A stretch of DNA of 64,000 nucleotides from Kribbella sp. VKM Ac-2568 (GTDB lineage Bacteria; Actinomycetota; Actinomycetes; Propionibacteriales; Kribbellaceae): the NCBI RefSeq assembly GCF_004345365.1, contig NZ_SLVF01000008.1:124001-188000 (forward strand), given 5' to 3'. The notes beneath the pieces are model-generated. The model was not told where the DNA came from. It worked only from the letters and a program-made list of their open reading frames with translations, and did not search any database. Position 1 is the stretch's first letter; each line of letters starts with the position of its first letter. The position numbers and the translations under genes were made by a program. Shown here piece by piece: positions 1 to 64,000 of this stretch.

Positions 1-748
1 CGTCGGCCATGCCAGCGCGACGGCGGGGACGACGTACGAGCCGGCCAACGCGGAGCTGGCGTTGCCGGAGGAGAGTCTCTGGTCCACCGAGAAGTACCTG
101 GCGCACGTGCCGTCGGTGTTCAAGGCGGTGCGCGAGGAGTTCGGCCCGACACTGAGGTTGCTGCACGACGCGCACCACCGGCTGACTCCGATCGAGGCCG
201 CCCGGCTGGGCAAGAGCCTCGAGCCGTACACGCCGTTCTGGATCGAGGACCCGGTCCGGGCCGAGCTGCAGGAGGGCTTCCGGCTGATCCGGCAGCACAC
301 CACCACGCCGATCGCGGTCGGCGAGGTGTTCAACAGCATCTGGGACTGCCAGCAGCTGATCTCCGAGCAGCTGATCGACTTCATCCGCACCACCGTCGTG
401 CACGCGGGCGGCATCACCCACCTGCGCCGGATCTTCGACCTCGCCGCGCTGTACCACGTCCGCAGCGGCTCGCACGGCGCGACGGACCTGTCGCCGATCT
501 GTCTGGCGGCGGCGCTGCAACTGGACATCTCGATCCCGAACTTCGGCCTCCAGGAGTACATGCCGCACTCGCCGGAGACCGATGCCGTCTTCCCGCACAG
601 CTACAGCTTCGCCGACGGCTACCTGCAGCCGAGCGACGAGCCGGGCCTGGGCGTGGACCTCGACGAAGAGGCCGCGGCCAACTACCCGTACCGCCCGGCC
701 TACCTGCCGGTGAACCGCCTGGAGGATGGAACGATGCATTCATGGTGA
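1..748 (+). CDS. manD: D-mannonate dehydratase, enolase superfamily (5' end outside window)
   Basis: The reading frame is open from base 2, so the start lies upstream and 248 C-terminal residues are visible. ManD removes water from D-mannonate to give 2-keto-3-deoxygluconate in hexuronate breakdown. The metal-binding set of the mandelate racemase/ManD barrel is visible: an Asp in an HDAHH motif (codon at 167), a Glu in WIED (244) and a Glu in GEVFN (323). The ManD-type HGATDLSP segment and the end [10 protein letters not shown] also match. The last 7 bp overlap the next gene, a fructuronate reductase homologue, which supports a glucuronate role over the RspA-like orphan paralogues. Some family members have very low activity, so substrate is inferred from context. 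Confidence 0.85.
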
Positions 749-2178
749 CGACCGAACGACTGAACCTGGCCAGCCTCCCCGCCGCCCACGCGCCCGCGGT
801 GGACCCGCGCGAGCTGACGGTCGGCATCGTGCACCTCGGCCTGGGCGCGTTCCACCGTGCTCACCAGGCCGTCTTCACCGAGCAGGCCGCCCTGCTCACC
901 GGCGGCACCCGCTGGGGCATCTGCGGCGTCAGCCAGCGCTCCGCAACCGTCCGCGACCAGCTAGCCCCCCAGGACGGCCTGTACTCCGTACTGACCCGTG
1001 GCGCGGGTGATCCGTCGATCCAGGTGATCGGGAGCATCCGTGACGTGCTCACGGCGCCGGAGGACCCGGCCGCCGTGGTCGCGCGGATCGCCGATCCCGA
1101 CGTCGCCGTGGTGACGTTGACCGTGACGGAGAAGGGGTACCGGGCCGCGTCCGGCGGTGGGCTCGACCTGATCGATCCGGAGATCCAGGCGGACCTGACC
1201 GGACGGCCACCGCGAACCGTGGTGGGACAGCTGGCGGCAGGTCTGGCTCGGCGTGCGGGGATCGGCGCAGGCCCTCTGACTGTGGTTTCCTGCGACAACT
1301 TGGTGGCCAACGGCCCCTTCCTCCGCCGCCTGATGGAGGACTACTCAGCCGCGGGCTCAACCGCGGGCTTGGCAGAGCAGCTCGAGGCCGCCAGGTTCCC
1401 CGCGAGCATGGTGGACCGGATCGTGCCGGCGACCACCGAGGCCGATCGGGACGAGGCCGCGCGGCTCCTCGGCGTACGGGATGAGGCTGTGGTGGTCGCC
1501 GAACCGTTCCTGCAGTGGGTGATCGAGGACGACTTCGCCGGAGCCAGGCCGGCCTGGGACAAGGCGGGCGCAGTACTGACCGCGGACGTGGCTCCGTGGG
1601 AGCAGGCCAAGCTCAGGATGCTGAACGCGACGCACTCGATGCTGGCCTACCTAGGCGGCCTGCGTGGTTACGAGACGATCGCCGAGGCGGTGCGCGACGA
1701 CGAGCTCGCCAGGTACGCCACCGAGCTGATGACGGCTGACGTGGTTCCCACCCTCACGCCGCCGGACGGGCTCGATCTGGCGGCGTACGGAGCGAGCGTG
1801 CTGGAAAGGTTCGCGAATCCCGCGCTGAAGCACCGCACGGCTCAGGTCGCGATGGACGGCTCGGTGAAGCTGCCGGTCCGCCTGCTCGGCACCGTGCGGG
1901 ATCGCCTGGCCGCCAACGCCGAGCCGCGGCTGGCCTCGCTCGCGGTCGCCGCCTGGATGGTCTACGTCAGCAGTGGAGTGGACGCCAAGGGCAACGAGTT
2001 GCACCTCGACGACCCCCAGGCAGGGAAGCTGCGAGCCGCTCTCGATGGAGCCGACTCACAGCCTCTCGCCGTCGTCGACGCGCTGCTCGGGGTTCGCTCG
2101 GTCTTCGGCGACGACCTCCCCGACGACAAGGTCTTCCGCGCCCTGCTCACCGACCAGGTCGCGAGCCTGACCAAGTAG
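742..2178 (+). CDS. uxuB: Fructuronate reductase / mannitol dehydrogenase family
   Basis: The 478-residue protein belongs to the polyol-specific long-chain dehydrogenases. The N-terminal [10 protein letters not shown] segment is the family's nucleotide-binding start. The catalytic set K290-N295-H298 stands in the KLRMLNATH segment with the same spacing as the Lys/Asn/His set of mannitol 2-dehydrogenase. The ATG overlaps the dehydratase stop by 7 bp, so the two genes are translationally coupled. Together they suggest D-fructuronate to D-mannonate to 2-keto-3-deoxygluconate. Mannitol or altronate specificity cannot be excluded from sequence alone. The stop codon directly abuts the stop codon of the convergent beta-helix gene, with no bases between. 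Confidence 0.85.
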
Positions 2179-3882
2179 TTACCCGGTGGTGAACCGGCTG
2201 CCGGCGTCGAGGCCGGCCTGCTGCCACTCGCCGGCGCTGAACCACTGGCCGAACTTCTGGAACCGTTCGGCGCTCAGGCTGTCGAGCACATAGGTGTTGT
2301 CCTTCAGCACCACCTCTCCGCTCGGGATCACGGCGCCGGAGTTCTGCACCATGCCGGTCGCGGTGGTGCCGCCCTTCATGGTCACCTTGTTGCCGGTGAC
2401 GACGACGTCGCGGAGCACGTTCAGGCCCCACGGTCCATTGCCCCGGGTGCGGGACTGGATCGAGATGCCGTTCACGTTGTCCTCGACCGTGTTGTTGCGG
2501 ACCTGGACGTTCGACGAGGTGTTCACGTTGATGCCGCCGCCGTCCCACAGCGACCGGCCCGAGCCGCGTCCGGTGCCCAGGCCGTTGCCGGTGATGACGT
2601 TGTTCTCGATCACGCCGTTGCGGCCGATCTCGTAGCGGATCCCGTCGGCGGCGTTGTCGACGATCTGGTTGCCGCTGAACACCCGGCCGTCGTCGTACGC
2701 GTCGCTCCACAGGCCGACGCCGGTGTTGTTCTTGATCAGGTTGCCCGCCACCGAGCCGTTGGTGGACCAGGTCGTCTTGATCCCGCCGGACTCCCAGTCG
2801 GCGATCCAGAAGCCGTCGGTGTTGTTGTTGCTGACCTGGTTGTCCTTGATGGTGCCGTTCAGCGTGCTGTACTGCCCGACGCCGAGCTGTCCGTTGTACT
2901 GGATCAGGTTCTTCTCCAGAGTGGCGCCGTCGGCGTTGACGAGCATCGCGCCGACCGCGTGGTTCCAGCGGATGTCGTTGGCGAGGACCTTCCAGCCCGA
3001 GGCGAGCACGACGGCGCCGGACTGCGGGGCAGTGGCGAAGTGCTCCACGGTCAGGCCGCGCACCGTCACGCCACCCGCGTCGGATTCGATCGCGGTCTGC
3101 GTCTTCGACATCTCCACGGCCTGGCCCTGCGGGTTGTCACCCAGGAAGACCGCGTTCCCGGCATAGTCGGCGTAGAAGGTGCCCGGAGCAACCTTGTCCT
3201 GGCTGTTCACCCGCTTCAGGTGCTTGCCGTTGAAGAAGACCTGCTCGCGCAGGTAGCAGACGTTCGCGACGTTGTCCTCGCACTGGCCGGTCTGCCCGTA
3301 GGCGGCCGGCAGCACGCCCTTGATCACCCAGTCGCCGTTGCTCGCGGTCCAGCCGGTCAGCGGCACGGACCCGGTCAGTACGGCGCCATGGTCGCTGCCG
3401 AGCGTCGAGTTCGTCTTCGGGTGGATGGTGCGGCTGATCCGGTGCACGCCCGCTGCGAAGCAGTACGTCGTACCAGCCTGGCCCTTGTCCACCACGTCGG
3501 CGGCGTCCTGGTCCGGCGTGATCGTCACCCCTGTGCACGCGGGCGCCTGGGACGGACCGGCGGGGAAGCTGCCGGGGGCGGGCGTGGTCGGCTTCGGCGT
3601 GCTCGCCGGGGGCTTGGTCGGCGTCGGGGACTCCGTGGTGGGCTGCGCGGTCGGGGTGGTGGGCGGCCGGGTCGGGACCGGCGGCACGCTGGGCACGCTG
3701 ATGGTCGGCGTGGTCCGGGGGCGCGGCTTGTGCGGCCGGTCGCCGGGCAGCACGCCGGAGCCGACTACCTTGTCCTCGGGCCCGAAGGCCGAGGCCATGT
3801 TGGAACGGGTGCCGGCGACGATCCCGGTGATGGCGACCGCACCGGCTGCCGCGACAGAGATGATGGTCACTGACTTCTTCAC
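2179..3882 (-). CDS. Secreted right-handed parallel beta-helix protein, copy 1
   Basis: The start is a GTG at 3882 behind GGAGG, giving 567 residues; an upstream extension would lack this site. The protein opens VKKS followed by a hydrophobic segment (about residues 5-25: signal peptide or anchor). A long Pro/Thr-rich linker follows (about 45-110), then a Cys-containing start and a series of PbH1-type Asn-rich coils (NNT, NNV, NNTV) to the end. It resembles polysaccharide lyases and carbohydrate epimerases in fold, but I see no diagnostic catalytic motif, so the activity is unknown. It is a clear paralogue of the next minus-strand gene, which has 563 residues and near-identical stretches around residues 370-490. 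Both lie beside a glycosyltransferase locus, so a role on a surface polymer is plausible. Confidence 0.8.
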   Translation of the reverse strand: MKKSVTIISVAAAGAVAITGIVAGTRSNMASAFGPEDKVVGSGVLPGDRPHKPRPRTTPTISVPSVPPVPTRPPTTPTAQPTTESPTPTKPPASTPKPTTPAPGSFPAGPSQAPACTGVTITPDQDAADVVDKGQAGTTYCFAAGVHRISRTIHPKTNSTLGSDHGAVLTGSVPLTGWTASNGDWVIKGVLPAAYGQTGQCEDNVANVCYLREQVFFNGKHLKRVNSQDKVAPGTFYADYAGNAVFLGDNPQGQAVEMSKTQTAIESDAGGVTVRGLTVEHFATAPQSGAVVLASGWKVLANDIRWNHAVGAMLVNADGATLEKNLIQYNGQLGVGQYSTLNGTIKDNQVSNNNTDGFWIADWESGGIKTTWSTNGSVAGNLIKNNTGVGLWSDAYDDGRVFSGNQIVDNAADGIRYEIGRNGVIENNVITGNGLGTGRGSGRSLWDGGGINVNTSSNVQVRNNTVEDNVNGISIQSRTRGNGPWGLNVLRDVVVTGNKVTMKGGTTATGMVQNSGAVIPSGEVVLKDNTYVLDSLSAERFQKFGQWFSAGEWQQAGLDAGSRFTTG

Positions 3883-4202
3883 GTAGGGCCCTCCGGGGGT
3901 TCGGGTACTCCTTTGTGCACCCCCCTGGTGCGGCCTTCCCCAGAAGACTACTACTTCACGTAGTCGTGACAATGCGCAGAGTGGTTGCGCTTGCCCCCCG
4001 AATGCCGATCAGACCTCCCTGCTGAAGGGATATCGGCATTCTCCGAGTCGTTGCCCCAGGCGTGTATTGCACAAGGTCGTGGTCGGGTGCATCAATTGCG
4101 GTCGCGCTCAGTCATCGACATCGCGCTGCGTGACACGTGCGCTCGGTGTTCCGTGCGGACCGTGATACTTGCCCGGGGCATCGGGCTGGAGGTCGGTGCG
4201 GT
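3883..4202. other. 320-bp gap between the two beta-helix genes
   Basis: No coding signal is seen. The part next to copy 1 carries its ribosome-binding site (GGAGG at 3890-3894) and a small dyad GACTAC / GTAGTC (3946-3951 and 3960-3965) that could be an operator or part of the promoter. A larger hairpin (listed separately) lies near 4000-4041. The remainder up to 4202 shows nothing recognisable. Confidence 0.5.
4000..4041. terminator. Hairpin between the beta-helix paralogues
   Basis: GAATGCCGAT (4000-4009) pairs perfectly with ATCGGCATTC (4032-4041). Inside it TCCCT (4016-4020) pairs with AGGGA (4026-4030). It lies about 160 bp past the stop of copy 2 and 120 bp before the start of copy 1. 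It could end transcription from copy 2 or act as a regulatory dyad for copy 1. No T-run follows. Confidence 0.45.
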
Positions 4203-5894
4203 TCAGCTCGTCAGGAAGCTCCCCGCGGTGTCGAGGCCGGCGCGTTGCCAGCCGGTGGCGTTGAGCTTGGCGCCGAACCTGGCGAACCGCTGCGCGGAGG
4301 CCTTGTCCAGCAGGTACCGGTTGCCGCTGAAGGTGAGTTGCCCGGCGGGCACCTCGGCCCCGCTGTTCTGCACCATGCCGGTGGACTGGGTGCCACCCGT
4401 CATCCCGATCGTGTTGCCGGTGACGCGCACGTTGCGGAGCAGGTAGTGGCCCCACGGTCCGTCGCCCCGGTTCCGGGACTGGATCGACACGCCGTTCACG
4501 TTGCCGGTCACGGTGTTGTTCCGGACCTGCACATTCGAGGAGGTGTTGACGTTGATGCCGCCGCCGTCCCACAGCGAGGTGCCGGAACCACGTCCGGTGC
4601 CGAAGCCGTTGCCGGTGATCGTGTTGTGCTCGATCACGCCGTTGCGGCTGATCTCGAAGCGGATGCCGTCGGCGGCGTTGTTCGCGATCTTGTTCGAGCT
4701 GATCACCCGGCCGTCGTCGGCCACGTCCGCCCACATCCCGATGCCCTTGTTGGCCCGGATCACGTTGCCGCTGACGGTGCCGGAGGAGCGGGTCGACTTG
4801 ATCCCGCCGGACTCCCAGTCGGCGATCCAGAAGCCGTCGGTGTTGTTGTAGGTGATCACGTTGCGGGTCAGGTTCGCCTTGAGCGAGTTGTACTGCCCGA
4901 GACCGAGTTGGCCGTTGTGGTGCACCAGGTTGCGGTCGATCCGGGCTTTGTTCGCCTTGACCAGCATCAGACCGACCGACTTGTTCCAGCGCACCTCGTT
5001 GGCCGTGACGGTCCAGCCCGGACCGGAGACCAGGGCGCCGGCCTGGGCCGGGCTGGCGAAGTGCTCGATGGTCAGGCCGCGGACCGTGACGCCCGGCGCG
5101 TTCGACTCGATCGCGGTCGGCGTCTTCGACATCTCCACGGTGTGCCCGGCCGGGTTGCTGCCGAGGTAGATCGCGTCGGCGGCGTAGTCGGCGTAGAAGG
5201 TGCCGGACTTCACCGCTGCGAGGGAGGCGACCCGGGTGAGATGGGTGCCGTCCACAAAGACCTGCTCCCGCAGGCTGCAGATGTTCGCCGTGTCGTCCTC
5301 GCACTGCCCGCTCTTCCCGTACGCCGCCGGCAGCGCGCCGCGGGTGACCCAATGGGTGCCGGTCTTGCTCCAGCCGGTGAGGGGGACCGAGCCGGACAGG
5401 ACCGCGCGGGAGGCGCTGGCGATCGTCATGTCGGCCTTCGGCCGGATCGTCTGGCTGATCCGGTGCAGACCGGCGGCGAAGCAGAAGGTGGAGCCGGCCG
5501 GGCGCGCGTTGATCACCGACTGCGCGTCCTGGCCGGGCTTGATCACCACACCGCTGCAGGAGCCCGCGACAGCCGGACCCGCGTTGCCCTCACCCACGAC
5601 CGGCTGGGCAGGTCCGGCGGAGGTGGCGGTCTGCTTCGGCTTCGGGGCTTTGGCGGTGGTGGACGGGACCGGCTTCTTCGTCGGGCGGGCCGTCGGCGGC
5701 TTGCTCGAGATGGCGGCTGGAGGCTTGGTGGTCGGCTTGGTGAGGGGAATTCCTGAGCCGGCAGCGGACTTTTGCTCGATGTCGCGTGACTTGCCTGCGG
5801 ATGCCGCGTTCTTCAGGTGAGAGATGACTGGATAAGCCGCTGTAACGCCGACCACCGCCATCGCGATAACCGCTGCGAACCACAACTTCCTCAA
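4203..5894 (-). CDS. Secreted right-handed parallel beta-helix protein, copy 2
   Basis: The preferred start is a TTG at 5894, four bases behind GGAGGG, giving 563 residues. An in-frame ATG at 5924 would add ten residues ahead of the same hydrophobic segment. The order is LRKLW plus a membrane or signal segment (about 4-22), a Lys/Pro/Thr linker (about 35-90), a CSGVV..FCFAAG entry, then beta-helix coils. It shares with copy 1 the blocks NNTDGFWIADWESGGIK, NAADGIR and SLWDGGGINVNTSS. The N-terminal anchors and linkers differ strongly, so the conserved part is the extracellular helix. Its start region faces the divergent glycosyltransferase gene across 93 bp. The substrate is unknown. Confidence 0.8.
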   Translation of the reverse strand: MRKLWFAAVIAMAVVGVTAAYPVISHLKNAASAGKSRDIEQKSAAGSGIPLTKPTTKPPAAISSKPPTARPTKKPVPSTTAKAPKPKQTATSAGPAQPVVGEGNAGPAVAGSCSGVVIKPGQDAQSVINARPAGSTFCFAAGLHRISQTIRPKADMTIASASRAVLSGSVPLTGWSKTGTHWVTRGALPAAYGKSGQCEDDTANICSLREQVFVDGTHLTRVASLAAVKSGTFYADYAADAIYLGSNPAGHTVEMSKTPTAIESNAPGVTVRGLTIEHFASPAQAGALVSGPGWTVTANEVRWNKSVGLMLVKANKARIDRNLVHHNGQLGLGQYNSLKANLTRNVITYNNTDGFWIADWESGGIKSTRSSGTVSGNVIRANKGIGMWADVADDGRVISSNKIANNAADGIRFEISRNGVIEHNTITGNGFGTGRGSGTSLWDGGGINVNTSSNVQVRNNTVTGNVNGVSIQSRNRGDGPWGHYLLRNVRVTGNTIGMTGGTQSTGMVQNSGAEVPAGQLTFSGNRYLLDKASAQRFARFGAKLNATGWQRAGLDTAGSFLTS

Positions 5895-5987
5895 ATCACC
5901 CTCCGGGTGTGGCGGCGCCCGCATGTCTGCGCCGCAGGGGCGGTCCCACGAACCAGGTGTCACCACCGCGAGACTTAAGGTAGTGCC

Positions 5988-7178
5988 ATGCGGGTCGCCA
6001 TGTTGCACAACCGTTACCGTTCGGGTCAACCCAGTGGCGAGAACACGGTCGTCGATCAAACGGCTGATTTTTTGCGTGCCTCAGGACATGTCGTTGACCT
6101 CTACTCGCAGAACAGCGACGGAATCGCGCAAATGGGCCGGAAAGATCGCGCGCTGTTACCGCTTCGCTCCGTATGGTCATACTCCGCCGAACGCGATTTA
6201 ACATTCCGATTGCAGGCGCGACGTCCTGACGTCGTGCACGTGCACAACACCTTCCCGCTGTTCAGTCCCTCGGTACTGCGGGCCGCGCACCGGCTGGATC
6301 TCCCGGTGGTGGCCACGCTCCACAACTTCCGGCTGATGTGCGCCAACGCGGTCCTGCAGCGCGACGGTGGTCCGTGCGAGGACTGCGTCGGCCGGATCGC
6401 CTGGCGGGGCGTCCTGCACGGGTGCTACCGCGACTCGAAGGTGCAGAGCCTGCCGCTGGCGACCGGCATCAGCGTGCACAACTCACTGCACACCTGGCGG
6501 CGCTACGTCACCACCCTGGTGGCGCCGTCGGAGTTCGTCCGCTCCCGGTACGTCGCGGGCGGGTTCGACCCCGAGCAGATCGTGGTCAAGCCGCACGCGG
6601 TCCCGCAGACGGGCGCAGTACGGGAGGGTGCGGGTGACTCCGTGGTGTTCCTCGGCCGACTGCAGGAGGACAAGGGGTTCGCCGACCTCCTCCAGGCGTG
6701 GGACTCGTCGCTGGGGGAGTTGGTGGTGGTCGGCGACGGCCCGCTCCGCGGCGAGGCCGAGGCGCTGGCCCAGCGGGACCCGTCGGTCCGGGTGCTCGGG
6801 CAACTTCCCTGGGCCGACTGTATGGAGGTGCTCCGCTCCGCGCGCGTCGTCGTCGTACCTGCTCGTTCCTATGAGACGTTCGGTCTCGTGGTGGTGGAGG
6901 CGTTCGCGCACGGAGTACCGGTGGTCGCGTCCAGGATCGGAGCGCTGGCGGAACTGGTGGACGACGGAGAGACCGGCGCGCTGACCGAGCCGGGGGATCC
7001 GGACGGGCTGCGGAAGGCCCTCGGGTGGCTGGTAGACCCCGCCACTTCGATAGCCTGCGGGCAGCGAGCCCGACAGGTCTATCTCGACCGCTTCACCCCG
7101 GAGCGAGACCTGGAGGCCACGGAGAGGATCTACACCGATGCGATCGCCCGCCGAGCGGCCTACGGCCGGTCGCGCTAG
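5988..7178 (+). CDS. Glycosyltransferase family 4
   Basis: This 396-residue GT-B enzyme transfers a sugar from a nucleotide donor, at the cytoplasmic face, to a lipid or glycan acceptor. The N-terminal half shows HVHNTFP and a Cys pair C130/C133 (GPCEDC) followed by GCYRDS, a signature of one GT4 subgroup. The donor-side half has the FLGRL..DKGF strand and the E296-x7-E304 motif in YETFGLVVVEAF. The first 75 codons are unusually A/T-rich for this window and contain two TTA leucine codons (57 and 71), a hint of recombination or developmental control. It stands 160 bp before a coupled cytidylyltransferase/phosphotransferase unit and is divergent from the beta-helix genes. Acceptor and sugar are not predictable. 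Confidence 0.85.
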   Translation: MRVAMLHNRYRSGQPSGENTVVDQTADFLRASGHVVDLYSQNSDGIAQMGRKDRALLPLRSVWSYSAERDLTFRLQARRPDVVHVHNTFPLFSPSVLRAAHRLDLPVVATLHNFRLMCANAVLQRDGGPCEDCVGRIAWRGVLHGCYRDSKVQSLPLATGISVHNSLHTWRRYVTTLVAPSEFVRSRYVAGGFDPEQIVVKPHAVPQTGAVREGAGDSVVFLGRLQEDKGFADLLQAWDSSLGELVVVGDGPLRGEAEALAQRDPSVRVLGQLPWADCMEVLRSARVVVVPARSYETFGLVVVEAFAHGVPVVASRIGALAELVDDGETGALTEPGDPDGLRKALGWLVDPATSIACGQRARQVYLDRFTPERDLEATERIYTDAIARRAAYGRSR

Positions 7179-7197
7179 GCGGGCTGTGAGCGCGCGG

Positions 7198-7230
7198 TAT
7201 AAGGTCAGCGCTGACGTGGGGGGTCACGTC
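7198..7230 (+). promoter_or_regulatory. Possible promoter with two dyads before the cytidylyltransferase unit
   Basis: TATAAG (7198-7203) could be a -10 box. It touches a perfect 12-bp palindrome GTCAGCGCTGAC (7204-7215), which overlaps the dyad GACGTG / CACGTC (7213-7218 and 7225-7230). The position in the 160-bp gap ahead of the four-gene unit suggests an operator at the transcription start. No convincing -35 box is seen. Confidence 0.4.
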
Positions 7231-7338
7231 GGTCGTTGGTGGGGGCCGGTTGTCCGGGTGTTCACCGGCAGTTCGTCACGCAAAGAGTCGCCCTGGGGGC
7301 GCCGAAGGGTCCGCGAGGACTCACAGGGGGAGCAGAAG

Positions 7339-7767
7339 GTGCCGCAACGCATCGGATACCTGACCGGGGTCTTCGATCTGTTCCACGTCGGTCATCTCGA
7401 CGTGCTGGAACGGGCCAGGGAGAAATGCGACCGGCTGGTGGTGGGTGTGCTGACCGACGACTGGGCCGTGGACGCCTGGGGAGCGCGGCCGTTCGTGCCG
7501 CTGGTCGAGCGGGCGCAGATCCTCGAGCAGTTGCGCTGTGTCGACGAGGTGGTTGTGGTGGAAGGCGTCCAGCCCGAGTGGCTGATCGGCGTACTGGGGG
7601 TACGGACCGTGTTCGCTGCCAGTGGTACCGACGGCGTGCTGGGCGCCGACGAGCTCGACGGGATCCCCGCCGGGCTGGTCAGCACCTTGCCGGCCGGCCG
7701 GGGTTCCAGCAGCCAGATCCTGCGCGCTGCGATCGACCAGCGACAGTCGCGCAGCTCCGTCGCATGA
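7339..7767 (+). CDS. TagD-like cytidylyltransferase 1
   Basis: The GTG at 7339 follows GGGGGAG and leads straight into the nucleotidyltransferase motif; the open frame further upstream is probably not translated. The 142-residue protein has GVFDLFHVGH with the H16-x2-H19 signature of CTP-dependent transferases such as glycerol-3-phosphate and ethanolamine-phosphate cytidylyltransferases. The C-terminal GSSSQIL stands where the family has its ISTS-type motif. It probably makes a CDP-activated alcohol or polyol. The stop overlaps the CDP-alcohol phosphotransferase start (ATGA), implying that the product is used by that enzyme. The exact alcohol (glycerol, ribitol, inositol, amino-alcohol) is unresolved. 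Confidence 0.8.
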   Translation: MPQRIGYLTGVFDLFHVGHLDVLERAREKCDRLVVGVLTDDWAVDAWGARPFVPLVERAQILEQLRCVDEVVVVEGVQPEWLIGVLGVRTVFAASGTDGVLGADELDGIPAGLVSTLPAGRGSSSQILRAAIDQRQSRSSVA

Positions 7768-8510
7768 CGCGCCGCTCCCTCGGCGACGTCGTCGCCGAGC
7801 TGGCCCGAGCCCAGAAGTCTTCGGCCGGCACGCCGGCGTACTCACGGTTCGTCAACCGGCGGATCGGCCGGTACCTGGCCGCCGCCGCGTTCCTGGCCGG
7901 CCGTACGCCGAACCAGGTCAGCCTGGCCAGCGGGTTCTGCTCGCTGATCGGCATCGTGCTGATCGCGCTGGTCGAGCCCAGCCTGCCGCTCGCGCTGGTG
8001 GTGACGGCCCTGCTGGTACTGGGCTACGCCCTGGACTCCGCTGACGGGCAGCTGGCCCGGTTGCGCGGTGGCGGGTCGCCGCTGGGGGAGTGGCTCGACC
8101 ACATGATCGACTGCGTGAAGGTCGCGCTGCTGCACAGCGCGGTGCTGATCTCGCTCTACCGCTTCGATGCCCTGAGCAACGAGCTGGTGCTGCTCATCCC
8201 GCTGGCCTACCTGTGCGTGTCCACGGTGATGTTCTTCGGGCTGATCCTGATCGACCAGCTCCGCCGCCGGCACGGTGGCGCGAAGCCCAACGTGCGCGGG
8301 GACTCCGTCGTCAAGTCGTTGCTGATCGCACCGACCGACTACGGCATCCTCTGCCTGGTCTTCCTCGCCTTCGGCCGGCCCTCGCTGTTCATCGTCCTGT
8401 ACGCCGCGATGCTGGCGGCGAACCTGGTCTTCCTGCTCGCCGCGATCGCCAAGTGGTACCGCGAGATGGCCGCGCTGCAGCCCGCCGCCCGCGTCGAGGT
8501 ACAGGGCTGA
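7764..8510 (+). CDS. CDP-alcohol phosphatidyltransferase family protein
   Basis: This 248-residue membrane enzyme carries the complete family motif D91-x2-D94-G-x2-A-R-x8-G108-x3-D112-x3-D116, the di-metal site that displaces CMP from a CDP-alcohol. About six hydrophobic helices are visible, mostly after residue 60. The family makes phosphodiesters, either phospholipid headgroups from CDP-diacylglycerol or soluble products such as di-myo-inositol phosphate. It overlaps both neighbours (4 bp upstream, 1 bp downstream), each a cytidylyltransferase. A CDP-polyol donor is therefore more likely than ordinary phospholipid synthesis. The N-terminal 45 residues are basic and cytosolic. Confidence 0.85.
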   Translation: MTRRSLGDVVAELARAQKSSAGTPAYSRFVNRRIGRYLAAAAFLAGRTPNQVSLASGFCSLIGIVLIALVEPSLPLALVVTALLVLGYALDSADGQLARLRGGGSPLGEWLDHMIDCVKVALLHSAVLISLYRFDALSNELVLLIPLAYLCVSTVMFFGLILIDQLRRRHGGAKPNVRGDSVVKSLLIAPTDYGILCLVFLAFGRPSLFIVLYAAMLAANLVFLLAAIAKWYREMAALQPAARVEVQG

Positions 8511-8923
8511 TGGGCGTCGTCGGCTACGCCCCCGGGGTGTACGACATGTTCCATATCGGCCACCTGAACATCCTGCGGAGGGCAAGCGAGCATTGCGACT
8601 TCCTGATCGCAGGTGTGGTCGAGGACGACGTGGTGACCCGGATCAAGGGCCGGCCGCCGGTGGTGCCGCACCACGAGCGGATGGAGGTCGTCCAGGCGAT
8701 CGGCCTGGTCGACCAGGTGGTCAGCGACTGGTCCAGCGACAAGTTCGAGATGTGGAAGCAGTTGCGCTACGACGTGCTCTTCAAGGGCGATGACTGGAAG
8801 GGCACCGAGAAGGGGACCCGGCTGGAGAAGCTGCTCGGCGAGGTCGGTGCCGGCGTGCACTACTTTCCGTACACGGCCTCCACCTCGAGCACCGATCTGC
8901 GCAGGCTGCTGGAGGGAACGTGA
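8510..8923 (+). CDS. TagD-like cytidylyltransferase 2
   Basis: The 137-residue protein matches glycerol-3-phosphate cytidylyltransferase length. It shows GVYDMFHIGH (H15-x2-H18), the RIKGRPPVVPHHERM loop, the KGDDWKGTEK segment typical of TagD-like enzymes and a C-terminal TSSTDLR signature. The ATG overlaps the preceding TGA by one base. Two distinct cytidylyltransferases flanking one phosphotransferase is unusual. Either two CDP-alcohols are used, or one enzyme feeds this pathway and the other a neighbouring transferase. Confidence 0.82.
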   Translation: MGVVGYAPGVYDMFHIGHLNILRRASEHCDFLIAGVVEDDVVTRIKGRPPVVPHHERMEVVQAIGLVDQVVSDWSSDKFEMWKQLRYDVLFKGDDWKGTEKGTRLEKLLGEVGAGVHYFPYTASTSSTDLRRLLEGT

Positions 8924-10113
8924 CGGTGACCCGGCCGAAGATCCTGCTCAGCGCCTACGCCTGCCGCCCGAAGGGTGGGTCCGAGCCGGGTGCCGGCTGG
9001 GCCTGGGCGAAGGCCGCCGCGCGCGACCACGACGTCTGGCTGCTGACCCGCGGCAAGTTCGCGCACGAGATCGCCGAGGAACTCGCGATCCGCCCGGTGC
9101 CGTCGTTGACGGTGGTGCCGCTCGAGCTGCCGAAGTGGGTGCTGAAGCTGCGGCGCCGACCGGCCGACGTGTACTGGTACTACCCGTTGTGGCAGCGACT
9201 CGCCGGGCGCACGGCCCGGCGGCTGCACGCGCAGTACTCGTTCGACGTGATCCACCACCTGACCTTCGCGGTCGACTGGATGTCCGCGGGCGTGGTCCGG
9301 CCCTCCTCGGCGAAGGTGATCTGGGGTCCGGTCGGGGGATCGACCTCGGCGCCGCTGCCGATGGCGCACTGGCTCGGCCCGCGCGGTGTGTCGGCAGAGC
9401 TGGTACGCCGGGCCTACACCGGGATGCTCCGCAAGGTGATCGGCCGGAAGCTTGCCCAGAGCGCCGATCTGGTGGTTGCCCAGAACAAGGATGTCGCCGA
9501 GGAGTTCAAGGACTCCGCGGCGGAGGTGGTCGTCGAGCCGAACGTGGCGATCAGCCGCTTCGCCACCGCCAGTGGGCCGCGTGAACCCTATGGTGCCCCG
9601 GGCGTCAAGACCGCGCTGTTCGTCGGCCGGCTGATCCCGTGGAAGGGGTTGCTGATGGCGATCAGCGCCCTGGCCCGCCCGGAAGCCGCGGGGTGGGAGC
9701 TCCGGGTGATCGGCGACGGTCCCGACTGGCGCCGCGCCGAACGCCTCGCCGAGAACCTCGGCATCCGCGATCGCGTCGAGTTCGTCGGCCAACTCCCGCG
9801 CGAAGAGGTCCTGGACGCTCTCCTGCGCGCGGACGCTCTCCTGGCACCCGCCATGCGCGAAGCAGCCGGCTGGGCTGTCGCCGAGGCTCTCGCCAGCGGT
9901 TGCCCGGTGGTCTGCCTCGACCGAGGCGGCCCCTCGGTGATCGTCGGCCCCGAAGACGGAGCCGTCGTCTCCTGGCGCGGTGACGTAGTCGGCGAACTGG
10001 CCAAGGGCCTCGCCGGTCTCCACGGCCGCATCGAGCCCGTCAACCGCTGGTCCCCGGAACGCCTCCCCGAGGTCCTCGCCACCTTCTACGCGCCAACCCG
10101 CGTCGCCAAGTGA
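8920..10113 (+). CDS. Glycosyltransferase family 4, second copy in the locus
   Basis: The GTG start overlaps the previous stop (GTGA) and lies three bases after GGAGGG; the product has 397 residues. The N-terminal GGSEPGAGWAWA loop is typical of GT4 enzymes. IWGPVGG, FVGRLIPWKG and the donor-binding E314-x7-E322 (EAAGWAVAE) are also present. It is only distantly similar to the first glycosyltransferase and lacks its Cys pair. As last gene of the coupled unit it probably decorates or extends the phosphodiester-containing product made upstream. Donor and acceptor cannot be read from sequence. Confidence 0.85.
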   Translation: MTVTRPKILLSAYACRPKGGSEPGAGWAWAKAAARDHDVWLLTRGKFAHEIAEELAIRPVPSLTVVPLELPKWVLKLRRRPADVYWYYPLWQRLAGRTARRLHAQYSFDVIHHLTFAVDWMSAGVVRPSSAKVIWGPVGGSTSAPLPMAHWLGPRGVSAELVRRAYTGMLRKVIGRKLAQSADLVVAQNKDVAEEFKDSAAEVVVEPNVAISRFATASGPREPYGAPGVKTALFVGRLIPWKGLLMAISALARPEAAGWELRVIGDGPDWRRAERLAENLGIRDRVEFVGQLPREEVLDALLRADALLAPAMREAAGWAVAEALASGCPVVCLDRGGPSVIVGPEDGAVVSWRGDVVGELAKGLAGLHGRIEPVNRWSPERLPEVLATFYAPTRVAK

Positions 10114-10119
10114 GGGGCT

Positions 10120-10212
10120 CCGAACCGCCAGCCCATCATTGGCCGGGCGACGACCGCGCGCTGCGCCTACGGACCACCCGAGGATGGGCCGTTTGATGGT
10201 GTGGCGGTCCGG
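10120..10212. repeat. Imperfect inverted repeat between convergent genes
   Basis: The 19-base arm at 10120-10138 matches the reverse complement of 10194-10212 at 16 positions, with a 55-bp centre. It fills the gap between the convergent glycosyltransferase and nadA genes, so it may serve as a two-way terminator. The long loop is atypical for that, and it could instead be the remains of a small inverted-repeat element. Confidence 0.4.
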
Positions 10213-11403
10213 CTAGTCCCGAGCTGTCTTGCCAGGGAGCGCGAGCATGCGGTCCAGGGCGATCTTGGCGTACTTCTCGGTGTCGGCGTCGACGGTGATC
10301 GGGTTGACGACCGTGCCGGCGACCAGGTTCTCCAGGGTCCAGACGAAGTGGGGGAGGTCGATGCGGTTCATCGTGGCGCAGTAGCAGACCGTCTTGTCGA
10401 GGAACACGATGTTCTTGTCGGCGTGCTGCTTCGCCAATCGCTGCACCAGGTTGAGCTCGGTGCCGACCGCCCACGACGTACCAGGCTCGGCTTTGGCCAG
10501 GGTGTCGATGATGTACTCCGTGGATCCGACCAGGTCCGCCTTGATGACGACCTCGTGCTGGCACTCGGGGTGCACGATCACGTTGACGCCGGGAACGCGC
10601 GAGCGCACGTCGTCCACCGATGCGGCGGTGAACCGGCCGTGGACCGAGCAGTGCCCGCGCCACAGGATCATCTTCGCCGCGGCCAACTGCTCGCGGGTGA
10701 GACCGCCGCCCGGCTTGTGCGGGTCGTACACCACGCACTCGTCCAGGCTGATGCCCATCTTCAGTACGGCGGTGTTGCGGCCGAGGTGCTGGTCGGGCAG
10801 GAAGAGCACCTTCTCGCCCTGCTGGAAGGCCCAGTCGAGCGCGACGTCGGCGTTGCTCGAAGTACAGACAGCGCCGCCGTTGCGGCCGCAGAACGCCTTG
10901 ATGTCGGCGCTGGAGTTCATGTACGTGACGGGCACGGTCACGTCGGCGACACCCGCGTCGGCGAGCGCGTCCCAGGCCGCCTCGACCTGCTGGATCCGGG
11001 CCATGTCGGCCATCGAGCAGCCGGCCGCGAGGTCGGGCAGGATCACCGTCTGGTTGTCGCTGGTCAGGATGTCCGCGGACTCGGCCATGAAGTGCACACC
11101 GCAGAACACGATGTACGGCGAGTCGGGGCGGGCCGCCGCGTCACGGGCGAGCTTGAACGAGTCACCGGTGACATCGGCGAACTGGATCACCTCGTCGCGC
11201 TGGTAGTGGTGGCCCAGCACGAACACCTGGTCCCCGAGCGCGGCCTTGGCCTTGAGCGCCCGCTCGACCAGATTCGGGTCAGAGGCGGGCGGGAGCGCGC
11301 CGGGGCACTCAACCCCGCGCTCCGAGTGGGGGTCGGTGTCCCGGCCGAGAAACAACAGCGGGAGAGACTTCGAACCCTCAGCGGTGGTCGTCACGCCAAC
11401 CAT
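10213..11403 (-). CDS. nadA: Quinolinate synthase
   Basis: NadA condenses iminoaspartate with dihydroxyacetone phosphate to quinolinate in NAD synthesis, using an oxygen-sensitive [4Fe-4S] cluster. The 396-residue product shows the expected cluster ligands: C129 in GCSMAD, C252 in GHCSVH and a Cys pair at 340/342 in VCYCATMNRI. GHHYQRDEV and the VHPEC segment are also family hallmarks. nadB and nadC are not in the window. The gene is divergent from coxD across 114 bp and convergent with the glycosyltransferase unit. Initiation at the ATG at 11403 is assumed; the N-terminal 30 residues are poorly conserved in the family. Confidence 0.95.
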   Translation of the reverse strand: MVGVTTTAEGSKSLPLLFLGRDTDPHSERGVECPGALPPASDPNLVERALKAKAALGDQVFVLGHHYQRDEVIQFADVTGDSFKLARDAAARPDSPYIVFCGVHFMAESADILTSDNQTVILPDLAAGCSMADMARIQQVEAAWDALADAGVADVTVPVTYMNSSADIKAFCGRNGGAVCTSSNADVALDWAFQQGEKVLFLPDQHLGRNTAVLKMGISLDECVVYDPHKPGGGLTREQLAAAKMILWRGHCSVHGRFTAASVDDVRSRVPGVNVIVHPECQHEVVIKADLVGSTEYIIDTLAKAEPGTSWAVGTELNLVQRLAKQHADKNIVFLDKTVCYCATMNRIDLPHFVWTLENLVAGTVVNPITVDADTEKYAKIALDRMLALPGKTARD

Positions 11404-11430
11404 CGTGCCATGGAGACCCCTTCACCCCTC

Positions 11431-11444
11431 GTGGTGCACGTCAC
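11431..11444 (+). promoter_or_regulatory. Shared 14-bp motif, copy before coxD
   Basis: GTGGTGCACGTCAC lies 73 bp before the coxD start. It differs by one base from a motif at 14634-14647 before coxS. The outer GTG...CAC is palindromic. Two near-identical sites ahead of the two halves of one gene cluster suggest a common regulator. Confidence 0.5.
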
Positions 11445-11517
11445 TGCCCACGATGCGAAACTCCCGGCCACGGCCGGATCCTTGGCAACGGCACCGAACC
11501 GGGGTGATTCTGATCAG

Positions 11518-12393
11518 ATGAACGTCGTCGGCTCCGCGGCAGAGCTCGCCGAGCGATTGCGCGGAACCGGGTACCTCGCCGATGACGGCCTGGCCACGGT
11601 CGGCTACCTGGCGCTCGTGCTGGACCGGCCGCTGCTGCTGGAGGGCGAGCCGGGCACCGGCAAGACCTCCCTCGCCGAGGCCATCGCCCTTGCGCTCGGG
11701 CTGCCGCTGATCCGGCTCCAGTGCTACGAGGGCATCGACGCCTCGCAGGCGCTGTACGACTGGGACTTCCCGCGGCAGATCCTGCACCTGCGCACAGTCG
11801 AGGCGACCGGGAAGGGCGCGAAGGTCGAGGACGTCGAGAAGTCCCTCTTCGACGAGCGCTTCCTGCTCGCCCGGCCCGTACTGCGTGCCCTCCGCGAAAG
11901 CCCGGCCGTCCTCCTGGTGGACGAGATCGACCGCTCCGACGACGAGTTCGAGGCGTTCCTGCTGGAGGTCCTCTCGACCCACGAGGTGACGATCCCCGAA
12001 CTCGGCACGGTCGCCGCGAAGGTGCCGCCGATCGTCGTGCTCACCTCCAACCGGACCCGCGAGGTGCACGACGCGCTGAAGCGCCGCTGCCTGTACCACT
12101 GGATCGACCACCCCGGTCTGGAGCGCGAGGTCGAGATCGTCCGGACCAGGCTGCCGGAGGTGTCCGCACGGCTGGCCGAGCAGGTCGCGCGGTCGGTCCA
12201 GCGGATGCGCGAACTGGACCTGCTCAAGCCGCCCGGCGTCGCGGAGACGCTCGACTGGGCCCGGGCGCTCGACGCGCTCGGCACGGACACCCTCGACGTC
12301 CAGGCCGCGGCGGCGACGCTCGGGGCGGTGCTCAAGTACCGGGAGGACACCGACCGGGTCCGGGAATCACTGGACCGGCTGCTGGCGAGCTGA
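11518..12393 (+). CDS. coxD: MoxR-type AAA ATPase of the CODH maturation set
   Basis: The 291-residue product has Walker A GEPGTGKT (43-50), Walker B LLVDEID (132-138) and arginine-rich sensor regions of MoxR AAA proteins. CoxD-type members help assemble or sulfurate the CuMo or Mo active site of CO dehydrogenase, together with the VWA protein CoxE encoded next. The ATG was chosen because the MoxR fold begins right after it; a long open frame upstream antisense to nadA is a shadow. The gap to coxE is 5 bp. Confidence 0.88.
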   Translation: MNVVGSAAELAERLRGTGYLADDGLATVGYLALVLDRPLLLEGEPGTGKTSLAEAIALALGLPLIRLQCYEGIDASQALYDWDFPRQILHLRTVEATGKGAKVEDVEKSLFDERFLLARPVLRALRESPAVLLVDEIDRSDDEFEAFLLEVLSTHEVTIPELGTVAAKVPPIVVLTSNRTREVHDALKRRCLYHWIDHPGLEREVEIVRTRLPEVSARLAEQVARSVQRMRELDLLKPPGVAETLDWARALDALGTDTLDVQAAAATLGAVLKYREDTDRVRESLDRLLAS

Positions 12394-12398
12394 CTGCC

Positions 12399-13508
12399 AT
12401 GACGATCCGCGGCCCGGACCCATCTCCCGACCACCTGCTGGTCGGCTTCGGTTCCGCGCTGCGGCACGCGGGCCTGGCGGTGACGGCCGACCGGGTGCAG
12501 GTCTTCCTGCGCGCCGTGGCCGCACTCGATGCGGGCGTCGCCGCCGACGTCTACTGGGCCGGCCGGGCCGCCCTGTGCAGTGGTCCGGACGACACCGCCC
12601 GGTACGACGAGGTGTTCGCCGCCTGGTTCTCCGGCGATCTCCCGCGGACCGCGCAGCGGCCGCGCCCCGCCGCGACCACCTTGCAGGCCGGGCTCGAGTC
12701 ACCGGATACCGATGCCGATGGCAACGACCGGTCGATCGCGGTGGCCGCGAGCCAGACCGAGATCCTCCGGCACCGCGACGTCGCCGAGCTCTCCGCCGCC
12801 GACCGCGCCGAACTCGTCCGGCAGTTCGCGACCCTGAGACCGCGAGCCCCGGTACGGCGTGGAGCCCGGCGACGGCCGTCCAACCGGGGCGAGATCGACC
12901 CGCGACGCACCCTGCGGGCCCAGCTCCGCCAGGTCGGCGAACCTGCTCGCGTGCTCTACCGGCGCCGCGGCACCAGACCTCGCCGGGTCGTCCTGCTCAT
13001 CGACGTGTCCGGCTCGATGCGCCCGTACGCCGACAGCCTGCTCCGGTTGGCTCACTCGCTGGTCCGGGTGGCCCCGCGCCAGGTGGAGGTGTTCACCGTC
13101 GGCACCCGGCTCACCCGCGTGACGCCCGCGCTGCGGCACCGCGACCCGGAGTACGCGCTGAGGCTGGCAGGCGACGTCGTACCGGACTGGTCGGGAGGCA
13201 CTCGGCTCGGTGAGGTGCTGAAGGTGTTCCTGGATCGCTGGGGTCAGCGTGGAACCGCCCGCCGGGCCGTCGTGGTGGTGTGCAGCGACGGGTGGGAACG
13301 CGGCGACACCGCGTTGCTGGGGGAGCAGCTGCGCAGACTGGCGGGACTGGCGCACCGGGTGGTCTGGCTCAACCCTCATCGCGGCAAGCCCGGCTATCTG
13401 CCTGTCCAGGCGGGGATCGTGGCTGTGCTGCCCTATCTGGACGACCTGATCGCGGGGCACAGCCTGGCCAGCTTCGCGGATCTTCTGGAGGTGGTGGCGG
13501 ATGCGTGA
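12399..13508 (+). CDS. coxE: VWA domain protein, CoxE family
   Basis: The 369-residue protein has an alpha-helical N-terminal half, an Arg-rich stretch (about 145-195) and a C-terminal von Willebrand A domain. Its metal-binding D202-V-S204-G-S206 (MIDAS) stands after the VVLLI strand. CoxE pairs with the MoxR ATPase to mature the molybdenum hydroxylase. It lies 5 bp after coxD and its end overlaps the XdhC-like gene by 8 bp, so the three are one unit. Confidence 0.88.
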   Translation: MTIRGPDPSPDHLLVGFGSALRHAGLAVTADRVQVFLRAVAALDAGVAADVYWAGRAALCSGPDDTARYDEVFAAWFSGDLPRTAQRPRPAATTLQAGLESPDTDADGNDRSIAVAASQTEILRHRDVAELSAADRAELVRQFATLRPRAPVRRGARRRPSNRGEIDPRRTLRAQLRQVGEPARVLYRRRGTRPRRVVLLIDVSGSMRPYADSLLRLAHSLVRVAPRQVEVFTVGTRLTRVTPALRHRDPEYALRLAGDVVPDWSGGTRLGEVLKVFLDRWGQRGTARRAVVVVCSDGWERGDTALLGEQLRRLAGLAHRVVWLNPHRGKPGYLPVQAGIVAVLPYLDDLIAGHSLASFADLLEVVADA

Positions 13509-14622
13509 CGTTCTGGATCAGCTGGTGAGGTGGTGGAGCGCCGGCCATCCGGTTGCCGTCGGCACCGTTGTCGCGACGTTCGAGTCCGCGCCGCGGCCAC
13601 CGGGCGCGATGATGTTGGTCGGCCCGGGTGGCGAGGCTGTCGGCAGCGTGTCGGGCGGCTGCGTCGAGGGCGCGGTCTACCAGCTCGGCGAGGAGATCCT
13701 GGCGGCGGGCGAGCCGGTGCTGCAACGGTACGGCGTGAGCGACGAGTCGGCCTTCGCCGTCGGGCTCACCTGCGGCGGGATCCTGGACATCTTCGTCGAG
13801 CGGGTCGATCAGGCGTCGTTCCCGGAACTGGGCGAGGTGGCCGCCGACATCGCCGCCGGCCGCCCGGTCGCGGTGGCGACCGTGGTCGCACACCCCGACG
13901 CGTCCCGGGTCGGCCGCCGGTTGGTGGTGCGACCGCAGGGGCAGCCGACGGCCGGCAGCCTCGGGTCGGAGCGGTCCGACGCCGCGGTGGCCGACGACGG
14001 GCGCGGGCTGCTCGCGACCGGCCGGACGGAGACGCTGGAGTACGGGCCGGACGGGCAGCGCCGGGGTGAGGGGATGCGGGTCTTCGTCGCGTCGTACGCC
14101 CCGGTGCCGCGGCTGCTGGTCTTCGGGGCGATCGACTTCGCGGCGGCGGTGGCGAAGCTCGGCTCGTTCCTCGGCTACCGGGTGACCGTCTGCGACGCGC
14201 GCGGTGTCTTCGCGACGGCGTCGAGGTTCCCGTCGGCCGACGAGGTGGTGGTCGACTGGCCGCACCGATACCTGACCGCCGAGGTGGCCGCCGGGCGGGT
14301 CGACTCCCGGACCGTCGTCTGCGTGCTCACCCACGACCCGAAGTTCGACGTACCGCTGCTGGAGGTGGCGCTCCGGCTGCCCGATCTCGCGTACGTCGGG
14401 GCGATGGGCTCGCGCAGAACCCACGACGACCGGCTGAAACGGCTCCGCGAGGCCGGGCTGACCGAGCCCGAACTGGCCCGGCTCGCGAGCCCGATCGGGC
14501 TGGACCTGGGCGCCCGGACCCCGGAGGAGACGGCGGTCAGCATCGCGGCCGAGATCATCGCGCTGCGCTGGGGTGGGGCCGGCGACCGGTTGTCAGCGCA
14601 GGCCGGGTCCATCCACCACTGA
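13501..14622 (+). CDS. coxF: XdhC/CoxF family maturation factor
   Basis: XdhC-type proteins bind the molybdenum cofactor, protect it during sulfuration and deliver it to xanthine-dehydrogenase-like enzymes. The 373-residue product has the N-terminal XdhC/CoxI segment with SVSGGC (C54). A Rossmann half follows ([20 protein letters not shown], about 203-222), with [14 protein letters not shown] near the C-terminus. The start overlaps coxE by 8 bp. It is followed by an 83-bp gap with its own candidate control site before coxS. Confidence 0.87.
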
Positions 14623-14633
14623 TTCCCTCCCTT

Positions 14634-14647
14634 GTGGTGCGCGTCAC
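14634..14647 (+). promoter_or_regulatory. Shared 14-bp motif, copy before coxS
   Basis: GTGGTGCGCGTCAC lies 58 bp before the coxS start and matches 13 of 14 bases of the copy before coxD (11431-11444). Both copies are followed at similar distance by CACGAT. This suggests a second promoter that lets the structural genes be expressed with the maturation genes. Confidence 0.5.
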
Positions 14648-14705
14648 ACCAGGCGCACGATCGGAGGACATCGGCACTGCTCATTGTCATTGTCTGGAGG
14701 CTGGG

Positions 14706-15176
14706 ATGTCCCGGATCACAGTGAAGGTCGACGGAGGCGGCTACACGGACGACGTGGAGCCTCGCACGCTGCTCGTGCACTATCTGCGCGAACAGCTGGG
14801 AAAGACCGGCACCGTGGTCGGCTGTGACACCGGCAACTGCGGCGCCTGCACGGTGCTTCTCGACGGGCGGAGCGTGAAGTCCTGCTCGATGTTCGCGGTC
14901 CAGGCCGACGGACACGAGATCACCACGATCGAGGGGCTCGCGACCGACGGGCAGTTGCACCCGATGCAGCAGGCCTTCCACGAGAACCACGCGTTGCAGT
15001 GCGGCTACTGCACGCCCGGCATGATCATGCAGTCGATCGACCTGCTGGCCGACAATCCCGACCCGACCGACGACGAGGTCCGGCTCGGGCTGGAGGGCAA
15101 CCTCTGCCGGTGCACGGGCTACCAGAACATCGTCCGGGCGGTCCGCGCGGCCGCCGCCGCGGGAGGTGCGCGATGA
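14706..15176 (+). CDS. coxS: CODH-like small subunit, two [2Fe-2S] clusters
   Basis: The 156-residue ferredoxin subunit carries C40-x4-C45-x2-C48-x11-C60 for the plant-type cluster. C99-x2-C102 with C134-x-C136 hold the second cluster (GYCTPG, CRCTGYQ). It passes electrons from the molybdenum site to FAD. GGAGG stands 5 bases before the ATG. Its end overlaps coxL by 4 bp. The S-L-M order that begins here is that of form II cox clusters. Confidence 0.93.
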
Positions 15177-17557
15177 CCACCACCCAGGAGCGGCCGGCCG
15201 CCGAGGTCGGCAATCCGCGCCGGCGCAAGGAGGACGCCCGCCTGATCACCGGCCGGACCCGCTGGACCGACAACGTGGTCCTACCCGGCATGTTGCATCT
15301 GGCAATGGTCCGCAGCCCGTTCGCGCACGCCCGGATCACCGGGATCGACACCGAGGCGGCGAGGTCGTCGTCCGGAGTCGTCGCGGTACTGACCGGGGCC
15401 GACCTGGCCGAGGAGCAGGGCGGGCTGCCGTTCGCCTGGACGGCCACGCCGGAGCAGAAGGCGCCGGCCCACCCGTCCATCGCGGTCGACACGGTGAACT
15501 TCGCCGCCGAGATCGTGGCCGTGGTGGTGGCCCGGTCGGCCGCCGAGGCCAACGACGCGGCAGATCTCGTCGACGTCGACTACGAGGAGCTCCCGGCGGC
15601 ACTGGACTTGAAGGCGGCGGCCGCCGACGAGGTGCTCGCGCATCCCGATCTGGGCACCAACGTGTCGGCCCGGTTCAACTTCGACTCCGCCGAGGCGGGC
15701 ACCGGCGGGGATGTCGACGCCGCGATCGCGGCGGCCCGGGACGGCGGCATCGTGATCGAGCGCGAGTACCGCCAGCAGCGGTTGATCCCGGCGTTCATGG
15801 AGCCGCGGTCGATCGTGGCCGATCCGACCGGTGAGCAGCTGACGGTGTGGTCCTCGACCCAGGTCCCGCACTTCGTCAAGATCTTCATCGCGCTGGTGCT
15901 CGGCATCCCCGAGCACAAGATCCGGGTGATCGCCCCCGACGTCGGCGGCGGCTTCGGCGGCAAGCTGCAGTTCACCCCCGAAGAGGTGCTGACCGTGATC
16001 GCGGCCCGGCGCACCGGCAAGCCCTGCAAGTACTCCGAGACCCGTTCGGAGTCGCTGCAGGCCGCCCACCACGGCCGGGACCAGTGGCAGAAACTCACCC
16101 TCGCGGCGGACCGCGACGGCACCGTCAGGGGACTCAAGGTCGAGCTGCTCGCGAACATGGGGGCCTACCTCGGCCTCGTGTCGGCGGGCATCCCGATCCT
16201 CGGTGCGTTCATGTACAACGGCATCTACAAGTTCCCGGCCTACCGGCTGACTTGCACCAACGTCTTCACCAACAAGACCTGGACCGACGCGTACCGCGGC
16301 GCCGGCCGGCCGGAGGCGACCTTCGCGGTCGAGCGGCTGATGGACGAGCTCGCGGCCGAGGTCGGGGTCGATCCGCTGGAGATCCGCGAGCGGAACTGGA
16401 TCAAGCACGAGGAGTTCCCGTTCACGACGGTGTCGGGCATGCACTACGACTCGGGCAACTACGAGGCGGCGACCGCGAAAGCCAAGGGCCTTTTCGGGTA
16501 CGACGACCTGCGCGCCGAGCAGCAGAGACGCCGCGAGTCGGGGGACCCGGTCCAGCTCGGGATCGGCATCTCGACGTACACGGAGATGTGTGGGCTGGCC
16601 CCATCGCGCTGGCTCGGCTCGATGGGCTACGTCGGTGGCGGCTGGGAGCACGCGTCGATCCGGATGCTGCCGACAGGCAAGGTCGAGGTGATCACCGGCA
16701 CCAGCCCGCACGGTCAGGGACACGAGACCGCGTGGAGCCAGATCGTGGCCGACCGGCTGGGCGTTCCCTTCGAGGATGTCGAAGTGCTGCACGGGGACAC
16801 GCAGGTCTCGGCCCGGGGCCTGGACACCTACGGGTCGAGATCGCTGGCCATCGGCGGGATGGCGGTGCTCGCGGCGGCCGACAAGGTGATCGAGAAGGCC
16901 AAACCGATCGCGGCCCAGTTGCTCGAGGCCAACGCCGACGACCTCGAGTACACCGGCGGGCGGTTCGGAGTCCGGGGTACCGAAGCGGGGATGAGCCTTG
17001 CCGAACTCGCTTTCGCGGTGTTCCAGGGACACAAGCTGGACGGCGGCGCGGAGCGCTCGCTCGACGCCGACGCCACCCTCGAACCGGACGACTTCTCCTT
17101 CCCGCACGGCACCCATCTGTGCGCGGCGGAGGTCGACACCGAGACGGGCGCGGTGACGATCCGCTCGTACGTGAGCGTCGACGACGTGGGCAACGTGATC
17201 AACCCGGTGATCGTCGAAGGGCAGGTGCACGGCGGTGTCGCGCAGGGCATCGGGCAGGCGCTGTTCGAGGAAGCGGTGCACGACGAATCCGGCACCTTGG
17301 TGACCGGCTCGTTCGACGCGTATCTGGTGGCGGCGGCACCGGATCTGCCGTCGTTCGTGACGGCGCGCACCGAGACCCCGGCGACGACGAACCAGCTCGG
17401 CGTGAAGGGTGTCGGCGAGGCGGGCACGATCGCCTCCACCCCGGCCGTGGTCAACGCGGTCGTCGACGCGGTCCGCCATCTCGGGGTGTCCGACGTCGAG
17501 ATGCCCTGTACGCCGTACCGGGTCTGGAAAGCCTTGCAGGAAGGGGCGAAATCATGA
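15173..17557 (+). CDS. coxL: CODH-like molybdopterin large subunit, form II
   Basis: The 794-residue catalytic subunit binds molybdopterin cytosine dinucleotide and belongs to the xanthine oxidase family. The active-site loop reads AYRGAGR (373-379), the form II (BMS) signature, and not the AYRCSFR of proven form I CO dehydrogenases, so the Cys that carries Cu is absent. The conserved active-site Glu is E749 in GVGEAGT. GGGFGGK, the cofactor loop, stands near residue 262. CO oxidation is therefore not assured; other carbonyl or N-heterocyclic substrates are possible. It is coupled to coxS and coxM by 4-bp overlaps. Confidence 0.93.
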
Positions 17558-18408
17558 TTCCGGCAGCGTTCGACTACTACGCGCCCACGTCGGTGGACGA
17601 GGCGCTCGCCCTGCTGCGCGAGCATGACGACGCCAAGGTGCTGGCCGGCGGCCAGAGCCTGATGCCGGTACTGCGGTTGCGCCTGGCGGCGCCCGAGGTG
17701 ATCGTCGACCTCGGGCGGATCGAGGCGCTGCGCGGGATCCGCGACGACGGCGAGGCACTGGTGATCGGCGCGATGACGCCGCACAGCGTGGTCCAGGCCG
17801 ACCCGTCGATCGCCGAGCACGCGAAGCTGATCTCGCTCGCGGCCGCCGCGATCGGCGATCCGCAGGTGCGTCACCGCGGCACCTTCGGGGGATCGCTGGC
17901 GCATGCCGATCCGGCGGCCGACCTGCCGGCGGTGGTGGTCGCGCTCGACGCGGAGATGGTGATCCAGGGTCCGGACGGTCGCCGTACGGTCGGTGCCGCG
18001 GACTTCTTCGAGGGCGTGTTCACCACGACCCTCAGCGAGGACGAGTTGCTCGTCGAGATCCGCGTCCCGAAGTACACCGGCTGGGGCGCGCACTACGAGA
18101 AGTTCAGCCGGGTCGCGCAGCAGTGGCCGATCGTGGCGGTCGCGGCCGCCGTACGGCTGGACGGAGGGACGATCGCGGAGGCGCGGGTGGGGCTGTCCAA
18201 CATGGGGTCGATCCCGATCCGGGCGACGGCGGTCGAGCAGGCACTCGTCGGTCAGCCGGCTACGGCCGAGGCGGTCCGGGCGGCCGCGGCCCGCGCCGCC
18301 GACGGGACCTCGCCGCCGACGGATCTCAACGGCGATGCGGAGTACCGCAGGCACCTCGCCTCGGTGCTCACCCGGCGGGCGGTCCTGAGCGCGGCAGGCG
18401 CTGGATGA
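17554..18408 (+). CDS. coxM: CODH-like FAD-binding medium subunit
   Basis: The 284-residue flavoprotein passes electrons from the [2Fe-2S] subunit to the acceptor. AGGQSLMP (about 32-39) and GGSLAHADPAADLP (about 110-123) are the FAD-binding motifs of this family. The C-terminal CO_deh_flav_C-like domain (about 175-280) is complete. The ATG overlaps the coxL stop and its own stop overlaps coxG. Confidence 0.92.
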   Translation: MIPAAFDYYAPTSVDEALALLREHDDAKVLAGGQSLMPVLRLRLAAPEVIVDLGRIEALRGIRDDGEALVIGAMTPHSVVQADPSIAEHAKLISLAAAAIGDPQVRHRGTFGGSLAHADPAADLPAVVVALDAEMVIQGPDGRRTVGAADFFEGVFTTTLSEDELLVEIRVPKYTGWGAHYEKFSRVAQQWPIVAVAAAVRLDGGTIAEARVGLSNMGSIPIRATAVEQALVGQPATAEAVRAAAARAADGTSPPTDLNGDAEYRRHLASVLTRRAVLSAAGAG

Positions 18409-19085
18409 AGCTCGAGCACCGCTTCGTCGTACCGGTGCCGGTCGAGCAGGCCTGGGTCGCGTTCAACGACCTCGAACGGGTGGTGCCGTGTTTCCCCGGC
18501 GCCACCCTGACGTCGTGCGACGATGTCGCGTTCGCCGGGTCGTGCAAGGTGAAGCTCGGCCCGGTGGCGTTGCAGTACACCGGGACCGGCACCTTCGTCG
18601 AGCGCGACCCGGCGAACCACAGCGCCGTACTCGAGGCCAAGGGCAAGGATCGGCGCGGCAACGGCACCGCGACCGCCCGGGTGACCGCGCAACTGACGCC
18701 GACCGGTGACGCGGCCACCGAGGTGACGGTCGACACCGACCTGGTCATCACCGGCCGCCCGGCCCAGTTCGGCCGCGGCCTGATCCAGGAGGTCTCCGAC
18801 AAGCTCCTGGACCAGTTCGTCGACTACCTGACCGTCCAGCTGGCAACTCCGATCGAGCCGGCGAGCCCGGCCGAATCAGCGAGCCCTGCCGAACCGGTGA
18901 GTCCGGCCGCGCCCACGCCACCCACGCCACCCAGGCCGCCGACGCCCTCGCCCGGTCCCGCGCCTTCTTCCGAGGCCTCCCTGAACCTCGCCTCCACCCT
19001 GCTCCCGGCCGTGGCCAAACGCGTCGCCCCCTACTTGATCGGCGCCGCCGTGGCTCTCCTTCTCCGTCGGCTCCTGCGCCGCTGA
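18405..19085 (+). CDS. coxG: CoxG-like SRPBCC protein with C-terminal membrane anchor
   Basis: Residues 1-145 form the CoxG/SRPBCC fold, starting MKLEHRFVVPVPVEQAW. A linker of repeated Pro/Ala/Ser (about 147-190) leads to a hydrophobic C-terminal segment (about 203-222) ending in Arg. CoxG is thought to tether CO dehydrogenase to the cytoplasmic membrane, and the tail here fits that. It overlaps coxM by 4 bp and is the last gene of the cluster. A 74-bp gap without obvious terminator follows. Confidence 0.88.
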   Translation: MKLEHRFVVPVPVEQAWVAFNDLERVVPCFPGATLTSCDDVAFAGSCKVKLGPVALQYTGTGTFVERDPANHSAVLEAKGKDRRGNGTATARVTAQLTPTGDAATEVTVDTDLVITGRPAQFGRGLIQEVSDKLLDQFVDYLTVQLATPIEPASPAESASPAEPVSPAAPTPPTPPRPPTPSPGPAPSSEASLNLASTLLPAVAKRVAPYLIGAAVALLLRRLLRR

Positions 19086-19159
19086 CATCGCCTCGGGAAC
19101 TGTCCGGGGGATGGCCGCGGTGCAGCGCGGGGGAGTGGGCGTAGGAGAGGATGTCGGCT

Positions 19160-20254
19160 ATGCGCGTGCTGATTGCTCCGGACAAGTTCGCTGGGACGTT
19201 GACCGCTGTCGAGGCCGCGGCTGCTATCGAGGAAGGGTGGCGGCGGCGGGATCCGCAGGCTGAGGTGCTGGTGGCGCCGATGGCGGATGGCGGGCCCGGG
19301 TTCATCGACGTGCTGACGGCGGTTGTTGACGGCACCTTGTTGTCGGTGACCGTGCGTGGGCCGCTCGGCGAGGAGGTTCCGGCGACGGTGCTGGTCGCGG
19401 GGGAGACCGCGTACGTCGAAACCGCCCAGGCGTGCGGGTTGCATCTGGTCGAGCCGAAGGATCGCCGGCCGGAGGATGCAACCACGTACGGCGTGGGCCA
19501 GTTGATCGCGGCGGCGGTCGACGCCGGGGCGAAACGGATCATCCTCGGCCTCGGCGGCTCCGGCACGAACGACGCCGGCGCCGGGCTGCTCGCGGCCCTC
19601 GGTGCCACCGCGGTCGGCGGCACCCTCGACGCGGGTGCGACCGGGCTGGCGACGCTCACCGAGGTGGACCTGGAGCCGGCCCGGAGCAAGCTGGCCGGGG
19701 TCGAGTTCGTGGCGGCGAGCGACGTCGAGAACCCGATGCTCGGACTGCGGGGCGCGACCAATGTGTTCGGCAGCCAGAAGGGCATCACCGACGACCGGAA
19801 GCCGGAGGTTGACCTCTGGCTGACCAAGTTCGCCGAGCTCGCCGGGCGGAAGACGGCCGACGCCAAGGGTGCGGGTGCCGCCGGGGGACTCGGGTACGCG
19901 CTGCTGCTGCTCGGCGCCGAACGCGTCTCCGGGATCGACCTGGTGGCGGAGCTGACCGGGCTGCAGGTGAAGGCCGCGCAGGTGGACATCGTGCTCACCG
20001 GCGAAGGCGCCTTCGACTTCCAGTCCCGCGACGGCAAGGTGATCTCCGGCGTCGCGAAGGTGGCGAACGACGCGATGCGGCCCTGCGTGGTGCTCGCCGG
20101 CAAGGTGCAGATCGGCGCCCGCGAGATGCGCACGATGGGCGTCGAGTCCGCCTACTCCCTGGTCGACGCCGTCGGCGAGGAGCGCGCCTTCGCCGACCCC
20201 CACGGCTCCCTGGCCGCCGTCGCCGAGCGAGTGGCCCGCACCTGGGCCCGCTGA
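19160..20254 (+). CDS. Glycerate kinase, GK type I
   Basis: The product phosphorylates D-glycerate in glyoxylate, serine or glucarate metabolism. The start at 19160 is preferred since GGAGAGG sits 9 bases upstream; a second ATG at 19151 touches that site. The 364-residue product shows APDKFKGT-like APDKFAGT at the N-terminus, PMADGGPG (where the family usually has PMADGGEG), GLGGSGTNDAGAG and LTGEGAFDFQS, all glycerate kinase landmarks. It lies between the cox cluster and erpA on the same strand but is not coupled to either. Confidence 0.9.
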   Translation: MRVLIAPDKFAGTLTAVEAAAAIEEGWRRRDPQAEVLVAPMADGGPGFIDVLTAVVDGTLLSVTVRGPLGEEVPATVLVAGETAYVETAQACGLHLVEPKDRRPEDATTYGVGQLIAAAVDAGAKRIILGLGGSGTNDAGAGLLAALGATAVGGTLDAGATGLATLTEVDLEPARSKLAGVEFVAASDVENPMLGLRGATNVFGSQKGITDDRKPEVDLWLTKFAELAGRKTADAKGAGAAGGLGYALLLLGAERVSGIDLVAELTGLQVKAAQVDIVLTGEGAFDFQSRDGKVISGVAKVANDAMRPCVVLAGKVQIGAREMRTMGVESAYSLVDAVGEERAFADPHGSLAAVAERVARTWAR

Positions 20255-20482
20255 ACCACCTCCTGCGTACGCCGTACGCGGTGTCCGGGTTCCGTGCCGC
20301 GACCACCCGCCGTGCGCCGTGCCGTGGTCAGCCGGTGAGCCGACTGCTTGATCGGGGAAAATGGTGTGCGACCATGGGAATGGTTCGGGATCGGCGTGTG
20401 TTGGCCCGAATGACAGCGGACTTTCCGCGCATGGCCGCCTGCCCAGAGCGGCCGGGCGCTCAAGAGATGACTGGAGTCAGGA

Positions 20483-20845
20483 ATGACTGAAGCGCAGACC
20501 GAGCAGGCCGCAACCACGGCCACCGGCATCCTGTTGACCGACGGGGCTGCCGCCAAGGTGAAGGCGCTGCTGGACCAGGAAGGTCGCGACGACCTCGCCC
20601 TGCGGGTCGCCGTACAGCCGGGCGGTTGCTCCGGTCTGCGGTACCAGCTGTTCTTCGACGAGCGTCAGCTCGACGGTGACGTGGTGGCCGACTTCGGTGG
20701 TGTGAGCGTCGTCACGGATCGGATGAGCGCGCCGTACCTCAAGGGCGCGTCGATCGACTTCGTGGACACGATCGAGAAGCAGGGCTTCACGATCGACAAC
20801 CCGAACGCCACCGGCTCCTGCGCCTGCGGCGACTCGTTCAACTGA
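20483..20845 (+). CDS. erpA: Iron-sulfur cluster insertion protein
   Basis: The 120-residue A-type carrier transfers Fe-S clusters to apoproteins. The three conserved cysteines are C49 (GGCSG), C113 and C115 (SCACG). The length and the acidic Ala/Thr-rich N-terminus are typical of actinobacterial ErpA. Neighbouring Fe-S clients in the window include NadA and CoxS. The 228-bp upstream region carries its promoter but no feature I can name. A strong terminator follows 9 bp after the stop. Confidence 0.93.
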   Translation: MTEAQTEQAATTATGILLTDGAAAKVKALLDQEGRDDLALRVAVQPGGCSGLRYQLFFDERQLDGDVVADFGGVSVVTDRMSAPYLKGASIDFVDTIEKQGFTIDNPNATGSCACGDSFN

Positions 20846-20853
20846 CCTAACCC

Positions 20854-20892
20854 AAAGCCCCGCTCTCCCCAAACCAGGGCGAGCGGGGCTTT
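20854..20892 (+). terminator. Rho-independent-type terminator after erpA
   Basis: AAAGCCCCGCTC (20854-20865) pairs perfectly with GAGCGGGGCTTT (20881-20892) around a 15-base loop. The stem ends in TTT on the plus strand. Confidence 0.9.
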
Positions 20893-20990
20893 GTCATGCC
20901 CTCGCCCCAAAGCGGCACGTTGTGCAGCACCTGAGCAGATCCTGGCGCAAGAAACGCTCGAAGAGGGAGCGGTGCACAAAGTCCGCCTTC

Positions 20991-21170
20991 GGCCACCACA
21001 TCGGGACCTCGGCCACCGCGTCGGGTCCTCGGCCACCACATCGGGACCTCGGCCGCCGCGTCGGGTCCTCGGCCACCACATCGGGACCTCGGCCGCCGCG
21101 TCGGGTCCTCGGCCACCACATCGGGACCTCGGCCGCCGCGTCGGGTCCTCGGGCTGCCGCATCGGGCCTC
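20991..21170. repeat. Tandem repeat of alternating 20-bp units (40-bp period, four copies)
   Basis: Unit A, GGCCACCACATCGGGACCTC, starts at 20991, 21031, 21071 and 21111. Unit B, GGCCGCCGCGTCGGGTCCTC, starts at 21051, 21091 and 21131, with a one-base variant at 21011. A and B share 15 of 20 bases. A degenerate ninth unit covers 21151-21170. There are no unique spacers, so this is a minisatellite-like array and not CRISPR. The near identity of the copies points to recent expansion. Confidence 0.9.
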
Positions 21171-21221
21171 AGGCATCAGGCCGGGCCGATGGCCTCTCCC
21201 AGATCCGGGCCAATGGCTGGT

Positions 21222-21263
21222 TGTTCGCCGGCTGGCGCCTCATAAGCCGCCAGCCGGCGAACA
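21222..21263. terminator. 16-bp perfect hairpin past the exporter gene
   Basis: Bases 21222-21237 pair perfectly with 21248-21263 around a 10-base loop. The hairpin lies about 110 bp beyond the stop of the minus-strand exporter and is GC-rich, as is usual for actinobacterial terminators. No T-run follows. Confidence 0.6.
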
Positions 21264-21371
21264 GACCGCCAGCCGCGCCCCGGAATCGGTGAAAGCCATC
21301 GCCAGGCTGTAGGTCGCCGTCAGTTGGGGGGTAGCCGGTCAGGTGCTGTGTTGTTGCTCGGGTCTGGGGGT

Positions 21372-22823
21372 TCAGTGCGCTGAAGCGCCCTCGCGGGCTC
21401 GCTTCGGGAGTAGGTAGGTGACGAGCAGGCTGACGGCGAAGAGGGCGACGGCGACCAGGGTGGCTGACTTGGTGGCGCCCAGGAAGGCTTGGTCGGGCAG
21501 GAGCTCGAAGAAGATGGTGCCGATGACGGCTACTCCGATCGCGCCGCCGAACTGCTGCATCGCGGTCAGTACTCCGGACGCCGAGCCCGCGGCCTGGTCG
21601 TCGATCGAGGCCAGGATGATGTCGAAGAGCGGGGCGAACACCATGCCCGCGCCGATCCCGCTCGCCAACGTGGCCGGTACCAGTTTCCAGATCGTGGTCT
21701 GGTCGCCGTAGACGTGCAGGGTGAACCACACGCCCACCATCGAGACCGCCATCACCAGGATCCCGAGCTGCAGCGCCTTCCGGCCGAGCTTCGGTGCGAG
21801 CAGCCCGCCGGACAGCGGCGCGCCGATCGCGATGCCGAGCGAGAACGGCACCATCGCGAGTCCGGCCTTCAGCGGGCTGTAGTGCAGACCGAGCTGGGTG
21901 AACAGGTTGAAGACCAGCATGAACCCCGACATCGCCAGGAAGAACGTGGTGATCACGCCGAGCCCCGCGACGTACCCGCGGCTGCGGAACAGCGACGGGT
22001 CGATCACCGGGTTGCCCGAGCGGCGCTCCCGCCAGCCGAACAGCGCGAACACCGGCACGGCGGCGACCATCATCGCGATCGACCACACCGGCCAGTCGAG
22101 CTCGCGACCCTGCACCAGCGGGTAGATCAGCAGACCGCACGCCAGGCTGACCAGGATCACGCCGGTGGTGTCGAGCCGGGACGCGCCCGGCGTCTTAACC
22201 TCGGGCATGTACCGCAGCGCGCCGAAGAGGGCGAGCGCACCGATCGGCACGTTGATCCAGAAGATCATCCGCCAGCCGGCGTCGAACCAGTTCGCGTCGA
22301 TCAGCGCACCGGCGATGATCGGACCGGCCACCGCGGACAGCCCCATCACCGGACCGAACAGCGCGAACGCCTTGCCGATCTCGGCGGGTGGGAAGACCGC
22401 CTTCAGGATCGCGAAGCCCTGCGGGATCATCACCGCGCCGAGCAGCCCTTGCGCGACCCGGCTGCCGATCAGCATCTCCGGTGAGGTGGCGAGCCCGCAG
22501 ATCGCGGAGGCGACGGTGAAGCCGACCGCGCCGATCACGAACAGCCGGCGCCGCCCGACCAGGTCGCCGAGCCGGCCGAAGCTGATCAGGCCGATCGCGA
22601 ACGCGAGCGTGTAGCCGGCCAGCATCCACTGCAGCGCGGCCTCGGAGCCACCCAGTTCGGCGCGGATCGACGGTGCCGCGATGTTCACGATGGTGGCGTC
22701 GACCAGGTCCATGATCTCGGCGACCAGCACGGTGCCGAGCACGATCCAGCGCCACTTGTACGCCGGCGCGCCGGCGGGCGCCGGTGGATCGACCTGCGCC
22801 GGGGAAGTGGTTGAGGTGCTCAT
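21372..22823 (-). CDS. DHA2-family MFS exporter (14 TM)
   Basis: The 483-residue transporter starts at the ATG at 22823 behind GAAAGGGG. About 14 hydrophobic helices are visible, with the signature DATIVNIAAPSI in helix 1 and GRLGDLVGRRR in the 2-3 loop, placing it with EmrB/QacA-type proton-driven drug exporters. It is divergent from a TetR gene, and palindromic sites lie between them, the usual arrangement for inducible multidrug or metabolite efflux. The ligand is unknown. Confidence 0.92.
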   Translation of the reverse strand: MSTSTTSPAQVDPPAPAGAPAYKWRWIVLGTVLVAEIMDLVDATIVNIAAPSIRAELGGSEAALQWMLAGYTLAFAIGLISFGRLGDLVGRRRLFVIGAVGFTVASAICGLATSPEMLIGSRVAQGLLGAVMIPQGFAILKAVFPPAEIGKAFALFGPVMGLSAVAGPIIAGALIDANWFDAGWRMIFWINVPIGALALFGALRYMPEVKTPGASRLDTTGVILVSLACGLLIYPLVQGRELDWPVWSIAMMVAAVPVFALFGWRERRSGNPVIDPSLFRSRGYVAGLGVITTFFLAMSGFMLVFNLFTQLGLHYSPLKAGLAMVPFSLGIAIGAPLSGGLLAPKLGRKALQLGILVMAVSMVGVWFTLHVYGDQTTIWKLVPATLASGIGAGMVFAPLFDIILASIDDQAAGSASGVLTAMQQFGGAIGVAVIGTIFFELLPDQAFLGATKSATLVAVALFAVSLLVTYLLPKRAREGASAH

Positions 22824-22853
22824 CGGTGGCGCCCCTTTCGAAGGAAGCGAACG

Positions 22854-22913
22854 GTGTTCGTTGACGAACACTGTTCTACTCACGAACAGTGTTCCTGTCA
22901 AGTACGGTGTTCG
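22854..22913. promoter_or_regulatory. TetR operator cluster between exporter and regulator
   Basis: GTGTTCGT-TG-ACGAACAC (22854-22871) is a perfect 8-bp dyad. GAACACTGTTC (22866-22876) and GAACAGTGTTC (22884-22894) form an 11-bp dyad with a 7-bp spacer. The half-site ACGGTGTTCG recurs at 22851 and again at 22904-22913. The cluster covers the divergent promoter region, so the TetR protein probably represses both genes from here. Confidence 0.75.
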
Positions 22914-22926
22914 CTACAGTGGGGCC

Positions 22927-23646
22927 ATGAACCAGTCGCGGTGGCAGCCCATCAGCCCCGAGAAGCCGGCCCGCCCGGTCCGTGAACCGTTGACCCGCGA
23001 CCGGATCGTCGACGCGGCGATGGAGTTGCTCGTCGACCAGGGGTACGAGGCGGTCTCGATGCGGAAGGTAGCCCAGGCGCTGAACACCGGTCCGGCCTCG
23101 CTCTACGCGCACGTCGCGAACAAGAAGGAGCTGGATCAACTGCTGGTCGACCGCGCGGCCCAGGGGATGGAGTTCCCGGCCGAGCCGGATCCGGAGCACT
23201 GGCAGGAGCAGCTCAAGGACTGCATGCGGTCGATGCTCAAGGTGATGCGCGCCTATCCTGGGGTCGCGCGAGCCGCCATCGGGCAGGTCCCGCTCGGTGA
23301 ACGGGCGATGCAGAGCACGGAGAAGATGCTCGCGATCCTCAAGGCGGGCAACGTTCCCGACCAGGCCGCTGCCTGGGCCGTCGACCTGATCCCGCTCTAC
23401 GTCACGGCGACCGCGTTCGAGGAGAGCGTGCAGCGGGCCTGGGAGTGGACCGAGGACGACATCGCCAAGTTCGTCGGCGAACTCCGGCAGTTCTTCCAGT
23501 CGCTGCCGGCCGAGAAGTTCCCCTTCACCGTCGCCCTGGCCGCCTCGATGACATCTGGCGCGAACGGCGACGAACGCTTCGAGTTCGGCATCCAGGTCAT
23601 CACCGCCGGCCTGGCCTCTTTCGCCGATCCCGCGCGATCGCGTTGA
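22927..23646 (+). CDS. TetR/AcrR family repressor of the divergent exporter
   Basis: The 239-residue protein has the TetR helix-turn-helix near residues 33-60 (VSMRKVAQALNTGPASLYAHVANKKELD), with an N-terminal extension of about 20 residues. The rest is an all-helical ligand-binding and dimer domain. It probably senses the exporter's substrate. The start at 22927 leaves the operator cluster 13-73 bp upstream. Confidence 0.88.
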   Translation: MNQSRWQPISPEKPARPVREPLTRDRIVDAAMELLVDQGYEAVSMRKVAQALNTGPASLYAHVANKKELDQLLVDRAAQGMEFPAEPDPEHWQEQLKDCMRSMLKVMRAYPGVARAAIGQVPLGERAMQSTEKMLAILKAGNVPDQAAAWAVDLIPLYVTATAFEESVQRAWEWTEDDIAKFVGELRQFFQSLPAEKFPFTVALAASMTSGANGDERFEFGIQVITAGLASFADPARSR

Positions 23647-23736
23647 TCAAGGTGCCCGAGACCACGCGGTGCCCGCTGAACGGTACGGCGACCCCGGGGA
23701 CCGAGGAGGCGCTGCCGCCGGTCGAGCTGGAACCGG

Positions 23737-24546
23737 CTAAGGCCTGATCGGTTCCTGCAGTTCGGTGACCCACAGCGAGGGGTCGTCCGGGCAGTCCAGG
23801 TAGAGCTCGCGCGCCGGCCCGCTGGAACGATGACCGTTGTCGTCGATCCAGCGGGCCAGCGCCTGCCAGGTGGGTAGTACGGCGTCGATCCGGCCGCGGT
23901 GCACGATCGTCGCGGCGCGGGTGGCCGCCAGGTCCACCACGAGCAGCCCGTTGAGCTCACCCTCGGCCTCGACCGCCGCGGGCACTCCTGCGTGGACGAG
24001 GACCTCGTCGCCGGCGGCCGCATACCAGCAGGTCAGCCTTCCGGTCGGCTTCACAGCCGTTGCCTCAGGCAAGCGTCGGCCGAGCTCGGCACACAGCGGG
24101 TTGACCACCGGGCCGATGTCCTCCGGCGTGAAACTGGCCGCGGTGCTCGACAACGCGACCAGCCGGGTGGCCGGAAGATCCTTCAGCACAACAGCCGGTA
24201 CTTCGTCGCCGAGTTCGATGCTGCGCAGGCGGGACTCGACCTGGGCGAGCCTGGCGGCGCCCTCGGCGACCTCGGACTCGAGCTCGGCCCGTCGCAGCGT
24301 GAGCATCGCCCGCACCTCCACCAGGCTGACCTCGTCGGCGAGCATCGTGCGGACCTGCTCCAGGGTGAAGCCGAGGTCCTTCAGCGCGACGAGCCGGTTC
24401 AGCTCGGCGAGTTGCGCGGCCTCGTAGCTGCGGTATCCCGTCGCCTCGTCCACGTGCGCCGGGCGCAGCAGGCCGATGGCGTCGTAGTGGCGCAACATTC
24501 GCACCGACACCCGCCCGTGCCTGGCGAAGTCTCCGATCGCGAACAA
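23737..24546 (-). CDS. MerR family regulator with GyrI-like effector domain
   Basis: A TTG at 24546 starts the winged helix exactly (FAIGDFARHGRVSVRMLRHYD); AGCAGGAG precedes it. Residues 1-70 form the MerR DNA-binding domain and 75-110 the coiled dimerisation helix. About 120-269 form a BmrR/GyrI-like ligand-binding domain, so it likely responds to a small organic molecule. It lies 27 bp downstream of the amidase on the same strand, and a MerR-type promoter precedes that amidase. The pair is probably one autoregulated operon. Confidence 0.88.
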   Translation of the reverse strand: MFAIGDFARHGRVSVRMLRHYDAIGLLRPAHVDEATGYRSYEAAQLAELNRLVALKDLGFTLEQVRTMLADEVSLVEVRAMLTLRRAELESEVAEGAARLAQVESRLRSIELGDEVPAVVLKDLPATRLVALSSTAASFTPEDIGPVVNPLCAELGRRLPEATAVKPTGRLTCWYAAAGDEVLVHAGVPAAVEAEGELNGLLVVDLAATRAATIVHRGRIDAVLPTWQALARWIDDNGHRSSGPARELYLDCPDDPSLWVTELQEPIRP

Positions 24547-24573
24547 CTCCTGCTCCCGTCTGTCTCGTCAGAG

Positions 24574-25932
24574 TCAACCAGCAACCGGCCCGATGACGTC
24601 GGCGGCGAGCTCGGCGAAGGTGATCACGGTGTCGTCCCCATGCCACGGACCGATCACCTGTACTCCGACCGGCAGCCCGCTCGTTGCCACCGGCATGCTC
24701 AGCGCGGGAAGACCGGTCAAGGAAGCCTGGGAGATCCAGAACGCCTGCGCGTCGTACGGCGTACCGTCGATCGCCCGCTCCTCGAAGGGCCGCTCGTCGT
24801 GGGGGAAGGCCGTGGTGAAACTGGTCGGGCAGAGGAACACGTCGACGTCCGCGAAGTACCGCTGCCAGGCGACTCGCGCCGCGATCCGCTGATGCTCCTG
24901 CTCGAGTACATCGGCCAGGCTCGCGAAGTCCGGATTCTCGCCGTTCACGGCGAAGAACAAGCCGAGCTGGAAGCCCAGAGCCTCCGCCTGCCCGATCGGG
25001 TCGACCTCTGTCGGCCAGCCCTCGACGATCTCCACGCCGTTCTTGCTGAGGGCGTCCACAGCGTCGGACAGCGCGGCGCCGACCCCGCTCGTCACGGGTG
25101 CCTGCTCGTGATCGAGCACGACACCGACGCGGTAGTCGGCGAGCACCTTGTGTCGCGGCGGGAGCAGCTTCCATGAGTAGGGAAGTTCAGGGGAGTAGGG
25201 AACAGTCGGCCCGCCGGTGACCTGCAGAGCGATCCGAAGATCGGCCGCGGTTCTTGCGAGCGGGCCGAGACTCGACAGATCAGGGAACTCGGTCGGGATC
25301 GCTGGAGGTCCTGGAGGTTGGAAGCCGTGCATAGGCGCAACGCCAGCCGTAGGCCTGAGCCCGTAGACACCGCAATAGCTCGCGGGCAGACGGATGGATC
25401 CGACAAGGTCCGATCCGTACTCCAGATAGGTCATCCCTGCCGCCAACGCCGCGGCGCCACCTCCGCTCGAGCCTCCCGGCGTACGGCTCGGGTCGTGCGG
25501 GTTGTTCGTCCGCCCGTAGACCTCGTTTGAGGTCTGCCCGAAGTCGGCGAGCATCCTGGGCACGTTGCTCTTGCCGACGATGATCGCGCCGGCCGCGGCG
25601 AGGCGCTCGACCACAGTGGCATCCCAGTCGGCGACGTACTCCGCGAAGGCCGGATTGCCCCAAGTAGTGTGCAGTCCGGTCACGTTGAAGCTGTCCTTCA
25701 CCGTCATCGGCACGCCGTGCAGCGGACCCACCTCACGGCCTGCCGCAACGGCTTCATCAGCTGCGGCCGCCGCCTCCAGGGCGAACTCCGCTCGCGTCTC
25801 CACCACCGCGTTCACCGTGGAATCCGCCGCGATCCGCTCCAGCAGCCGCGCCGTCACCTCACGAGACGACACCGCCCCATCCCGGATCCTCGACGCGATC
25901 TCCCCAGCCGTCCAGAACTCCATCTCAGTCAT
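24574..25932 (-). CDS. Amidase-signature family hydrolase
   Basis: The 452-residue enzyme has the Ser-cisSer-Lys triad of the family: K79 (TVKDSF), the serines in GGSSGG (155/156) and the nucleophile S179 in GSIRLPAS. These enzymes hydrolyse amides of varied size. Homology to GatA is limited to the signature, and no gatB or gatC lies nearby, so tRNA amidation is unlikely. The promoter suggests a transcript starting at or next to the ATG at 25932, which explains the missing ribosome-binding site. Co-transcription with the MerR gene suggests an inducer that is a substrate or product. Confidence 0.88.
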   Translation of the reverse strand: MTEMEFWTAGEIASRIRDGAVSSREVTARLLERIAADSTVNAVVETRAEFALEAAAAADEAVAAGREVGPLHGVPMTVKDSFNVTGLHTTWGNPAFAEYVADWDATVVERLAAAGAIIVGKSNVPRMLADFGQTSNEVYGRTNNPHDPSRTPGGSSGGGAAALAAGMTYLEYGSDLVGSIRLPASYCGVYGLRPTAGVAPMHGFQPPGPPAIPTEFPDLSSLGPLARTAADLRIALQVTGGPTVPYSPELPYSWKLLPPRHKVLADYRVGVVLDHEQAPVTSGVGAALSDAVDALSKNGVEIVEGWPTEVDPIGQAEALGFQLGLFFAVNGENPDFASLADVLEQEHQRIAARVAWQRYFADVDVFLCPTSFTTAFPHDERPFEERAIDGTPYDAQAFWISQASLTGLPALSMPVATSGLPVGVQVIGPWHGDDTVITFAELAADVIGPVAG

Positions 25933-25939
25933 AGCAGCA

Positions 25940-25970
25940 GGTCTACGACCTGACACGGTGTCAGGGTCAA
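25940..25970 (-). promoter_or_regulatory. MerR-type promoter of the amidase-merR operon
   Basis: Read on the minus strand: TTGACC (25970-25965), a 19-bp spacer and TAGACC (25945-25940). The spacer holds most of the dyad CCTGACAC/GTGTCAGG (25949-25965), whose outermost base belongs to the -35 box. An over-long 19-bp spacer with a central dyad is the hallmark of promoters activated by MerR proteins. The -10 box ends 7 bp before the amidase ATG, so the transcript is probably leaderless. Confidence 0.8.
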
Positions 25971-26031
25971 CAAGAACCTGCGCCTTGCGAGGATGTCGCA
26001 CCCTCACAAAGCGCCGGTTCTCTGCCTCGGT

Positions 26032-26859
26032 TCAGTTGGTGTCGCGGCGGTAGAGCAGGACGGTGCCGATGATCAGAAGTGCGAAGGTGTAGCCGCCGAA
26101 GAGCAGGGCGTTCTCCGGGCGAGTGAGGGCGACGGCGATCGAGTCGGCGGTGGCCGTGTCGGACTGGATGGCCAGCAGACCGTTGCCGGCGAAGAACGGG
26201 AGGAAGCGGGCCACGGTCGCGGGGAGGAACAGAGTGAGCAGGTTCTCGACGACGAGCCAACAGACCAGCAGGCTCGAGATGGCGCCGGAGCCGTGGCGGA
26301 TGACCATCCCGACGCCCAGGCCGAAGAGCGCGGCCAGCGTGGTGAACAGCAGCGCCCACAGGGTTGTCGCAGCCATGCCGGACGTGTCGCCCAGTTCGAG
26401 GCCACCGGCCACGGCGCCGACGTACCCGGCAGCCATCCCGCCTGCGCCGAGCACCAGTCCGATCGTGCTGGCGGTGACGGTCTTGGCGGCGGCGATCACC
26501 CATCGCGCGGGTTGCGCGGTCAAGGTCCCGGCCAGGGTGCCGTGCTGGGCCTCGGAGGTGAAGAGCAGGATCCCGGCGACCGCGGCGAACACCGCGGTGA
26601 GCACGGTCGAGTAGATGTAGACGACGGAGACCACCAGAACCTCGTCGGTGATCAGTGTCGCCACCGCCCAGGAGGTGAAGCCGCCGGCCAGGATGGTCAG
26701 GGCGAGGATGGCCCGGTTCGCCCGCAGGGTGGACAGCTTGATCCACTCGCTCTTGAGCACGGCCGGGAAGGCCGTGAAGTCGTCGGCGCGGCTACGTTCG
26801 GCGAGGCGCTGGTCGGGCTGGCTGATGGTGGTGGTCGGGGTGGAGAGAATGGCAGTCAT
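26032..26859 (-). CDS. ABC transporter permease, ABC-2 type
   Basis: The 275-residue integral membrane protein starts with a cytosolic tail (about 1-45) containing LKSEWIKLSTLRA, the usual entry of ABC-2 permeases. Six predicted helices follow. It lies 75 bp downstream of its ATPase on the same strand. Together they form a two-component exporter of unknown substrate, probably controlled by the divergent TetR. Confidence 0.88.
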   Translation of the reverse strand: MTAILSTPTTTISQPDQRLAERSRADDFTAFPAVLKSEWIKLSTLRANRAILALTILAGGFTSWAVATLITDEVLVVSVVYIYSTVLTAVFAAVAGILLFTSEAQHGTLAGTLTAQPARWVIAAAKTVTASTIGLVLGAGGMAAGYVGAVAGGLELGDTSGMAATTLWALLFTTLAALFGLGVGMVIRHGSGAISSLLVCWLVVENLLTLFLPATVARFLPFFAGNGLLAIQSDTATADSIAVALTRPENALLFGGYTFALLIIGTVLLYRRDTN

Positions 26860-26934
26860 CGCTGGTCCTTCACTGAACAGTCGGGCTGAATGTCGGAAAC
26901 GCAGTGGGCGGACCTGCGGCAGGAACGGTGGAGC

Positions 26935-27831
26935 TCAGGCGGACGCGAACTCCGCTGACGCGCGGGTCAGGTCGAGCAGGCTGTCCTCGAGCGACCGCGA
27001 GGTCTCGGTGAGCTCGACCAGGCGGATGCCGTGGTCGAAGGCGATCTGCGAGACCGCGGCCTTCGTCGTCCCGCGCACCTCCAGCCGGTCGCCCTCGATC
27101 TCGACCTGGACATCAGGCGAAGCCAGTACTGCGGCCAGCGCCGCGGCCTGAGGTGTCTCGGCAATCACGGTGCCGGCGCTCCGGGCGCTGATCGCGTCGA
27201 CTGACTCCGCTGCGAGCAACCGCCCACCGCCGACCACCACGAGGTCATCGGCGAACATGCTGAGCTCGGCGATCAGGTGGCTCGACACGAAGACCGTGCC
27301 ACCGCGGTCGGCGAAGTTCCGCAGATACGTCCGCAACCAGCGGATACCGTTCGGGTCCAGACCGTTCGACGGCTCATCGAGCAGTAGGATCTCGGGATCA
27401 CCGAGGAGTGCGCCGGCAAGGGCCAAACGCTGACGCATGCCCAGGGAGAACCCACCGACCCGCTGATCCGCGGCCGTCTCCAGCCCGACCTCGGCCAGTA
27501 CCTCCTCGGCCCGCTTCGCCGGTACTCCGCTGAGCGCCGCCGTGGCCCGCAGGTGATTCCGGGCGGTGCGCCCGGGGCGCATGCAGCGGGCGTCGAGAAC
27601 CGATCCGACGATGCGCGCGGGGTTCTTCAGGCTGGTGTAGCCGATGCCGTGGTAGCTGACGTCGCCGCTGTCCGGCCGGGTCAGACCGACCATCATCCGC
27701 ATGGTCGTCGACTTGCCGGCGCCGTTCGGGCCGACGAATCCCGTCACGCGGCCAGGGGCTACCTCGAACGTCATGTCGTGAACGGCGAGGCGCTTGCCGT
27801 AGTGCTTGGTGAGTCCGGAGACGGTGATCAT
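26935..27831 (-). CDS. ABC transporter ATP-binding protein
   Basis: The start at 27831 (MITVSGLTKHYG) is favoured by GGAG eight bases upstream; an in-frame GTG three codons earlier is possible. The 298-residue protein has Walker A GPNGAGKST (34-42), a signature FSLGMRQRLALA and Walker B ILLLDEPSNGLDP. A C-terminal regulatory extension of about 80 residues is typical of drug or bacteriocin exporters. It is partnered with the downstream permease. Confidence 0.92.
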   Translation of the reverse strand: MITVSGLTKHYGKRLAVHDMTFEVAPGRVTGFVGPNGAGKSTTMRMMVGLTRPDSGDVSYHGIGYTSLKNPARIVGSVLDARCMRPGRTARNHLRATAALSGVPAKRAEEVLAEVGLETAADQRVGGFSLGMRQRLALAGALLGDPEILLLDEPSNGLDPNGIRWLRTYLRNFADRGGTVFVSSHLIAELSMFADDLVVVGGGRLLAAESVDAISARSAGTVIAETPQAAALAAVLASPDVQVEIEGDRLEVRGTTKAAVSQIAFDHGIRLVELTETSRSLEDSLLDLTRASAEFASA

Positions 27832-27875
27832 GCGCTGCACTCCATGCCTTTTGCAGGGGCCTTCCGAGAAGGCGA

Positions 27876-27920
27876 CCTTACGCTGTAAGGTTGGTCCTGA
27901 CCCTAGACTTACGGTGTAAG
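27876..27920. promoter_or_regulatory. Two TetR-type operators between ABC exporter and TetR
   Basis: CTTACGCTGTAAG (27877-27889) and CTTACGGTGTAAG (27908-27920) are near-identical dyads CTTAC-n3-GTAAG, 31 bp apart centre to centre (three helical turns). They sit in the divergent promoter region of the exporter and the tetR gene. Confidence 0.8.
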
Positions 27921-27960
27921 GTTGTCAAGGAAGCAGCCGAACGAAGGAAAGAGATCATCC

Positions 27961-28620
27961 GTGCCGAAGAAGACGGCAGCGCGAGTCCCGGTGACCCGGG
28001 AGCGAGCTCTGCAGACCGCCGTGGCGCTGGCCGACAAGGAAGGGTTGGGGTCACTCTCGATGCGCAAGCTCGCGCAGGAGCTCGGTGTCGAGGCGATGTC
28101 GCTCTATCACCACGTGAAGAACAAGGAGGACATCCTGGACGGGATGGTCGACCATGTCTTCGCCGAGATCGAGCTGCCGGTCGAGGGTGACGAGTGGAAG
28201 CCCGCGATGCGGGACCGGGCACGCTCGGCCCGGGCGGCCCTGACCCGTCACCCCTGGGCGATCAGCATCATGGACTCCCGTGCCGCGCCGGGCCCGGCGA
28301 CCCTGCGGCACCACAACGCGGTGATCGGCGCCTGTCGCCGGGCCGGCTTCTCGGTCCAGATGGCGGCACACGCGTTCTCACTGCTCGACAGCTACATCTT
28401 CGGCTTCGTGCTGCAGGAGGTGAACCTGCCGTTCGACGAATCGGCGGTGATCCCGGAAGTGGTCGAGTCGATGATGCTGCCCTACTCACCCGAGGACTAC
28501 CCGTACCTGACCGAGTTCACCACGGAGTACATCCTGCAACCGGGTTACAAGTTCGGCGCCGAGTTCGAGTACGGCCTCGCTCTTCTGATCGACAGTCTCG
28601 AAGCCGCGGCTCATCCGTGA
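27961..28620 (+). CDS. TetR family repressor with TetR_C-type effector domain
   Basis: A GTG at 27961 starts VPKKTAARVPVTRERAL and yields 219 residues; an ATG at 27922 would overlap the second operator. The helix-turn-helix is LSMRKLAQELGVEAMSLYHHVKNKEDILD (about 36-64). The C-terminal domain resembles that of the classical tetracycline repressor class. It probably controls the divergent ABC exporter and possibly the oxidoreductase 45 bp downstream. Confidence 0.88.
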   Translation: MPKKTAARVPVTRERALQTAVALADKEGLGSLSMRKLAQELGVEAMSLYHHVKNKEDILDGMVDHVFAEIELPVEGDEWKPAMRDRARSARAALTRHPWAISIMDSRAAPGPATLRHHNAVIGACRRAGFSVQMAAHAFSLLDSYIFGFVLQEVNLPFDESAVIPEVVESMMLPYSPEDYPYLTEFTTEYILQPGYKFGAEFEYGLALLIDSLEAAAHP

Positions 28621-28665
28621 CCGCGGTTCCTTGCAGCGATGCATCCCTTGCAAAGAAGGCAAATC

Positions 28666-29655
28666 ATGGCTACTGCCATCACCACCAACCAAGCGATCAC
28701 GCAAGCGGCCTACGGGTCAGCTGATGTACTGCGACTCGGGCAGCTCGCTGTGCCGGAGATCAAGGACAACGAGGTGCTCGTCCGGGTCGGCGCCGCCGGG
28801 CTCGACCGGGGCACGTGGCACATCATGACGGGCAAGCCGTACCTGCTGCGTCTCGTCTTCGGCCTGCGCAAACCGAGGAACCCGGTGCTCGGGAGAGCCC
28901 TCGCCGGGACGGTTGTCGCCGTGGGGCCGGCCGTGACCAGGTTCTCCGCCGGCGATGAGGTCTACGGCGTCGGCCACGGATCCTTCGCGCAGTACTGCGC
29001 TGCGCCGGAGAGCAAGCTGGCTCGCAAGCCGGCCAACACCTCCTTCGAAGGGGCCGCGGTGGTTCCGATCTCCGGGCATACCGCGCAGCAGGCGCTGACC
29101 GATGTCGGCAAGGTGCAGGCCGGCCAGAAGGTGTTGATCACCGGGGCATCCGGGGGCGTCGGCAGCTACGCGGTCCAGTTGGCGAAGGCCCTCGGCGCCG
29201 AGGTCACCGGCGTGGCCAGTACCGCGAAGCTCGACCTGGTGCGGTCACTCGGTGCCGACCACGTCATCGACTACACCAAGGAAGACTTCGCCGACGGCGT
29301 GACCCACTACGACCTGATCATCGACATCGCCGGCAACCCGAAGCTCTCGCGGTTGCGTCGCGCGCTCACCCCGACCGGAACGGCCGTCCTCACCGGCGGC
29401 GAGGGCGGCGACAGCGTGACCGGCGGCATGGGCCGTCAGCTCCGCGCCCTGGTCACCTCGTGGTTCTCCCGCCAACGAATCGCCAGCTTCATCGGCAACG
29501 AACGCGGCGCCGAACTCGAACGCCTCACCGCCCTGATCGAGGCGGGCAAGCTCAAGCCGGCCATCGACAAGAGCTACCCGCTGGCCGAAGCCGCCGAAGC
29601 CATGCGCCAACTTGAAGCCGGCCAGGTCCGCGGCAAGATCGCCATCACCGTCTGA
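28666..29655 (+). CDS. Zinc-free MDR oxidoreductase (quinone-reductase type)
   Basis: The 329-residue protein has the N-terminal GroES-like fold and the nucleotide-binding segment LITGASGGVGSYAVQLAKALGA (about 160-181), which favours NADPH. The zinc-ligand cysteines of alcohol dehydrogenases are absent, so it is of the quinone or enone reductase type. GAAGG precedes the ATG at 28666. It follows the TetR gene on the same strand, so it may be a detoxification partner of the ABC exporter. Confidence 0.88.
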   Translation: MATAITTNQAITQAAYGSADVLRLGQLAVPEIKDNEVLVRVGAAGLDRGTWHIMTGKPYLLRLVFGLRKPRNPVLGRALAGTVVAVGPAVTRFSAGDEVYGVGHGSFAQYCAAPESKLARKPANTSFEGAAVVPISGHTAQQALTDVGKVQAGQKVLITGASGGVGSYAVQLAKALGAEVTGVASTAKLDLVRSLGADHVIDYTKEDFADGVTHYDLIIDIAGNPKLSRLRRALTPTGTAVLTGGEGGDSVTGGMGRQLRALVTSWFSRQRIASFIGNERGAELERLTALIEAGKLKPAIDKSYPLAEAAEAMRQLEAGQVRGKIAITV

Positions 29656-29672
29656 CGGGCAGGGACCCGGAC

Positions 29673-30554
29673 ATGGACGACAGCGGGCCGCTGCGCAGTA
29701 CGACGGTTCTCATCACCGGCGCCACCAGTGGCATCGGCAAGGCGACCGCATTGGGTTTGGCTGGGATGGGCGCGCACGTTGCCATCACCGGCAGGGATCG
29801 TGAACGCACCGAGCGCGCGGCGCGCGAGATTCGGGCCGTAGGCGGCGGGGACGTGGATGTGTTCGTCGCGGACCTGTCGTCCCAGGCGGAGGTGCGGAGG
29901 CTGGCCGACGAGGTGCTGCAGAGGTTGCCTCGGCTCGACGTACTCATCAACAACGTGGGCGGCTACTGGGACAACCGGCACGTCACCGCGGACGGGCTCG
30001 AACTGACCTTCGCTCTGAACCATCTCGCACCGTTCCTGCTCACGAAACTGTTGCTGGACAGGCTGAAACAGAGCGCCCCGGCGCGGGTGGTCACGGTCTC
30101 CTCCAACGCGCAACGGATCGGCCGGATTGATTTCGACGACCTGCAAGGGGAGAAGTCGTACTCCGGGTCGCGGGCTTACGATCAGTCGAAGCTGGCCAAT
30201 CTGCTGTTCAGCTACGAGCTGGCCCGGCGGCTGGAGGGTGATGGCGTCACCGCGAACGCCCTGCATCCCGGGGTCGTCAGCACTTCCTTCGGTGCTGAGG
30301 ATCCCGGCCGGATCCAGCGGCTGTTCGTGCCCTTCTTCCGGCCCTTCATGAAGACGCCTGAGCAGGGGGCCGCGACGTCGATCCACCTGGCTTCCTCGCC
30401 CGAGCTGGAGAACGTCACCGGTCTCTACTTCGTGAACAGCAAGGCCAAGAAGTCTTCCGAGCGTAGTTACGACCTCTCCGCAGCCGCCCGGCTCTGGAAG
30501 GTCAGCGATGAGCTGGTCAGCCCGTCGAGACCACGCGGTTCCACACGTCGATGA
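29673..30554 (+). CDS. Short-chain dehydrogenase, retinol-dehydrogenase-like
   Basis: The 293-residue SDR shows TGATSGIG (15-22), NN at 93-94, Ser143/144, and Y169-x3-K173, all catalytic landmarks. The LALNHLAPFLLT-type segment and the overall length match the RDH/WW-domain-oxidoreductase-like group found often in actinobacteria. It lies 17 bp after the MDR gene and is probably co-transcribed. Its last 38 bp overlap the 3' end of the convergent GNAT gene. Confidence 0.88.
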   Translation: MDDSGPLRSTTVLITGATSGIGKATALGLAGMGAHVAITGRDRERTERAAREIRAVGGGDVDVFVADLSSQAEVRRLADEVLQRLPRLDVLINNVGGYWDNRHVTADGLELTFALNHLAPFLLTKLLLDRLKQSAPARVVTVSSNAQRIGRIDFDDLQGEKSYSGSRAYDQSKLANLLFSYELARRLEGDGVTANALHPGVVSTSFGAEDPGRIQRLFVPFFRPFMKTPEQGAATSIHLASSPELENVTGLYFVNSKAKKSSERSYDLSAAARLWKVSDELVSPSRPRGSTRR

Positions 30555-31458
30555 CAAGGATCGGTCGCATGCCGACCCCTCGGTAGAGGCCGAGGGCCGG
30601 GGTCGGGTTGGCGCTGTCCACATGAAGGATCGTGCCGGCTCGACCGGCGGCCGCGTCGACGGCGAAGGCGTTCTGAAGCAGGTACTTCGCCAGGCCGCGG
30701 CCACGTGCGTCTGGCAGTACGCCGACGCGCCCCACGTAGCCACAGTCATCACTGTCCAGGAAGTCGTCCCGGCACTCCATCGCTGCCACCGCGCGGCCGT
30801 CGATTTCGAGCATGGTGAGCTGGGACCAGTCGAAGGTCGTCCGCTTCTCCCGGGTTTCGACCCAGTCGTCGTACGGGAGCGGCGTCGCGCCGTCCTGGCC
30901 CTCGAACGATTCGACCATGACCTGGTGAGCGGCGCGGCTGATGTCCTTGCCGGTTCGCTGGACAACACCTGCGGGCAACGTGGGAGCGGTGACCGGGCTG
31001 TCATGGTCGATGCGCAGCCGCTGGAAGGTGGTGCTCTGGGCGAACCCTTGCTCGGCGACGACCTCCAGCAGTTGCTGGTCGGCGCGGAGCAGGCCGAGTC
31101 CCACCGTCACCTCGGCGTGGTCCTGCTCGCGGCCGAGCTGCCTGGACCGGTCGACCGCTTGGGTCAGCAGCCAGGTGGCGACCTCCCGCGACTCCGTCAC
31201 GAGATCGATGTCGAAGCGGTCGCCTGCAACTTGCTTGCTGGTGGTCGCGTAGCCGATCAGCCGACCCGCCCCGTCGTGCGCGACCCAGCCGTCGAGGGCT
31301 GGATCGAAGCCGGGTGAGCTGAGCTGGTTGGCGATGTTCGCCAGCGGCCTGCCCACTCTGCCGAGCAGACGCACGCTGTACGCCGAGATGAGCTCCGCCA
31401 TGTCCTCGGCGTCGTTCAGGTGCAGTGGTCGGGTCGAGAACCCAGCAGCCAGCGTCAT
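30517..31458 (-). CDS. Tandem-domain GNAT acetyltransferase
   Basis: The 313-residue protein has two GNAT folds. The N-terminal one (about 8-150) is degenerate. The C-terminal one (about 165-310) holds GYVGRVGVLPDARGRGLAKYLL, the acetyl-CoA-binding V/I-x5-R-G-x-G/A motif, and NPTPALGLYRGVGM. The layout resembles MshD, the mycothiol synthase, but similarity is too limited to claim that. The gene overlaps the convergent SDR by 38 bp. Confidence 0.85.
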   Translation of the reverse strand: MTLAAGFSTRPLHLNDAEDMAELISAYSVRLLGRVGRPLANIANQLSSPGFDPALDGWVAHDGAGRLIGYATTSKQVAGDRFDIDLVTESREVATWLLTQAVDRSRQLGREQDHAEVTVGLGLLRADQQLLEVVAEQGFAQSTTFQRLRIDHDSPVTAPTLPAGVVQRTGKDISRAAHQVMVESFEGQDGATPLPYDDWVETREKRTTFDWSQLTMLEIDGRAVAAMECRDDFLDSDDCGYVGRVGVLPDARGRGLAKYLLQNAFAVDAAAGRAGTILHVDSANPTPALGLYRGVGMRPILVIDVWNRVVSTG

Positions 31459-31498
31459 GGCCGCAAAGCTACTGCGCGGAGGGTTGAACCCCGTGCGG

Positions 31499-31745
31499 TT
31501 AATTGGTGACTGCGTCGGCGCAGGGGGTGGCGGCCTCGTCGATCTCGTCGGCGTTGACCACCAGGGCTGGGATGAAGCGGACGACCTGGTTCCAGGGGCC
31601 GCAGGTGAGGAGGGGTAGTCCTCGGCGGGCTGCTTCCTGCTGCGCGGCGGCGGCCATATTGGGATCCGGCTTGCCGTCGGCGTCGCGGAACTCGTTCCCG
31701 ATCATCAGGCCGAGGCTGCGTACGTCGGTGAACAATCCGGTCTCG
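31499..31745 (-). pseudogene. C-terminal remnant of a class III aminotransferase
   Basis: About 81 codons read DVRSLGLMIGNEF, LLTCGPWNQVVRFIPALVV and DEIDEA, which match the end of GABA-aminotransferase-type class III enzymes. The PLP lysine and the first 350 or so residues are missing. No start or ribosome-binding site is present, and upstream the frame runs into unrelated sequence. The remnant ends 40 bp after the GNAT start. It is one of several remnants between here and 43.5 kb. Confidence 0.75.
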
Positions 31746-31964
31746 GTCGCGAGGGCGGCCGATCGGGATCGACGAGTTCCTCGAGACCATGTACATCGGA
31801 ATCGCGTTGGCCTGATCCCGCACGCCGGCTGTCGGTCCCATGTAAACCAACTTCTGACGACGTGCGCAGCGCCGGGGCACGCGCGCTCGGCTACAGCGGC
31901 GTCACCCCGACCGCCTTCTGTCTGACGGGGGATCCGGGCGAGGCGTTGACAAGATTTAGACAGT

Positions 31965-32573
31965 GTGCAAATACTTCGAACTGTGGTAAAGACCTCGGTG
32001 GCGAGTGGGTGGCGGGAGGCTCGGCGGGAGAACGCCCGGGCGGCCGTGCTGGCGGCCGCGTGGGACCTGGTGCGGGAGGACGGGCTCGCCGCCCTGTCGC
32101 TGCGGGAGTTGGCGCGGCGGGCGGGGATCACCACCCCGACGGTCTACGCGTACTACGAGTCGAAGAACGCGATCTTCGACGCGATGTTCGCCGAGGCGGC
32201 GCAGACCTTCGTCGACCTCAAGGCGTCGCTTCCCGTCACCGACGATCCGCGCCGGGACCTGCTGACCGAGACGAGGGCTTTCGTCGACTTCTGTGTGTCG
32301 GACGTGCCCCGCTACCAGCTCCTGTTCCAGCACTCGGTGCCCGGCTTCGAGCCGTCGCCGGAGTCCTACGAGCTCGCGGTCAGTGCCCTGGGGGTCACTC
32401 GCGAGCTCCTCGCACGCAACGGCGTGCACGATCCGCGGTACCTCGACATCTGGACCGCTGTCACGACCGGCCTGGTCGATCAGCAGGTCTCCAACGACCC
32501 GGGCGGTGACCGGTGGAGCCGGCTCGCCGACGACGTCGTGCAGATGTTCCTGGCCCAGTTCTCGAAGAACTGA
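31965..32573 (+). CDS. TetR family regulator
   Basis: The 202-residue frame starts at a GTG at 31965. In-frame GTG codons further in (31983 and beyond) are also possible, since no ribosome-binding site is clear. The helix-turn-helix is LSLRELARRAGITTPTVYAYYESKNAIFD. The C-terminal part resembles the WHG-type TetR domain. TTGACA (31946-31951) and a loose ACAGT...ACTGT dyad (31961-31985) overlap the start. The VOC gene 25 bp downstream is likely co-regulated. Confidence 0.82.
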   Translation: MQILRTVVKTSVASGWREARRENARAAVLAAAWDLVREDGLAALSLRELARRAGITTPTVYAYYESKNAIFDAMFAEAAQTFVDLKASLPVTDDPRRDLLTETRAFVDFCVSDVPRYQLLFQHSVPGFEPSPESYELAVSALGVTRELLARNGVHDPRYLDIWTAVTTGLVDQQVSNDPGGDRWSRLADDVVQMFLAQFSKN

Positions 32574-32598
32574 GCCGCTGAACCAAAGGGGGCAAGTC

Positions 32599-33033
32599 AT
32601 GTCCACAGTCAGTCGAGCAAGTCTTCATCATCTGGCGCTGACCGTCACCGATCTGGAGAGCAGCGTCGAGTGGTACGGGCAGGTGTTCGACGTCCACCCG
32701 GTGATGGACGTCCCGCACCCCGGCGGCGTCGGGCGGATCCTCGCCGATGCCGACCACCAGCTGATGATCGCGCTGCACCGGCACGAGACCAACGGCGGCG
32801 AGCTCTGCGCGGAGACGAGGACCGGGCTCGACCATGCCGGCTTCACCGTGCCCAGCCGCACCGACCTCGAGCAGTGGCAGGACCATCTCGAAGCTCACGG
32901 CGTCGTCCGCAGCGACCAGGCCGACAAGCCGCTGACCCAGTCGCCGATCACCGACGAGCCGTACGCCTCGGTCCTGGTCTTCCGCGACCGGGACAACATC
33001 CAGCTCGAACTCTTCGCACCGGCGCAGCAGTAG
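32599..33033 (+). CDS. VOC superfamily (glyoxalase/dioxygenase-like) protein
   Basis: The 144-residue protein has two beta-alpha-beta-beta-beta modules, starting LHHLALTVTDLESSVEWY and ending VFRDRDNIQLELFAP. H12, H66 and E139, or nearby residues, could bind a metal. AAGGGGG precedes the ATG at 32599. VOC folds serve as glyoxalases, dioxygenases or antibiotic-binding proteins, so function is open. It follows the TetR gene closely. Confidence 0.83.
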   Translation: MSTVSRASLHHLALTVTDLESSVEWYGQVFDVHPVMDVPHPGGVGRILADADHQLMIALHRHETNGGELCAETRTGLDHAGFTVPSRTDLEQWQDHLEAHGVVRSDQADKPLTQSPITDEPYASVLVFRDRDNIQLELFAPAQQ

Positions 33034-33070
33034 CTGCGGGAGCGACCTGTACTGCGACCTGGCGCGAGCG

Positions 33071-33214
33071 TCAGCGATTCGTCAGGCGGGTGATGGCGTC
33101 GTCCATGTGTGCGGTGACGAGGCGGTCGACGAGGTCCGGGTCGCCGGTCTTGATGGCTTCGGCCAGAGCTCGGTGTTCCTCGACCCGGACCTCGGAGGCC
33201 GAGTAGGTCTCCAG
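33071..33214 (-). pseudogene. C-terminal remnant of an FCD-domain GntR regulator
   Basis: The final 47 codons (EVRVEEHRALAEAIKTGD then a conserved HMDDAI end) match the last helices of FadR/FCD-type GntR regulators. The DNA-binding domain and most of the FCD domain are absent. At about 33212 the sequence switches abruptly, in another frame, to an isomerase-like fragment. Confidence 0.7.
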
Positions 33215-33502
33215 ACGGTCACCTGGTTCGCGGTGGGCACCGGTTTGTCGACGGCCGCCTCGAGCTCCTCGATGATCGCGTGCGTGTGCATCGCGGTGTC
33301 CGGCACCAGGATCGCCTCGGCCTCCGGGTGATCGGCGGCCCGGACCATCGCGACCACCTCGTCGGTGTCGAGGGTGCCGACCTCGGCCGCCGTGAAGATC
33401 CCGTGGCTTCCCATCGCCACCACCTCGGCGCCACCAGCGGTCCGGAACCGGACGAAGTGCCGCGCCACGTCGTCGGGGTACGACGCCGCCACCGCGGGCT
33501 GA
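33211..33502 (-). pseudogene. Remnant of a maleate isomerase / arylmalonate decarboxylase family gene
   Basis: The frame read from about 33502 shows DDVARHFVRFRTAGGAEVVAMG, an ILVPDTAMHTHAIIEELE segment and KPVPTANQVTVW, the C-terminal half of Asp/Glu-racemase-fold isomerases. Here the Cys of the usual catalytic motif is replaced by Asp (VPDTAMH). The N-terminal half is missing, and the C-terminus is cut at the junction with the GntR fragment. Confidence 0.65.
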
Positions 33503-33521
33503 CCCGCACCGGAATGGGTAG

Positions 33522-33533
33522 ATTGTCGACAAT
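33522..33533. promoter_or_regulatory. Palindrome ATTGTCGACAAT, likely GntR-type operator
   Basis: A perfect 12-bp palindrome lies 48 bp before the start of the FAD/Fe-S oxidase. Short TTGT...ACAA palindromes are typical targets of FCD-type GntR regulators. The local regulator gene survives only as a fragment. Confidence 0.6.
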
Positions 33534-33581
33534 GCTAACCCCGGCGCAGTCTACCCAGCGATCAGTGAGGAGTTCCCGCCG

Positions 33582-36446
33582 ATGAGCCAGTACGACGTAC
33601 CGCGGCTCGCCCGGGAACTCGGGGGGCAACTGCGCGGGTCCGTCGGCGCTGACGCGAGGAGCCGGGCGCTCTATGCGGCGGACGGGTCGAACTACCGGGC
33701 CGTGCCGGATCTGGTCGTCGTACCGGCTGATCGGGAGGATCTGGCCGCCGCGGTGGCGCTGACCGCGGCGGCGGGTGCACCGGTGACGTTGCGCGGTGGC
33801 GGCACGTCGATGGCGGGGAACGCGATCGGCGGGGTCGTCATCGACGCGTCGCGGCACGTGAACCGGATCCTGGCCATCGACGCGGAGTCGCAGACCGCCG
33901 TGGTCGAGCCCGGAGTGATCCTGACCCACCTGCTGGCCGCTGCGAAACCCCACGGGCTGGCTTTCGGCGCGGACCCCTCTTCGGGCAGCCGGGCGACGCT
34001 CGGCGGCATGATCGCGAACAATGCCTGCGGCGCCCACTCTGTTGCCTGGGGCACCACCGCGGACAGCCTGGTCGACCTCGACCTGGTGCTTGCCGACGGC
34101 ACCAGACTCACCGTCGATGCCCCCGGCACCAAAGGACGCGAGTACTACGCCGCCCGGCCCGGCCGCGAAGGGGAGCTCCACCGGGCGCTGCAGGCGTTCG
34201 TGGACCGGCATGAGCTGTTGATCAGCAGGAGATTCGGCCAGTTCAGCCGGCAGATCTCCGGGTACGCGCTGCACAGGTTGTTGCCTCAGCACGGCTATGA
34301 CGTGGCGCGGTTGCTCGCCGGGAGCGAAGGCGGCTTTGCGGCGACGCTGCAAGCCACCGTGCGGCTGACGCCGTTGCCTGCGGCAAAGGTGCTTTGTGTG
34401 CTCGGGTTCGGCGACTCGATCACCTCGGCCGACTGTGCGCCGGTGGTGCTGCGGCACGGTCCGCTGACGATGGAGTCGATCAACAGCGATCTCGTCGAGC
34501 GGTTGCCCGCGGAGGTCCGGGACGCGGCGGTCCACGCAGGGCTACCGGCCGGGCGAGCCTGGCTGCTCGTGGAGCTGGGCGGCGGCGATCAGGCCGCTGC
34601 CACGATCGCCGCGGAGAAGATGCTCGAGGAGCTTCGCGATTCGGGTTCGCCGGCGACCGCTTCGCTGGTGACCGATCCTCGCGCGCAGGGCGTCCTCTGG
34701 CGCTGCCGCACTGATGCCGCCGGACTCGCGACCCGCCGGGCCGATGGTGCCGAAGCCTGGGGTGGTTGGGAGGACGCTGCCGTCCCACCCGAACGACTCG
34801 GCGCCTATTTGCGTGGCCTCGACGAAGTGCTCGCTCGCCACGGGTTGTCCGGCGCGTCGTACGGGCATTTCGGTGAGGGCTGCATGCACATGCGGATCGA
34901 CTTCGACCTGTTCAGCGCGCGCGGCCTCGCGACGTACCGGGATTTCGTCGAGCAGGCGACCGATCTCGTCGTCGAGTTGGGTGGATCGGTATCCGGTGAA
35001 CACGGCGACGGGCGGGCGCGGTCGGAGTTGCTCGCCCGGATGTACGGCGCGGACGGCGTGCGGCTGTTCCGCGAGGTGAAGGAGATCTGGGATCCGGCCG
35101 GGGTGATGAATCCCGGGATGATCGTCGATCCGCCGCTGTTGGACGCGAATATCCGGCACGACGGGCCGGCCAAGGACCGCGAACTGCTGACGGTGTTCGC
35201 CTATCACGACGACGACCACGACTTCGCCCAGGCGCAGCGGCGGTGTGTCGGGATCGGCAAGTGCCGGCAGACCTCCGGCGGGGTGATGTGCCCCAGCTAT
35301 CAGGTCACCCGGGAGGAGTTGCACTCGACGCGGGGGCGCGCACACCTGCTCTGGGAGATGCTCCAAGGGGATGTGATCACGGACGGCTGGCGGTCGACCG
35401 AAGTACGCGACGCGCTCGACCTCTGCCTGTCCTGCAAGGGCTGCCTCTCCGACTGCCCGGTGAACGTGGACATGGCGACCTACAAGGCCGAGTTCACCCA
35501 CCACCACTACGCAAGAAGGCCGTGGGCCCGGCCACTGTCGCACTGGTCGATGGGCTGGCTACCACTCTGGGCGCGCCTGGCCGCCCGCGCCCCACGCCTC
35601 GCCAACAGGTTCGCCGCTCTCGGTTTGGTGAAGCGCCTCGGCGGGATCGCTCCCGAACGCGAGGTCCCCCAGTTCACCCACCAGACCTTCACGGACTGGT
35701 TCCTTGCCCGGGGCAAGCATGGTCCGGGTGAGCGCGGGAGAGTGGTGCTCTGGCCGGATACGTTCACCGACCATCTGTCGCCGGAGATCGGGCGCGCGGC
35801 CGTCGAGGTGCTGGAGGCGGCGGGGTTCGAGGTGCTGCTGCCGGACAAGCGGGTCTGTTGCGGGCTCACCTGGATCTCCACCGGTCAGCTCGGCGTCGCC
35901 CAGCGAGTCGTGAAGCGCTCTCTCGCGATCCTCGCCCCGCACCTGGCAGCGGGTACGCCGATCATCGGCCTCGAGCCAAGCTGCACAGCCGCCTTCCGCC
36001 AGGACGCCCCCGACCTGCTGAGCGACAACCCGCTGGCCCACGCAGCCGCCAAGTCAACCGTCACCCTGGCCGAGTTCCTGACGAAGTCCGACTGGATCCC
36101 GCCACAGGTCGGGGGAGAGGCCTTGGTCCAGCCGCACTGCCACCAACACGCCGTCCTAGGCTTCGACGCCGACAAAGCCCTGATGGCAGCCGCCGGCATC
36201 ACCGCCACCATCCCCGACGCCGGCTGCTGCGGCCTAGCCGGCAACTTCGGCTTCGAACGCACCCACTATCAAGTCTCCAAAGCCGTAGGAGAGCGCGCCC
36301 TACTACCCGCAGTCCGCGCAGCAGGCGACGACACCACCATCCTCGCCGACGGCTTCAGTTGCCGAATCCAAATAGCTCAGGGCACCGATCGCCGCCCGCT
36401 CCACCTGGCCGAACTACTCGCAGCCGCGCTCCGTGACGGGCATTGA
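33582..36446 (+). CDS. Fused FAD-linked oxidase and CCG-type Fe-S protein
   Basis: This 954-residue protein joins a GlcD-like flavoprotein (about 1-530: a PCMH FAD fold with RGGGTSMAGNA, then the FAD-oxidase C domain) to a GlcF-like Fe-S part. It binds two clusters: C555/C561/C570 region plus C615-x2-C618-x2-C621-x3-C625 (CLSCKGCLSDCP). CCG motifs follow near 759 (RVCCG) and 881 (GCCGLAG). The layout matches respiratory D-lactate or D-2-hydroxyacid dehydrogenases. GAGGAG precedes the ATG. Neighbouring remnants of a 2-hydroxyacid dehydrogenase and an isomerase suggest a former 2-hydroxyacid pathway. The substrate is inferred only. Confidence 0.88.
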   Translation: MSQYDVPRLARELGGQLRGSVGADARSRALYAADGSNYRAVPDLVVVPADREDLAAAVALTAAAGAPVTLRGGGTSMAGNAIGGVVIDASRHVNRILAIDAESQTAVVEPGVILTHLLAAAKPHGLAFGADPSSGSRATLGGMIANNACGAHSVAWGTTADSLVDLDLVLADGTRLTVDAPGTKGREYYAARPGREGELHRALQAFVDRHELLISRRFGQFSRQISGYALHRLLPQHGYDVARLLAGSEGGFAATLQATVRLTPLPAAKVLCVLGFGDSITSADCAPVVLRHGPLTMESINSDLVERLPAEVRDAAVHAGLPAGRAWLLVELGGGDQAAATIAAEKMLEELRDSGSPATASLVTDPRAQGVLWRCRTDAAGLATRRADGAEAWGGWEDAAVPPERLGAYLRGLDEVLARHGLSGASYGHFGEGCMHMRIDFDLFSARGLATYRDFVEQATDLVVELGGSVSGEHGDGRARSELLARMYGADGVRLFREVKEIWDPAGVMNPGMIVDPPLLDANIRHDGPAKDRELLTVFAYHDDDHDFAQAQRRCVGIGKCRQTSGGVMCPSYQVTREELHSTRGRAHLLWEMLQGDVITDGWRSTEVRDALDLCLSCKGCLSDCPVNVDMATYKAEFTHHHYARRPWARPLSHWSMGWLPLWARLAARAPRLANRFAALGLVKRLGGIAPEREVPQFTHQTFTDWFLARGKHGPGERGRVVLWPDTFTDHLSPEIGRAAVEVLEAAGFEVLLPDKRVCCGLTWISTGQLGVAQRVVKRSLAILAPHLAAGTPIIGLEPSCTAAFRQDAPDLLSDNPLAHAAAKSTVTLAEFLTKSDWIPPQVGGEALVQPHCHQHAVLGFDADKALMAAAGITATIPDAGCCGLAGNFGFERTHYQVSKAVGERALLPAVRAAGDDTTILADGFSCRIQIAQGTDRRPLHLAELLAAALRDGH

Positions 36447-36563
36447 AATACTCGCCTGTTTTACGAGCGAAGGGGTGACGGAGCGTGATGTTGGGCGTAG
36501 CATCCGGCTCAAGGCTGGTCGCGGTCCCAGGGGGTGGACCGCGGCACCGGCCAGGGGGCTTCG

Positions 36564-39500
36564 ATGAACGTGCCAGGAAATCCGAGCTACAGCGGCCAGA
36601 GTGCTCCGAAAGAGGAGATCAGGTTCGCAGTCGTACTCAACGGTGGAGTGAGTCTCGCGGTCTGGATGGGTGGGGTGGTGCGTGAGATCGACCGCGTCAC
36701 CCGGCAATACGGTCCGTACGGCAGGCTCTTGAATCTGCTCAATGCCAAAGCACGTGCCGACGTCATCGCCGGCACTTCGGCCGGGGGGATCAACGGCGCC
36801 GCCCTTGCGCTGGCGCAGGCCAACAAGAACGCTGACGTCGGGCTGATGCGAGACCTATGGTCGGAGCAGGGCCGGATGGACTCCCTTCTGCAGCGTCCGT
36901 TCCGGGGATCGCCGGCATCGCTGCTGCGTGGTGACGACTACTTCCTGCCCAAGATCCACGAGGCGATGAAGCAGCTGAGTAAGAACTGGGAGGGCAGTAC
37001 TGCGGCCGACAGGCCGCTGGAACTGATCATCACCACGACCTTGCTGCACGGAGCCCGGACCGTGACAGTCGATTCGCTGGGCCAGCAGCTTCCTCAGATG
37101 TTGCACCAGGGACACTTCACGTTCAAACGCGACGATCCGATGATCGGAGAGCGGAACGACTTCGGACCGGGAGCGGACGACGACATCACTGCCGGATTGG
37201 CGATCGCCTCGCGGTGCACCGCCAGCTTCCCCGTCGCCTTCGAACCTTGTTTCGTGCCTGCCAAGGGCCGTCTGGGCAAGGTCCTGGCATCGGACGGTCA
37301 GGCGATCGTCGACCTGACCGACCCGGGCCGGCGGCCGGACCTCGGCAGCCACGTGTCGTGGCGGACGGCCGGTCCGGCAGAGGCGCTGCCTGATGACAGG
37401 TCGCGGTTCGCCGTCGACGGCGGGCTGCTTGCCAACACCCCCACGAAGGCTGCCCTGGAGGCCATCGGTCGAATGCCCGCAAGCGGCCTGGTCCAGCGCG
37501 TCATGCTGCTCGTCTATCCTCATGCGCCAACCAACCAGCCGGACCCGGCAGATCGCTCCGACGAACCTCCCACTGTGACCGCAGCCATGGGAGGACTACT
37601 TGGTGCCTTGCTGAGCCAGGGCAACCGGACCTTCGTTGATGAGATCGAAACGCACAATCAGGCCGCGGCAGCCCGGCGCGGAACGCGGCTGGACATCATG
37701 GAGGGCCTCAGAGACCCCGACGGTCTCAAGAGTCTGGCCGAATGTGTTTTCCAGCAGTATCGCAACCAGCGGGTGCGGCGGGCTGCCCACGAGCTCGTCA
37801 GTAGGGTCCAGCCGCCGGCGGACTGGTCGTACCAGCGAATCCGCAAAGCCATCGAGTCGGCAGAACGCGACTGGATGCGTGACGATCCGCAGAACCCAGC
37901 GCGGCCGACGGACCTGCCTTATGTCCCCCACGCGTTGCCTCGGGACGATGACCCGCCCGCGGCCTACTGGAACTGGGGTATCACAGCAGCGCTCGACCTG
38001 GCGGACACTGCGCTGGACCTGCTTCATCGACTGATCAGCGTCACGTCTGATCCGGAAACCTGCAACTTGCTCGCCGAAGGGCGGCGCGACGTCAGCCAGG
38101 CGCGAGCCGAACTCCTCAGGATTCGCGATGAACTCGACGAGGCCTGGACCGCCGACTCCGTCCTCACCACGCTGCCTCCCAGCAAGAACTTCTGGACCGT
38201 GTGGCTGGCGCACTACGCCCGCGCGATGACCAACGATGAGAGCATGGTCGACCTGGCCGAGGCCAAGCTCAGGGACGAGCTCAGGCGGGACTACATCAAA
38301 AGGCGATTGACCGATTCCCAGCTCGAGGAACGAGCTGCCGGCATCACCAATGCCTTGATCGGGCTGCGTAACCACATGCCGACGGCCAAATTCGGCCTGC
38401 GGGCCACCTCCGCGGTTCGCCACATCGTCGACTCGGTCGTCAGCGCGCTGGCACCGTTGAAATCTGTGCACGATGCGGTCGCCGACTCAGCCGGGCTGCG
38501 GCACTGGAAGATGGTGTTCAGGGATCTGCCGACGGAAGTCGGGTCGGCCGGACTCGGATCGGCCCATGCCATGGCTGATCACAACAGGGTTCATGCACGG
38601 CTGCTGTGGCTCCATGTCGCCGCGTGGACCCTCGCCGACGACTCGGGCACCGGCAGCAGCCACGCGATGGACCTGGTCCAGATCTCGCTGCAGACGCAGA
38701 ACGACTTTGCGGTGCAGTCGACCACCCTGGACGACAAGGTCGGCGGCATGTCGCTCAACCGCTTCGGAGGTTTCCTCAAACGGTCCTGGCGTATGAACGA
38801 CTGGACCTGGGGACGGATGGACGCGGCGACCATGCTGTGCCAGATCATCCTGTCGCCGGAACGATTGCGTCGACGCGCGATCCAGCGGAGACAGAGCGAC
38901 AGCCCGGAGACAGCGAGCGGCTTCGTCGACACACTCATCGGCGAACTGTTCACCACACCGGTACCGGTGGAGGTGGCGGAACTGTGGGCCGCCGCGGTCA
39001 GCGAACTCGAGCCGGTCTACTCGCCCGATGAGCAGGACCTGCCGTCCAGCCTGCCCAACCTCGCCGCAATCGCGGCCTGGGCTGTCCACATGCGGGCCGC
39101 GGTCGAGGAGCTGCCGACGATCGCTGCCTCGGTCGCGGCCGATCGGAGCGACCGGGCGAATCCGTCCTCCAACGGTGAGCTGTTCCTGACCCAGAACGCA
39201 TCTCTGCTGAGCAGTCTGGATGACAGACCTGACTCGACGGGTTCGGATCCACTGTCGCAAGAAGAGATGAGACTGGGTCTGAGGGCATTGCGGGCATTCG
39301 ACCGAGCAGGCATCGGCCGCGAACCACTCGACGAAGAGGCTCGCAGTGATCAGATGATCCGTACGGCGGCGACGGCGGCGAGCGTCGCGGTGACTCTGGC
39401 CGACAGCGGCCGGTCGGGCCTGGGAGCGATCAAACCGGTCACCCGGACTCTTCGCGGCGGCATGCTGGTGCCGTACTGGACCGTCCTTGGCCTCACCGCC

Positions 39501-40634
39501 GGCGGCGCCATCGCTCGCTTCCTGGCGCTGATGACGCTGGCTTCTGGTGCACTCCTGCTTTCGCTGTCCCTGCTCGGGGTCATTCATGGGTGGGCGGCCG
39601 GACCAGCCGCGGCGATCGGGCTCGGGGCGGTCCTTACCGCCTTCGGCTTCGCCGCGATGCGCACCGGCACCTTGCTGCACAGCGTGGTTCTGCTGACGCC
39701 TGTCATTCCGCTGGTCGTGTACGCGGCAGATCGCTGGGACGAGCATCGAGGAGACGGGGGCCTGGCTCTCGCTCTGGGCGCCACCGGGACGATCCTGGCG
39801 TTGGCGCTCGCCTTGATGTTGCTGGGTAGCCTGCCCTCCCAGGTGGTCAGTCCCATCGCGACCCTTTACCGCGCATTGGATCGGATCGGGGCTCTCTACT
39901 TCCCACCAAAGACGGACTTGGCGCAGATGTCGGCCGGCCAGCGATTCGGGCGAAGGCTCGCCGCCGCAGGGATTTGGATAGCCTTCTCGGTCCTCCTGCT
40001 CGCAGTGATGGCCGCGATCGCCTATGGTCTGGTTCTCCTTGTCCCGTGGGTCGTCGACCAGCCGCCACAGTGGAAGAAACATCCTGGCCGGGTCATCGCG
40101 ATCGCTTCGGTAGCAGTACTGATCGGCTGGATGGTCGGCTATTGGGCGGGCTGGCGGTTGCGGTCCTGGACCGAGGTCGGCGACGGCTCGGGCTCCGTCT
40201 ACCGGATCCGCGGCGTCGACCATTCGAGCGGCGTTGCAGCAACCTGGTCCGTCGTCTACGGCACAGTGTTCGCTCTCGTCGCGGGCGGAATCGTCTGGCG
40301 ATGGCCGGCCCAGCCGGGGCTCGTATGGCAAGCCGCGCTTGTTACCGCACTGGTTTTCGCCCTTCTGCTGCTATACGTGGTGCCTGTCGTCGTACTTCTC
40401 GGGTCGGTCCGGTCTGTGCTCCATCGGTTGGTCAAGGACGCAAGGTGCGCCGCGATCGTCTGGCCTCCACCTGAGGCAGACCTCAGCAACGTCATCAACC
40501 TGCTGTGGAAGCAAGACATGCGCTACCGCTGTCTTCTCAAGCCGACAACACGCGCGGCGACGACTCTCACCTTGACCGGAGCAGGAATTCGGCTCAAGAA
40601 GCGAGTGACCAAGACTCTCGCGACCACTCCCTAG
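36564..40634 (+). CDS. Large patatin-like phospholipase with C-terminal membrane domain (DUF3376-like)
   Basis: The start at 36564 follows AGGGGG and gives 1356 residues. The N-terminal patatin domain (about 18-300) has the catalytic Ser72 in GTSAG and Asp285 in DGG, with a Gly-rich oxyanion segment NGGVSLAVWMGG. A long helical middle (about 330-950) matches the actinobacterial DUF3376 type as I recall it. The last 390 residues contain about seven to eight hydrophobic helices, so the lipase faces the cytoplasm at the membrane. Many actinobacteria have such proteins, with no established role. No partner gene is coupled to it. Confidence 0.85.
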   Translation: MNVPGNPSYSGQSAPKEEIRFAVVLNGGVSLAVWMGGVVREIDRVTRQYGPYGRLLNLLNAKARADVIAGTSAGGINGAALALAQANKNADVGLMRDLWSEQGRMDSLLQRPFRGSPASLLRGDDYFLPKIHEAMKQLSKNWEGSTAADRPLELIITTTLLHGARTVTVDSLGQQLPQMLHQGHFTFKRDDPMIGERNDFGPGADDDITAGLAIASRCTASFPVAFEPCFVPAKGRLGKVLASDGQAIVDLTDPGRRPDLGSHVSWRTAGPAEALPDDRSRFAVDGGLLANTPTKAALEAIGRMPASGLVQRVMLLVYPHAPTNQPDPADRSDEPPTVTAAMGGLLGALLSQGNRTFVDEIETHNQAAAARRGTRLDIMEGLRDPDGLKSLAECVFQQYRNQRVRRAAHELVSRVQPPADWSYQRIRKAIESAERDWMRDDPQNPARPTDLPYVPHALPRDDDPPAAYWNWGITAALDLADTALDLLHRLISVTSDPETCNLLAEGRRDVSQARAELLRIRDELDEAWTADSVLTTLPPSKNFWTVWLAHYARAMTNDESMVDLAEAKLRDELRRDYIKRRLTDSQLEERAAGITNALIGLRNHMPTAKFGLRATSAVRHIVDSVVSALAPLKSVHDAVADSAGLRHWKMVFRDLPTEVGSAGLGSAHAMADHNRVHARLLWLHVAAWTLADDSGTGSSHAMDLVQISLQTQNDFAVQSTTLDDKVGGMSLNRFGGFLKRSWRMNDWTWGRMDAATMLCQIILSPERLRRRAIQRRQSDSPETASGFVDTLIGELFTTPVPVEVAELWAAAVSELEPVYSPDEQDLPSSLPNLAAIAAWAVHMRAAVEELPTIAASVAADRSDRANPSSNGELFLTQNASLLSSLDDRPDSTGSDPLSQEEMRLGLRALRAFDRAGIGREPLDEEARSDQMIRTAATAASVAVTLADSGRSGLGAIKPVTRTLRGGMLVPYWTVLGLTAGGAIARFLALMTLASGALLLSLSLLGVIHGWAAGPAAAIGLGAVLTAFGFAAMRTGTLLHSVVLLTPVIPLVVYAADRWDEHRGDGGLALALGATGTILALALALMLLGSLPSQVVSPIATLYRALDRIGALYFPPKTDLAQMSAGQRFGRRLAAAGIWIAFSVLLLAVMAAIAYGLVLLVPWVVDQPPQWKKHPGRVIAIASVAVLIGWMVGYWAGWRLRSWTEVGDGSGSVYRIRGVDHSSGVAATWSVVYGTVFALVAGGIVWRWPAQPGLVWQAALVTALVFALLLLYVVPVVVLLGSVRSVLHRLVKDARCAAIVWPPPEADLSNVINLLWKQDMRYRCLLKPTTRAATTLTLTGAGIRLKKRVTKTLATTP

Positions 40635-40660
40635 AGCCTGGCTTTCCCGGCCGAGGTTGA

Positions 40661-41839
40661 TCAGCCGAGTAGGCGCAACGCTGTGAGGGCGTAGGCCCGC
40701 GCGGCGGTCGTGAGCTCGGAGATCGCTACCGACTCGTCGGCGCGGTGGGCCTGTGAGGTGACCGATCCGGGGCCGAGGACGACCACTGGTACGTCGAGGT
40801 CGCGGGCGACGAATCCGCCGTCGCAAGCGGCGGTCCATCCGCCCAGCGGAAGACCGGGACCACCGGCGTCGGCCAGAGCAGCGTTGGTGATCCTCACCAG
40901 CTCGGCATCCGCAGGTGTCTCGAAAGCAGGCATTTCCATCGGCATCTCGAGGTCGACCGACAGGCCACGTTCTTCGAGCTTCAACCCCGCCACCCGAGCG
41001 CGGAGATCGTCGAGCACGGCCGCCGGGGACTCCCCGGGCAGCAGCCGCCGGTCGGCGACGATGACGCATTCGGCCGGGACGATCGAGCCGCCGGTGCCGC
41101 CGTTGATCTGGCCGACGCTCCAGGTGGCCGAGCCGAGCAGAGGATGCGGGGCGGCGGCGAGTTCCACGTGCAGGCGTTCGATCTCGGCGACCACCGCGGC
41201 CGCTCCGTAGATCGCGTTGGCGCCGTCGGCCGGGTTACCCGCGTGGCTCGCACGCCCATGGATCTCGACCCGCAGGTACGAGTCACCGCGCGCACCGATG
41301 ATCGTCTGCAGGTCCGTCGGCTCCGCGGTGATGCACCCGAGCCACGAGCGGGACGCAGTACCGACGTACGAGCGGATGCCTTTGCCGGTCTCCTCCTCGT
41401 CCACGAGTGCGGCCAGTTCGACCGGGCCGCTGAGCCCGGCGCCGCGCAGGGCTGCGAGCGCGACCAGTGCGGAAGCGAGGCCGCCCTTCATGTCGGAGGC
41501 GCCGCGGCCGTAGATCCGGCCGTCGGCGACCTCCCCACCGAACGGGTCCTTCGTCCAGCCTTCCCCGACCGGTACGACGTCGGTGTGGCCGAGCAGGAGC
41601 AGGCCGGGACCGTTGCCGCCGGCAAGGATGATGCTCAGGTTGTCCCGGCCGGGTTCGACCCGGGTGGCGACCACGTCCAGGCCGAGCTCGATCCCGGCGG
41701 CACTCAACGCCCCGACCGTCGCCGCCTCGTCACCGGGCGGGTTCTGCCCGGTCGCCTGCAGCAGACTCCGGGTGATCCGGACGAGGAGTTCCTCGTCGAT
41801 CCGGTCGAGGACCTGCTGTTCCGCGGGCGTGATCGTCAT
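40661..41839 (-). CDS. M20 family metallopeptidase / deacylase (ArgE/DapE type)
   Basis: The 392-residue enzyme shows the dizinc set: His in GHTDVVP, Asp in YGRGASDMKGG, the EE pair in DEEETGK, Glu in AEPT, and a late His in QAHRADE. The dimerisation domain lies about 180-290. Members cleave N-acyl or carbamoyl groups from amino acids. The gene starts 10 bp after an allophanate-hydrolase remnant on the same strand, so it was probably the last gene of a longer catabolic operon. Substrate remains open. Confidence 0.88.
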   Translation of the reverse strand: MTITPAEQQVLDRIDEELLVRITRSLLQATGQNPPGDEAATVGALSAAGIELGLDVVATRVEPGRDNLSIILAGGNGPGLLLLGHTDVVPVGEGWTKDPFGGEVADGRIYGRGASDMKGGLASALVALAALRGAGLSGPVELAALVDEEETGKGIRSYVGTASRSWLGCITAEPTDLQTIIGARGDSYLRVEIHGRASHAGNPADGANAIYGAAAVVAEIERLHVELAAAPHPLLGSATWSVGQINGGTGGSIVPAECVIVADRRLLPGESPAAVLDDLRARVAGLKLEERGLSVDLEMPMEMPAFETPADAELVRITNAALADAGGPGLPLGGWTAACDGGFVARDLDVPVVVLGPGSVTSQAHRADESVAISELTTAARAYALTALRLLG

Positions 41840-41849
41840 GCACGGCATG

Positions 41850-42350
41850 CTAGGCCAGATAGCCGCGCCAACTGCCGTGCTCCGTGATCTCGCGGTCGGG
41901 ATCGGCTCCGTCGGCCGTGCAGACGAAGCCGAGGACCCGCCGCCCGTCGGACAGCTCCAGGGGTTCGAGCGCCAACGGCGGCTCGACAGTCGCCGCGAAC
42001 CCAGCGAACTCACCGGCCGGCAGACTCCAGACCTCCACCTCGATCCCAGGTCCGCCGGCCAAAGGCGCGACTGTCCGAGTCAGGCCGGGCCGAGGACCTT
42101 CCAGCAAGTACATCCGGTACTCCGGTGCCGTCCGCGCGCCGAACGCCAACCGCCCGCCACGTCGTACCAACTCGTGGTTCAGCGGCTGGCCGGACAGATG
42201 CGCACCCGCGAGGGCGAGCAACACCTCGGACGAACGCGTGGGTTCACCGCACCAGACGGCGGCCAGGTCGATGACCACGTCGTCGTGACCGGCCGGTGCG
42301 AGTAACTGGATCCCGAAGGGCAGCCCGTCGGCCCGAGCAGGACCGGGAAA
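41850..42350 (-). pseudogene. C-terminal remnant of allophanate hydrolase (AtzF type)
   Basis: The frame reads DGLPFGIQLLAPAG (end of an amidase domain) and then the AtzF C-terminal domain: GAHLSGQPLNHELV, RTAPEYRMYLL and GIEVEVWSLP. It ends with a TAG at 41850. The catalytic amidase part is gone. About 17 codons starting at an ATG at 42421 (MTTLRTVPYADRA) belong to another frame and join at about 42350, so a deletion fused two genes. Confidence 0.8.
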
Positions 42351-42427
42351 GGCGACCGGATCACCGAACCGACCGGCCCGGTCGCGCGATCGGCGTACGG
42401 GACGGTTCTGAGCGTGGTCATGGGGTG

Positions 42428-42583
42428 TTACCTCCGGATCGTCAGTTCCTGGGGTAGGTCGGTCAGGCGTTCCACACCGGTGGGGGTGACCACGGCGGGC
42501 TCGGACAGCTCGTAACCCCAGCCGTCCATCCACAGCTCGAGGATCACGTGGAACGCCATCCCCGCGGCGAGTTGGCCGAGCAC
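42428..42583 (-). pseudogene. C-terminal remnant of an M24 (Xaa-Pro peptidase/ectoine-hydrolase type) gene
   Basis: About 50 codons read GMAFHVILELWMDGWGYELSE then VVTPTGVERLTD and stop at TAA, the C-terminus of M24 creatinase-fold hydrolases. The rest of the gene is missing; at about 42583 the sequence passes into a fragment on the opposite strand. Confidence 0.75.
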
Positions 42584-42832
42584 GTGGGATGGGCCGATCA
42601 CCTAGTGCTCGCGGCGCCGCTGACGCCGGCGACGTGTGGTCTGGTGAACGATCAAGTGCTGTCGGCAATGAAACCCGATGCGCACCTCGTCGACGTTGCC
42701 CGTGGCCCGATTGTCGACGAGGCGGCGCCCCCTGGCGCGGTAGTTCGCCGCCAGCGTCCGACGCTGGCTCGCGGGTGAACCCCTGCTGAACGTGGTGGAC
42801 AAGAAACTCGGCTACCTCTCGGGAGAGCGATG
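42584..42832 (+). pseudogene. Internally deleted D-2-hydroxyacid dehydrogenase remnant
   Basis: WADHLVLAAPLTPAT, AMKPDAHLVDVARGPIVDE (about 42584-42730) is the middle of an NAD-dependent D-2-hydroxyacid dehydrogenase. About 8 bp later, in another frame, FAASVRRWLAGEPLLNVVDK (42742 onward) is its C-terminus, ending with TGA at 42832. Both the N-terminal domain and a middle block with the catalytic residues are lost. The stop overlaps the ATG of the next fragment, as in an intact operon. Confidence 0.75.
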
Positions 42833-43020
42833 ACTCAGCAGGCAGTGGAACTGGTCGAGGGCTACCGGACCGGCGCGCTCTCCCCGGTCGAGGCGCCCCG
42901 GGCCGCGCTGGACGCGATCAAGCCGTACGACGACCGGGTGAACGCCTTCGTGCTCGTGGATGCCGAGGGTGCCCTGGCCGCCGCGAAGGAGTCGGAGGCC
43001 CGGTGGCATTCACCCGTCGC
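42830..43020 (+). pseudogene. N-terminal remnant of an amidase-signature gene
   Basis: The ATG overlaps the preceding stop. About 60 codons read VELVEGYRTGALSPVE, then PYDDRVNAFVLVDAEGALAAAKESEARW, the typical N-terminus of amidase-family enzymes. Homology ends at about 43015, before the catalytic Lys, and the rest is missing. Confidence 0.72.
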
Positions 43021-43033
43021 GACTAGGCGTCGG

Positions 43034-43452
43034 TCAAGGGGCGTGGGAGATGACGCCCAGGCCGTGGTCGGCGGTGACGATCGTGACGGTGTGGAAACCG
43101 GCCGTCTTCACCGCCTCCGCGACCAACGCGGTGACCCGGTCGCCGCCGGTCGGCCCCTCCGCGCCGTAGAGGATGAACAGCGGAGCACCCGAGCGCAGAC
43201 CTTGCCGGAGTACGGCGAGCTCGGCCTCGGCGTGGCTGACCCAGAAGAGGTTCACGTTGACGCAGAACGCCCCGCCGTGCGATTCACCGCCACTGCCGAC
43301 CGATCCGTGGCCAGCAGGTGACCGGTGGTGAGCCGCTCGCAGACCAGCTGCGCGGCCGCCCCCGGTCCGCAGCCGATCTCGAGGATCTGCTCACCGGGCT
43401 GGGGATCCACCTCTTCCACAGCCCACCGGATCCGATCGGGAACGGTCGCCAT
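43034..43452 (-). pseudogene. Internally deleted class I SAM methyltransferase
   Basis: From the ATG at 43452 the frame shows PGEQILEIGCGPGAAAQLV (SAM motif I) and ATDRSAVAV, then stops at about 43252. The C-terminal part (VNVNLFWVSHAEAELAVLR and so on) continues in another frame to 43034. About 30-40 codons between the parts are missing, so the product is broken. Confidence 0.75.
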
Positions 43453-43463
43453 CTGCCCTCCTC

Positions 43464-43482
43464 GGGGAGCACTCAGCTCCCC
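43464..43482. terminator. Short hairpin past the epimerase gene
   Basis: GGGGAGC (43464-43470) pairs with GCTCCCC (43476-43482) around five bases. It lies 17 bp beyond the epimerase stop on the minus strand. No T-run follows. Confidence 0.4.
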
Positions 43483-43498
43483 TCAGAGTTCTAGTCCC

Positions 43499-44437
43499 CT
43501 AGAGGCCGTGGCGGAAGCCCTGGCGCCAGGAGGTGTAGGTGGGTTCCCAGTCGAAGGTCGCTTTGGCGAGGGAGTTGTCGGCGCCGCGGATCTTGGTGAA
43601 GGCGGAGACACCGACCTCGCCGACGGCCAGGCGGGCCAGCCAGACGGGGATGTGCCGCGGTGGTTTGGCGCCGAGGATCTTGGCGAACTCCGGCAGCCAG
43701 ACCGAGGCGGGCGCCGGGTCGTCGTCGGCGATCTGGTAGATCCCGGTGGCGCTGCTTTCGACCGCCTTGACGGTGGCGTCGGCGGCGTCGTCGTAGTGGA
43801 TGAACGACCAGACGCCCGAGCCGTCGCCGACCACCGGCAACTTGCGCTGCTCGATCAGCTTGACGATCTCGCCGCCCTTGCCGATGAAACCGGTCGGACC
43901 GTAGAAGCCCGCGTACCGCAGTACGACGCCTTCGATGCCCTCGGCACCGGTCACGGCCGACTCCAGATAACGCAGCCCGGCCATCGTCTTGCTCGTCGCC
44001 GGCACCGGGTCGGGGTCCATCGGGATCCGCTCGCTCTTGATCTCGGAGCCACCGCGCTCCAGGTTCCAGCCGGCATAGCTCTGGATGACGAACCGCCGTA
44101 CGCCGGCTGCCTGGGAGGCGGCGAGCAGGTTGTCCGTGCCTTCGGTCCGCAGCCGGTTCGTCAGCGCGAAGCTCTGGTCGAACTTCTTGAAGTCGATGCC
44201 GCCCTTCAACGCGGTCATCTGATGTACGACGACCTCGGGCTGGGCGGCAGCGACAGCGGCCTTCACCGCACCGGCGTTCAGCCCGTCCGCGAGCACCACC
44301 TCAGCGCCCTGCGCCCGGAGATCGGCCGCACTCGACTCGGACCGCACCATGCCGGTGACGTCGTGTCCTGCCGCGATCAGTTTCGGCACCAGCGAACGTC
44401 CGAGCCCGCCGGTCGCGCCTGCCACTAGAACCTTCAT
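43499..44437 (-). CDS. NAD-dependent epimerase/dehydratase family protein
   Basis: The 312-residue extended SDR starts at 44437 behind GGAGG and opens MKVLVAGATGGLG (nucleotide site 7-13). It has an atypical Y-x3-K region (QSYAGWNLE...). VVLRYAGFYGP and a C-terminal QGFRHGL are also present. Epimerases of this type are frequent partners of ECF41 sigma factors, and a TGTCACA-type promoter precedes this gene. Its natural substrate is unknown. Confidence 0.87.
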   Translation of the reverse strand: MKVLVAGATGGLGRSLVPKLIAAGHDVTGMVRSESSAADLRAQGAEVVLADGLNAGAVKAAVAAAQPEVVVHQMTALKGGIDFKKFDQSFALTNRLRTEGTDNLLAASQAAGVRRFVIQSYAGWNLERGGSEIKSERIPMDPDPVPATSKTMAGLRYLESAVTGAEGIEGVVLRYAGFYGPTGFIGKGGEIVKLIEQRKLPVVGDGSGVWSFIHYDDAADATVKAVESSATGIYQIADDDPAPASVWLPEFAKILGAKPPRHIPVWLARLAVGEVGVSAFTKIRGADNSLAKATFDWEPTYTSWRQGFRHGL

Positions 44438-44471
44438 CTCATCCTCCATGTCACCTTCAGTCGACCCAGGG

Positions 44472-44498
44472 GACACGGCGAACGCCGCCGGTGTGACA
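44472..44498 (-). promoter_or_regulatory. Candidate ECF41 promoter of the epimerase gene
   Basis: On the minus strand TGTCACA (44498-44492) is followed after 16 bp by TGTC (44475-44472). This is one base away from the TGTCACA/CGTC pair recalled for ECF41 sigma factors. The gene starts 34 bp further on. Confidence 0.55.
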
Positions 44499-44513
44499 GT
44501 GACCTAGCTCACA

Positions 44514-45917
44514 TCACAGCGAGTGCAGGGTGAACTCCGTCGGGCCGAAGGAGACGTTGTACCGGACGTCGATCGTCAGGGAGTCGCCGTCCGGCCGGCA
44601 GGTGAACGTCGCCACGTAGGGGGTTTCCAGGTAGCGGAAGGTAGCTACGAAGGCGTCGTTGCCGGTCGACGCGTTGGTGACCATTCGCTGAGGTGGGTCC
44701 ACCAGGTCGTCGGTCAGTTCGCGCCAGTCGCCGGGAGCGCAGACGACGTCCTGCGTCGTGCCGGCTGGAACCGTGGTGTCGAAGTCGTGGGAGCTGACCT
44801 CGAACGTGAAGGTGCCGGTGCCGTCCGGGTCCAGCCGCACCGCCGACAGTGACGCGACGCTCGGGTCGAATCGGTAGGTGCGGCCGTCGCCACTCGGAGC
44901 CTTGCCCACGGGAGCCGGGATCTCGAGCTTCGCGGGCCGAGCCAGGTCGGCTCCCGACTTCCCTTGTAGTACAGGGAGAAGGTGCTCCCAGACGACGTCC
45001 AGGGTGGCCTGCATGTCGGGTGAGGCGCTGGTGATGATGAGGGCGGCGTCGTGCTCCGGGAAGATCAGGCAGTACTGCCCGAAGGCGCCGTCGCCGCGGT
45101 AGGTGTCGTGCCGCGACCGCCAGAACTGGTATCCGTAGCCCTGCTGCCAGTCGGGGTTGTCCTCGTTGTTCGGCACCTGCTTCGAGGTGGCCGCGTCGAT
45201 CCAGCTCGCCGGCACGAGCTGCTGCCCCTCCCACGACCCACGCTGCAGCAGGAGCTGCCCGAAGCGGGCCAGCGACTCGGTGTTGAGGCTCAGACCCCAG
45301 CCGCCCTTGGTGATGCCCTCGCGGGAGATCTCCCAGGTCGCCTCGCTCGCACCGAGCGGCTCGAACAGCCGCGGGCGGAGGTAGTCGAGCAGGGTCTCGC
45401 CGGTGATCTTCTGCAGGATGGCGGAGAGCAGGTACGTCGCGCCGGTGTTGTAGACGAACACCGTGCCCGGCTCGTGCTCCACCTCCAGGTCGAGGAAGAT
45501 CCGCACCATCCGGCGGTCCCGCGACAGCGCCTCGACGGTGTCCTGCGAGTGCCCGGTCGTCATCGTGAGCAGATGGCGGATCTCCATCGCGGCCAGGTTG
45601 TCGCTGATCTTGTCGGGCAGGTCGTCGGCGTCGAAGAATGACACCACCTTGTCGTCGACCGACAGCTTGCCGTCCTCGACCAGCAGGCCGATGCCCATCG
45701 AGGTGAAGGACTTCGACACCGAGAACAGCAGGTGCCGGTCCCGCGACCGGTACGGCGCCCACTCCTCCTGCAGCACGACGTGACCGTGCCGGAGCAGCAT
45801 CAGGGTCTGGATCTCCTGGTCGGAGGCGTCAAGCGCGGCGACGAAGGACTCCAATGCGATAGCGGACAAGTTCTGGGCTTCTGGCGTACTCCGTGGAAGG
45901 CTGCTCACCTCATGCAC
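44514..45917 (-). CDS. Beta-lactamase-fold serine hydrolase
   Basis: A GTG at 45917 after GAGGGG gives 467 residues with no signal peptide. The SxxK motif is S66-V-S-K69 and the second motif contains Y156 (FVYNTGATY). The C-terminal 100 residues form an extra beta-rich domain. The pattern matches class C-like esterases and 6-aminohexanoate-oligomer hydrolases more than true beta-lactamases. The start codon is 28 bp from the divergent lipid-kinase start. Confidence 0.85.
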   Translation of the reverse strand: MHEVSSLPRSTPEAQNLSAIALESFVAALDASDQEIQTLMLLRHGHVVLQEEWAPYRSRDRHLLFSVSKSFTSMGIGLLVEDGKLSVDDKVVSFFDADDLPDKISDNLAAMEIRHLLTMTTGHSQDTVEALSRDRRMVRIFLDLEVEHEPGTVFVYNTGATYLLSAILQKITGETLLDYLRPRLFEPLGASEATWEISREGITKGGWGLSLNTESLARFGQLLLQRGSWEGQQLVPASWIDAATSKQVPNNEDNPDWQQGYGYQFWRSRHDTYRGDGAFGQYCLIFPEHDAALIITSASPDMQATLDVVWEHLLPVLQGKSGADLARPAKLEIPAPVGKAPSGDGRTYRFDPSVASLSAVRLDPDGTGTFTFEVSSHDFDTTVPAGTTQDVVCAPGDWRELTDDLVDPPQRMVTNASTGNDAFVATFRYLETPYVATFTCRPDGDSLTIDVRYNVSFGPTEFTLHSL

Positions 45918-45945
45918 GCTATCCCCTCGAACGGACAAAACTGAC

Positions 45946-46842
45946 GTGAGCCCTCGTGCCGCCGTGATCATGAACCCGATCAAGGTTCCCGACCCGGACG
46001 AATTCCGCAAGAAGGTCGACACGGCTCTGACAGAGCGTGGCTACGAAGACGCCCTCTGGCTCGAGACGACCGAGGAGGACCCTGGCTCGGCGATGGCGAG
46101 ACAGGCGATCGAGGAGTCCGTCGACCTGGTCGTGGTGGCCGGCGGCGACGGCACCGTCCGGGTCGCCTGCGCGGAAGTGGCCCAGTCGAACATCCCGGTC
46201 GCGGTGCTGCCCGCCGGCACCGGCAACCTGCTCGCCCGCAACCTCGGCATCAACCTCGATCTCGACATCGCGCTGACCGAACTGCTCGGCGGCAACGAGC
46301 AGCGGATCGACAGCGTCCAGGTGGAAGGCGATGGGCTCGACGCCGACCGATTCGTGGTGATGGCCGGGCTCGGGCTGGACGCCGCGATCATCGCCGACGC
46401 CCCCGACGAGCTGAAGAAACGCGTCGGCTGGGCGGCGTACGTGGTGTCGACGCTGAAGAACCTCAACCACCCGTTCGTGCGGGTCGAGATCATCGTGGAC
46501 GACCGGCCGCCGCTGGTCCGCCGGGCGCGCACGGTGGTGATCGGGAACGTCGGCACCCTGCAGGCGAACATCCCGTTGCTGCCGGACGCCGTGCCCGACG
46601 ACGGCATGATCGACGCGGTCGTGCTGGCTCCGCGCCGGATCAGCCACTGGCCCCGGCTCGCGCTCAGCCTGGTGATCAAGTCCATGCAGGAGGGCCGCAA
46701 CATCGAGCGGTTCACCGGCAAGCGCATCCAGGTCAAGGCGAGCAAGACCGTCCGCCGGCAGCTCGACGGCGACGAGATCGCGGACGGCCGGACTCTCACC
46801 GCGACGGTGGACCCGTCAGCCCTGCTGGTCCGCATTCCCTGA
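45946..46842 (+). CDS. Diacylglycerol/lipid kinase family protein
   Basis: The 298-residue DagK/LCB5-type kinase has the ATP-site motif GGDGT (66-70), PAGTGNLLARNLGI and the C-terminal QLDGDEI segment. Actinobacterial relatives phosphorylate diacylglycerol or related lipids. The GTG at 45946 lacks a ribosome-binding site and may begin a leaderless transcript; an ATG at 45970 is the alternative. Its last 27 bp overlap the convergent sigma-factor gene. Confidence 0.87.
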   Translation: MSPRAAVIMNPIKVPDPDEFRKKVDTALTERGYEDALWLETTEEDPGSAMARQAIEESVDLVVVAGGDGTVRVACAEVAQSNIPVAVLPAGTGNLLARNLGINLDLDIALTELLGGNEQRIDSVQVEGDGLDADRFVVMAGLGLDAAIIADAPDELKKRVGWAAYVVSTLKNLNHPFVRVEIIVDDRPPLVRRARTVVIGNVGTLQANIPLLPDAVPDDGMIDAVVLAPRRISHWPRLALSLVIKSMQEGRNIERFTGKRIQVKASKTVRRQLDGDEIADGRTLTATVDPSALLVRIP

Positions 46843-47700
46843 ACCCAGGGGCTGCAGATGGGTGAGCTTGTCGGGGTTCACCACGCCGTGGATCGCGACG
46901 ACGACCCCCTCGGCGACCAGCAGTGACCAGACCGCCAGGGTCCGGTCCTCGGCGCCGCACATCCTGAGGGCCGGTTGCCCGCCGACGTGCACCGGCTCGA
47001 TCCGCAGACCGAGCCGAGCGAGTCTTCCGAACGCCCCGATCAGCGTCCGGGCCACCCGGTCGGCGCCGAGGATCGGCCGAGGGAAGGCGTCCGCCTTGCC
47101 GCCGCCATCGCCGGTGAACGTCGCATCCGGTGCGAGCAGCTCGAGGAGTCCCTCGAGCTCGCCCTCACGGCACGCCGCCAGGAACCGCTCGGCGAGCTCG
47201 TCCCGCTCGCGCGGCGAAGCGTCGTACCTGGGCCTGCCGTCCGCCAGCTGCCGGCGAGCCCGTACCGTGAGTTGCCGGCAGGCCGCCTGGCTCTTCAGGA
47301 CGATGGCGGCGACCTCCTCGTAGGAGTAGCCGAACACGTCGTGCAGCAGGAACACGGCCCGCTGGTCCGGCGACAGCCTTTCGAGTACGACGAGGAACGC
47401 CGTGGACAGGGAGTCCGACAGAGCCGCCCGGTCGGCGAGATCGACGTACTCGTCGACGGCCGGATCGGGCAGCCAGGGGCCGATGTAGGTCTCGCGTTGA
47501 CGCCTGGCCGACCGGAGTTGGTCGATCGCGAGCCGGGTGGTGACCGTGGTGAGGAAGGCCTTGTCCGATTCCACCTCGGGCTCGCGGTGCAGGCGCAGGT
47601 ACGCCTCCTGCACGACGTCCTCCGCGTCGCCGAAGCTGCCGAGCATCCGGTACGCGATCGACAGCAGCAGCGGCCTGAGCGTGTTGCTGGTGTGCTCCAT
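46816..47700 (-). CDS. sigJ: ECF41-group RNA polymerase sigma factor (SigJ-like)
   Basis: The 294-residue protein has sigma region 2 (about 10-75, DAEDVVQEAYLRLH), region 4 (about 105-155) and a fused SnoaL-like C-terminal domain. All three signature motifs of ECF41 are present: WLPDP (76-80, usually WLPEP), DGGGK (198-202) and NPDKL (275-279). In this group the C-terminal domain controls activity, with no anti-sigma factor. The divergent DoxX gene and the upstream epimerase are typical partners. The ATG at 47700 follows AGAGGA. Confidence 0.92.
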   Translation of the reverse strand: MEHTSNTLRPLLLSIAYRMLGSFGDAEDVVQEAYLRLHREPEVESDKAFLTTVTTRLAIDQLRSARRQRETYIGPWLPDPAVDEYVDLADRAALSDSLSTAFLVVLERLSPDQRAVFLLHDVFGYSYEEVAAIVLKSQAACRQLTVRARRQLADGRPRYDASPRERDELAERFLAACREGELEGLLELLAPDATFTGDGGGKADAFPRPILGADRVARTLIGAFGRLARLGLRIEPVHVGGQPALRMCGAEDRTLAVWSLLVAEGVVVAIHGVVNPDKLTHLQPLGSGNADQQG

Positions 47701-47712
47701 CACGTCCTCTAG

Positions 47713-47739
47713 GACGATCGAGGCCCCCTGCTTGTGACA
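47713..47739 (-). promoter_or_regulatory. Candidate autoregulated ECF41 promoter of sigJ
   Basis: On the minus strand TGTCACA (47739-47733), 16 bp, then CGTC (47716-47713) is an exact match to the recalled ECF41 pattern. A second TGTCACA stands at 47752-47746. The start codon is only 12 bp beyond the -10 element, so the leader must be very short. Confidence 0.65.
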
Positions 47740-47751
47740 GCTTCCTGTGAC

Positions 47752-47778
47752 AGTCACGGGAGACCGTCGTCGTTCGTC
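47752..47778 (+). promoter_or_regulatory. Degenerate ECF41-type promoter of the DoxX gene
   Basis: AGTCACG (47752-47758), 16 bp, CGTC (47775-47778). The -35 matches five of seven bases, while spacing and -10 are exact. It faces the DoxX gene that starts at 47812. Confidence 0.4.
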
Positions 47779-47811
47779 TCCGACCGTAACCGAAGAGTTG
47801 GAGGACTGAAG

Positions 47812-48183
47812 ATGAATGTCGCAGCCTGGATCGTCACCGGACTGCTCGTGGCCGTGTTCACGGTGTCCGGCGTGGCCAAGTCGACGATGTCCCGCGACCG
47901 CCTGATCGCCACCGGACAGACCGGTATCGCCCCCTTCCCGATGCCGCTCGTCCGCGTGGTCGCACTCTGCGAACTCATGGCCGTCGTGGGCCTGCTCGCG
48001 CCCTGGCTGACGGACACCGCCCGCTTCCTGACACCAGCAGCAGCAGTCGGTCTCGGCATCGTCATGATGGGCGCCGCCACGTCCCACGCATCCCTGAAGG
48101 AGCCGGGGCCGGTGGCGGCGAACGTCCTACTCCTCTCGGCCTGCGCCTTCGTAGCAGCCCAACGCTTCGCCGCCCTGAACTGA
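47812..48183 (+). CDS. DoxX-like membrane protein
   Basis: The 123-residue protein has four hydrophobic helices and begins MNVAAWIVTGLLVAVFTVSGVAK, as DoxX family members do. GGAGGA precedes the ATG. DoxX proteins are small membrane partners of oxidoreductases and of sulfur or redox stress systems. Here the divergent ECF41 factor is the likely controller. No catalytic residues are apparent. Confidence 0.85.
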   Translation: MNVAAWIVTGLLVAVFTVSGVAKSTMSRDRLIATGQTGIAPFPMPLVRVVALCELMAVVGLLAPWLTDTARFLTPAAAVGLGIVMMGAATSHASLKEPGPVAANVLLLSACAFVAAQRFAALN

Positions 48184-48246
48184 CCAAGAGACCATCGCAG
48201 GTCACGTTGTCCCACAGCAGCGGGGGCCGACGAGGTCGAGGTGGAT

Positions 48247-48283
48247 GACCTGCTCGCCAGGGTGTTCGCCTGACGAGCAGGTC
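48247..48283. terminator. Two-way hairpin between doxX-like and pullulanase genes
   Basis: GACCTGCTCG (48247-48256) pairs with CGAGCAGGTC (48274-48283). CAGG/CCTG extend the stem inside after one mismatch. The hairpin begins 8 bp past the pullulanase stop and lies 63 bp past the DoxX stop. Confidence 0.75.
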
Positions 48284-48290
48284 GCGCCGA

Positions 48291-54023
<5,733 letters not shown>

Positions 54024-54105
54024 CACGGGACCCCTCCCAAGGCAGGACAACCTGCGGGGACGCTAACCCGCGCACCCATCCAGCGGAAGGCCTCGAAGGT
54101 CGCGG

Positions 54106-55347
54106 TCAGGTCACTGCGGTCCACAAGACGTCGACCGGCAACGCCGCGAGCCTGGGCCCGAACCGGGTTGCCTCGGGGGCGGTGTGCAGCAGCAGACCGA
54201 AGGCGAAGCGATCTCCCAGCCGGTCAGCCAGGAACCGAAGTCCGCGCAGGTCATCCGAAGACGGAGTACTGGTCGCCTTGACCTCGATACCGATCACCCG
54301 CCCATCGGGGTGCTCCAGCACAAGGTCGACCTCGGCGCCGCTGCGATCGCGGAAATGCCACAACGTCGGACGGGAGGCAGACCAGGTCAGCTGCTTGCGG
54401 ATCTCGTTGGCGACGAAGGTCTCGAGCAGTTGACCGAAAGGCCCACCGTTGCGATCGACCGTCGCACTGGTCGCGCCGACGAGATGTGCCGCTAGCCCGG
54501 TATCGGTGACCACGAGCTTCGGTCGTCTCACCACCTTGCTGCTCAGATTCGTGGACCACGCCGGAATGCGGTCGATCAAGAAGGCTTCGGTCAGCAAGCC
54601 GAGGTATCCGTCCACAGTGCGCGCCGGAAAGCCCAGGTCGCTGGCGATCGCGCTCACGTTGAGTTCGTTGCCGGTTCGGGCAGCACAGAGCTGGAGAAGG
54701 CGGGGAATCTCTGCGAGCCGCTCGATTGAGGAGAGGTCCCGGATCACCGACTGGGTGATCGTCTTCACGTAGCTGTCGAACCAGGCCCTGCGACGGCCGG
54801 GCTGCCGGTTGACGACCTCGGGGTACCCGCCGGCGACGATCCGGTCCACGACGTCGGCTCGGGTGACGGAGCTGTTGCGGATCAGATCGACGGGCGCATC
54901 GAAGAGCCGGTCGACGAATGTCTCCGTGACACCGGCCATCTCGCCCTGGGAGAACGGCCACAGGTCGATCGTTTCGACCCTCCCCACAAGCGACGGCGCC
55001 ATGTCGTGCGCTGACAGCAGTCGGGATGAGCCGGTCAGCAGGAATCGCCCCGGCCGCCGGTCCCGGTCGATCTCCGCTTTCACCGCCCGGAAGAGCCCGG
55101 ACTCCAACTGCGCTTCGTCGATCACGAAGGTGTCGACCGAGCGGGTGACGAAGTTTCGCGGGTCGTGCCGCGCGGCCTGTCTGCTGATCTCCTCGTCGAG
55201 ATTCGCGAACTCCACCGTGCCCGGGTAGCGGAGGTTTCGCGTCAGAGTGGTCTTGCCGACTTGACGCGGACCGTTGACGACGACGACCGGCGTATCGGCG
55301 AGCGCAGCTTGGGCAACCGTGGCGGCCGACCGGTCCAGAAGAGTCAT
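54106..55347 (-). CDS. AAA ATPase with DUF4143 domain
   Basis: The 413-residue protein has Walker A GPRQVGKTT (26-34), FVIDEAQ (Walker B), and a C-terminal DUF4143/PD-(D/E)xK-like part with GAEVDLVLEHPDGRVIGIEVKA. Such proteins are widespread and uncharacterised; they have been suggested to act in nucleic-acid or mobile-element contexts. TACAAT (55360-55355) ends 7 bp before the ATG, so transcription probably starts at the ATG itself. Four 23-bp-spaced repeats lie directly upstream. It is not coupled to the sirtuin upstream. Confidence 0.88.
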   Translation of the reverse strand: MTLLDRSAATVAQAALADTPVVVVNGPRQVGKTTLTRNLRYPGTVEFANLDEEISRQAARHDPRNFVTRSVDTFVIDEAQLESGLFRAVKAEIDRDRRPGRFLLTGSSRLLSAHDMAPSLVGRVETIDLWPFSQGEMAGVTETFVDRLFDAPVDLIRNSSVTRADVVDRIVAGGYPEVVNRQPGRRRAWFDSYVKTITQSVIRDLSSIERLAEIPRLLQLCAARTGNELNVSAIASDLGFPARTVDGYLGLLTEAFLIDRIPAWSTNLSSKVVRRPKLVVTDTGLAAHLVGATSATVDRNGGPFGQLLETFVANEIRKQLTWSASRPTLWHFRDRSGAEVDLVLEHPDGRVIGIEVKATSTPSSDDLRGLRFLADRLGDRFAFGLLLHTAPEATRFGPRLAALPVDVLWTAVT

Positions 55348-55354
55348 GAGACGG

Positions 55355-55360
55355 ATTGTA
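55355..55360 (-). promoter_or_regulatory. -10 box of the DUF4143 ATPase gene
   Basis: TACAAT on the minus strand lies 7 bp ahead of the ATG at 55347. No ribosome-binding site is present, which fits a leaderless mRNA. No -35 match is found; the nearest repeat (55364-55377) occupies that place. Confidence 0.6.
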
Positions 55361-55363
55361 TTG

Positions 55364-55446
55364 CGGATTTGTCCCAAGGTGCGTCGCCGATTCGTCCCAC
55401 GAGCTGCTGCGGAATCGTCCCATCGTTCAGGGAGGATTCGTCCGGT
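55364..55446 (-). repeat. Four iteron-like direct repeats with exact 23-bp period
   Basis: On the minus strand the consensus is TGGGACGAATCCG. Copies lie at 55364-55377, 55387-55400, 55410-55423 and 55433-55446, each start 23 bp from the next, while the 9-bp gaps between them differ. They fill the promoter region of the DUF4143 ATPase gene. A phased array of this kind is typical of cooperative binding by one protein. Confidence 0.85.
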
Positions 55447-55474
55447 TGATCCATCGTGGATCTGCTGCGGGTGA

Positions 55475-56215
55475 TCAGTCGGGCGAGGTGACGAGGGCGG
55501 GGAGGCTCTGTTCGATGGGAGTCCTGAGGACGGCGGCCGCTTGCTCGTCGTACGGCGTCGGCTCGGCATTCAGGATGAGGAGGTCTGCGCCGGCTGACAA
55601 GGCGACGTCGCAGAGGCCGGCGGCCGGGTGGACCTGGAGAGACGTGCCGATCGCGATGAAGAGGTCGGCTTGCTCGGTGGCGGCGACTGCGGCGTCCAGG
55701 ACCGCCTGGTCGAGGGACTGGCCGAAGGAGACCGTCGCGGACTTGAGGATGCCGCCGCAGACCTCGCAGGCCGGATCTTCGTCGCCTGCATCGAGACGGG
55801 GGAGTACGTCGGCCATCGGGATCCGGCGGGCGCAGTTCAGGCAGTCGACGTACCAGACGGTGCCGTGGAGTTCGTGCACGAGTGCGGGAGAGGAGCCGGC
55901 CTTCTGGTGGAGACCGTCGATGTTCTGGGTGATCAGCCCGGTCAGGCGGCCCTGGCGCTCGAGGTCGACCAGGGCTCGGTGGCCGGCGTTCGGCTCGGCG
56001 GTCCAGGTCGGTGCGGCCAGACGGAACTTCCAGGCCTCGATCCGTACCGCGGCCGACGCGACGTACTCGTCGATGTCGAACATCACCTGAGCCGCTGGGT
56101 TCTTCGTCCACACTCCCTCTGGACCGCGGAAGTCCGGGATGCCCGACGCGGTGGAGATCCCCGCACCGGTCAGGACAGCGATCCGCTCGGCCTTGGCCAC
56201 GAGTTCGAGGGTCAC
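55475..56215 (-). CDS. cobB: Sir2-family NAD-dependent protein deacylase
   Basis: The GTG start overlaps the preceding GNAT stop (GTGA) and gives 246 residues. GAGIS (17-21), GIPDFRG (25-31), TQNIDGLHQKAG (97-108), catalytic H117 and zinc ligands C125-x2-C128 and C150-x2-C153 are all present. Sirtuins remove acyl groups from lysine and produce nicotinamide. The coupling to an acetyltransferase suggests a reversible acetylation pair. Acyl specificity is not clear; the TAEPNAGH segment lacks the Tyr/Arg pair of class III desuccinylases as far as I can see. Confidence 0.92.
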   Translation of the reverse strand: MTLELVAKAERIAVLTGAGISTASGIPDFRGPEGVWTKNPAAQVMFDIDEYVASAAVRIEAWKFRLAAPTWTAEPNAGHRALVDLERQGRLTGLITQNIDGLHQKAGSSPALVHELHGTVWYVDCLNCARRIPMADVLPRLDAGDEDPACEVCGGILKSATVSFGQSLDQAVLDAAVAATEQADLFIAIGTSLQVHPAAGLCDVALSAGADLLILNAEPTPYDEQAAAVLRTPIEQSLPALVTSPD

Positions 56216-56775
56216 GCCTCCGAACGTAACGCAGCCTCCCAGTCCGGGGCCAAGACGGCCATCACGATGTCGTCGTAGCGCTCGCCCTCCCACAGCAGCG
56301 CCTCGCGCCGGACGCCTTCGACGACGAATCCCGCCTTCTCGTAGGCACGCCGGGCCCGCGGGTTGAAACTGAAGACGCCGAGCTCGATCCGGTGCAGGCC
56401 GAGCTCCTCGATGCCGTAGCCGACGATCAGCCTGGTCGCTTCGCTGCCGAGCCCGCGGCCCTGACCGGCCGGGCCGATCAGGATCCGGAAGCTGCAGGAC
56501 TCGTCGTCCTTGCTCCACTCGTTCAGCACGGCCTCGCCGACGGTCTCACCGGTCGCCTTGTCGACGATGGCCAGATCCAGCCGGTCGATCTGGTCCTTGC
56601 GGGTCCGCAGCCACTCGCGGTACTCCGGCTCCGTGATCTCTCCGCGCGACCCGGTGAACCGGGTGACGTCCGGATCCAGCATCGCCGCCATCAACGCGTC
56701 GTAGTCGCCTTCGTCCAACGGCCGAAGGATCACCAGCTCACCGACCAACGTCGGCTTGTCCGAGAAGTCGCTCAC
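56212..56775 (-). CDS. GNAT acetyltransferase, RimJ/RimL type
   Basis: The 187-residue protein starts at a GTG at 56775. It has the RimJ/RimL layout with LVILRPLDEGDYDAL at the start, LIGPAGQGRGLGSEATRLIVGY (acetyl-CoA loop) and ELGVFSFNPRARRAYEKAGFV. Such enzymes acetylate N-terminal residues of proteins or small amines. It is coupled by a 4-bp overlap to the downstream sirtuin. Confidence 0.88.
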   Translation of the reverse strand: MSDFSDKPTLVGELVILRPLDEGDYDALMAAMLDPDVTRFTGSRGEITEPEYREWLRTRKDQIDRLDLAIVDKATGETVGEAVLNEWSKDDESCSFRILIGPAGQGRGLGSEATRLIVGYGIEELGLHRIELGVFSFNPRARRAYEKAGFVVEGVRREALLWEGERYDDIVMAVLAPDWEAALRSEA

Positions 56776-56818
56776 GCCCCGGAGTCTCCCAACGAACCAC
56801 CCCGCCCGGCCAACGGAT

Positions 56819-57031
56819 TTAGGTCAGCCGGCGTACGACGTACTGGTGGTCGAGGGCGGAGACGAGTTCCTGGGCGCGCATCCGGCACCAGGCGGGGATG
56901 TCGGTGGCGGCGGCCGGGTCGTCGGCCAGGATGGTGATGGTGTCCCCGACCGCCACCGCGGGTAGCGCCTGGGCCAGTTTGATCACCGGGAGTGGGCAGA
57001 GCAGGCCGCGGCAGTCCAGGTCGAGGTTCAC
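56819..57031 (-). CDS. TusA-like sulfur carrier protein
   Basis: The 70-residue protein opens with LDLDCRGLLCPLPVIKL, which holds the CPxP motif with the sulfur-carrying C12. The ATG overlaps the stop of the cysteine desulfurase by 4 bp (ATGA). The pair probably forms a persulfide relay from cysteine to an acceptor such as tRNA, a cofactor or molybdenum-enzyme maturation. No downstream thiouridylase genes are seen. Confidence 0.9.
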   Translation of the reverse strand: MNLDLDCRGLLCPLPVIKLAQALPAVAVGDTITILADDPAAATDIPAWCRMRAQELVSALDHQYVVRRLT

Positions 57032-58155
57032 ATCCCCACTTCAGCACGGATCCGCCGGACCAGCCCGGGCAGCACCTGGGCGAACCGGTCGATCTCTTCG
57101 TACGTCGTGGTCCGGCCGAGGGAGACCCGAACGTTGCCATGCGTGAGAACCCCCATCGCCGCCAGGACGTGCGACGGCCGCAGCGTGCTCGCAGTACAGG
57201 CCGAACCGCTGGAGACGGAGAAGCCCTCGGCGTCGAGCGCGGTGACCAGCGCCTCGCCGTCGACGTACAGGCAGGAGAAGGTCAGCACGTGCGGCAGCCG
57301 GTCGTCCGGATCGCCGACCACCTCGACGTCGGCGATGTCCGCCGCCACGCGCCGGCGCAGTTCGTCGATCCAGGCGCGGTGCTGCTTGTCCAGCGCCTCG
57401 GCCTCCTGGAGCCGCGCCTGCAAGGCGGCCGCCGCGGCCAGGGCCGCCGGGACGTTGGGATGCCCGGGGGAGAGGCCGTCCTCCCGCTCATCCACCGGCC
57501 AGGCAGGAGACAGCCGCGTCCCCTTCCGCACTGCGAGCAGGCCCACGCCGGCCGGTCCACCCCACTTGTGCGCACTGGCTGCCAGCACTGACCACCCACC
57601 GGGTACTGCGTCGCGCCCGATCGAGGCGGCCGCGTCGACGAAGAGGGGGACGCCTGCCTGGGCGCAGATCTCGGCCGCCCAGGCGATTGGTTGCCGCGTC
57701 CCTACTTCGTGGTTCGCCGCCTGGATTGCTGCCAGGGCGACTCCTGGCTGGGTGACCTGGGCGGAGAATGCGTCCTGGTCGATCCGTCCCAGGGAGTCGA
57801 CGCCCACCTCGGCCGCGGTACCGGTTGCTGCCGCGGCGTGCAGGACTGCCGAGTGCTCCACCGCGGAGTGCACGATCGTCGAGCCGACCCGGCGGCGGGC
57901 GGCCGCTACAGCGGGTAGTCCGGAGTGGATCGCGGCGGTGCCGGAGGAGGTCAGATAGACCTCGTCAGGCCGTACTCCGAGGGCGTCCGCGAGCACCGCG
58001 CGAGCGTTGTCCAGCAGCAGTCTGGCGTTGCGTCCTTCATGGTGCAGCCGGGCCGGATCGGCCCAGCCGGAATCCAGTGCCGACAGCAGGATCTCCCGCG
58101 CTGCCGGATGCAACGATTCGGCCGATGCCGCATCCAGATACGCACGCTCGCTCAC
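57028..58155 (-). CDS. Cysteine desulfurase, class V aminotransferase fold
   Basis: This 375-residue PLP enzyme takes sulfur from cysteine as a protein persulfide. PLP-binding Lys is K197 in SAHKWGG, and the persulfide Cys is C320 in SSGSACTASTLRPSH. The loop around C320 resembles the IscS/NifS group more than SufS. The start is a GTG at 58155 with no clear ribosome-binding site. It is coupled to a TusA-like partner. A 22-bp inverted repeat lies 11 bp upstream. Confidence 0.92.
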   Translation of the reverse strand: MSERAYLDAASAESLHPAAREILLSALDSGWADPARLHHEGRNARLLLDNARAVLADALGVRPDEVYLTSSGTAAIHSGLPAVAAARRRVGSTIVHSAVEHSAVLHAAAATGTAAEVGVDSLGRIDQDAFSAQVTQPGVALAAIQAANHEVGTRQPIAWAAEICAQAGVPLFVDAAASIGRDAVPGGWSVLAASAHKWGGPAGVGLLAVRKGTRLSPAWPVDEREDGLSPGHPNVPAALAAAAALQARLQEAEALDKQHRAWIDELRRRVAADIADVEVVGDPDDRLPHVLTFSCLYVDGEALVTALDAEGFSVSSGSACTASTLRPSHVLAAMGVLTHGNVRVSLGRTTTYEEIDRFAQVLPGLVRRIRAEVGM

Positions 58156-58165
58156 AGGGGAAACG

Positions 58166-58227
58166 CTAGAGCATGTCCGCCCATCCGGTGCCGCGCAGCA
58201 CGCAGCGGATGGGCGGACATGCTCTAG
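58166..58227. repeat. Perfect 22-bp inverted repeat between desulfurase and ctaC
   Basis: Bases 58166-58187 are the exact reverse complement of 58206-58227. The 18-base centre contains GTGC (58188-58191) and GCAC (58198-58201), which could close the top of the hairpin. Both outer ends are CTAG. The element lies in the 151-bp divergent promoter region, so it could be an operator, an RNA hairpin in one leader, or a tiny palindromic repeat element. Confidence 0.85.
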
Positions 58228-58306
58228 CCCTACCTATGCGCAGAACCGAGGAAGGTGTCCAGTAGTGTTCTGTCGTCAGTCTCACCTGGGAAGGGAAAGG
58301 CGCCCC

Positions 58307-59203
58307 GTGGGTTCGAACGGCACGCCCGGAGTGCGCGCAGCAGGTCTGAAGAGGACCGGTGCGGGAGCACGTCCGGCGAAGCGACGCCTGCTGGTTCCGG
58401 CGGCAGTGGTGGTCGGCACATTGTTGCTGACCGGCTGTTCGCAGGCGAACAAAGAGCAGTGGAAACGACTCGGCCTGCCCGTGGGGGCATCTGACCGGAC
58501 CGAGGCGATGGAGAGTCTCTGGATCGGCGCCTGGATCGCCGCGCTGCTCGTCGGCGTGCTCGTCTGGGGACTGATCCTGTGGGTGTCCGTGCGGTATCTC
58601 AAGCGCAACGAGGACGCCCCGCGGCAGACGAGGTACAACCTGCCGCTCGAGGTGCTCTACACGCTGGCACCGTTCGCGATCATCGGGGTGCTCTTCTTCT
58701 ACACGATCGAGCACGGCAACGAGATCACTCACATGTCGGACGACCCGTCCCACACCATCAATGTGGTCGGTCAGCAGTGGCAGTGGACCTTCAACTACAA
58801 GGAGACGGTCGACGGGCAGGAGGGGGTCTGGGAGACCGGCACCCTCGAGAAGCCGGCCGAGCTCTGGCTGCCGATGAACGAGTCGGTGCAGTTCGACCTG
58901 ACCTCGCCGGACGTCATCCACTCCTTCTGGGTGCCCTCGTTCTACTTCAAGCTCGACGTCATCCCGGGCCGGACCAACAAGTTCGAGCTGACCCCGACCA
59001 AGACCGGCACCTTCGCCGGCAAGTGCGCGGAGCTGTGCGGCCTGTACCACAGCCGGATGGTGTTCACCGTCAAGGTGGTCACCCCCGACGAGTACCAGGC
59101 GCACCTCAGGGATCTGGCCGCCAAGGGCCAGACCGGCGCCGCCACCGGTGGCCAGGACGCGACCACCATCCCCGGTCACGGTGAGCAGGAGGGCGAGAAG
59201 TGA
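58307..59203 (+). CDS. ctaC: Cytochrome c oxidase subunit II, lipoprotein
   Basis: The GTG at 58307 after GGGAAAGG gives 298 residues. A lipobox LLTGC (C44) follows a basic N-terminus, and two membrane helices lie at about 72-96 and 113-134. The binuclear CuA site is complete: H205, C240, E242, C244, H248 and M251. The subunit takes electrons from cytochrome c, which in actinobacteria is usually the bound cytochrome of the bc1 complex. It is coupled to ctaD by a GTGA overlap. Confidence 0.96.
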
Positions 59204-60978
59204 CGGAGTACGCCGAGCGCACCGGCACAGTCGGTGCGACGACGGCGCTGCCCAGGCGGCGCAGCAAGGGCCAGATCGCGGTCAAGTGGCTCACCACCAC
59301 CGACCACAAGCTGATCGGCCACCTGTATCTGATCACCTCGTTCGTGTTCTTCCTGATCGGCGGTGTGATGGCGCTGCTGATCCGCGCCGAGCTCGCCAAG
59401 CCGGGCTTGCAGATCGTGAACGAAGAGGTCTACAACCAGCTGTTCACCATGCACGGCACGATCATGCTGCTGCTGTTCGCGACGCCGCTGTTCGTCGGGT
59501 TCGCCAACGTGATCATGCCGGTGCAGATCGGCGCCCCCGATGTGGCGTTCCCGCGGCTCAACATGTTCAGCTTCTGGCTGTTCCTGTTCGGTGGTCTGAT
59601 CACCCTCAGCGGCTTCTTCACCCCGGGCGGCGCGGCCGACTTCGGCTGGTTCGCCTACGCCCCGCTGTCCAACGCGGTCCGCTCCCCGGGTATCGGCGGC
59701 GACCTGTGGATCATGGGTCTGTGGATGGCCGGCCTGGGCACGATCCTGGGTGCGGTCAACTTCGTCACCACGATCATCACCATGCGCGCGCCGGGGATGA
59801 CGATGTTCCGGATGCCGATCTTCGTGTGGAACATCCTGATCACGTCGCTGCTCGTGCTGATCGCGTTCCCGATCCTGGCCGGCGCGCTGCTGATGCTGGA
59901 GGCGGATCGAGCTCTAGGGGCTCACGTCTTCGACGCCGCGAACGGCGGGCCATTGCTGTGGCAACACCTGTTCTGGTTCTTCGGGCATCCCGAGGTCTAC
60001 ATCATCGCGCTGCCGTTCTTCGGCATCATCACCGAGATCCTGCCGGTCTTCAGCCGCAAACCGATCTTCGGCTACATCGGCCTGGTCGCCGCGACGCTGT
60101 CCATCGCGGTCCTCTCGGTGGCGGTGTGGGCGCACCACATGTTCGTCACGGGAGCGGTCAACCTGCCGTTCTTCTCGTTCATGACGTTCCTGATCGCGGT
60201 GCCGACCGGGGTGAAGTTCTTCAACTGGATCGGCACGATGTGGGGCGGCTCGGTGTCGTTCGACACCCCCATGCTGTGGGCGGTGGGCTTCTTGACCACC
60301 TTCCTCTTCGGCGGTCTGACCGGCGTCATCCTGGCCTCGCCGGCGCTGGACTACCAGCTGTCCGACTCGTACTTCGTGGTCGCGCACTTCCACTACGTCG
60401 TCTTCGGGACCGTGGTGTTCGCGATGTTCGCGGGCTTCTACTTCTGGTGGCCGAAGATGACCGGCCGGATGCTCGACGAGCGACTGGGCAAGCTGCACTT
60501 CTGGTTGCTGTTCATCGGCTTCCACACGACGTTCCTGGTGCAGCACTGGCTGGGTGTCGAGGGTATGCCGCGCCGCTACGCGTCGTACGGGGCCAACGAG
60601 GGCTTCACTACCCTCAACCAGGTGTCCAGCATCGGGGCGTTCATCCTCGGGCTGTCGATGTTGCCGTTCTTCTACAACGTCTACAAGTCGCGTAAGTCGC
60701 CGCTGGTCGGGGTCGATGACCCGTGGGGCTGGGGCCGGTCGCTGGAGTGGGCCACTTCGTCCCCGCCGCCGCGGCACAACTTCGTCAGCCTGCCGCGGAT
60801 CCGGTCCGAAAGCCCCGCGTTCGACCTGCACCATCCGGACATCGCGATGTCGGAGTACCCGGACTCCGGTGCACCCCGGGACAACCTGCTCGACGCGGGT
60901 GAGGACAAGGGCCGGGTGGAGAACCTGGAGCGCAACCTGAACGCCGGCACCGGTGTGGACACGGAGGACAAGGCATGA
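59200..60978 (+). CDS. ctaD: Cytochrome c oxidase subunit I
   Basis: The 592-residue core of the aa3 oxidase has about 12 helices. Metal ligands are visible: H85 and H398 for heme a, H396 for heme a3, H263, H312 and H313 for CuB, with Y267 in the GHPEVY cross-link motif. A cytosolic C-terminal tail of about 70 residues is typical of actinobacteria. It starts with a GTG overlapping the ctaC stop and ends overlapping ctaF. Subunit III and the bc1 genes are not in the window. Confidence 0.97.
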
Positions 60979-61370
60979 AGGTCGAAGCCTGGATCTTCGG
61001 CATCCTGACGCTGTTCGTTCTGATCGTCACGCCGATCTACTGGATCATGTCCGAGGATCCCACCGGCACCACCGCGCTGGTGATGACGTTCTTCCTGTCG
61101 CTGCTGGTGGCGTTCTACCTGAGCGTCACCGGCCGGCGGATGGACACCCGGCCGGAGGATCGCAAGGAAGCCGAGATCGTGGAGGGCGCCGGTGAGCTCG
61201 GCTTCTTCCCGCCGTACTCGTGGTGGCCGCTGTGGTGCGGGCTGACCCTGTCGGTGATCGTGCTCGGCCTGGTGTTCGGCTGGTGGCTGTTCATCGTCGG
61301 CAGTGGCCTGGGCATCATCGCGCTGTCCGGTTTCGTCTTCGAGTACTACCGCGGGGACCACGCCCACTGA
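60975..61370 (+). CDS. ctaF: Cytochrome c oxidase subunit IV, actinobacterial type
   Basis: The 131-residue protein with four hydrophobic helices starts [18 protein letters not shown] and ends YYRGDHAH, as actinobacterial CtaF does. The ATG overlaps the ctaD stop by 4 bp. It is a structural subunit of the aa3 oxidase. Confidence 0.93.
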
Positions 61371-61377
61371 GCTGCTT

Positions 61378-61393
61378 GAAACCGATCGGTTTC
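61378..61393. promoter_or_regulatory. 16-bp perfect palindrome after ctaF
   Basis: GAAACCGATCGGTTTC lies 7 bp past the ctaF stop, and CCGATCGG is partly repeated at 61395-61402. The form resembles LacI-family operators, but the position suggests part of a terminator region. Function is uncertain. Confidence 0.45.
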
Positions 61394-61413
61394 ACCGATC
61401 GGATGTGATCCTT

Positions 61414-61448
61414 GTCGCGCCGGCCGTAACGTTTTCGGCCGGCGCGAC
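61414..61448 (+). terminator. Terminator hairpin of the cta operon
   Basis: GTCGCGCCGGCC (61414-61425) pairs perfectly with GGCCGGCGCGAC (61437-61448) around 11 bases. It stands 43 bp past the ctaF stop. Confidence 0.8.
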
Positions 61449-61595
61449 GTCAACTAAAACGTGTGATCGAACGTCACCAGTACTGCGGGCCCGTGGGGGC
61501 CTCGCCGTACTGGTGATTTTGTGCAGTGCGCAGGTACGACCGGCCGGGCGGGGTACCGTTGCCCGGGCGGCAGATCGTTTCTCAGGGGAGCTCAG

Positions 61596-62837
61596 GTGTT
61601 GAGTAGTTCGGTGCGGAAGCACGGCCTTGCCGTGGCTGGGGTTTGCGCGATGCTGCTGGTCGGCGCCGCCTGCAGTGACTCGGAAGCGGCGGATCCGGCG
61701 CCCTCGGCGAGTACGACGCAGAGCAACTCCACGCCTGGCGCGTCCAGCAGTCCCGGCAGCACGCCCTCGCAGGACCCGGCCGCCGCGAACCTCCAGATCG
61801 TCCCGGCCAAGGGTGCCTCCGCGGTCCGTCCGGACAAGCCGGTCACCGTCGCGACCTCTTCCGGAACGATCGAGAACGTAACGTTGAAGGACTCCGACGG
61901 CGACAAGGTCGACGGCAGCCTCAACGACCAGAAGTCCCAGTGGACCTCCGAGCAGGGGCTCAAGCCCGGCGAGAAGTACACCCTCTCCGGCACCGCCAAG
62001 GGCAGCGACGGCCACGACGTGCCGATCAGCTCGACCTTCCGGACGCTGGCCGCCGCGAGCAACCTGAAGGCCTCGGTCGCCCCGCTGAACGGTGAGACCG
62101 TCGGCGTCGCGATGCCGATCCAGATCTTCTGGAACCACACCGTGAAGGACCGCGCCGCGGTCGAGAAGCGGCTGTCGGTGAAGACCTCGGTCCCGGTCGA
62201 GGGCACCTGGCACTGGTTGAACAGCAGGCAGGTCAACTACCGCCCGAAGACCTATTGGCCGGCCGGCACCAAGGTGTCCGTCAGCATCGACACCCAGGGC
62301 GTCAACGCCGGCGCCAACGTCTGGGGCGCCGCCAGCCGCAAGATCGACTTCACCATCGGCAAGTCCGTCGTCACCAATATCGACGTGAAGCGCCACGTGA
62401 TGACGGTCGCGATCAACGGCAAGTTGGCCCGCACCATCCCGATCACCGCCGGCAAGGACGGCTTCACCACCCGCAGCGGCGTGAAGGTGATCATGGAGAA
62501 GTACGCCACCAAGCGGATGGACGCCCGGACCGTCGGCATCAAGCCGGGCGACCCGGAGTACTACGACATCCACGACGTCAAGTGGGCCCAACGGGTGACG
62601 AGCTCCGGCGAGTTCATCCACGGCGCTCCCTGGTCCGGTGGTGCGCAGGGGCGTGACAACGTCAGCCACGGCTGCGTCGGCATGAGCCTCAAGGACGGCG
62701 CCTGGTACTTCTCCCAGACCCTCCGTGGCGACCCGGTCGTCGTCACCGGCACCGCCCGCAAGATGGAGACCGGCAACGGCTGGACCGACTGGAACCAGCC
62801 CTGGGCCGCCTACAAGGCCGGCTCAGCCCTCGCCTGA
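61596..62837 (+). CDS. L,D-transpeptidase lipoprotein with Ig-like domains
   Basis: The GTG at 61596 follows GGGGAG and gives 413 residues. The lipobox VGAAC puts the lipid on C26, and a Ser/Thr/Pro linker follows. Two Ig-like domains (about 65-260) resemble LdtMt2-type enzymes. The YkuD domain carries H358 and catalytic C360 in SHGCVGM, with IHGAPWSG upstream. It forms 3-3 peptidoglycan cross-links outside the membrane. It is bounded by hairpins on both sides, so it is a single gene. Confidence 0.92.
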   Translation: MLSSSVRKHGLAVAGVCAMLLVGAACSDSEAADPAPSASTTQSNSTPGASSSPGSTPSQDPAAANLQIVPAKGASAVRPDKPVTVATSSGTIENVTLKDSDGDKVDGSLNDQKSQWTSEQGLKPGEKYTLSGTAKGSDGHDVPISSTFRTLAAASNLKASVAPLNGETVGVAMPIQIFWNHTVKDRAAVEKRLSVKTSVPVEGTWHWLNSRQVNYRPKTYWPAGTKVSVSIDTQGVNAGANVWGAASRKIDFTIGKSVVTNIDVKRHVMTVAINGKLARTIPITAGKDGFTTRSGVKVIMEKYATKRMDARTVGIKPGDPEYYDIHDVKWAQRVTSSGEFIHGAPWSGGAQGRDNVSHGCVGMSLKDGAWYFSQTLRGDPVVVTGTARKMETGNGWTDWNQPWAAYKAGSALA

Positions 62838-62843
62838 CCCACT

Positions 62844-62890
62844 CCTGGCGCTGCCTCCCCACGAGGGCTCGTAGGGAGGCAGGCTCCAGG
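62844..62890 (+). terminator. Terminator hairpin of the transpeptidase gene
   Basis: CTGCCTCCC (62851-62859) pairs with GGGAGGCAG (62874-62882). CCTGG (62844-62848) and CCAGG (62886-62890) extend the stem outside. Confidence 0.7.
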
Positions 62891-62904
62891 TCTATGTTCG
62901 TGGG

Positions 62905-63798
62905 ATGGCGGATGAGGTGGGGAGTCGCCTGATCGGGCTGGCCGGGGGCCGGGCGGTTGAGGTGTGGGAGGGCGGGGACGCGGACGGCGTACCGGTGGTG
63001 TTTCATCATGGGACGCCGTCGGGGCGGCTTCAGGCGCGGCTTGGCGAGGAGGCTGCGCGGCGGTCGGGTGTGCGGCTGGTCTCGTTCAATCGGCCGGGCT
63101 ATGGGCGTTCGACTGACACGCCGCCGAGTCTGGCCTCCGTCGGCGTCGACACGCTCGCAGTGGCTGATGCCCTGGGCATCGGAGAGTTCGCCGTACTGGG
63201 TGCCTCGGGAGGCGGTCCGTACGCGCTGGCCACGGGGCTTGCCGACCAGGCGAGGGTGCGGGCGGTCGGGATCGCCGGTGGGGTCGGCCCGTGGCGGCTG
63301 GTCGAGCCGCCCGACCCTCTGGATCCCGATCTACCCATCCTCGCCCTCGCGGATGCCGGCGACATCGAGGGCGCGTTGAGGGGTTTCCGGGCGGAGGCGG
63401 GCGGTAGGTACGAGAAGCTCCTAGCGCTGCCGGATCCTGCGATGACGGAGGAGTTCTTCGACGGCGTGCCCGAGAACGACGCCATCTGGCTCACTGCGGA
63501 GAACAAGCGGCTCTTCGGCCTGGATCTTCGCGACACCCTGCGGACTCTCGACGGCTACGCCCGCGACAACGTCGCCTGGGGCGGCGAGTGGGACATCGAT
63601 CCGGCCCGTCTCGAGGTGCCCACCTGGCTCTGGTTCGGAGATCTGGATCTGATGGTGCCGCCGTCGCACGGCCGTTGGTACGCCGAGCGAATCCCGAACG
63701 CCACCCTCGTCACCCGGTCTGGTATCGGCCACGGCAGCACCCTCTTCGAGTACTGGGACGACATGCTCACCACCCTCCGAGATCAGGTAACCCGCTGA
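62905..63798 (+). CDS. Alpha/beta hydrolase
   Basis: The 297-residue protein has HHGTPSG for the oxyanion hole, the nucleophile S101 in GASGGGP, an Asp in FGDLDLMVP and a His in GIGHG, a complete catalytic triad. The substrate is unknown. Only 14 bp separate the terminator hairpin and the ATG, and no ribosome-binding site is obvious, so the transcript may be leaderless. Confidence 0.88.
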   Translation: MADEVGSRLIGLAGGRAVEVWEGGDADGVPVVFHHGTPSGRLQARLGEEAARRSGVRLVSFNRPGYGRSTDTPPSLASVGVDTLAVADALGIGEFAVLGASGGGPYALATGLADQARVRAVGIAGGVGPWRLVEPPDPLDPDLPILALADAGDIEGALRGFRAEAGGRYEKLLALPDPAMTEEFFDGVPENDAIWLTAENKRLFGLDLRDTLRTLDGYARDNVAWGGEWDIDPARLEVPTWLWFGDLDLMVPPSHGRWYAERIPNATLVTRSGIGHGSTLFEYWDDMLTTLRDQVTR

Positions 63799-63870
63799 CC
63801 CCCTGGTGGGACGACGACGCCGAGCCCAACGGCATCACCCGCGGTCGGCGTCGCGACGTACGGGCGTTGG

Positions 63871-64000
63871 TCAACTGAGGTGCTTCTCGAGGGCTGCTGC
63901 TAGTTCTTCGGTTTGGGCTGCGGGAAGGGAGTGGTGGGTGGTTGGGAGGTGGGCGATGGTGGCTGTGGGGATGAGGGTCTGGACTCGGGTCGCGAGGCGA
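63871..64000 (-). CDS. C-terminal end of an alpha/beta hydrolase (partial)
   Basis: The last 42 codons before a TGA at 63871 read TRVQTLIPTATIAHLPTTHHS then LPAAQTEELAAALEKHL. This is the His-bearing end of an alpha/beta hydrolase, where a catalytic His usually precedes SLP. The rest lies beyond the window. It is convergent with the complete hydrolase, 72 bp away. Confidence 0.65.
   Translation of the reverse strand, partial: RLATRVQTLIPTATIAHLPTTHHSLPAAQTEELAAALEKHLS

Follow-up and report, generated by a model that had tools for sequence, protein, structure and literature searches.

Phosphodiester-linked alcohols alter how bacterial surfaces are charged and recognized, and few systems are known, to our knowledge, for which the responsible enzymes have been described. 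Near one end of the window (the whole 64,000-nucleotide stretch of Kribbella DNA that was analyzed), two cytidylyltransferase-like genes flank a CDP-alcohol phosphotransferase gene, next to genes for glycosyltransferases and beta-helix proteins. What does such a locus make, and are both cytidylyltransferases enzymes? The first-pass annotation had proposed that the locus makes a surface glycan and includes a phospho-alcohol step. That proposal is supported in part. A polysaccharide island lies upstream of the window, and the transferase shows a conserved pairing with one of the cytidylyltransferases. We consider it moderately probable that the phospho-alcohol and glycosyltransferase genes seen here form one half of a surface-polysaccharide system of the Wzx/Wzy type, in which one cytidylyltransferase (CT2) would make a CDP-alcohol, the transferase (CPT) would pass the phospho-alcohol to a lipid-linked unit, the other cytidylyltransferase homologue (CT1) would play a supporting role and the beta-helix proteins (BH1 and BH2) would trim the product.

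Gene layout and conservation

The gene content and overlaps are as first annotated, and all seven genes were confirmed. BH1 (2179..3882) and BH2 (4203..5924), both on the minus strand and 56% identical, diverge from a plus-strand series formed by GT4a (5988..7178), CT1 (7339..7767), CPT (7764..8510), CT2 (8510..8923) and GT4b (8920..10113). CT1 and CPT overlap by 4 bp (7764-7767), CPT and CT2 by 1 bp (8510), and CT2 and GT4b by 4 bp (8920-8923). The likely starts of BH1 and BH2 are near 3882 and 5924, not at the TTG starts of their open reading frames; similarly, the frame listed for CT1 from 7138 is too long, the likely start being the GTG at 7339, which has GGGGGAG ahead of it and lies 160 bp beyond the end of GT4a at 7178. 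GT4a (PF13692, 9.8e-31) and GT4b (PF00534, 4.9e-27) are GT4-family glycosyltransferases; the former is kept beside the beta-helix genes throughout the genus and the position of the latter is also conserved.

Beyond the window, the whole order, with BH1 and BH2 pointing one way and GT4a, CT1, CPT, CT2 and GT4b the other, recurs in 30 of the 33 genus loci fetched and is thus not due to chance. The three exceptions lack BH2 (L037), are cut at a contig end (L068) or are rearranged (L048). Of 37 genus genomes, the same 34 contain CPT, a nearby CT1, a close beta-helix homologue (at least 51% identity) and the polymerase Wzy; these are absent from G008, G024 and G027, which may be close kin of each other. 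The suspected link between the beta-helix proteins and the transferase is upheld by these data: beta-helix genes are present in all 34 genus genomes with CPT and, in a set of 72 actinobacterial CPT loci that includes the window, in the stretch around CPT at 15, of which 13 are outside the genus. They are not tied to CPT alone, since the same genome has a second cluster of beta-helix, GT4 and membrane-protein genes, with no CPT or cytidylyltransferase among the genes called there. A limited search of the open-access literature did not find the five-gene order in a characterized teichoic-acid or phospholipid pathway.

The transferase and the two cytidylyltransferases

CPT has about six hydrophobic segments and scores 34.1 bits against PF01066 (gathering cut-off 22). 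Its D-x2-D-G-x2-A-R motif is intact and extends as x8-G-x3-D-x3-D, the whole spanning residues 91-116. Of 72 called CPTs, counting that of the window, 71 have the full motif and the remaining one is truncated. The dN/dS ratio is 0.22. While CPT shares PF01066 and the signature motif with AF2299, PIPS and cholinephosphotransferases, it is only distantly related to them and belongs to an actinobacterial group found in polysaccharide loci. The best solved relative is AF2299 (6.1e-8), followed by a PIPS fusion and cholinephosphotransferases, and the nearest named NCBIfam equivalogs, all far under their curated cut-offs, are the synthases of archaetidylinositol phosphate (44.6 of 180 bits), phosphatidylinositol phosphate (31.7 of 170) and di-inositol phosphate (24.5 of 580). 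Such relatives would suit a module that makes a phospholipid or a soluble phosphodiester, with CPT passing the phospho-alcohol from the CDP-alcohol of CT2 to diacylglycerol in a Kennedy-like manner or to inositol phosphate, which would give a di-myo-inositol-phosphate-like compound, the polysaccharide neighbors being incidental. We regard this as unlikely: Bac_transf or Wzz accompanies CPT in 39 of the 72 loci (35 with Bac_transf, 13 with Wzz) and DUF1972-GT4 in 49, and in the genus CPT and Wzy are jointly present or absent. LamG/PKD (46 loci) and cytidylyltransferase genes (39) are the other frequent neighbors.

CT2 (PF01467) is a cytidylyltransferase of the TagD/ECT/Fom1 type with its catalytic motifs intact, namely HxGH, the phosphate-binding Lys, GDDW and TSST. 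All 39 CT2-type sequences aligned keep the Lys, and 38 keep GDDW, one having GSDW instead; dN/dS is 0.09. CT2 would couple CTP to an alcohol phosphate to give a CDP-alcohol, glycerol 3-phosphate or phosphoethanolamine being our leading guesses. The TagD/TarD structures 1coz and 2b7l match both CT2 and CT1 in sequence and have HxGH in common with them, but against the glycerol-3-phosphate cytidylyltransferase model TIGR01518 (cut-off 165.4 bits) CT2 and CT1 reach only 56.1 and 42.0 bits. Because of this low score, and because CT2 reads PYT..TSST, with no counterpart to the Arg in RTxGISTT, CDP-glycerol is not assured as its product. The two best matches of CT2 among solved structures are 3elb, an ethanolamine-phosphate cytidylyltransferase (ECT), and 5x3d, the cytidylyltransferase of Fom1, which likewise lacks this Arg. 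As regards phosphonate decoration, the genome holds three weak matches to PEP mutase (28.1-39.7 bits) and none above the cut-off of 319.55.

The association of CPT with CT2 extends well beyond the genus. In a 396-genome sample of the phylum, searched by scoring the best few candidates per genome, CT2 was present in 8 of 8 genomes with a strong CPT and in 1 of 388 others (Fisher 6e-16, kinship ignored), 20 more genomes with weak CPT matches (at most 69 bits) being scored as lacking CPT. Since five of the eight share the genus code g11, the independent events are fewer than the genomes. What is more, among 22 further CPT genomes in which no cytidylyltransferase was called beside CPT, CT2 is carried by 21 (the one without a match is a MAG), and in 19 of these it lies on the contig of CPT, 11-29 kb away. 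Many actinobacterial genera have this CPT group in their polysaccharide loci, and its tight association with one cytidylyltransferase offers a direct biochemical entry.

It has also to be considered that CT2 might mainly supply CDP-glycerol to a teichoic-acid polymerase elsewhere, with CPT using another donor. No TagF-like polymerase was found at the locus; the sole PF04464 match of the genome is an orphan TagF-like gene on contig 3 (375.9 bits). The 20 kb around it contain no credible cytidylyltransferase (one 40-residue match at 3e-4, no profile match), and searching the genome with CT1 as the query yields nothing besides CT1 and CT2 at E 1e-8. Nevertheless, CPT and CT2 overlap by 1 bp, co-occur across the phylum and lie near each other on one contig in 19 further genomes, which makes this supply role very improbable.

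The description of CT1 and CT2 as two different cytidylyltransferases needs to be corrected. CT1 (142 aa; matched to PF01467 when scanned as the longer frame, 7138-7767) has lost the catalytic Lys in 12 of 12 called loci, with Arg in its place in one, and GDDW in all 12. A thirteenth copy, from a Frankia MAG, has also lost both, together with the first His of HxGH, and TSST is altered in most copies aligned. In Plasmodium CCT, replacing the Lys by Ala reduces kcat from 1.45 to 0.0008 per s (PMC6060094). On the other hand, the CT1 sequences form one clade (99/99) located directly upstream of CPT, and the AF2 model (pLDDT 88) retains the fold, with Z 16.9 to 2b7l and Z 16-17 to TagD/TarD structures. 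Judged from its sequence, CT1 is a pseudo-cytidylyltransferase, kept under purifying selection (dN/dS 0.25) with its fold preserved, and as such is a testable case of a conserved pseudoenzyme. An active CT1 that uses another substrate or nucleotide and provides CPT with a second activated alcohol could explain the retention of HxGH across the genus and in Actinomadura, the Arg in one copy and a dN/dS close to that of CPT. It appears quite improbable in view of the residues missing from every aligned copy, the loss of HxGH in G037 and of its first His in the Frankia MAG, and a 35-residue insertion in the G030 copy. Most likely, CT1 is a non-catalytic partner, as a heterodimer subunit or a tether for CT2 or CPT. 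It keeps an RxVDEVV-like stretch that resembles RYVDEVI, named as a dimer motif in PMC8262930, and a heterodimer with CT2 would have a formal parallel in ECT, where two cytidylyltransferase domains (two matched stretches) share one chain. Unlike in ECT and Fom1, CT1 and CT2 are encoded by separate genes on either side of the transferase.

The upstream island and the proposed pathway

The first-pass annotation had noted that the locus lacks a polymerase and a flippase. This is correct within the window, as judged by blastp of the called window genes against labeled neighbors, but not for the genome: the missing polymerase, chain-length and priming genes are present just outside, in a polysaccharide island 7.7-24 kb before the first base of the window. 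The island encodes a priming transferase, GDP-sugar enzymes, a WecG-type glycosyltransferase, a flippase-like protein, Wzz, Wzy and a third beta-helix protein, BH3, so that a priming transferase, Wzz and Wzy, as expected of a Wzx/Wzy pathway, are all found there. Its Pfam families include PF02397 (225.6 bits, cut-off 27), PF03808, PF02706 (37.2, cut-off 25.5) and PF04932 (34.6, cut-off 31.7). The flippase-like candidate (L192:6144-7400; 418 aa, about six hydrophobic segments) has no Pfam or NCBIfam match.

In each of the 20 genus genomes whose upstream region was retrieved, Wzz, Wzy and BH3 adjoin the locus; the flippase-like gene does so in 19 of them and a PF02397 homologue in 16. A catabolic operon of ~9-10 kb, whose end (ManD and a UxuB-like dehydrogenase of glucuronate catabolism; 1..2178, plus strand) enters the window, separates island and locus, and their co-operation is therefore inferred from conservation. 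In most genus loci, the UxuB-like gene likewise lies upstream of BH1. In the 72-locus set, 11 loci (window included) have no priming, Wzz, polymerase- or flippase-like label in the stretch read, and several labels of these kinds were given by hydrophobic-segment counts alone.

In the proposed pathway, the membrane protein CPT would act at the cytoplasmic face and hand the phospho-alcohol to an oligosaccharide that is linked to undecaprenyl and built with the help of GT4a, GT4b and the WecG-type enzyme, while CT1, as a dead partner encoded directly upstream, would support CT2 or CPT. The unit would then be flipped, polymerized by Wzy under the control of Wzz and exposed on the surface, and the exported BH1, BH2 and BH3, as predicted retaining glycosidases of GH120-like type, may trim or release the polymer. 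The priming transferase, WecG-type glycosyltransferase, Wzz, Wzy and flippase-like protein are shared with Wzx/Wzy exopolysaccharide loci; the additional CPT, CT2 and pseudo-cytidylyltransferase, and the split by a sugar-catabolism operon, are not. LicD, TagF and periplasmic lipid-dependent transferases provide other routes for phospho-alcohol addition. We tentatively suggest, as a possibility somewhat short of even, that a cytoplasmic CDP-alcohol phosphotransferase route decorates polysaccharides across actinobacteria, one lineage having a split cytidylyltransferase with an active subunit and a conserved dead one, together with GH120-like enzymes dedicated to the decorated polymer.

The beta-helix proteins

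BH1 (PF13229, 1.8e-23) is predicted to be secreted, its N-terminus being signal-like by eye, and BH2 (PF13229, 1.3e-34), which has a long Pro/Thr-rich linker, to be secreted or membrane-anchored. By sequence profile and by Foldseek, the family matches best the GH120 beta-xylosidase XylC (3vst) and the glycoside hydrolase BT_1002 (5mqp). The BH2-family profile matches XylC with an E of 5.9e-9, and the AF2 model of BH2 (pLDDT 77.4, residues 8-105 below 50) has 3vst as its best Foldseek match (E 3.5e-14). Identity to GH120 is ~15% over the Foldseek alignment, and the Pro/Thr-rich linker is a difference. All 32 beta-helix genes aligned, BH1 included, have residues equivalent to the GIK lysine, W380, D382 and E405 of XylC, among them the Asp nucleophile and Glu acid-base positions of GH120 within the beta-helix. 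The catalytic residues of XylC are those named in PMC8954004. D400 and E424 of BH2 align with XylC 382 and 405, as counted in the profile alignment, where that stretch alone is weak (12 bits).

A different picture was obtained when the BH2 model was compared by VIA. The best matches were the AlgE epimerases (Z 35.8 at best; AlgE6 and AlgE4 at Z 35-36, rmsd 2.6-2.8 over 318-325 residues), followed by PL6 lyases (Z ~30-31), and XylC was not among the 50 matches listed. Together with the neighboring glucuronate-catabolism operon, which fits a uronate-containing polymer, this would agree with the beta-helix proteins being polysaccharide lyases or C5-epimerases, or else non-enzymatic adhesins. Nonetheless, Tyr149, Asp152 and His154 of AlgE, which we take to be its catalytic residues, fall on V, M and V of the beta-helix family in the profile alignment, whereas the XylC set is complete in every gene aligned; we therefore find a role other than glycosidase rather doubtful. 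BH1 and BH2 are probably distant GH120-type glycosidases that cut sugar. The original wording, in which these proteins bind or cut the glycan, can accordingly be sharpened to probable cutting by the profile and Foldseek matches and the active-site residues, which also makes these GH120-like proteins candidates for use as polymer-cleaving tools.

The seven-gene locus in Kribbella

All seven genes assigned to 2179-10113 in the first-pass annotation are present at that position of the window (bases 124001-188000 of contig 8, in a genome of 8.9 Mb). Two secreted beta-helix proteins, BH1 (2179-3882) and BH2 (4203-5924), are encoded on the minus strand, followed by the GT4-family glycosyltransferase GT4a (5988-7178), the TagD-like protein CT1 (7339-7767), the CDP-alcohol phosphotransferase CPT (7764-8510), the second TagD-like protein CT2 (8510-8923) and a further GT4-family enzyme, GT4b (8920-10113); the starts were set partly by judgement. 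The last four genes form the chain of 1-4 bp overlaps that had been described, with overlaps of 4, 1 and 4 bp.

The closest named relatives of CPT, at 79-86% identity, are Kribbella records and one Streptomyces-titled record of the same genus. The latter (NZ_JAAGLV010000023.1, Streptomyces sp. SID13031; L102) belongs to the genus of the window, and its name looks wrong. A strong CPT match occurs in 34 of the 37 genus genomes sampled. The gene-order search that the first-pass annotation had proposed, run within the genus, recovered the entire seven-gene order in 30 of 33 fetched loci, the window not counted; of the exceptions, L037 lacks BH2, L068 ends at a contig edge and L048 (genome G028) is rearranged. 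The genus loci usually have a UxuB-like gene on their upstream side, with NadA following downstream. Downstream in the window, 11518-19085 resembles by eye a MoxR/VWA and molybdenum hydroxylase (CO-dehydrogenase-like) cluster, and 48291-53981 is a single very long minus-strand ORF (1896 aa) with a secretion-like N-terminus.

The surrounding polysaccharide region

On the same contig, before the first base of the window, lies a polysaccharide island. It encodes a priming transferase (Bac_transf; contig 8, 99802-101406), an NAD-dependent epimerase whose nearest relative is GDP-L-fucose synthase (459 of 500 bits, below the NCBI cut-off), a GDP-mannose dehydratase, a WecG/TagA/CpsF transferase, a flippase-like protein that matches no family, three secreted beta-propeller proteins, of which two have a LamG domain, the chain-length and polymerase proteins Wzz and Wzy_C, and a third beta-helix protein, BH3, ending at contig 8 position 116325. 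The earlier statement that no polymerase or flippase is present does not hold for the genome, in which a polymerase gene and a candidate flippase gene lie before the window.

Wzz, Wzy and BH3 were found in all 20 genus genomes for which the upstream 20 kb was fetched; the flippase-like gene accompanies them in 19 of these and Bac_transf in 16. Within the genus the Wzy orthologue has the distribution of CPT, occurring in the same 34 genomes of the 37 and missing from G008, G024 and G027; a search of 21 further genomes of the order found none. CT1 shares this pattern, with one weak match in G008 (9.5e-9). So do beta-helix paralogues of at least 51% identity, G027 retaining a single distant copy (40% identical); the co-occurrence of beta-helix and transferase genes, which had been named as a test, thus holds in the genus for the close paralogues.

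A glucuronate-catabolism operon (L067:6850-15998 = G000:C8:116850-125998, extending into window 1-2178) separates the island from BH1. It encodes a glucuronate isomerase and ManD, both exceeding their cut-offs, as well as a LacI-type regulator, an ABC transporter and a UxuB-like protein. Its position, with one half of the polysaccharide region on either side, suggests that a uronate-containing polymer is possibly recycled. A second cluster on the contig (G000:C8:68598-78181; L190 and the start of L191) encodes a Bac_transf, a beta-helix protein, a GT4 that shares 40% identity with the G028 copy of GT4a, and a membrane protein of 10 segments; no CPT or cytidylyltransferase (CT) was found among its called genes.

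A scan of named genomes yielded at least 557 stretches encoding CPT relatives among at least 597 candidates, and the best 80 were retained. Seventy-seven loci were analysed, five of them without a called CPT, which leaves 72, the window included; these contain close kin and are not independent. The only CPT among them that fails the motif is a truncated gene call. Neighbours of CPT are a DUF1972-GT4 (49 loci), LamG/PKD proteins (46), other GT4 enzymes (43), Bac_transf (35), beta-helix proteins (15), Wzz (13) and a called CT (at least 39, a lower bound because the gene caller missed a Frankia MAG CT1, found by tblastn, and the CT of L185). For genomes other than that of the window, genes were labelled polymerase- or flippase-like from the number of their hydrophobic segments and not from Pfam matches. 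Bac_transf or Wzz is found near CPT in 39 of the 72 loci; with three Bac_transf genes per 8.9 Mb in the window's genome, fewer than 1% of 20-kb stretches would have one by chance, if that genome is typical. The DUF1972-GT, the commonest neighbour elsewhere, has no match in the window's genome.

Overall, the genes would probably act in the manner of a Wzx/Wzy polysaccharide locus to which a step adding a phospho-substituent is joined. The first-pass annotation could not place two cytidylyltransferases around one transferase in a described pathway, and no pathway with the present combination of genes was found in the open-access literature searched. Among the matches listed there, none described a CDP-alcohol transferase within a Wzx/Wzy locus or a pseudo-cytidylyltransferase at a polysaccharide locus, and none dealt with Kribbella glycan chemistry; one match concerns Bacteroidetes inositol lipids (PMC9246714).

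The two TagD-like proteins

CT2 and CPT form a pair. In a phylum sample of 396 genomes, with the best few candidates per genome scored, the CPT profile at 1e-12 matched 28, eight of them strongly (at least 192 bits) and the other 20 at 69 bits or less. CT2 at 1e-30 was found in nine genomes, namely all eight with a strong CPT and one of the 388 others (Fisher 6e-16, kinship ignored). We also examined 22 further genomes with no called CT at the CPT locus. In 20 of them CPT itself had been called (there are 33 loci of this kind), and the other two come from the five loci in which it had not. CT2 is present in 21 of the 22 (one match partial; the exception is a MAG), and in the 19 where the distance was measured it lies on the contig of CPT, 11 to 29 kb away (median 17 kb) and just outside the flank first fetched around CPT.

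Among solved structures, CT2 is closest to ethanolamine-phosphate cytidylyltransferase (9.4e-20 over two stretches), followed by the Fom1 CyTase (2.2e-12) and two glycerol-3-phosphate cytidylyltransferases (2.4e-10 and 7.4e-9). It fails the TagD equivalog TIGR01518 by score, and CPT passes the Pfam test and fails every named equivalog against which it was scored. The likeness to the Fom1 domain suggested a phosphonate route, which was rejected, as the genome has no PEP mutase above cut-off. Contig 3 carries an orphan TagF-like gene (G000:C3:410998-412101; L226, L227), and the surrounding 20 kb showed no credible cytidylyltransferase; this hints weakly at CDP-glycerol synthesis in the organism.

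CT1 is a different case. Twelve called CTs lie directly upstream of CPT (in the window, G028, G037, eight Actinomadura and one MAG), and a single branch (99/99) sets them apart from the other sequences. None of the 12 retains the Lys of its KGR-like motif, which is Arg in one copy, and none retains GDDW, unlike the 39 other CTs, which keep the Lys in 39 and GDDW in 38 cases; the claim of two different cytidylyltransferases is not supported on this point. HxGH is also lost in the G037 copy, and in a thirteenth CT1, that of the Frankia MAG, the Lys is absent and Asn replaces the first His of HxGH. CT1 is nevertheless maintained, since its median dN/dS is 0.25 (CT2, 0.09; CPT, 0.22; 406 pairs of 29 Kribbella sequences). 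Its AF2 model (pLDDT 88) matches the S. aureus glycerol-3-phosphate cytidylyltransferase (2b7l) with Z 16.9 and an rmsd of 2.0 over 112 residues. In Plasmodium CCT, kcat is reported to fall from 1.45 to 0.0008 per s when Lys663 is replaced by Ala, and to 0.0010 per s when one or the other of two helix alpha-E threonines is changed (PMC6060094). The TagD motifs are given in a further extract as HxGH, RTxGISTT, Lys44/Lys46 and the dimer motif RYVDEVI (PMC8262930), and an RxVDEVV-like stretch is retained in CT1. From the lost catalytic residues, the dN/dS, the kept fold, the CCT Lys mutant and this stretch, we infer that CT1 would be a pseudoenzyme acting as a non-catalytic partner.

The C-terminal tail of CT1 (window 7717-7764, ILRAAIDQRQSRSSVA) is nearly invariant in the genus. 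Seven of eight Actinomadura copies, together with those of one MAG and the Frankia MAG, share its SVA end, although the preceding stretch varies. Inspection by eye for a nucleotide-level signal showed synonymous differences, so the conservation was taken to be at the protein level. The CT1 of G030 (L063:10344-10856) carries a low-complexity insertion of 35 residues in mid-domain.

The beta-helix proteins

A profile built from 19 beta-helix sequences matched the GH120 beta-xylosidase XylC (5.9e-9), BT_1002 (0.0028) and AlgE4 (0.0066). The AF2 model of BH2 (pLDDT 77) gave XylC as the top Foldseek match (E 3.5e-14), while VIA placed AlgE6 first (Z 35.8), with AlgE epimerases leading and XylC not among the 50 matches listed. 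The modelled fold alone thus does not settle the enzyme class, which we judged by residue alignment. The W-x-D and E of the beta-helix proteins align, by counting, with W380, D382 and E405 of XylC (the stretch alone scores 12 bits), and an extract gives Asp382 as the nucleophile and Glu405 as the acid/base of that enzyme (PMC8954004). In BH2 the conserved residues are K376, W398, D400 and E424, present in all 37 alignment rows (32 genes, five having been entered twice). We consider it fairly probable that the beta-helix proteins are glycosidases, as predicted from these residues.
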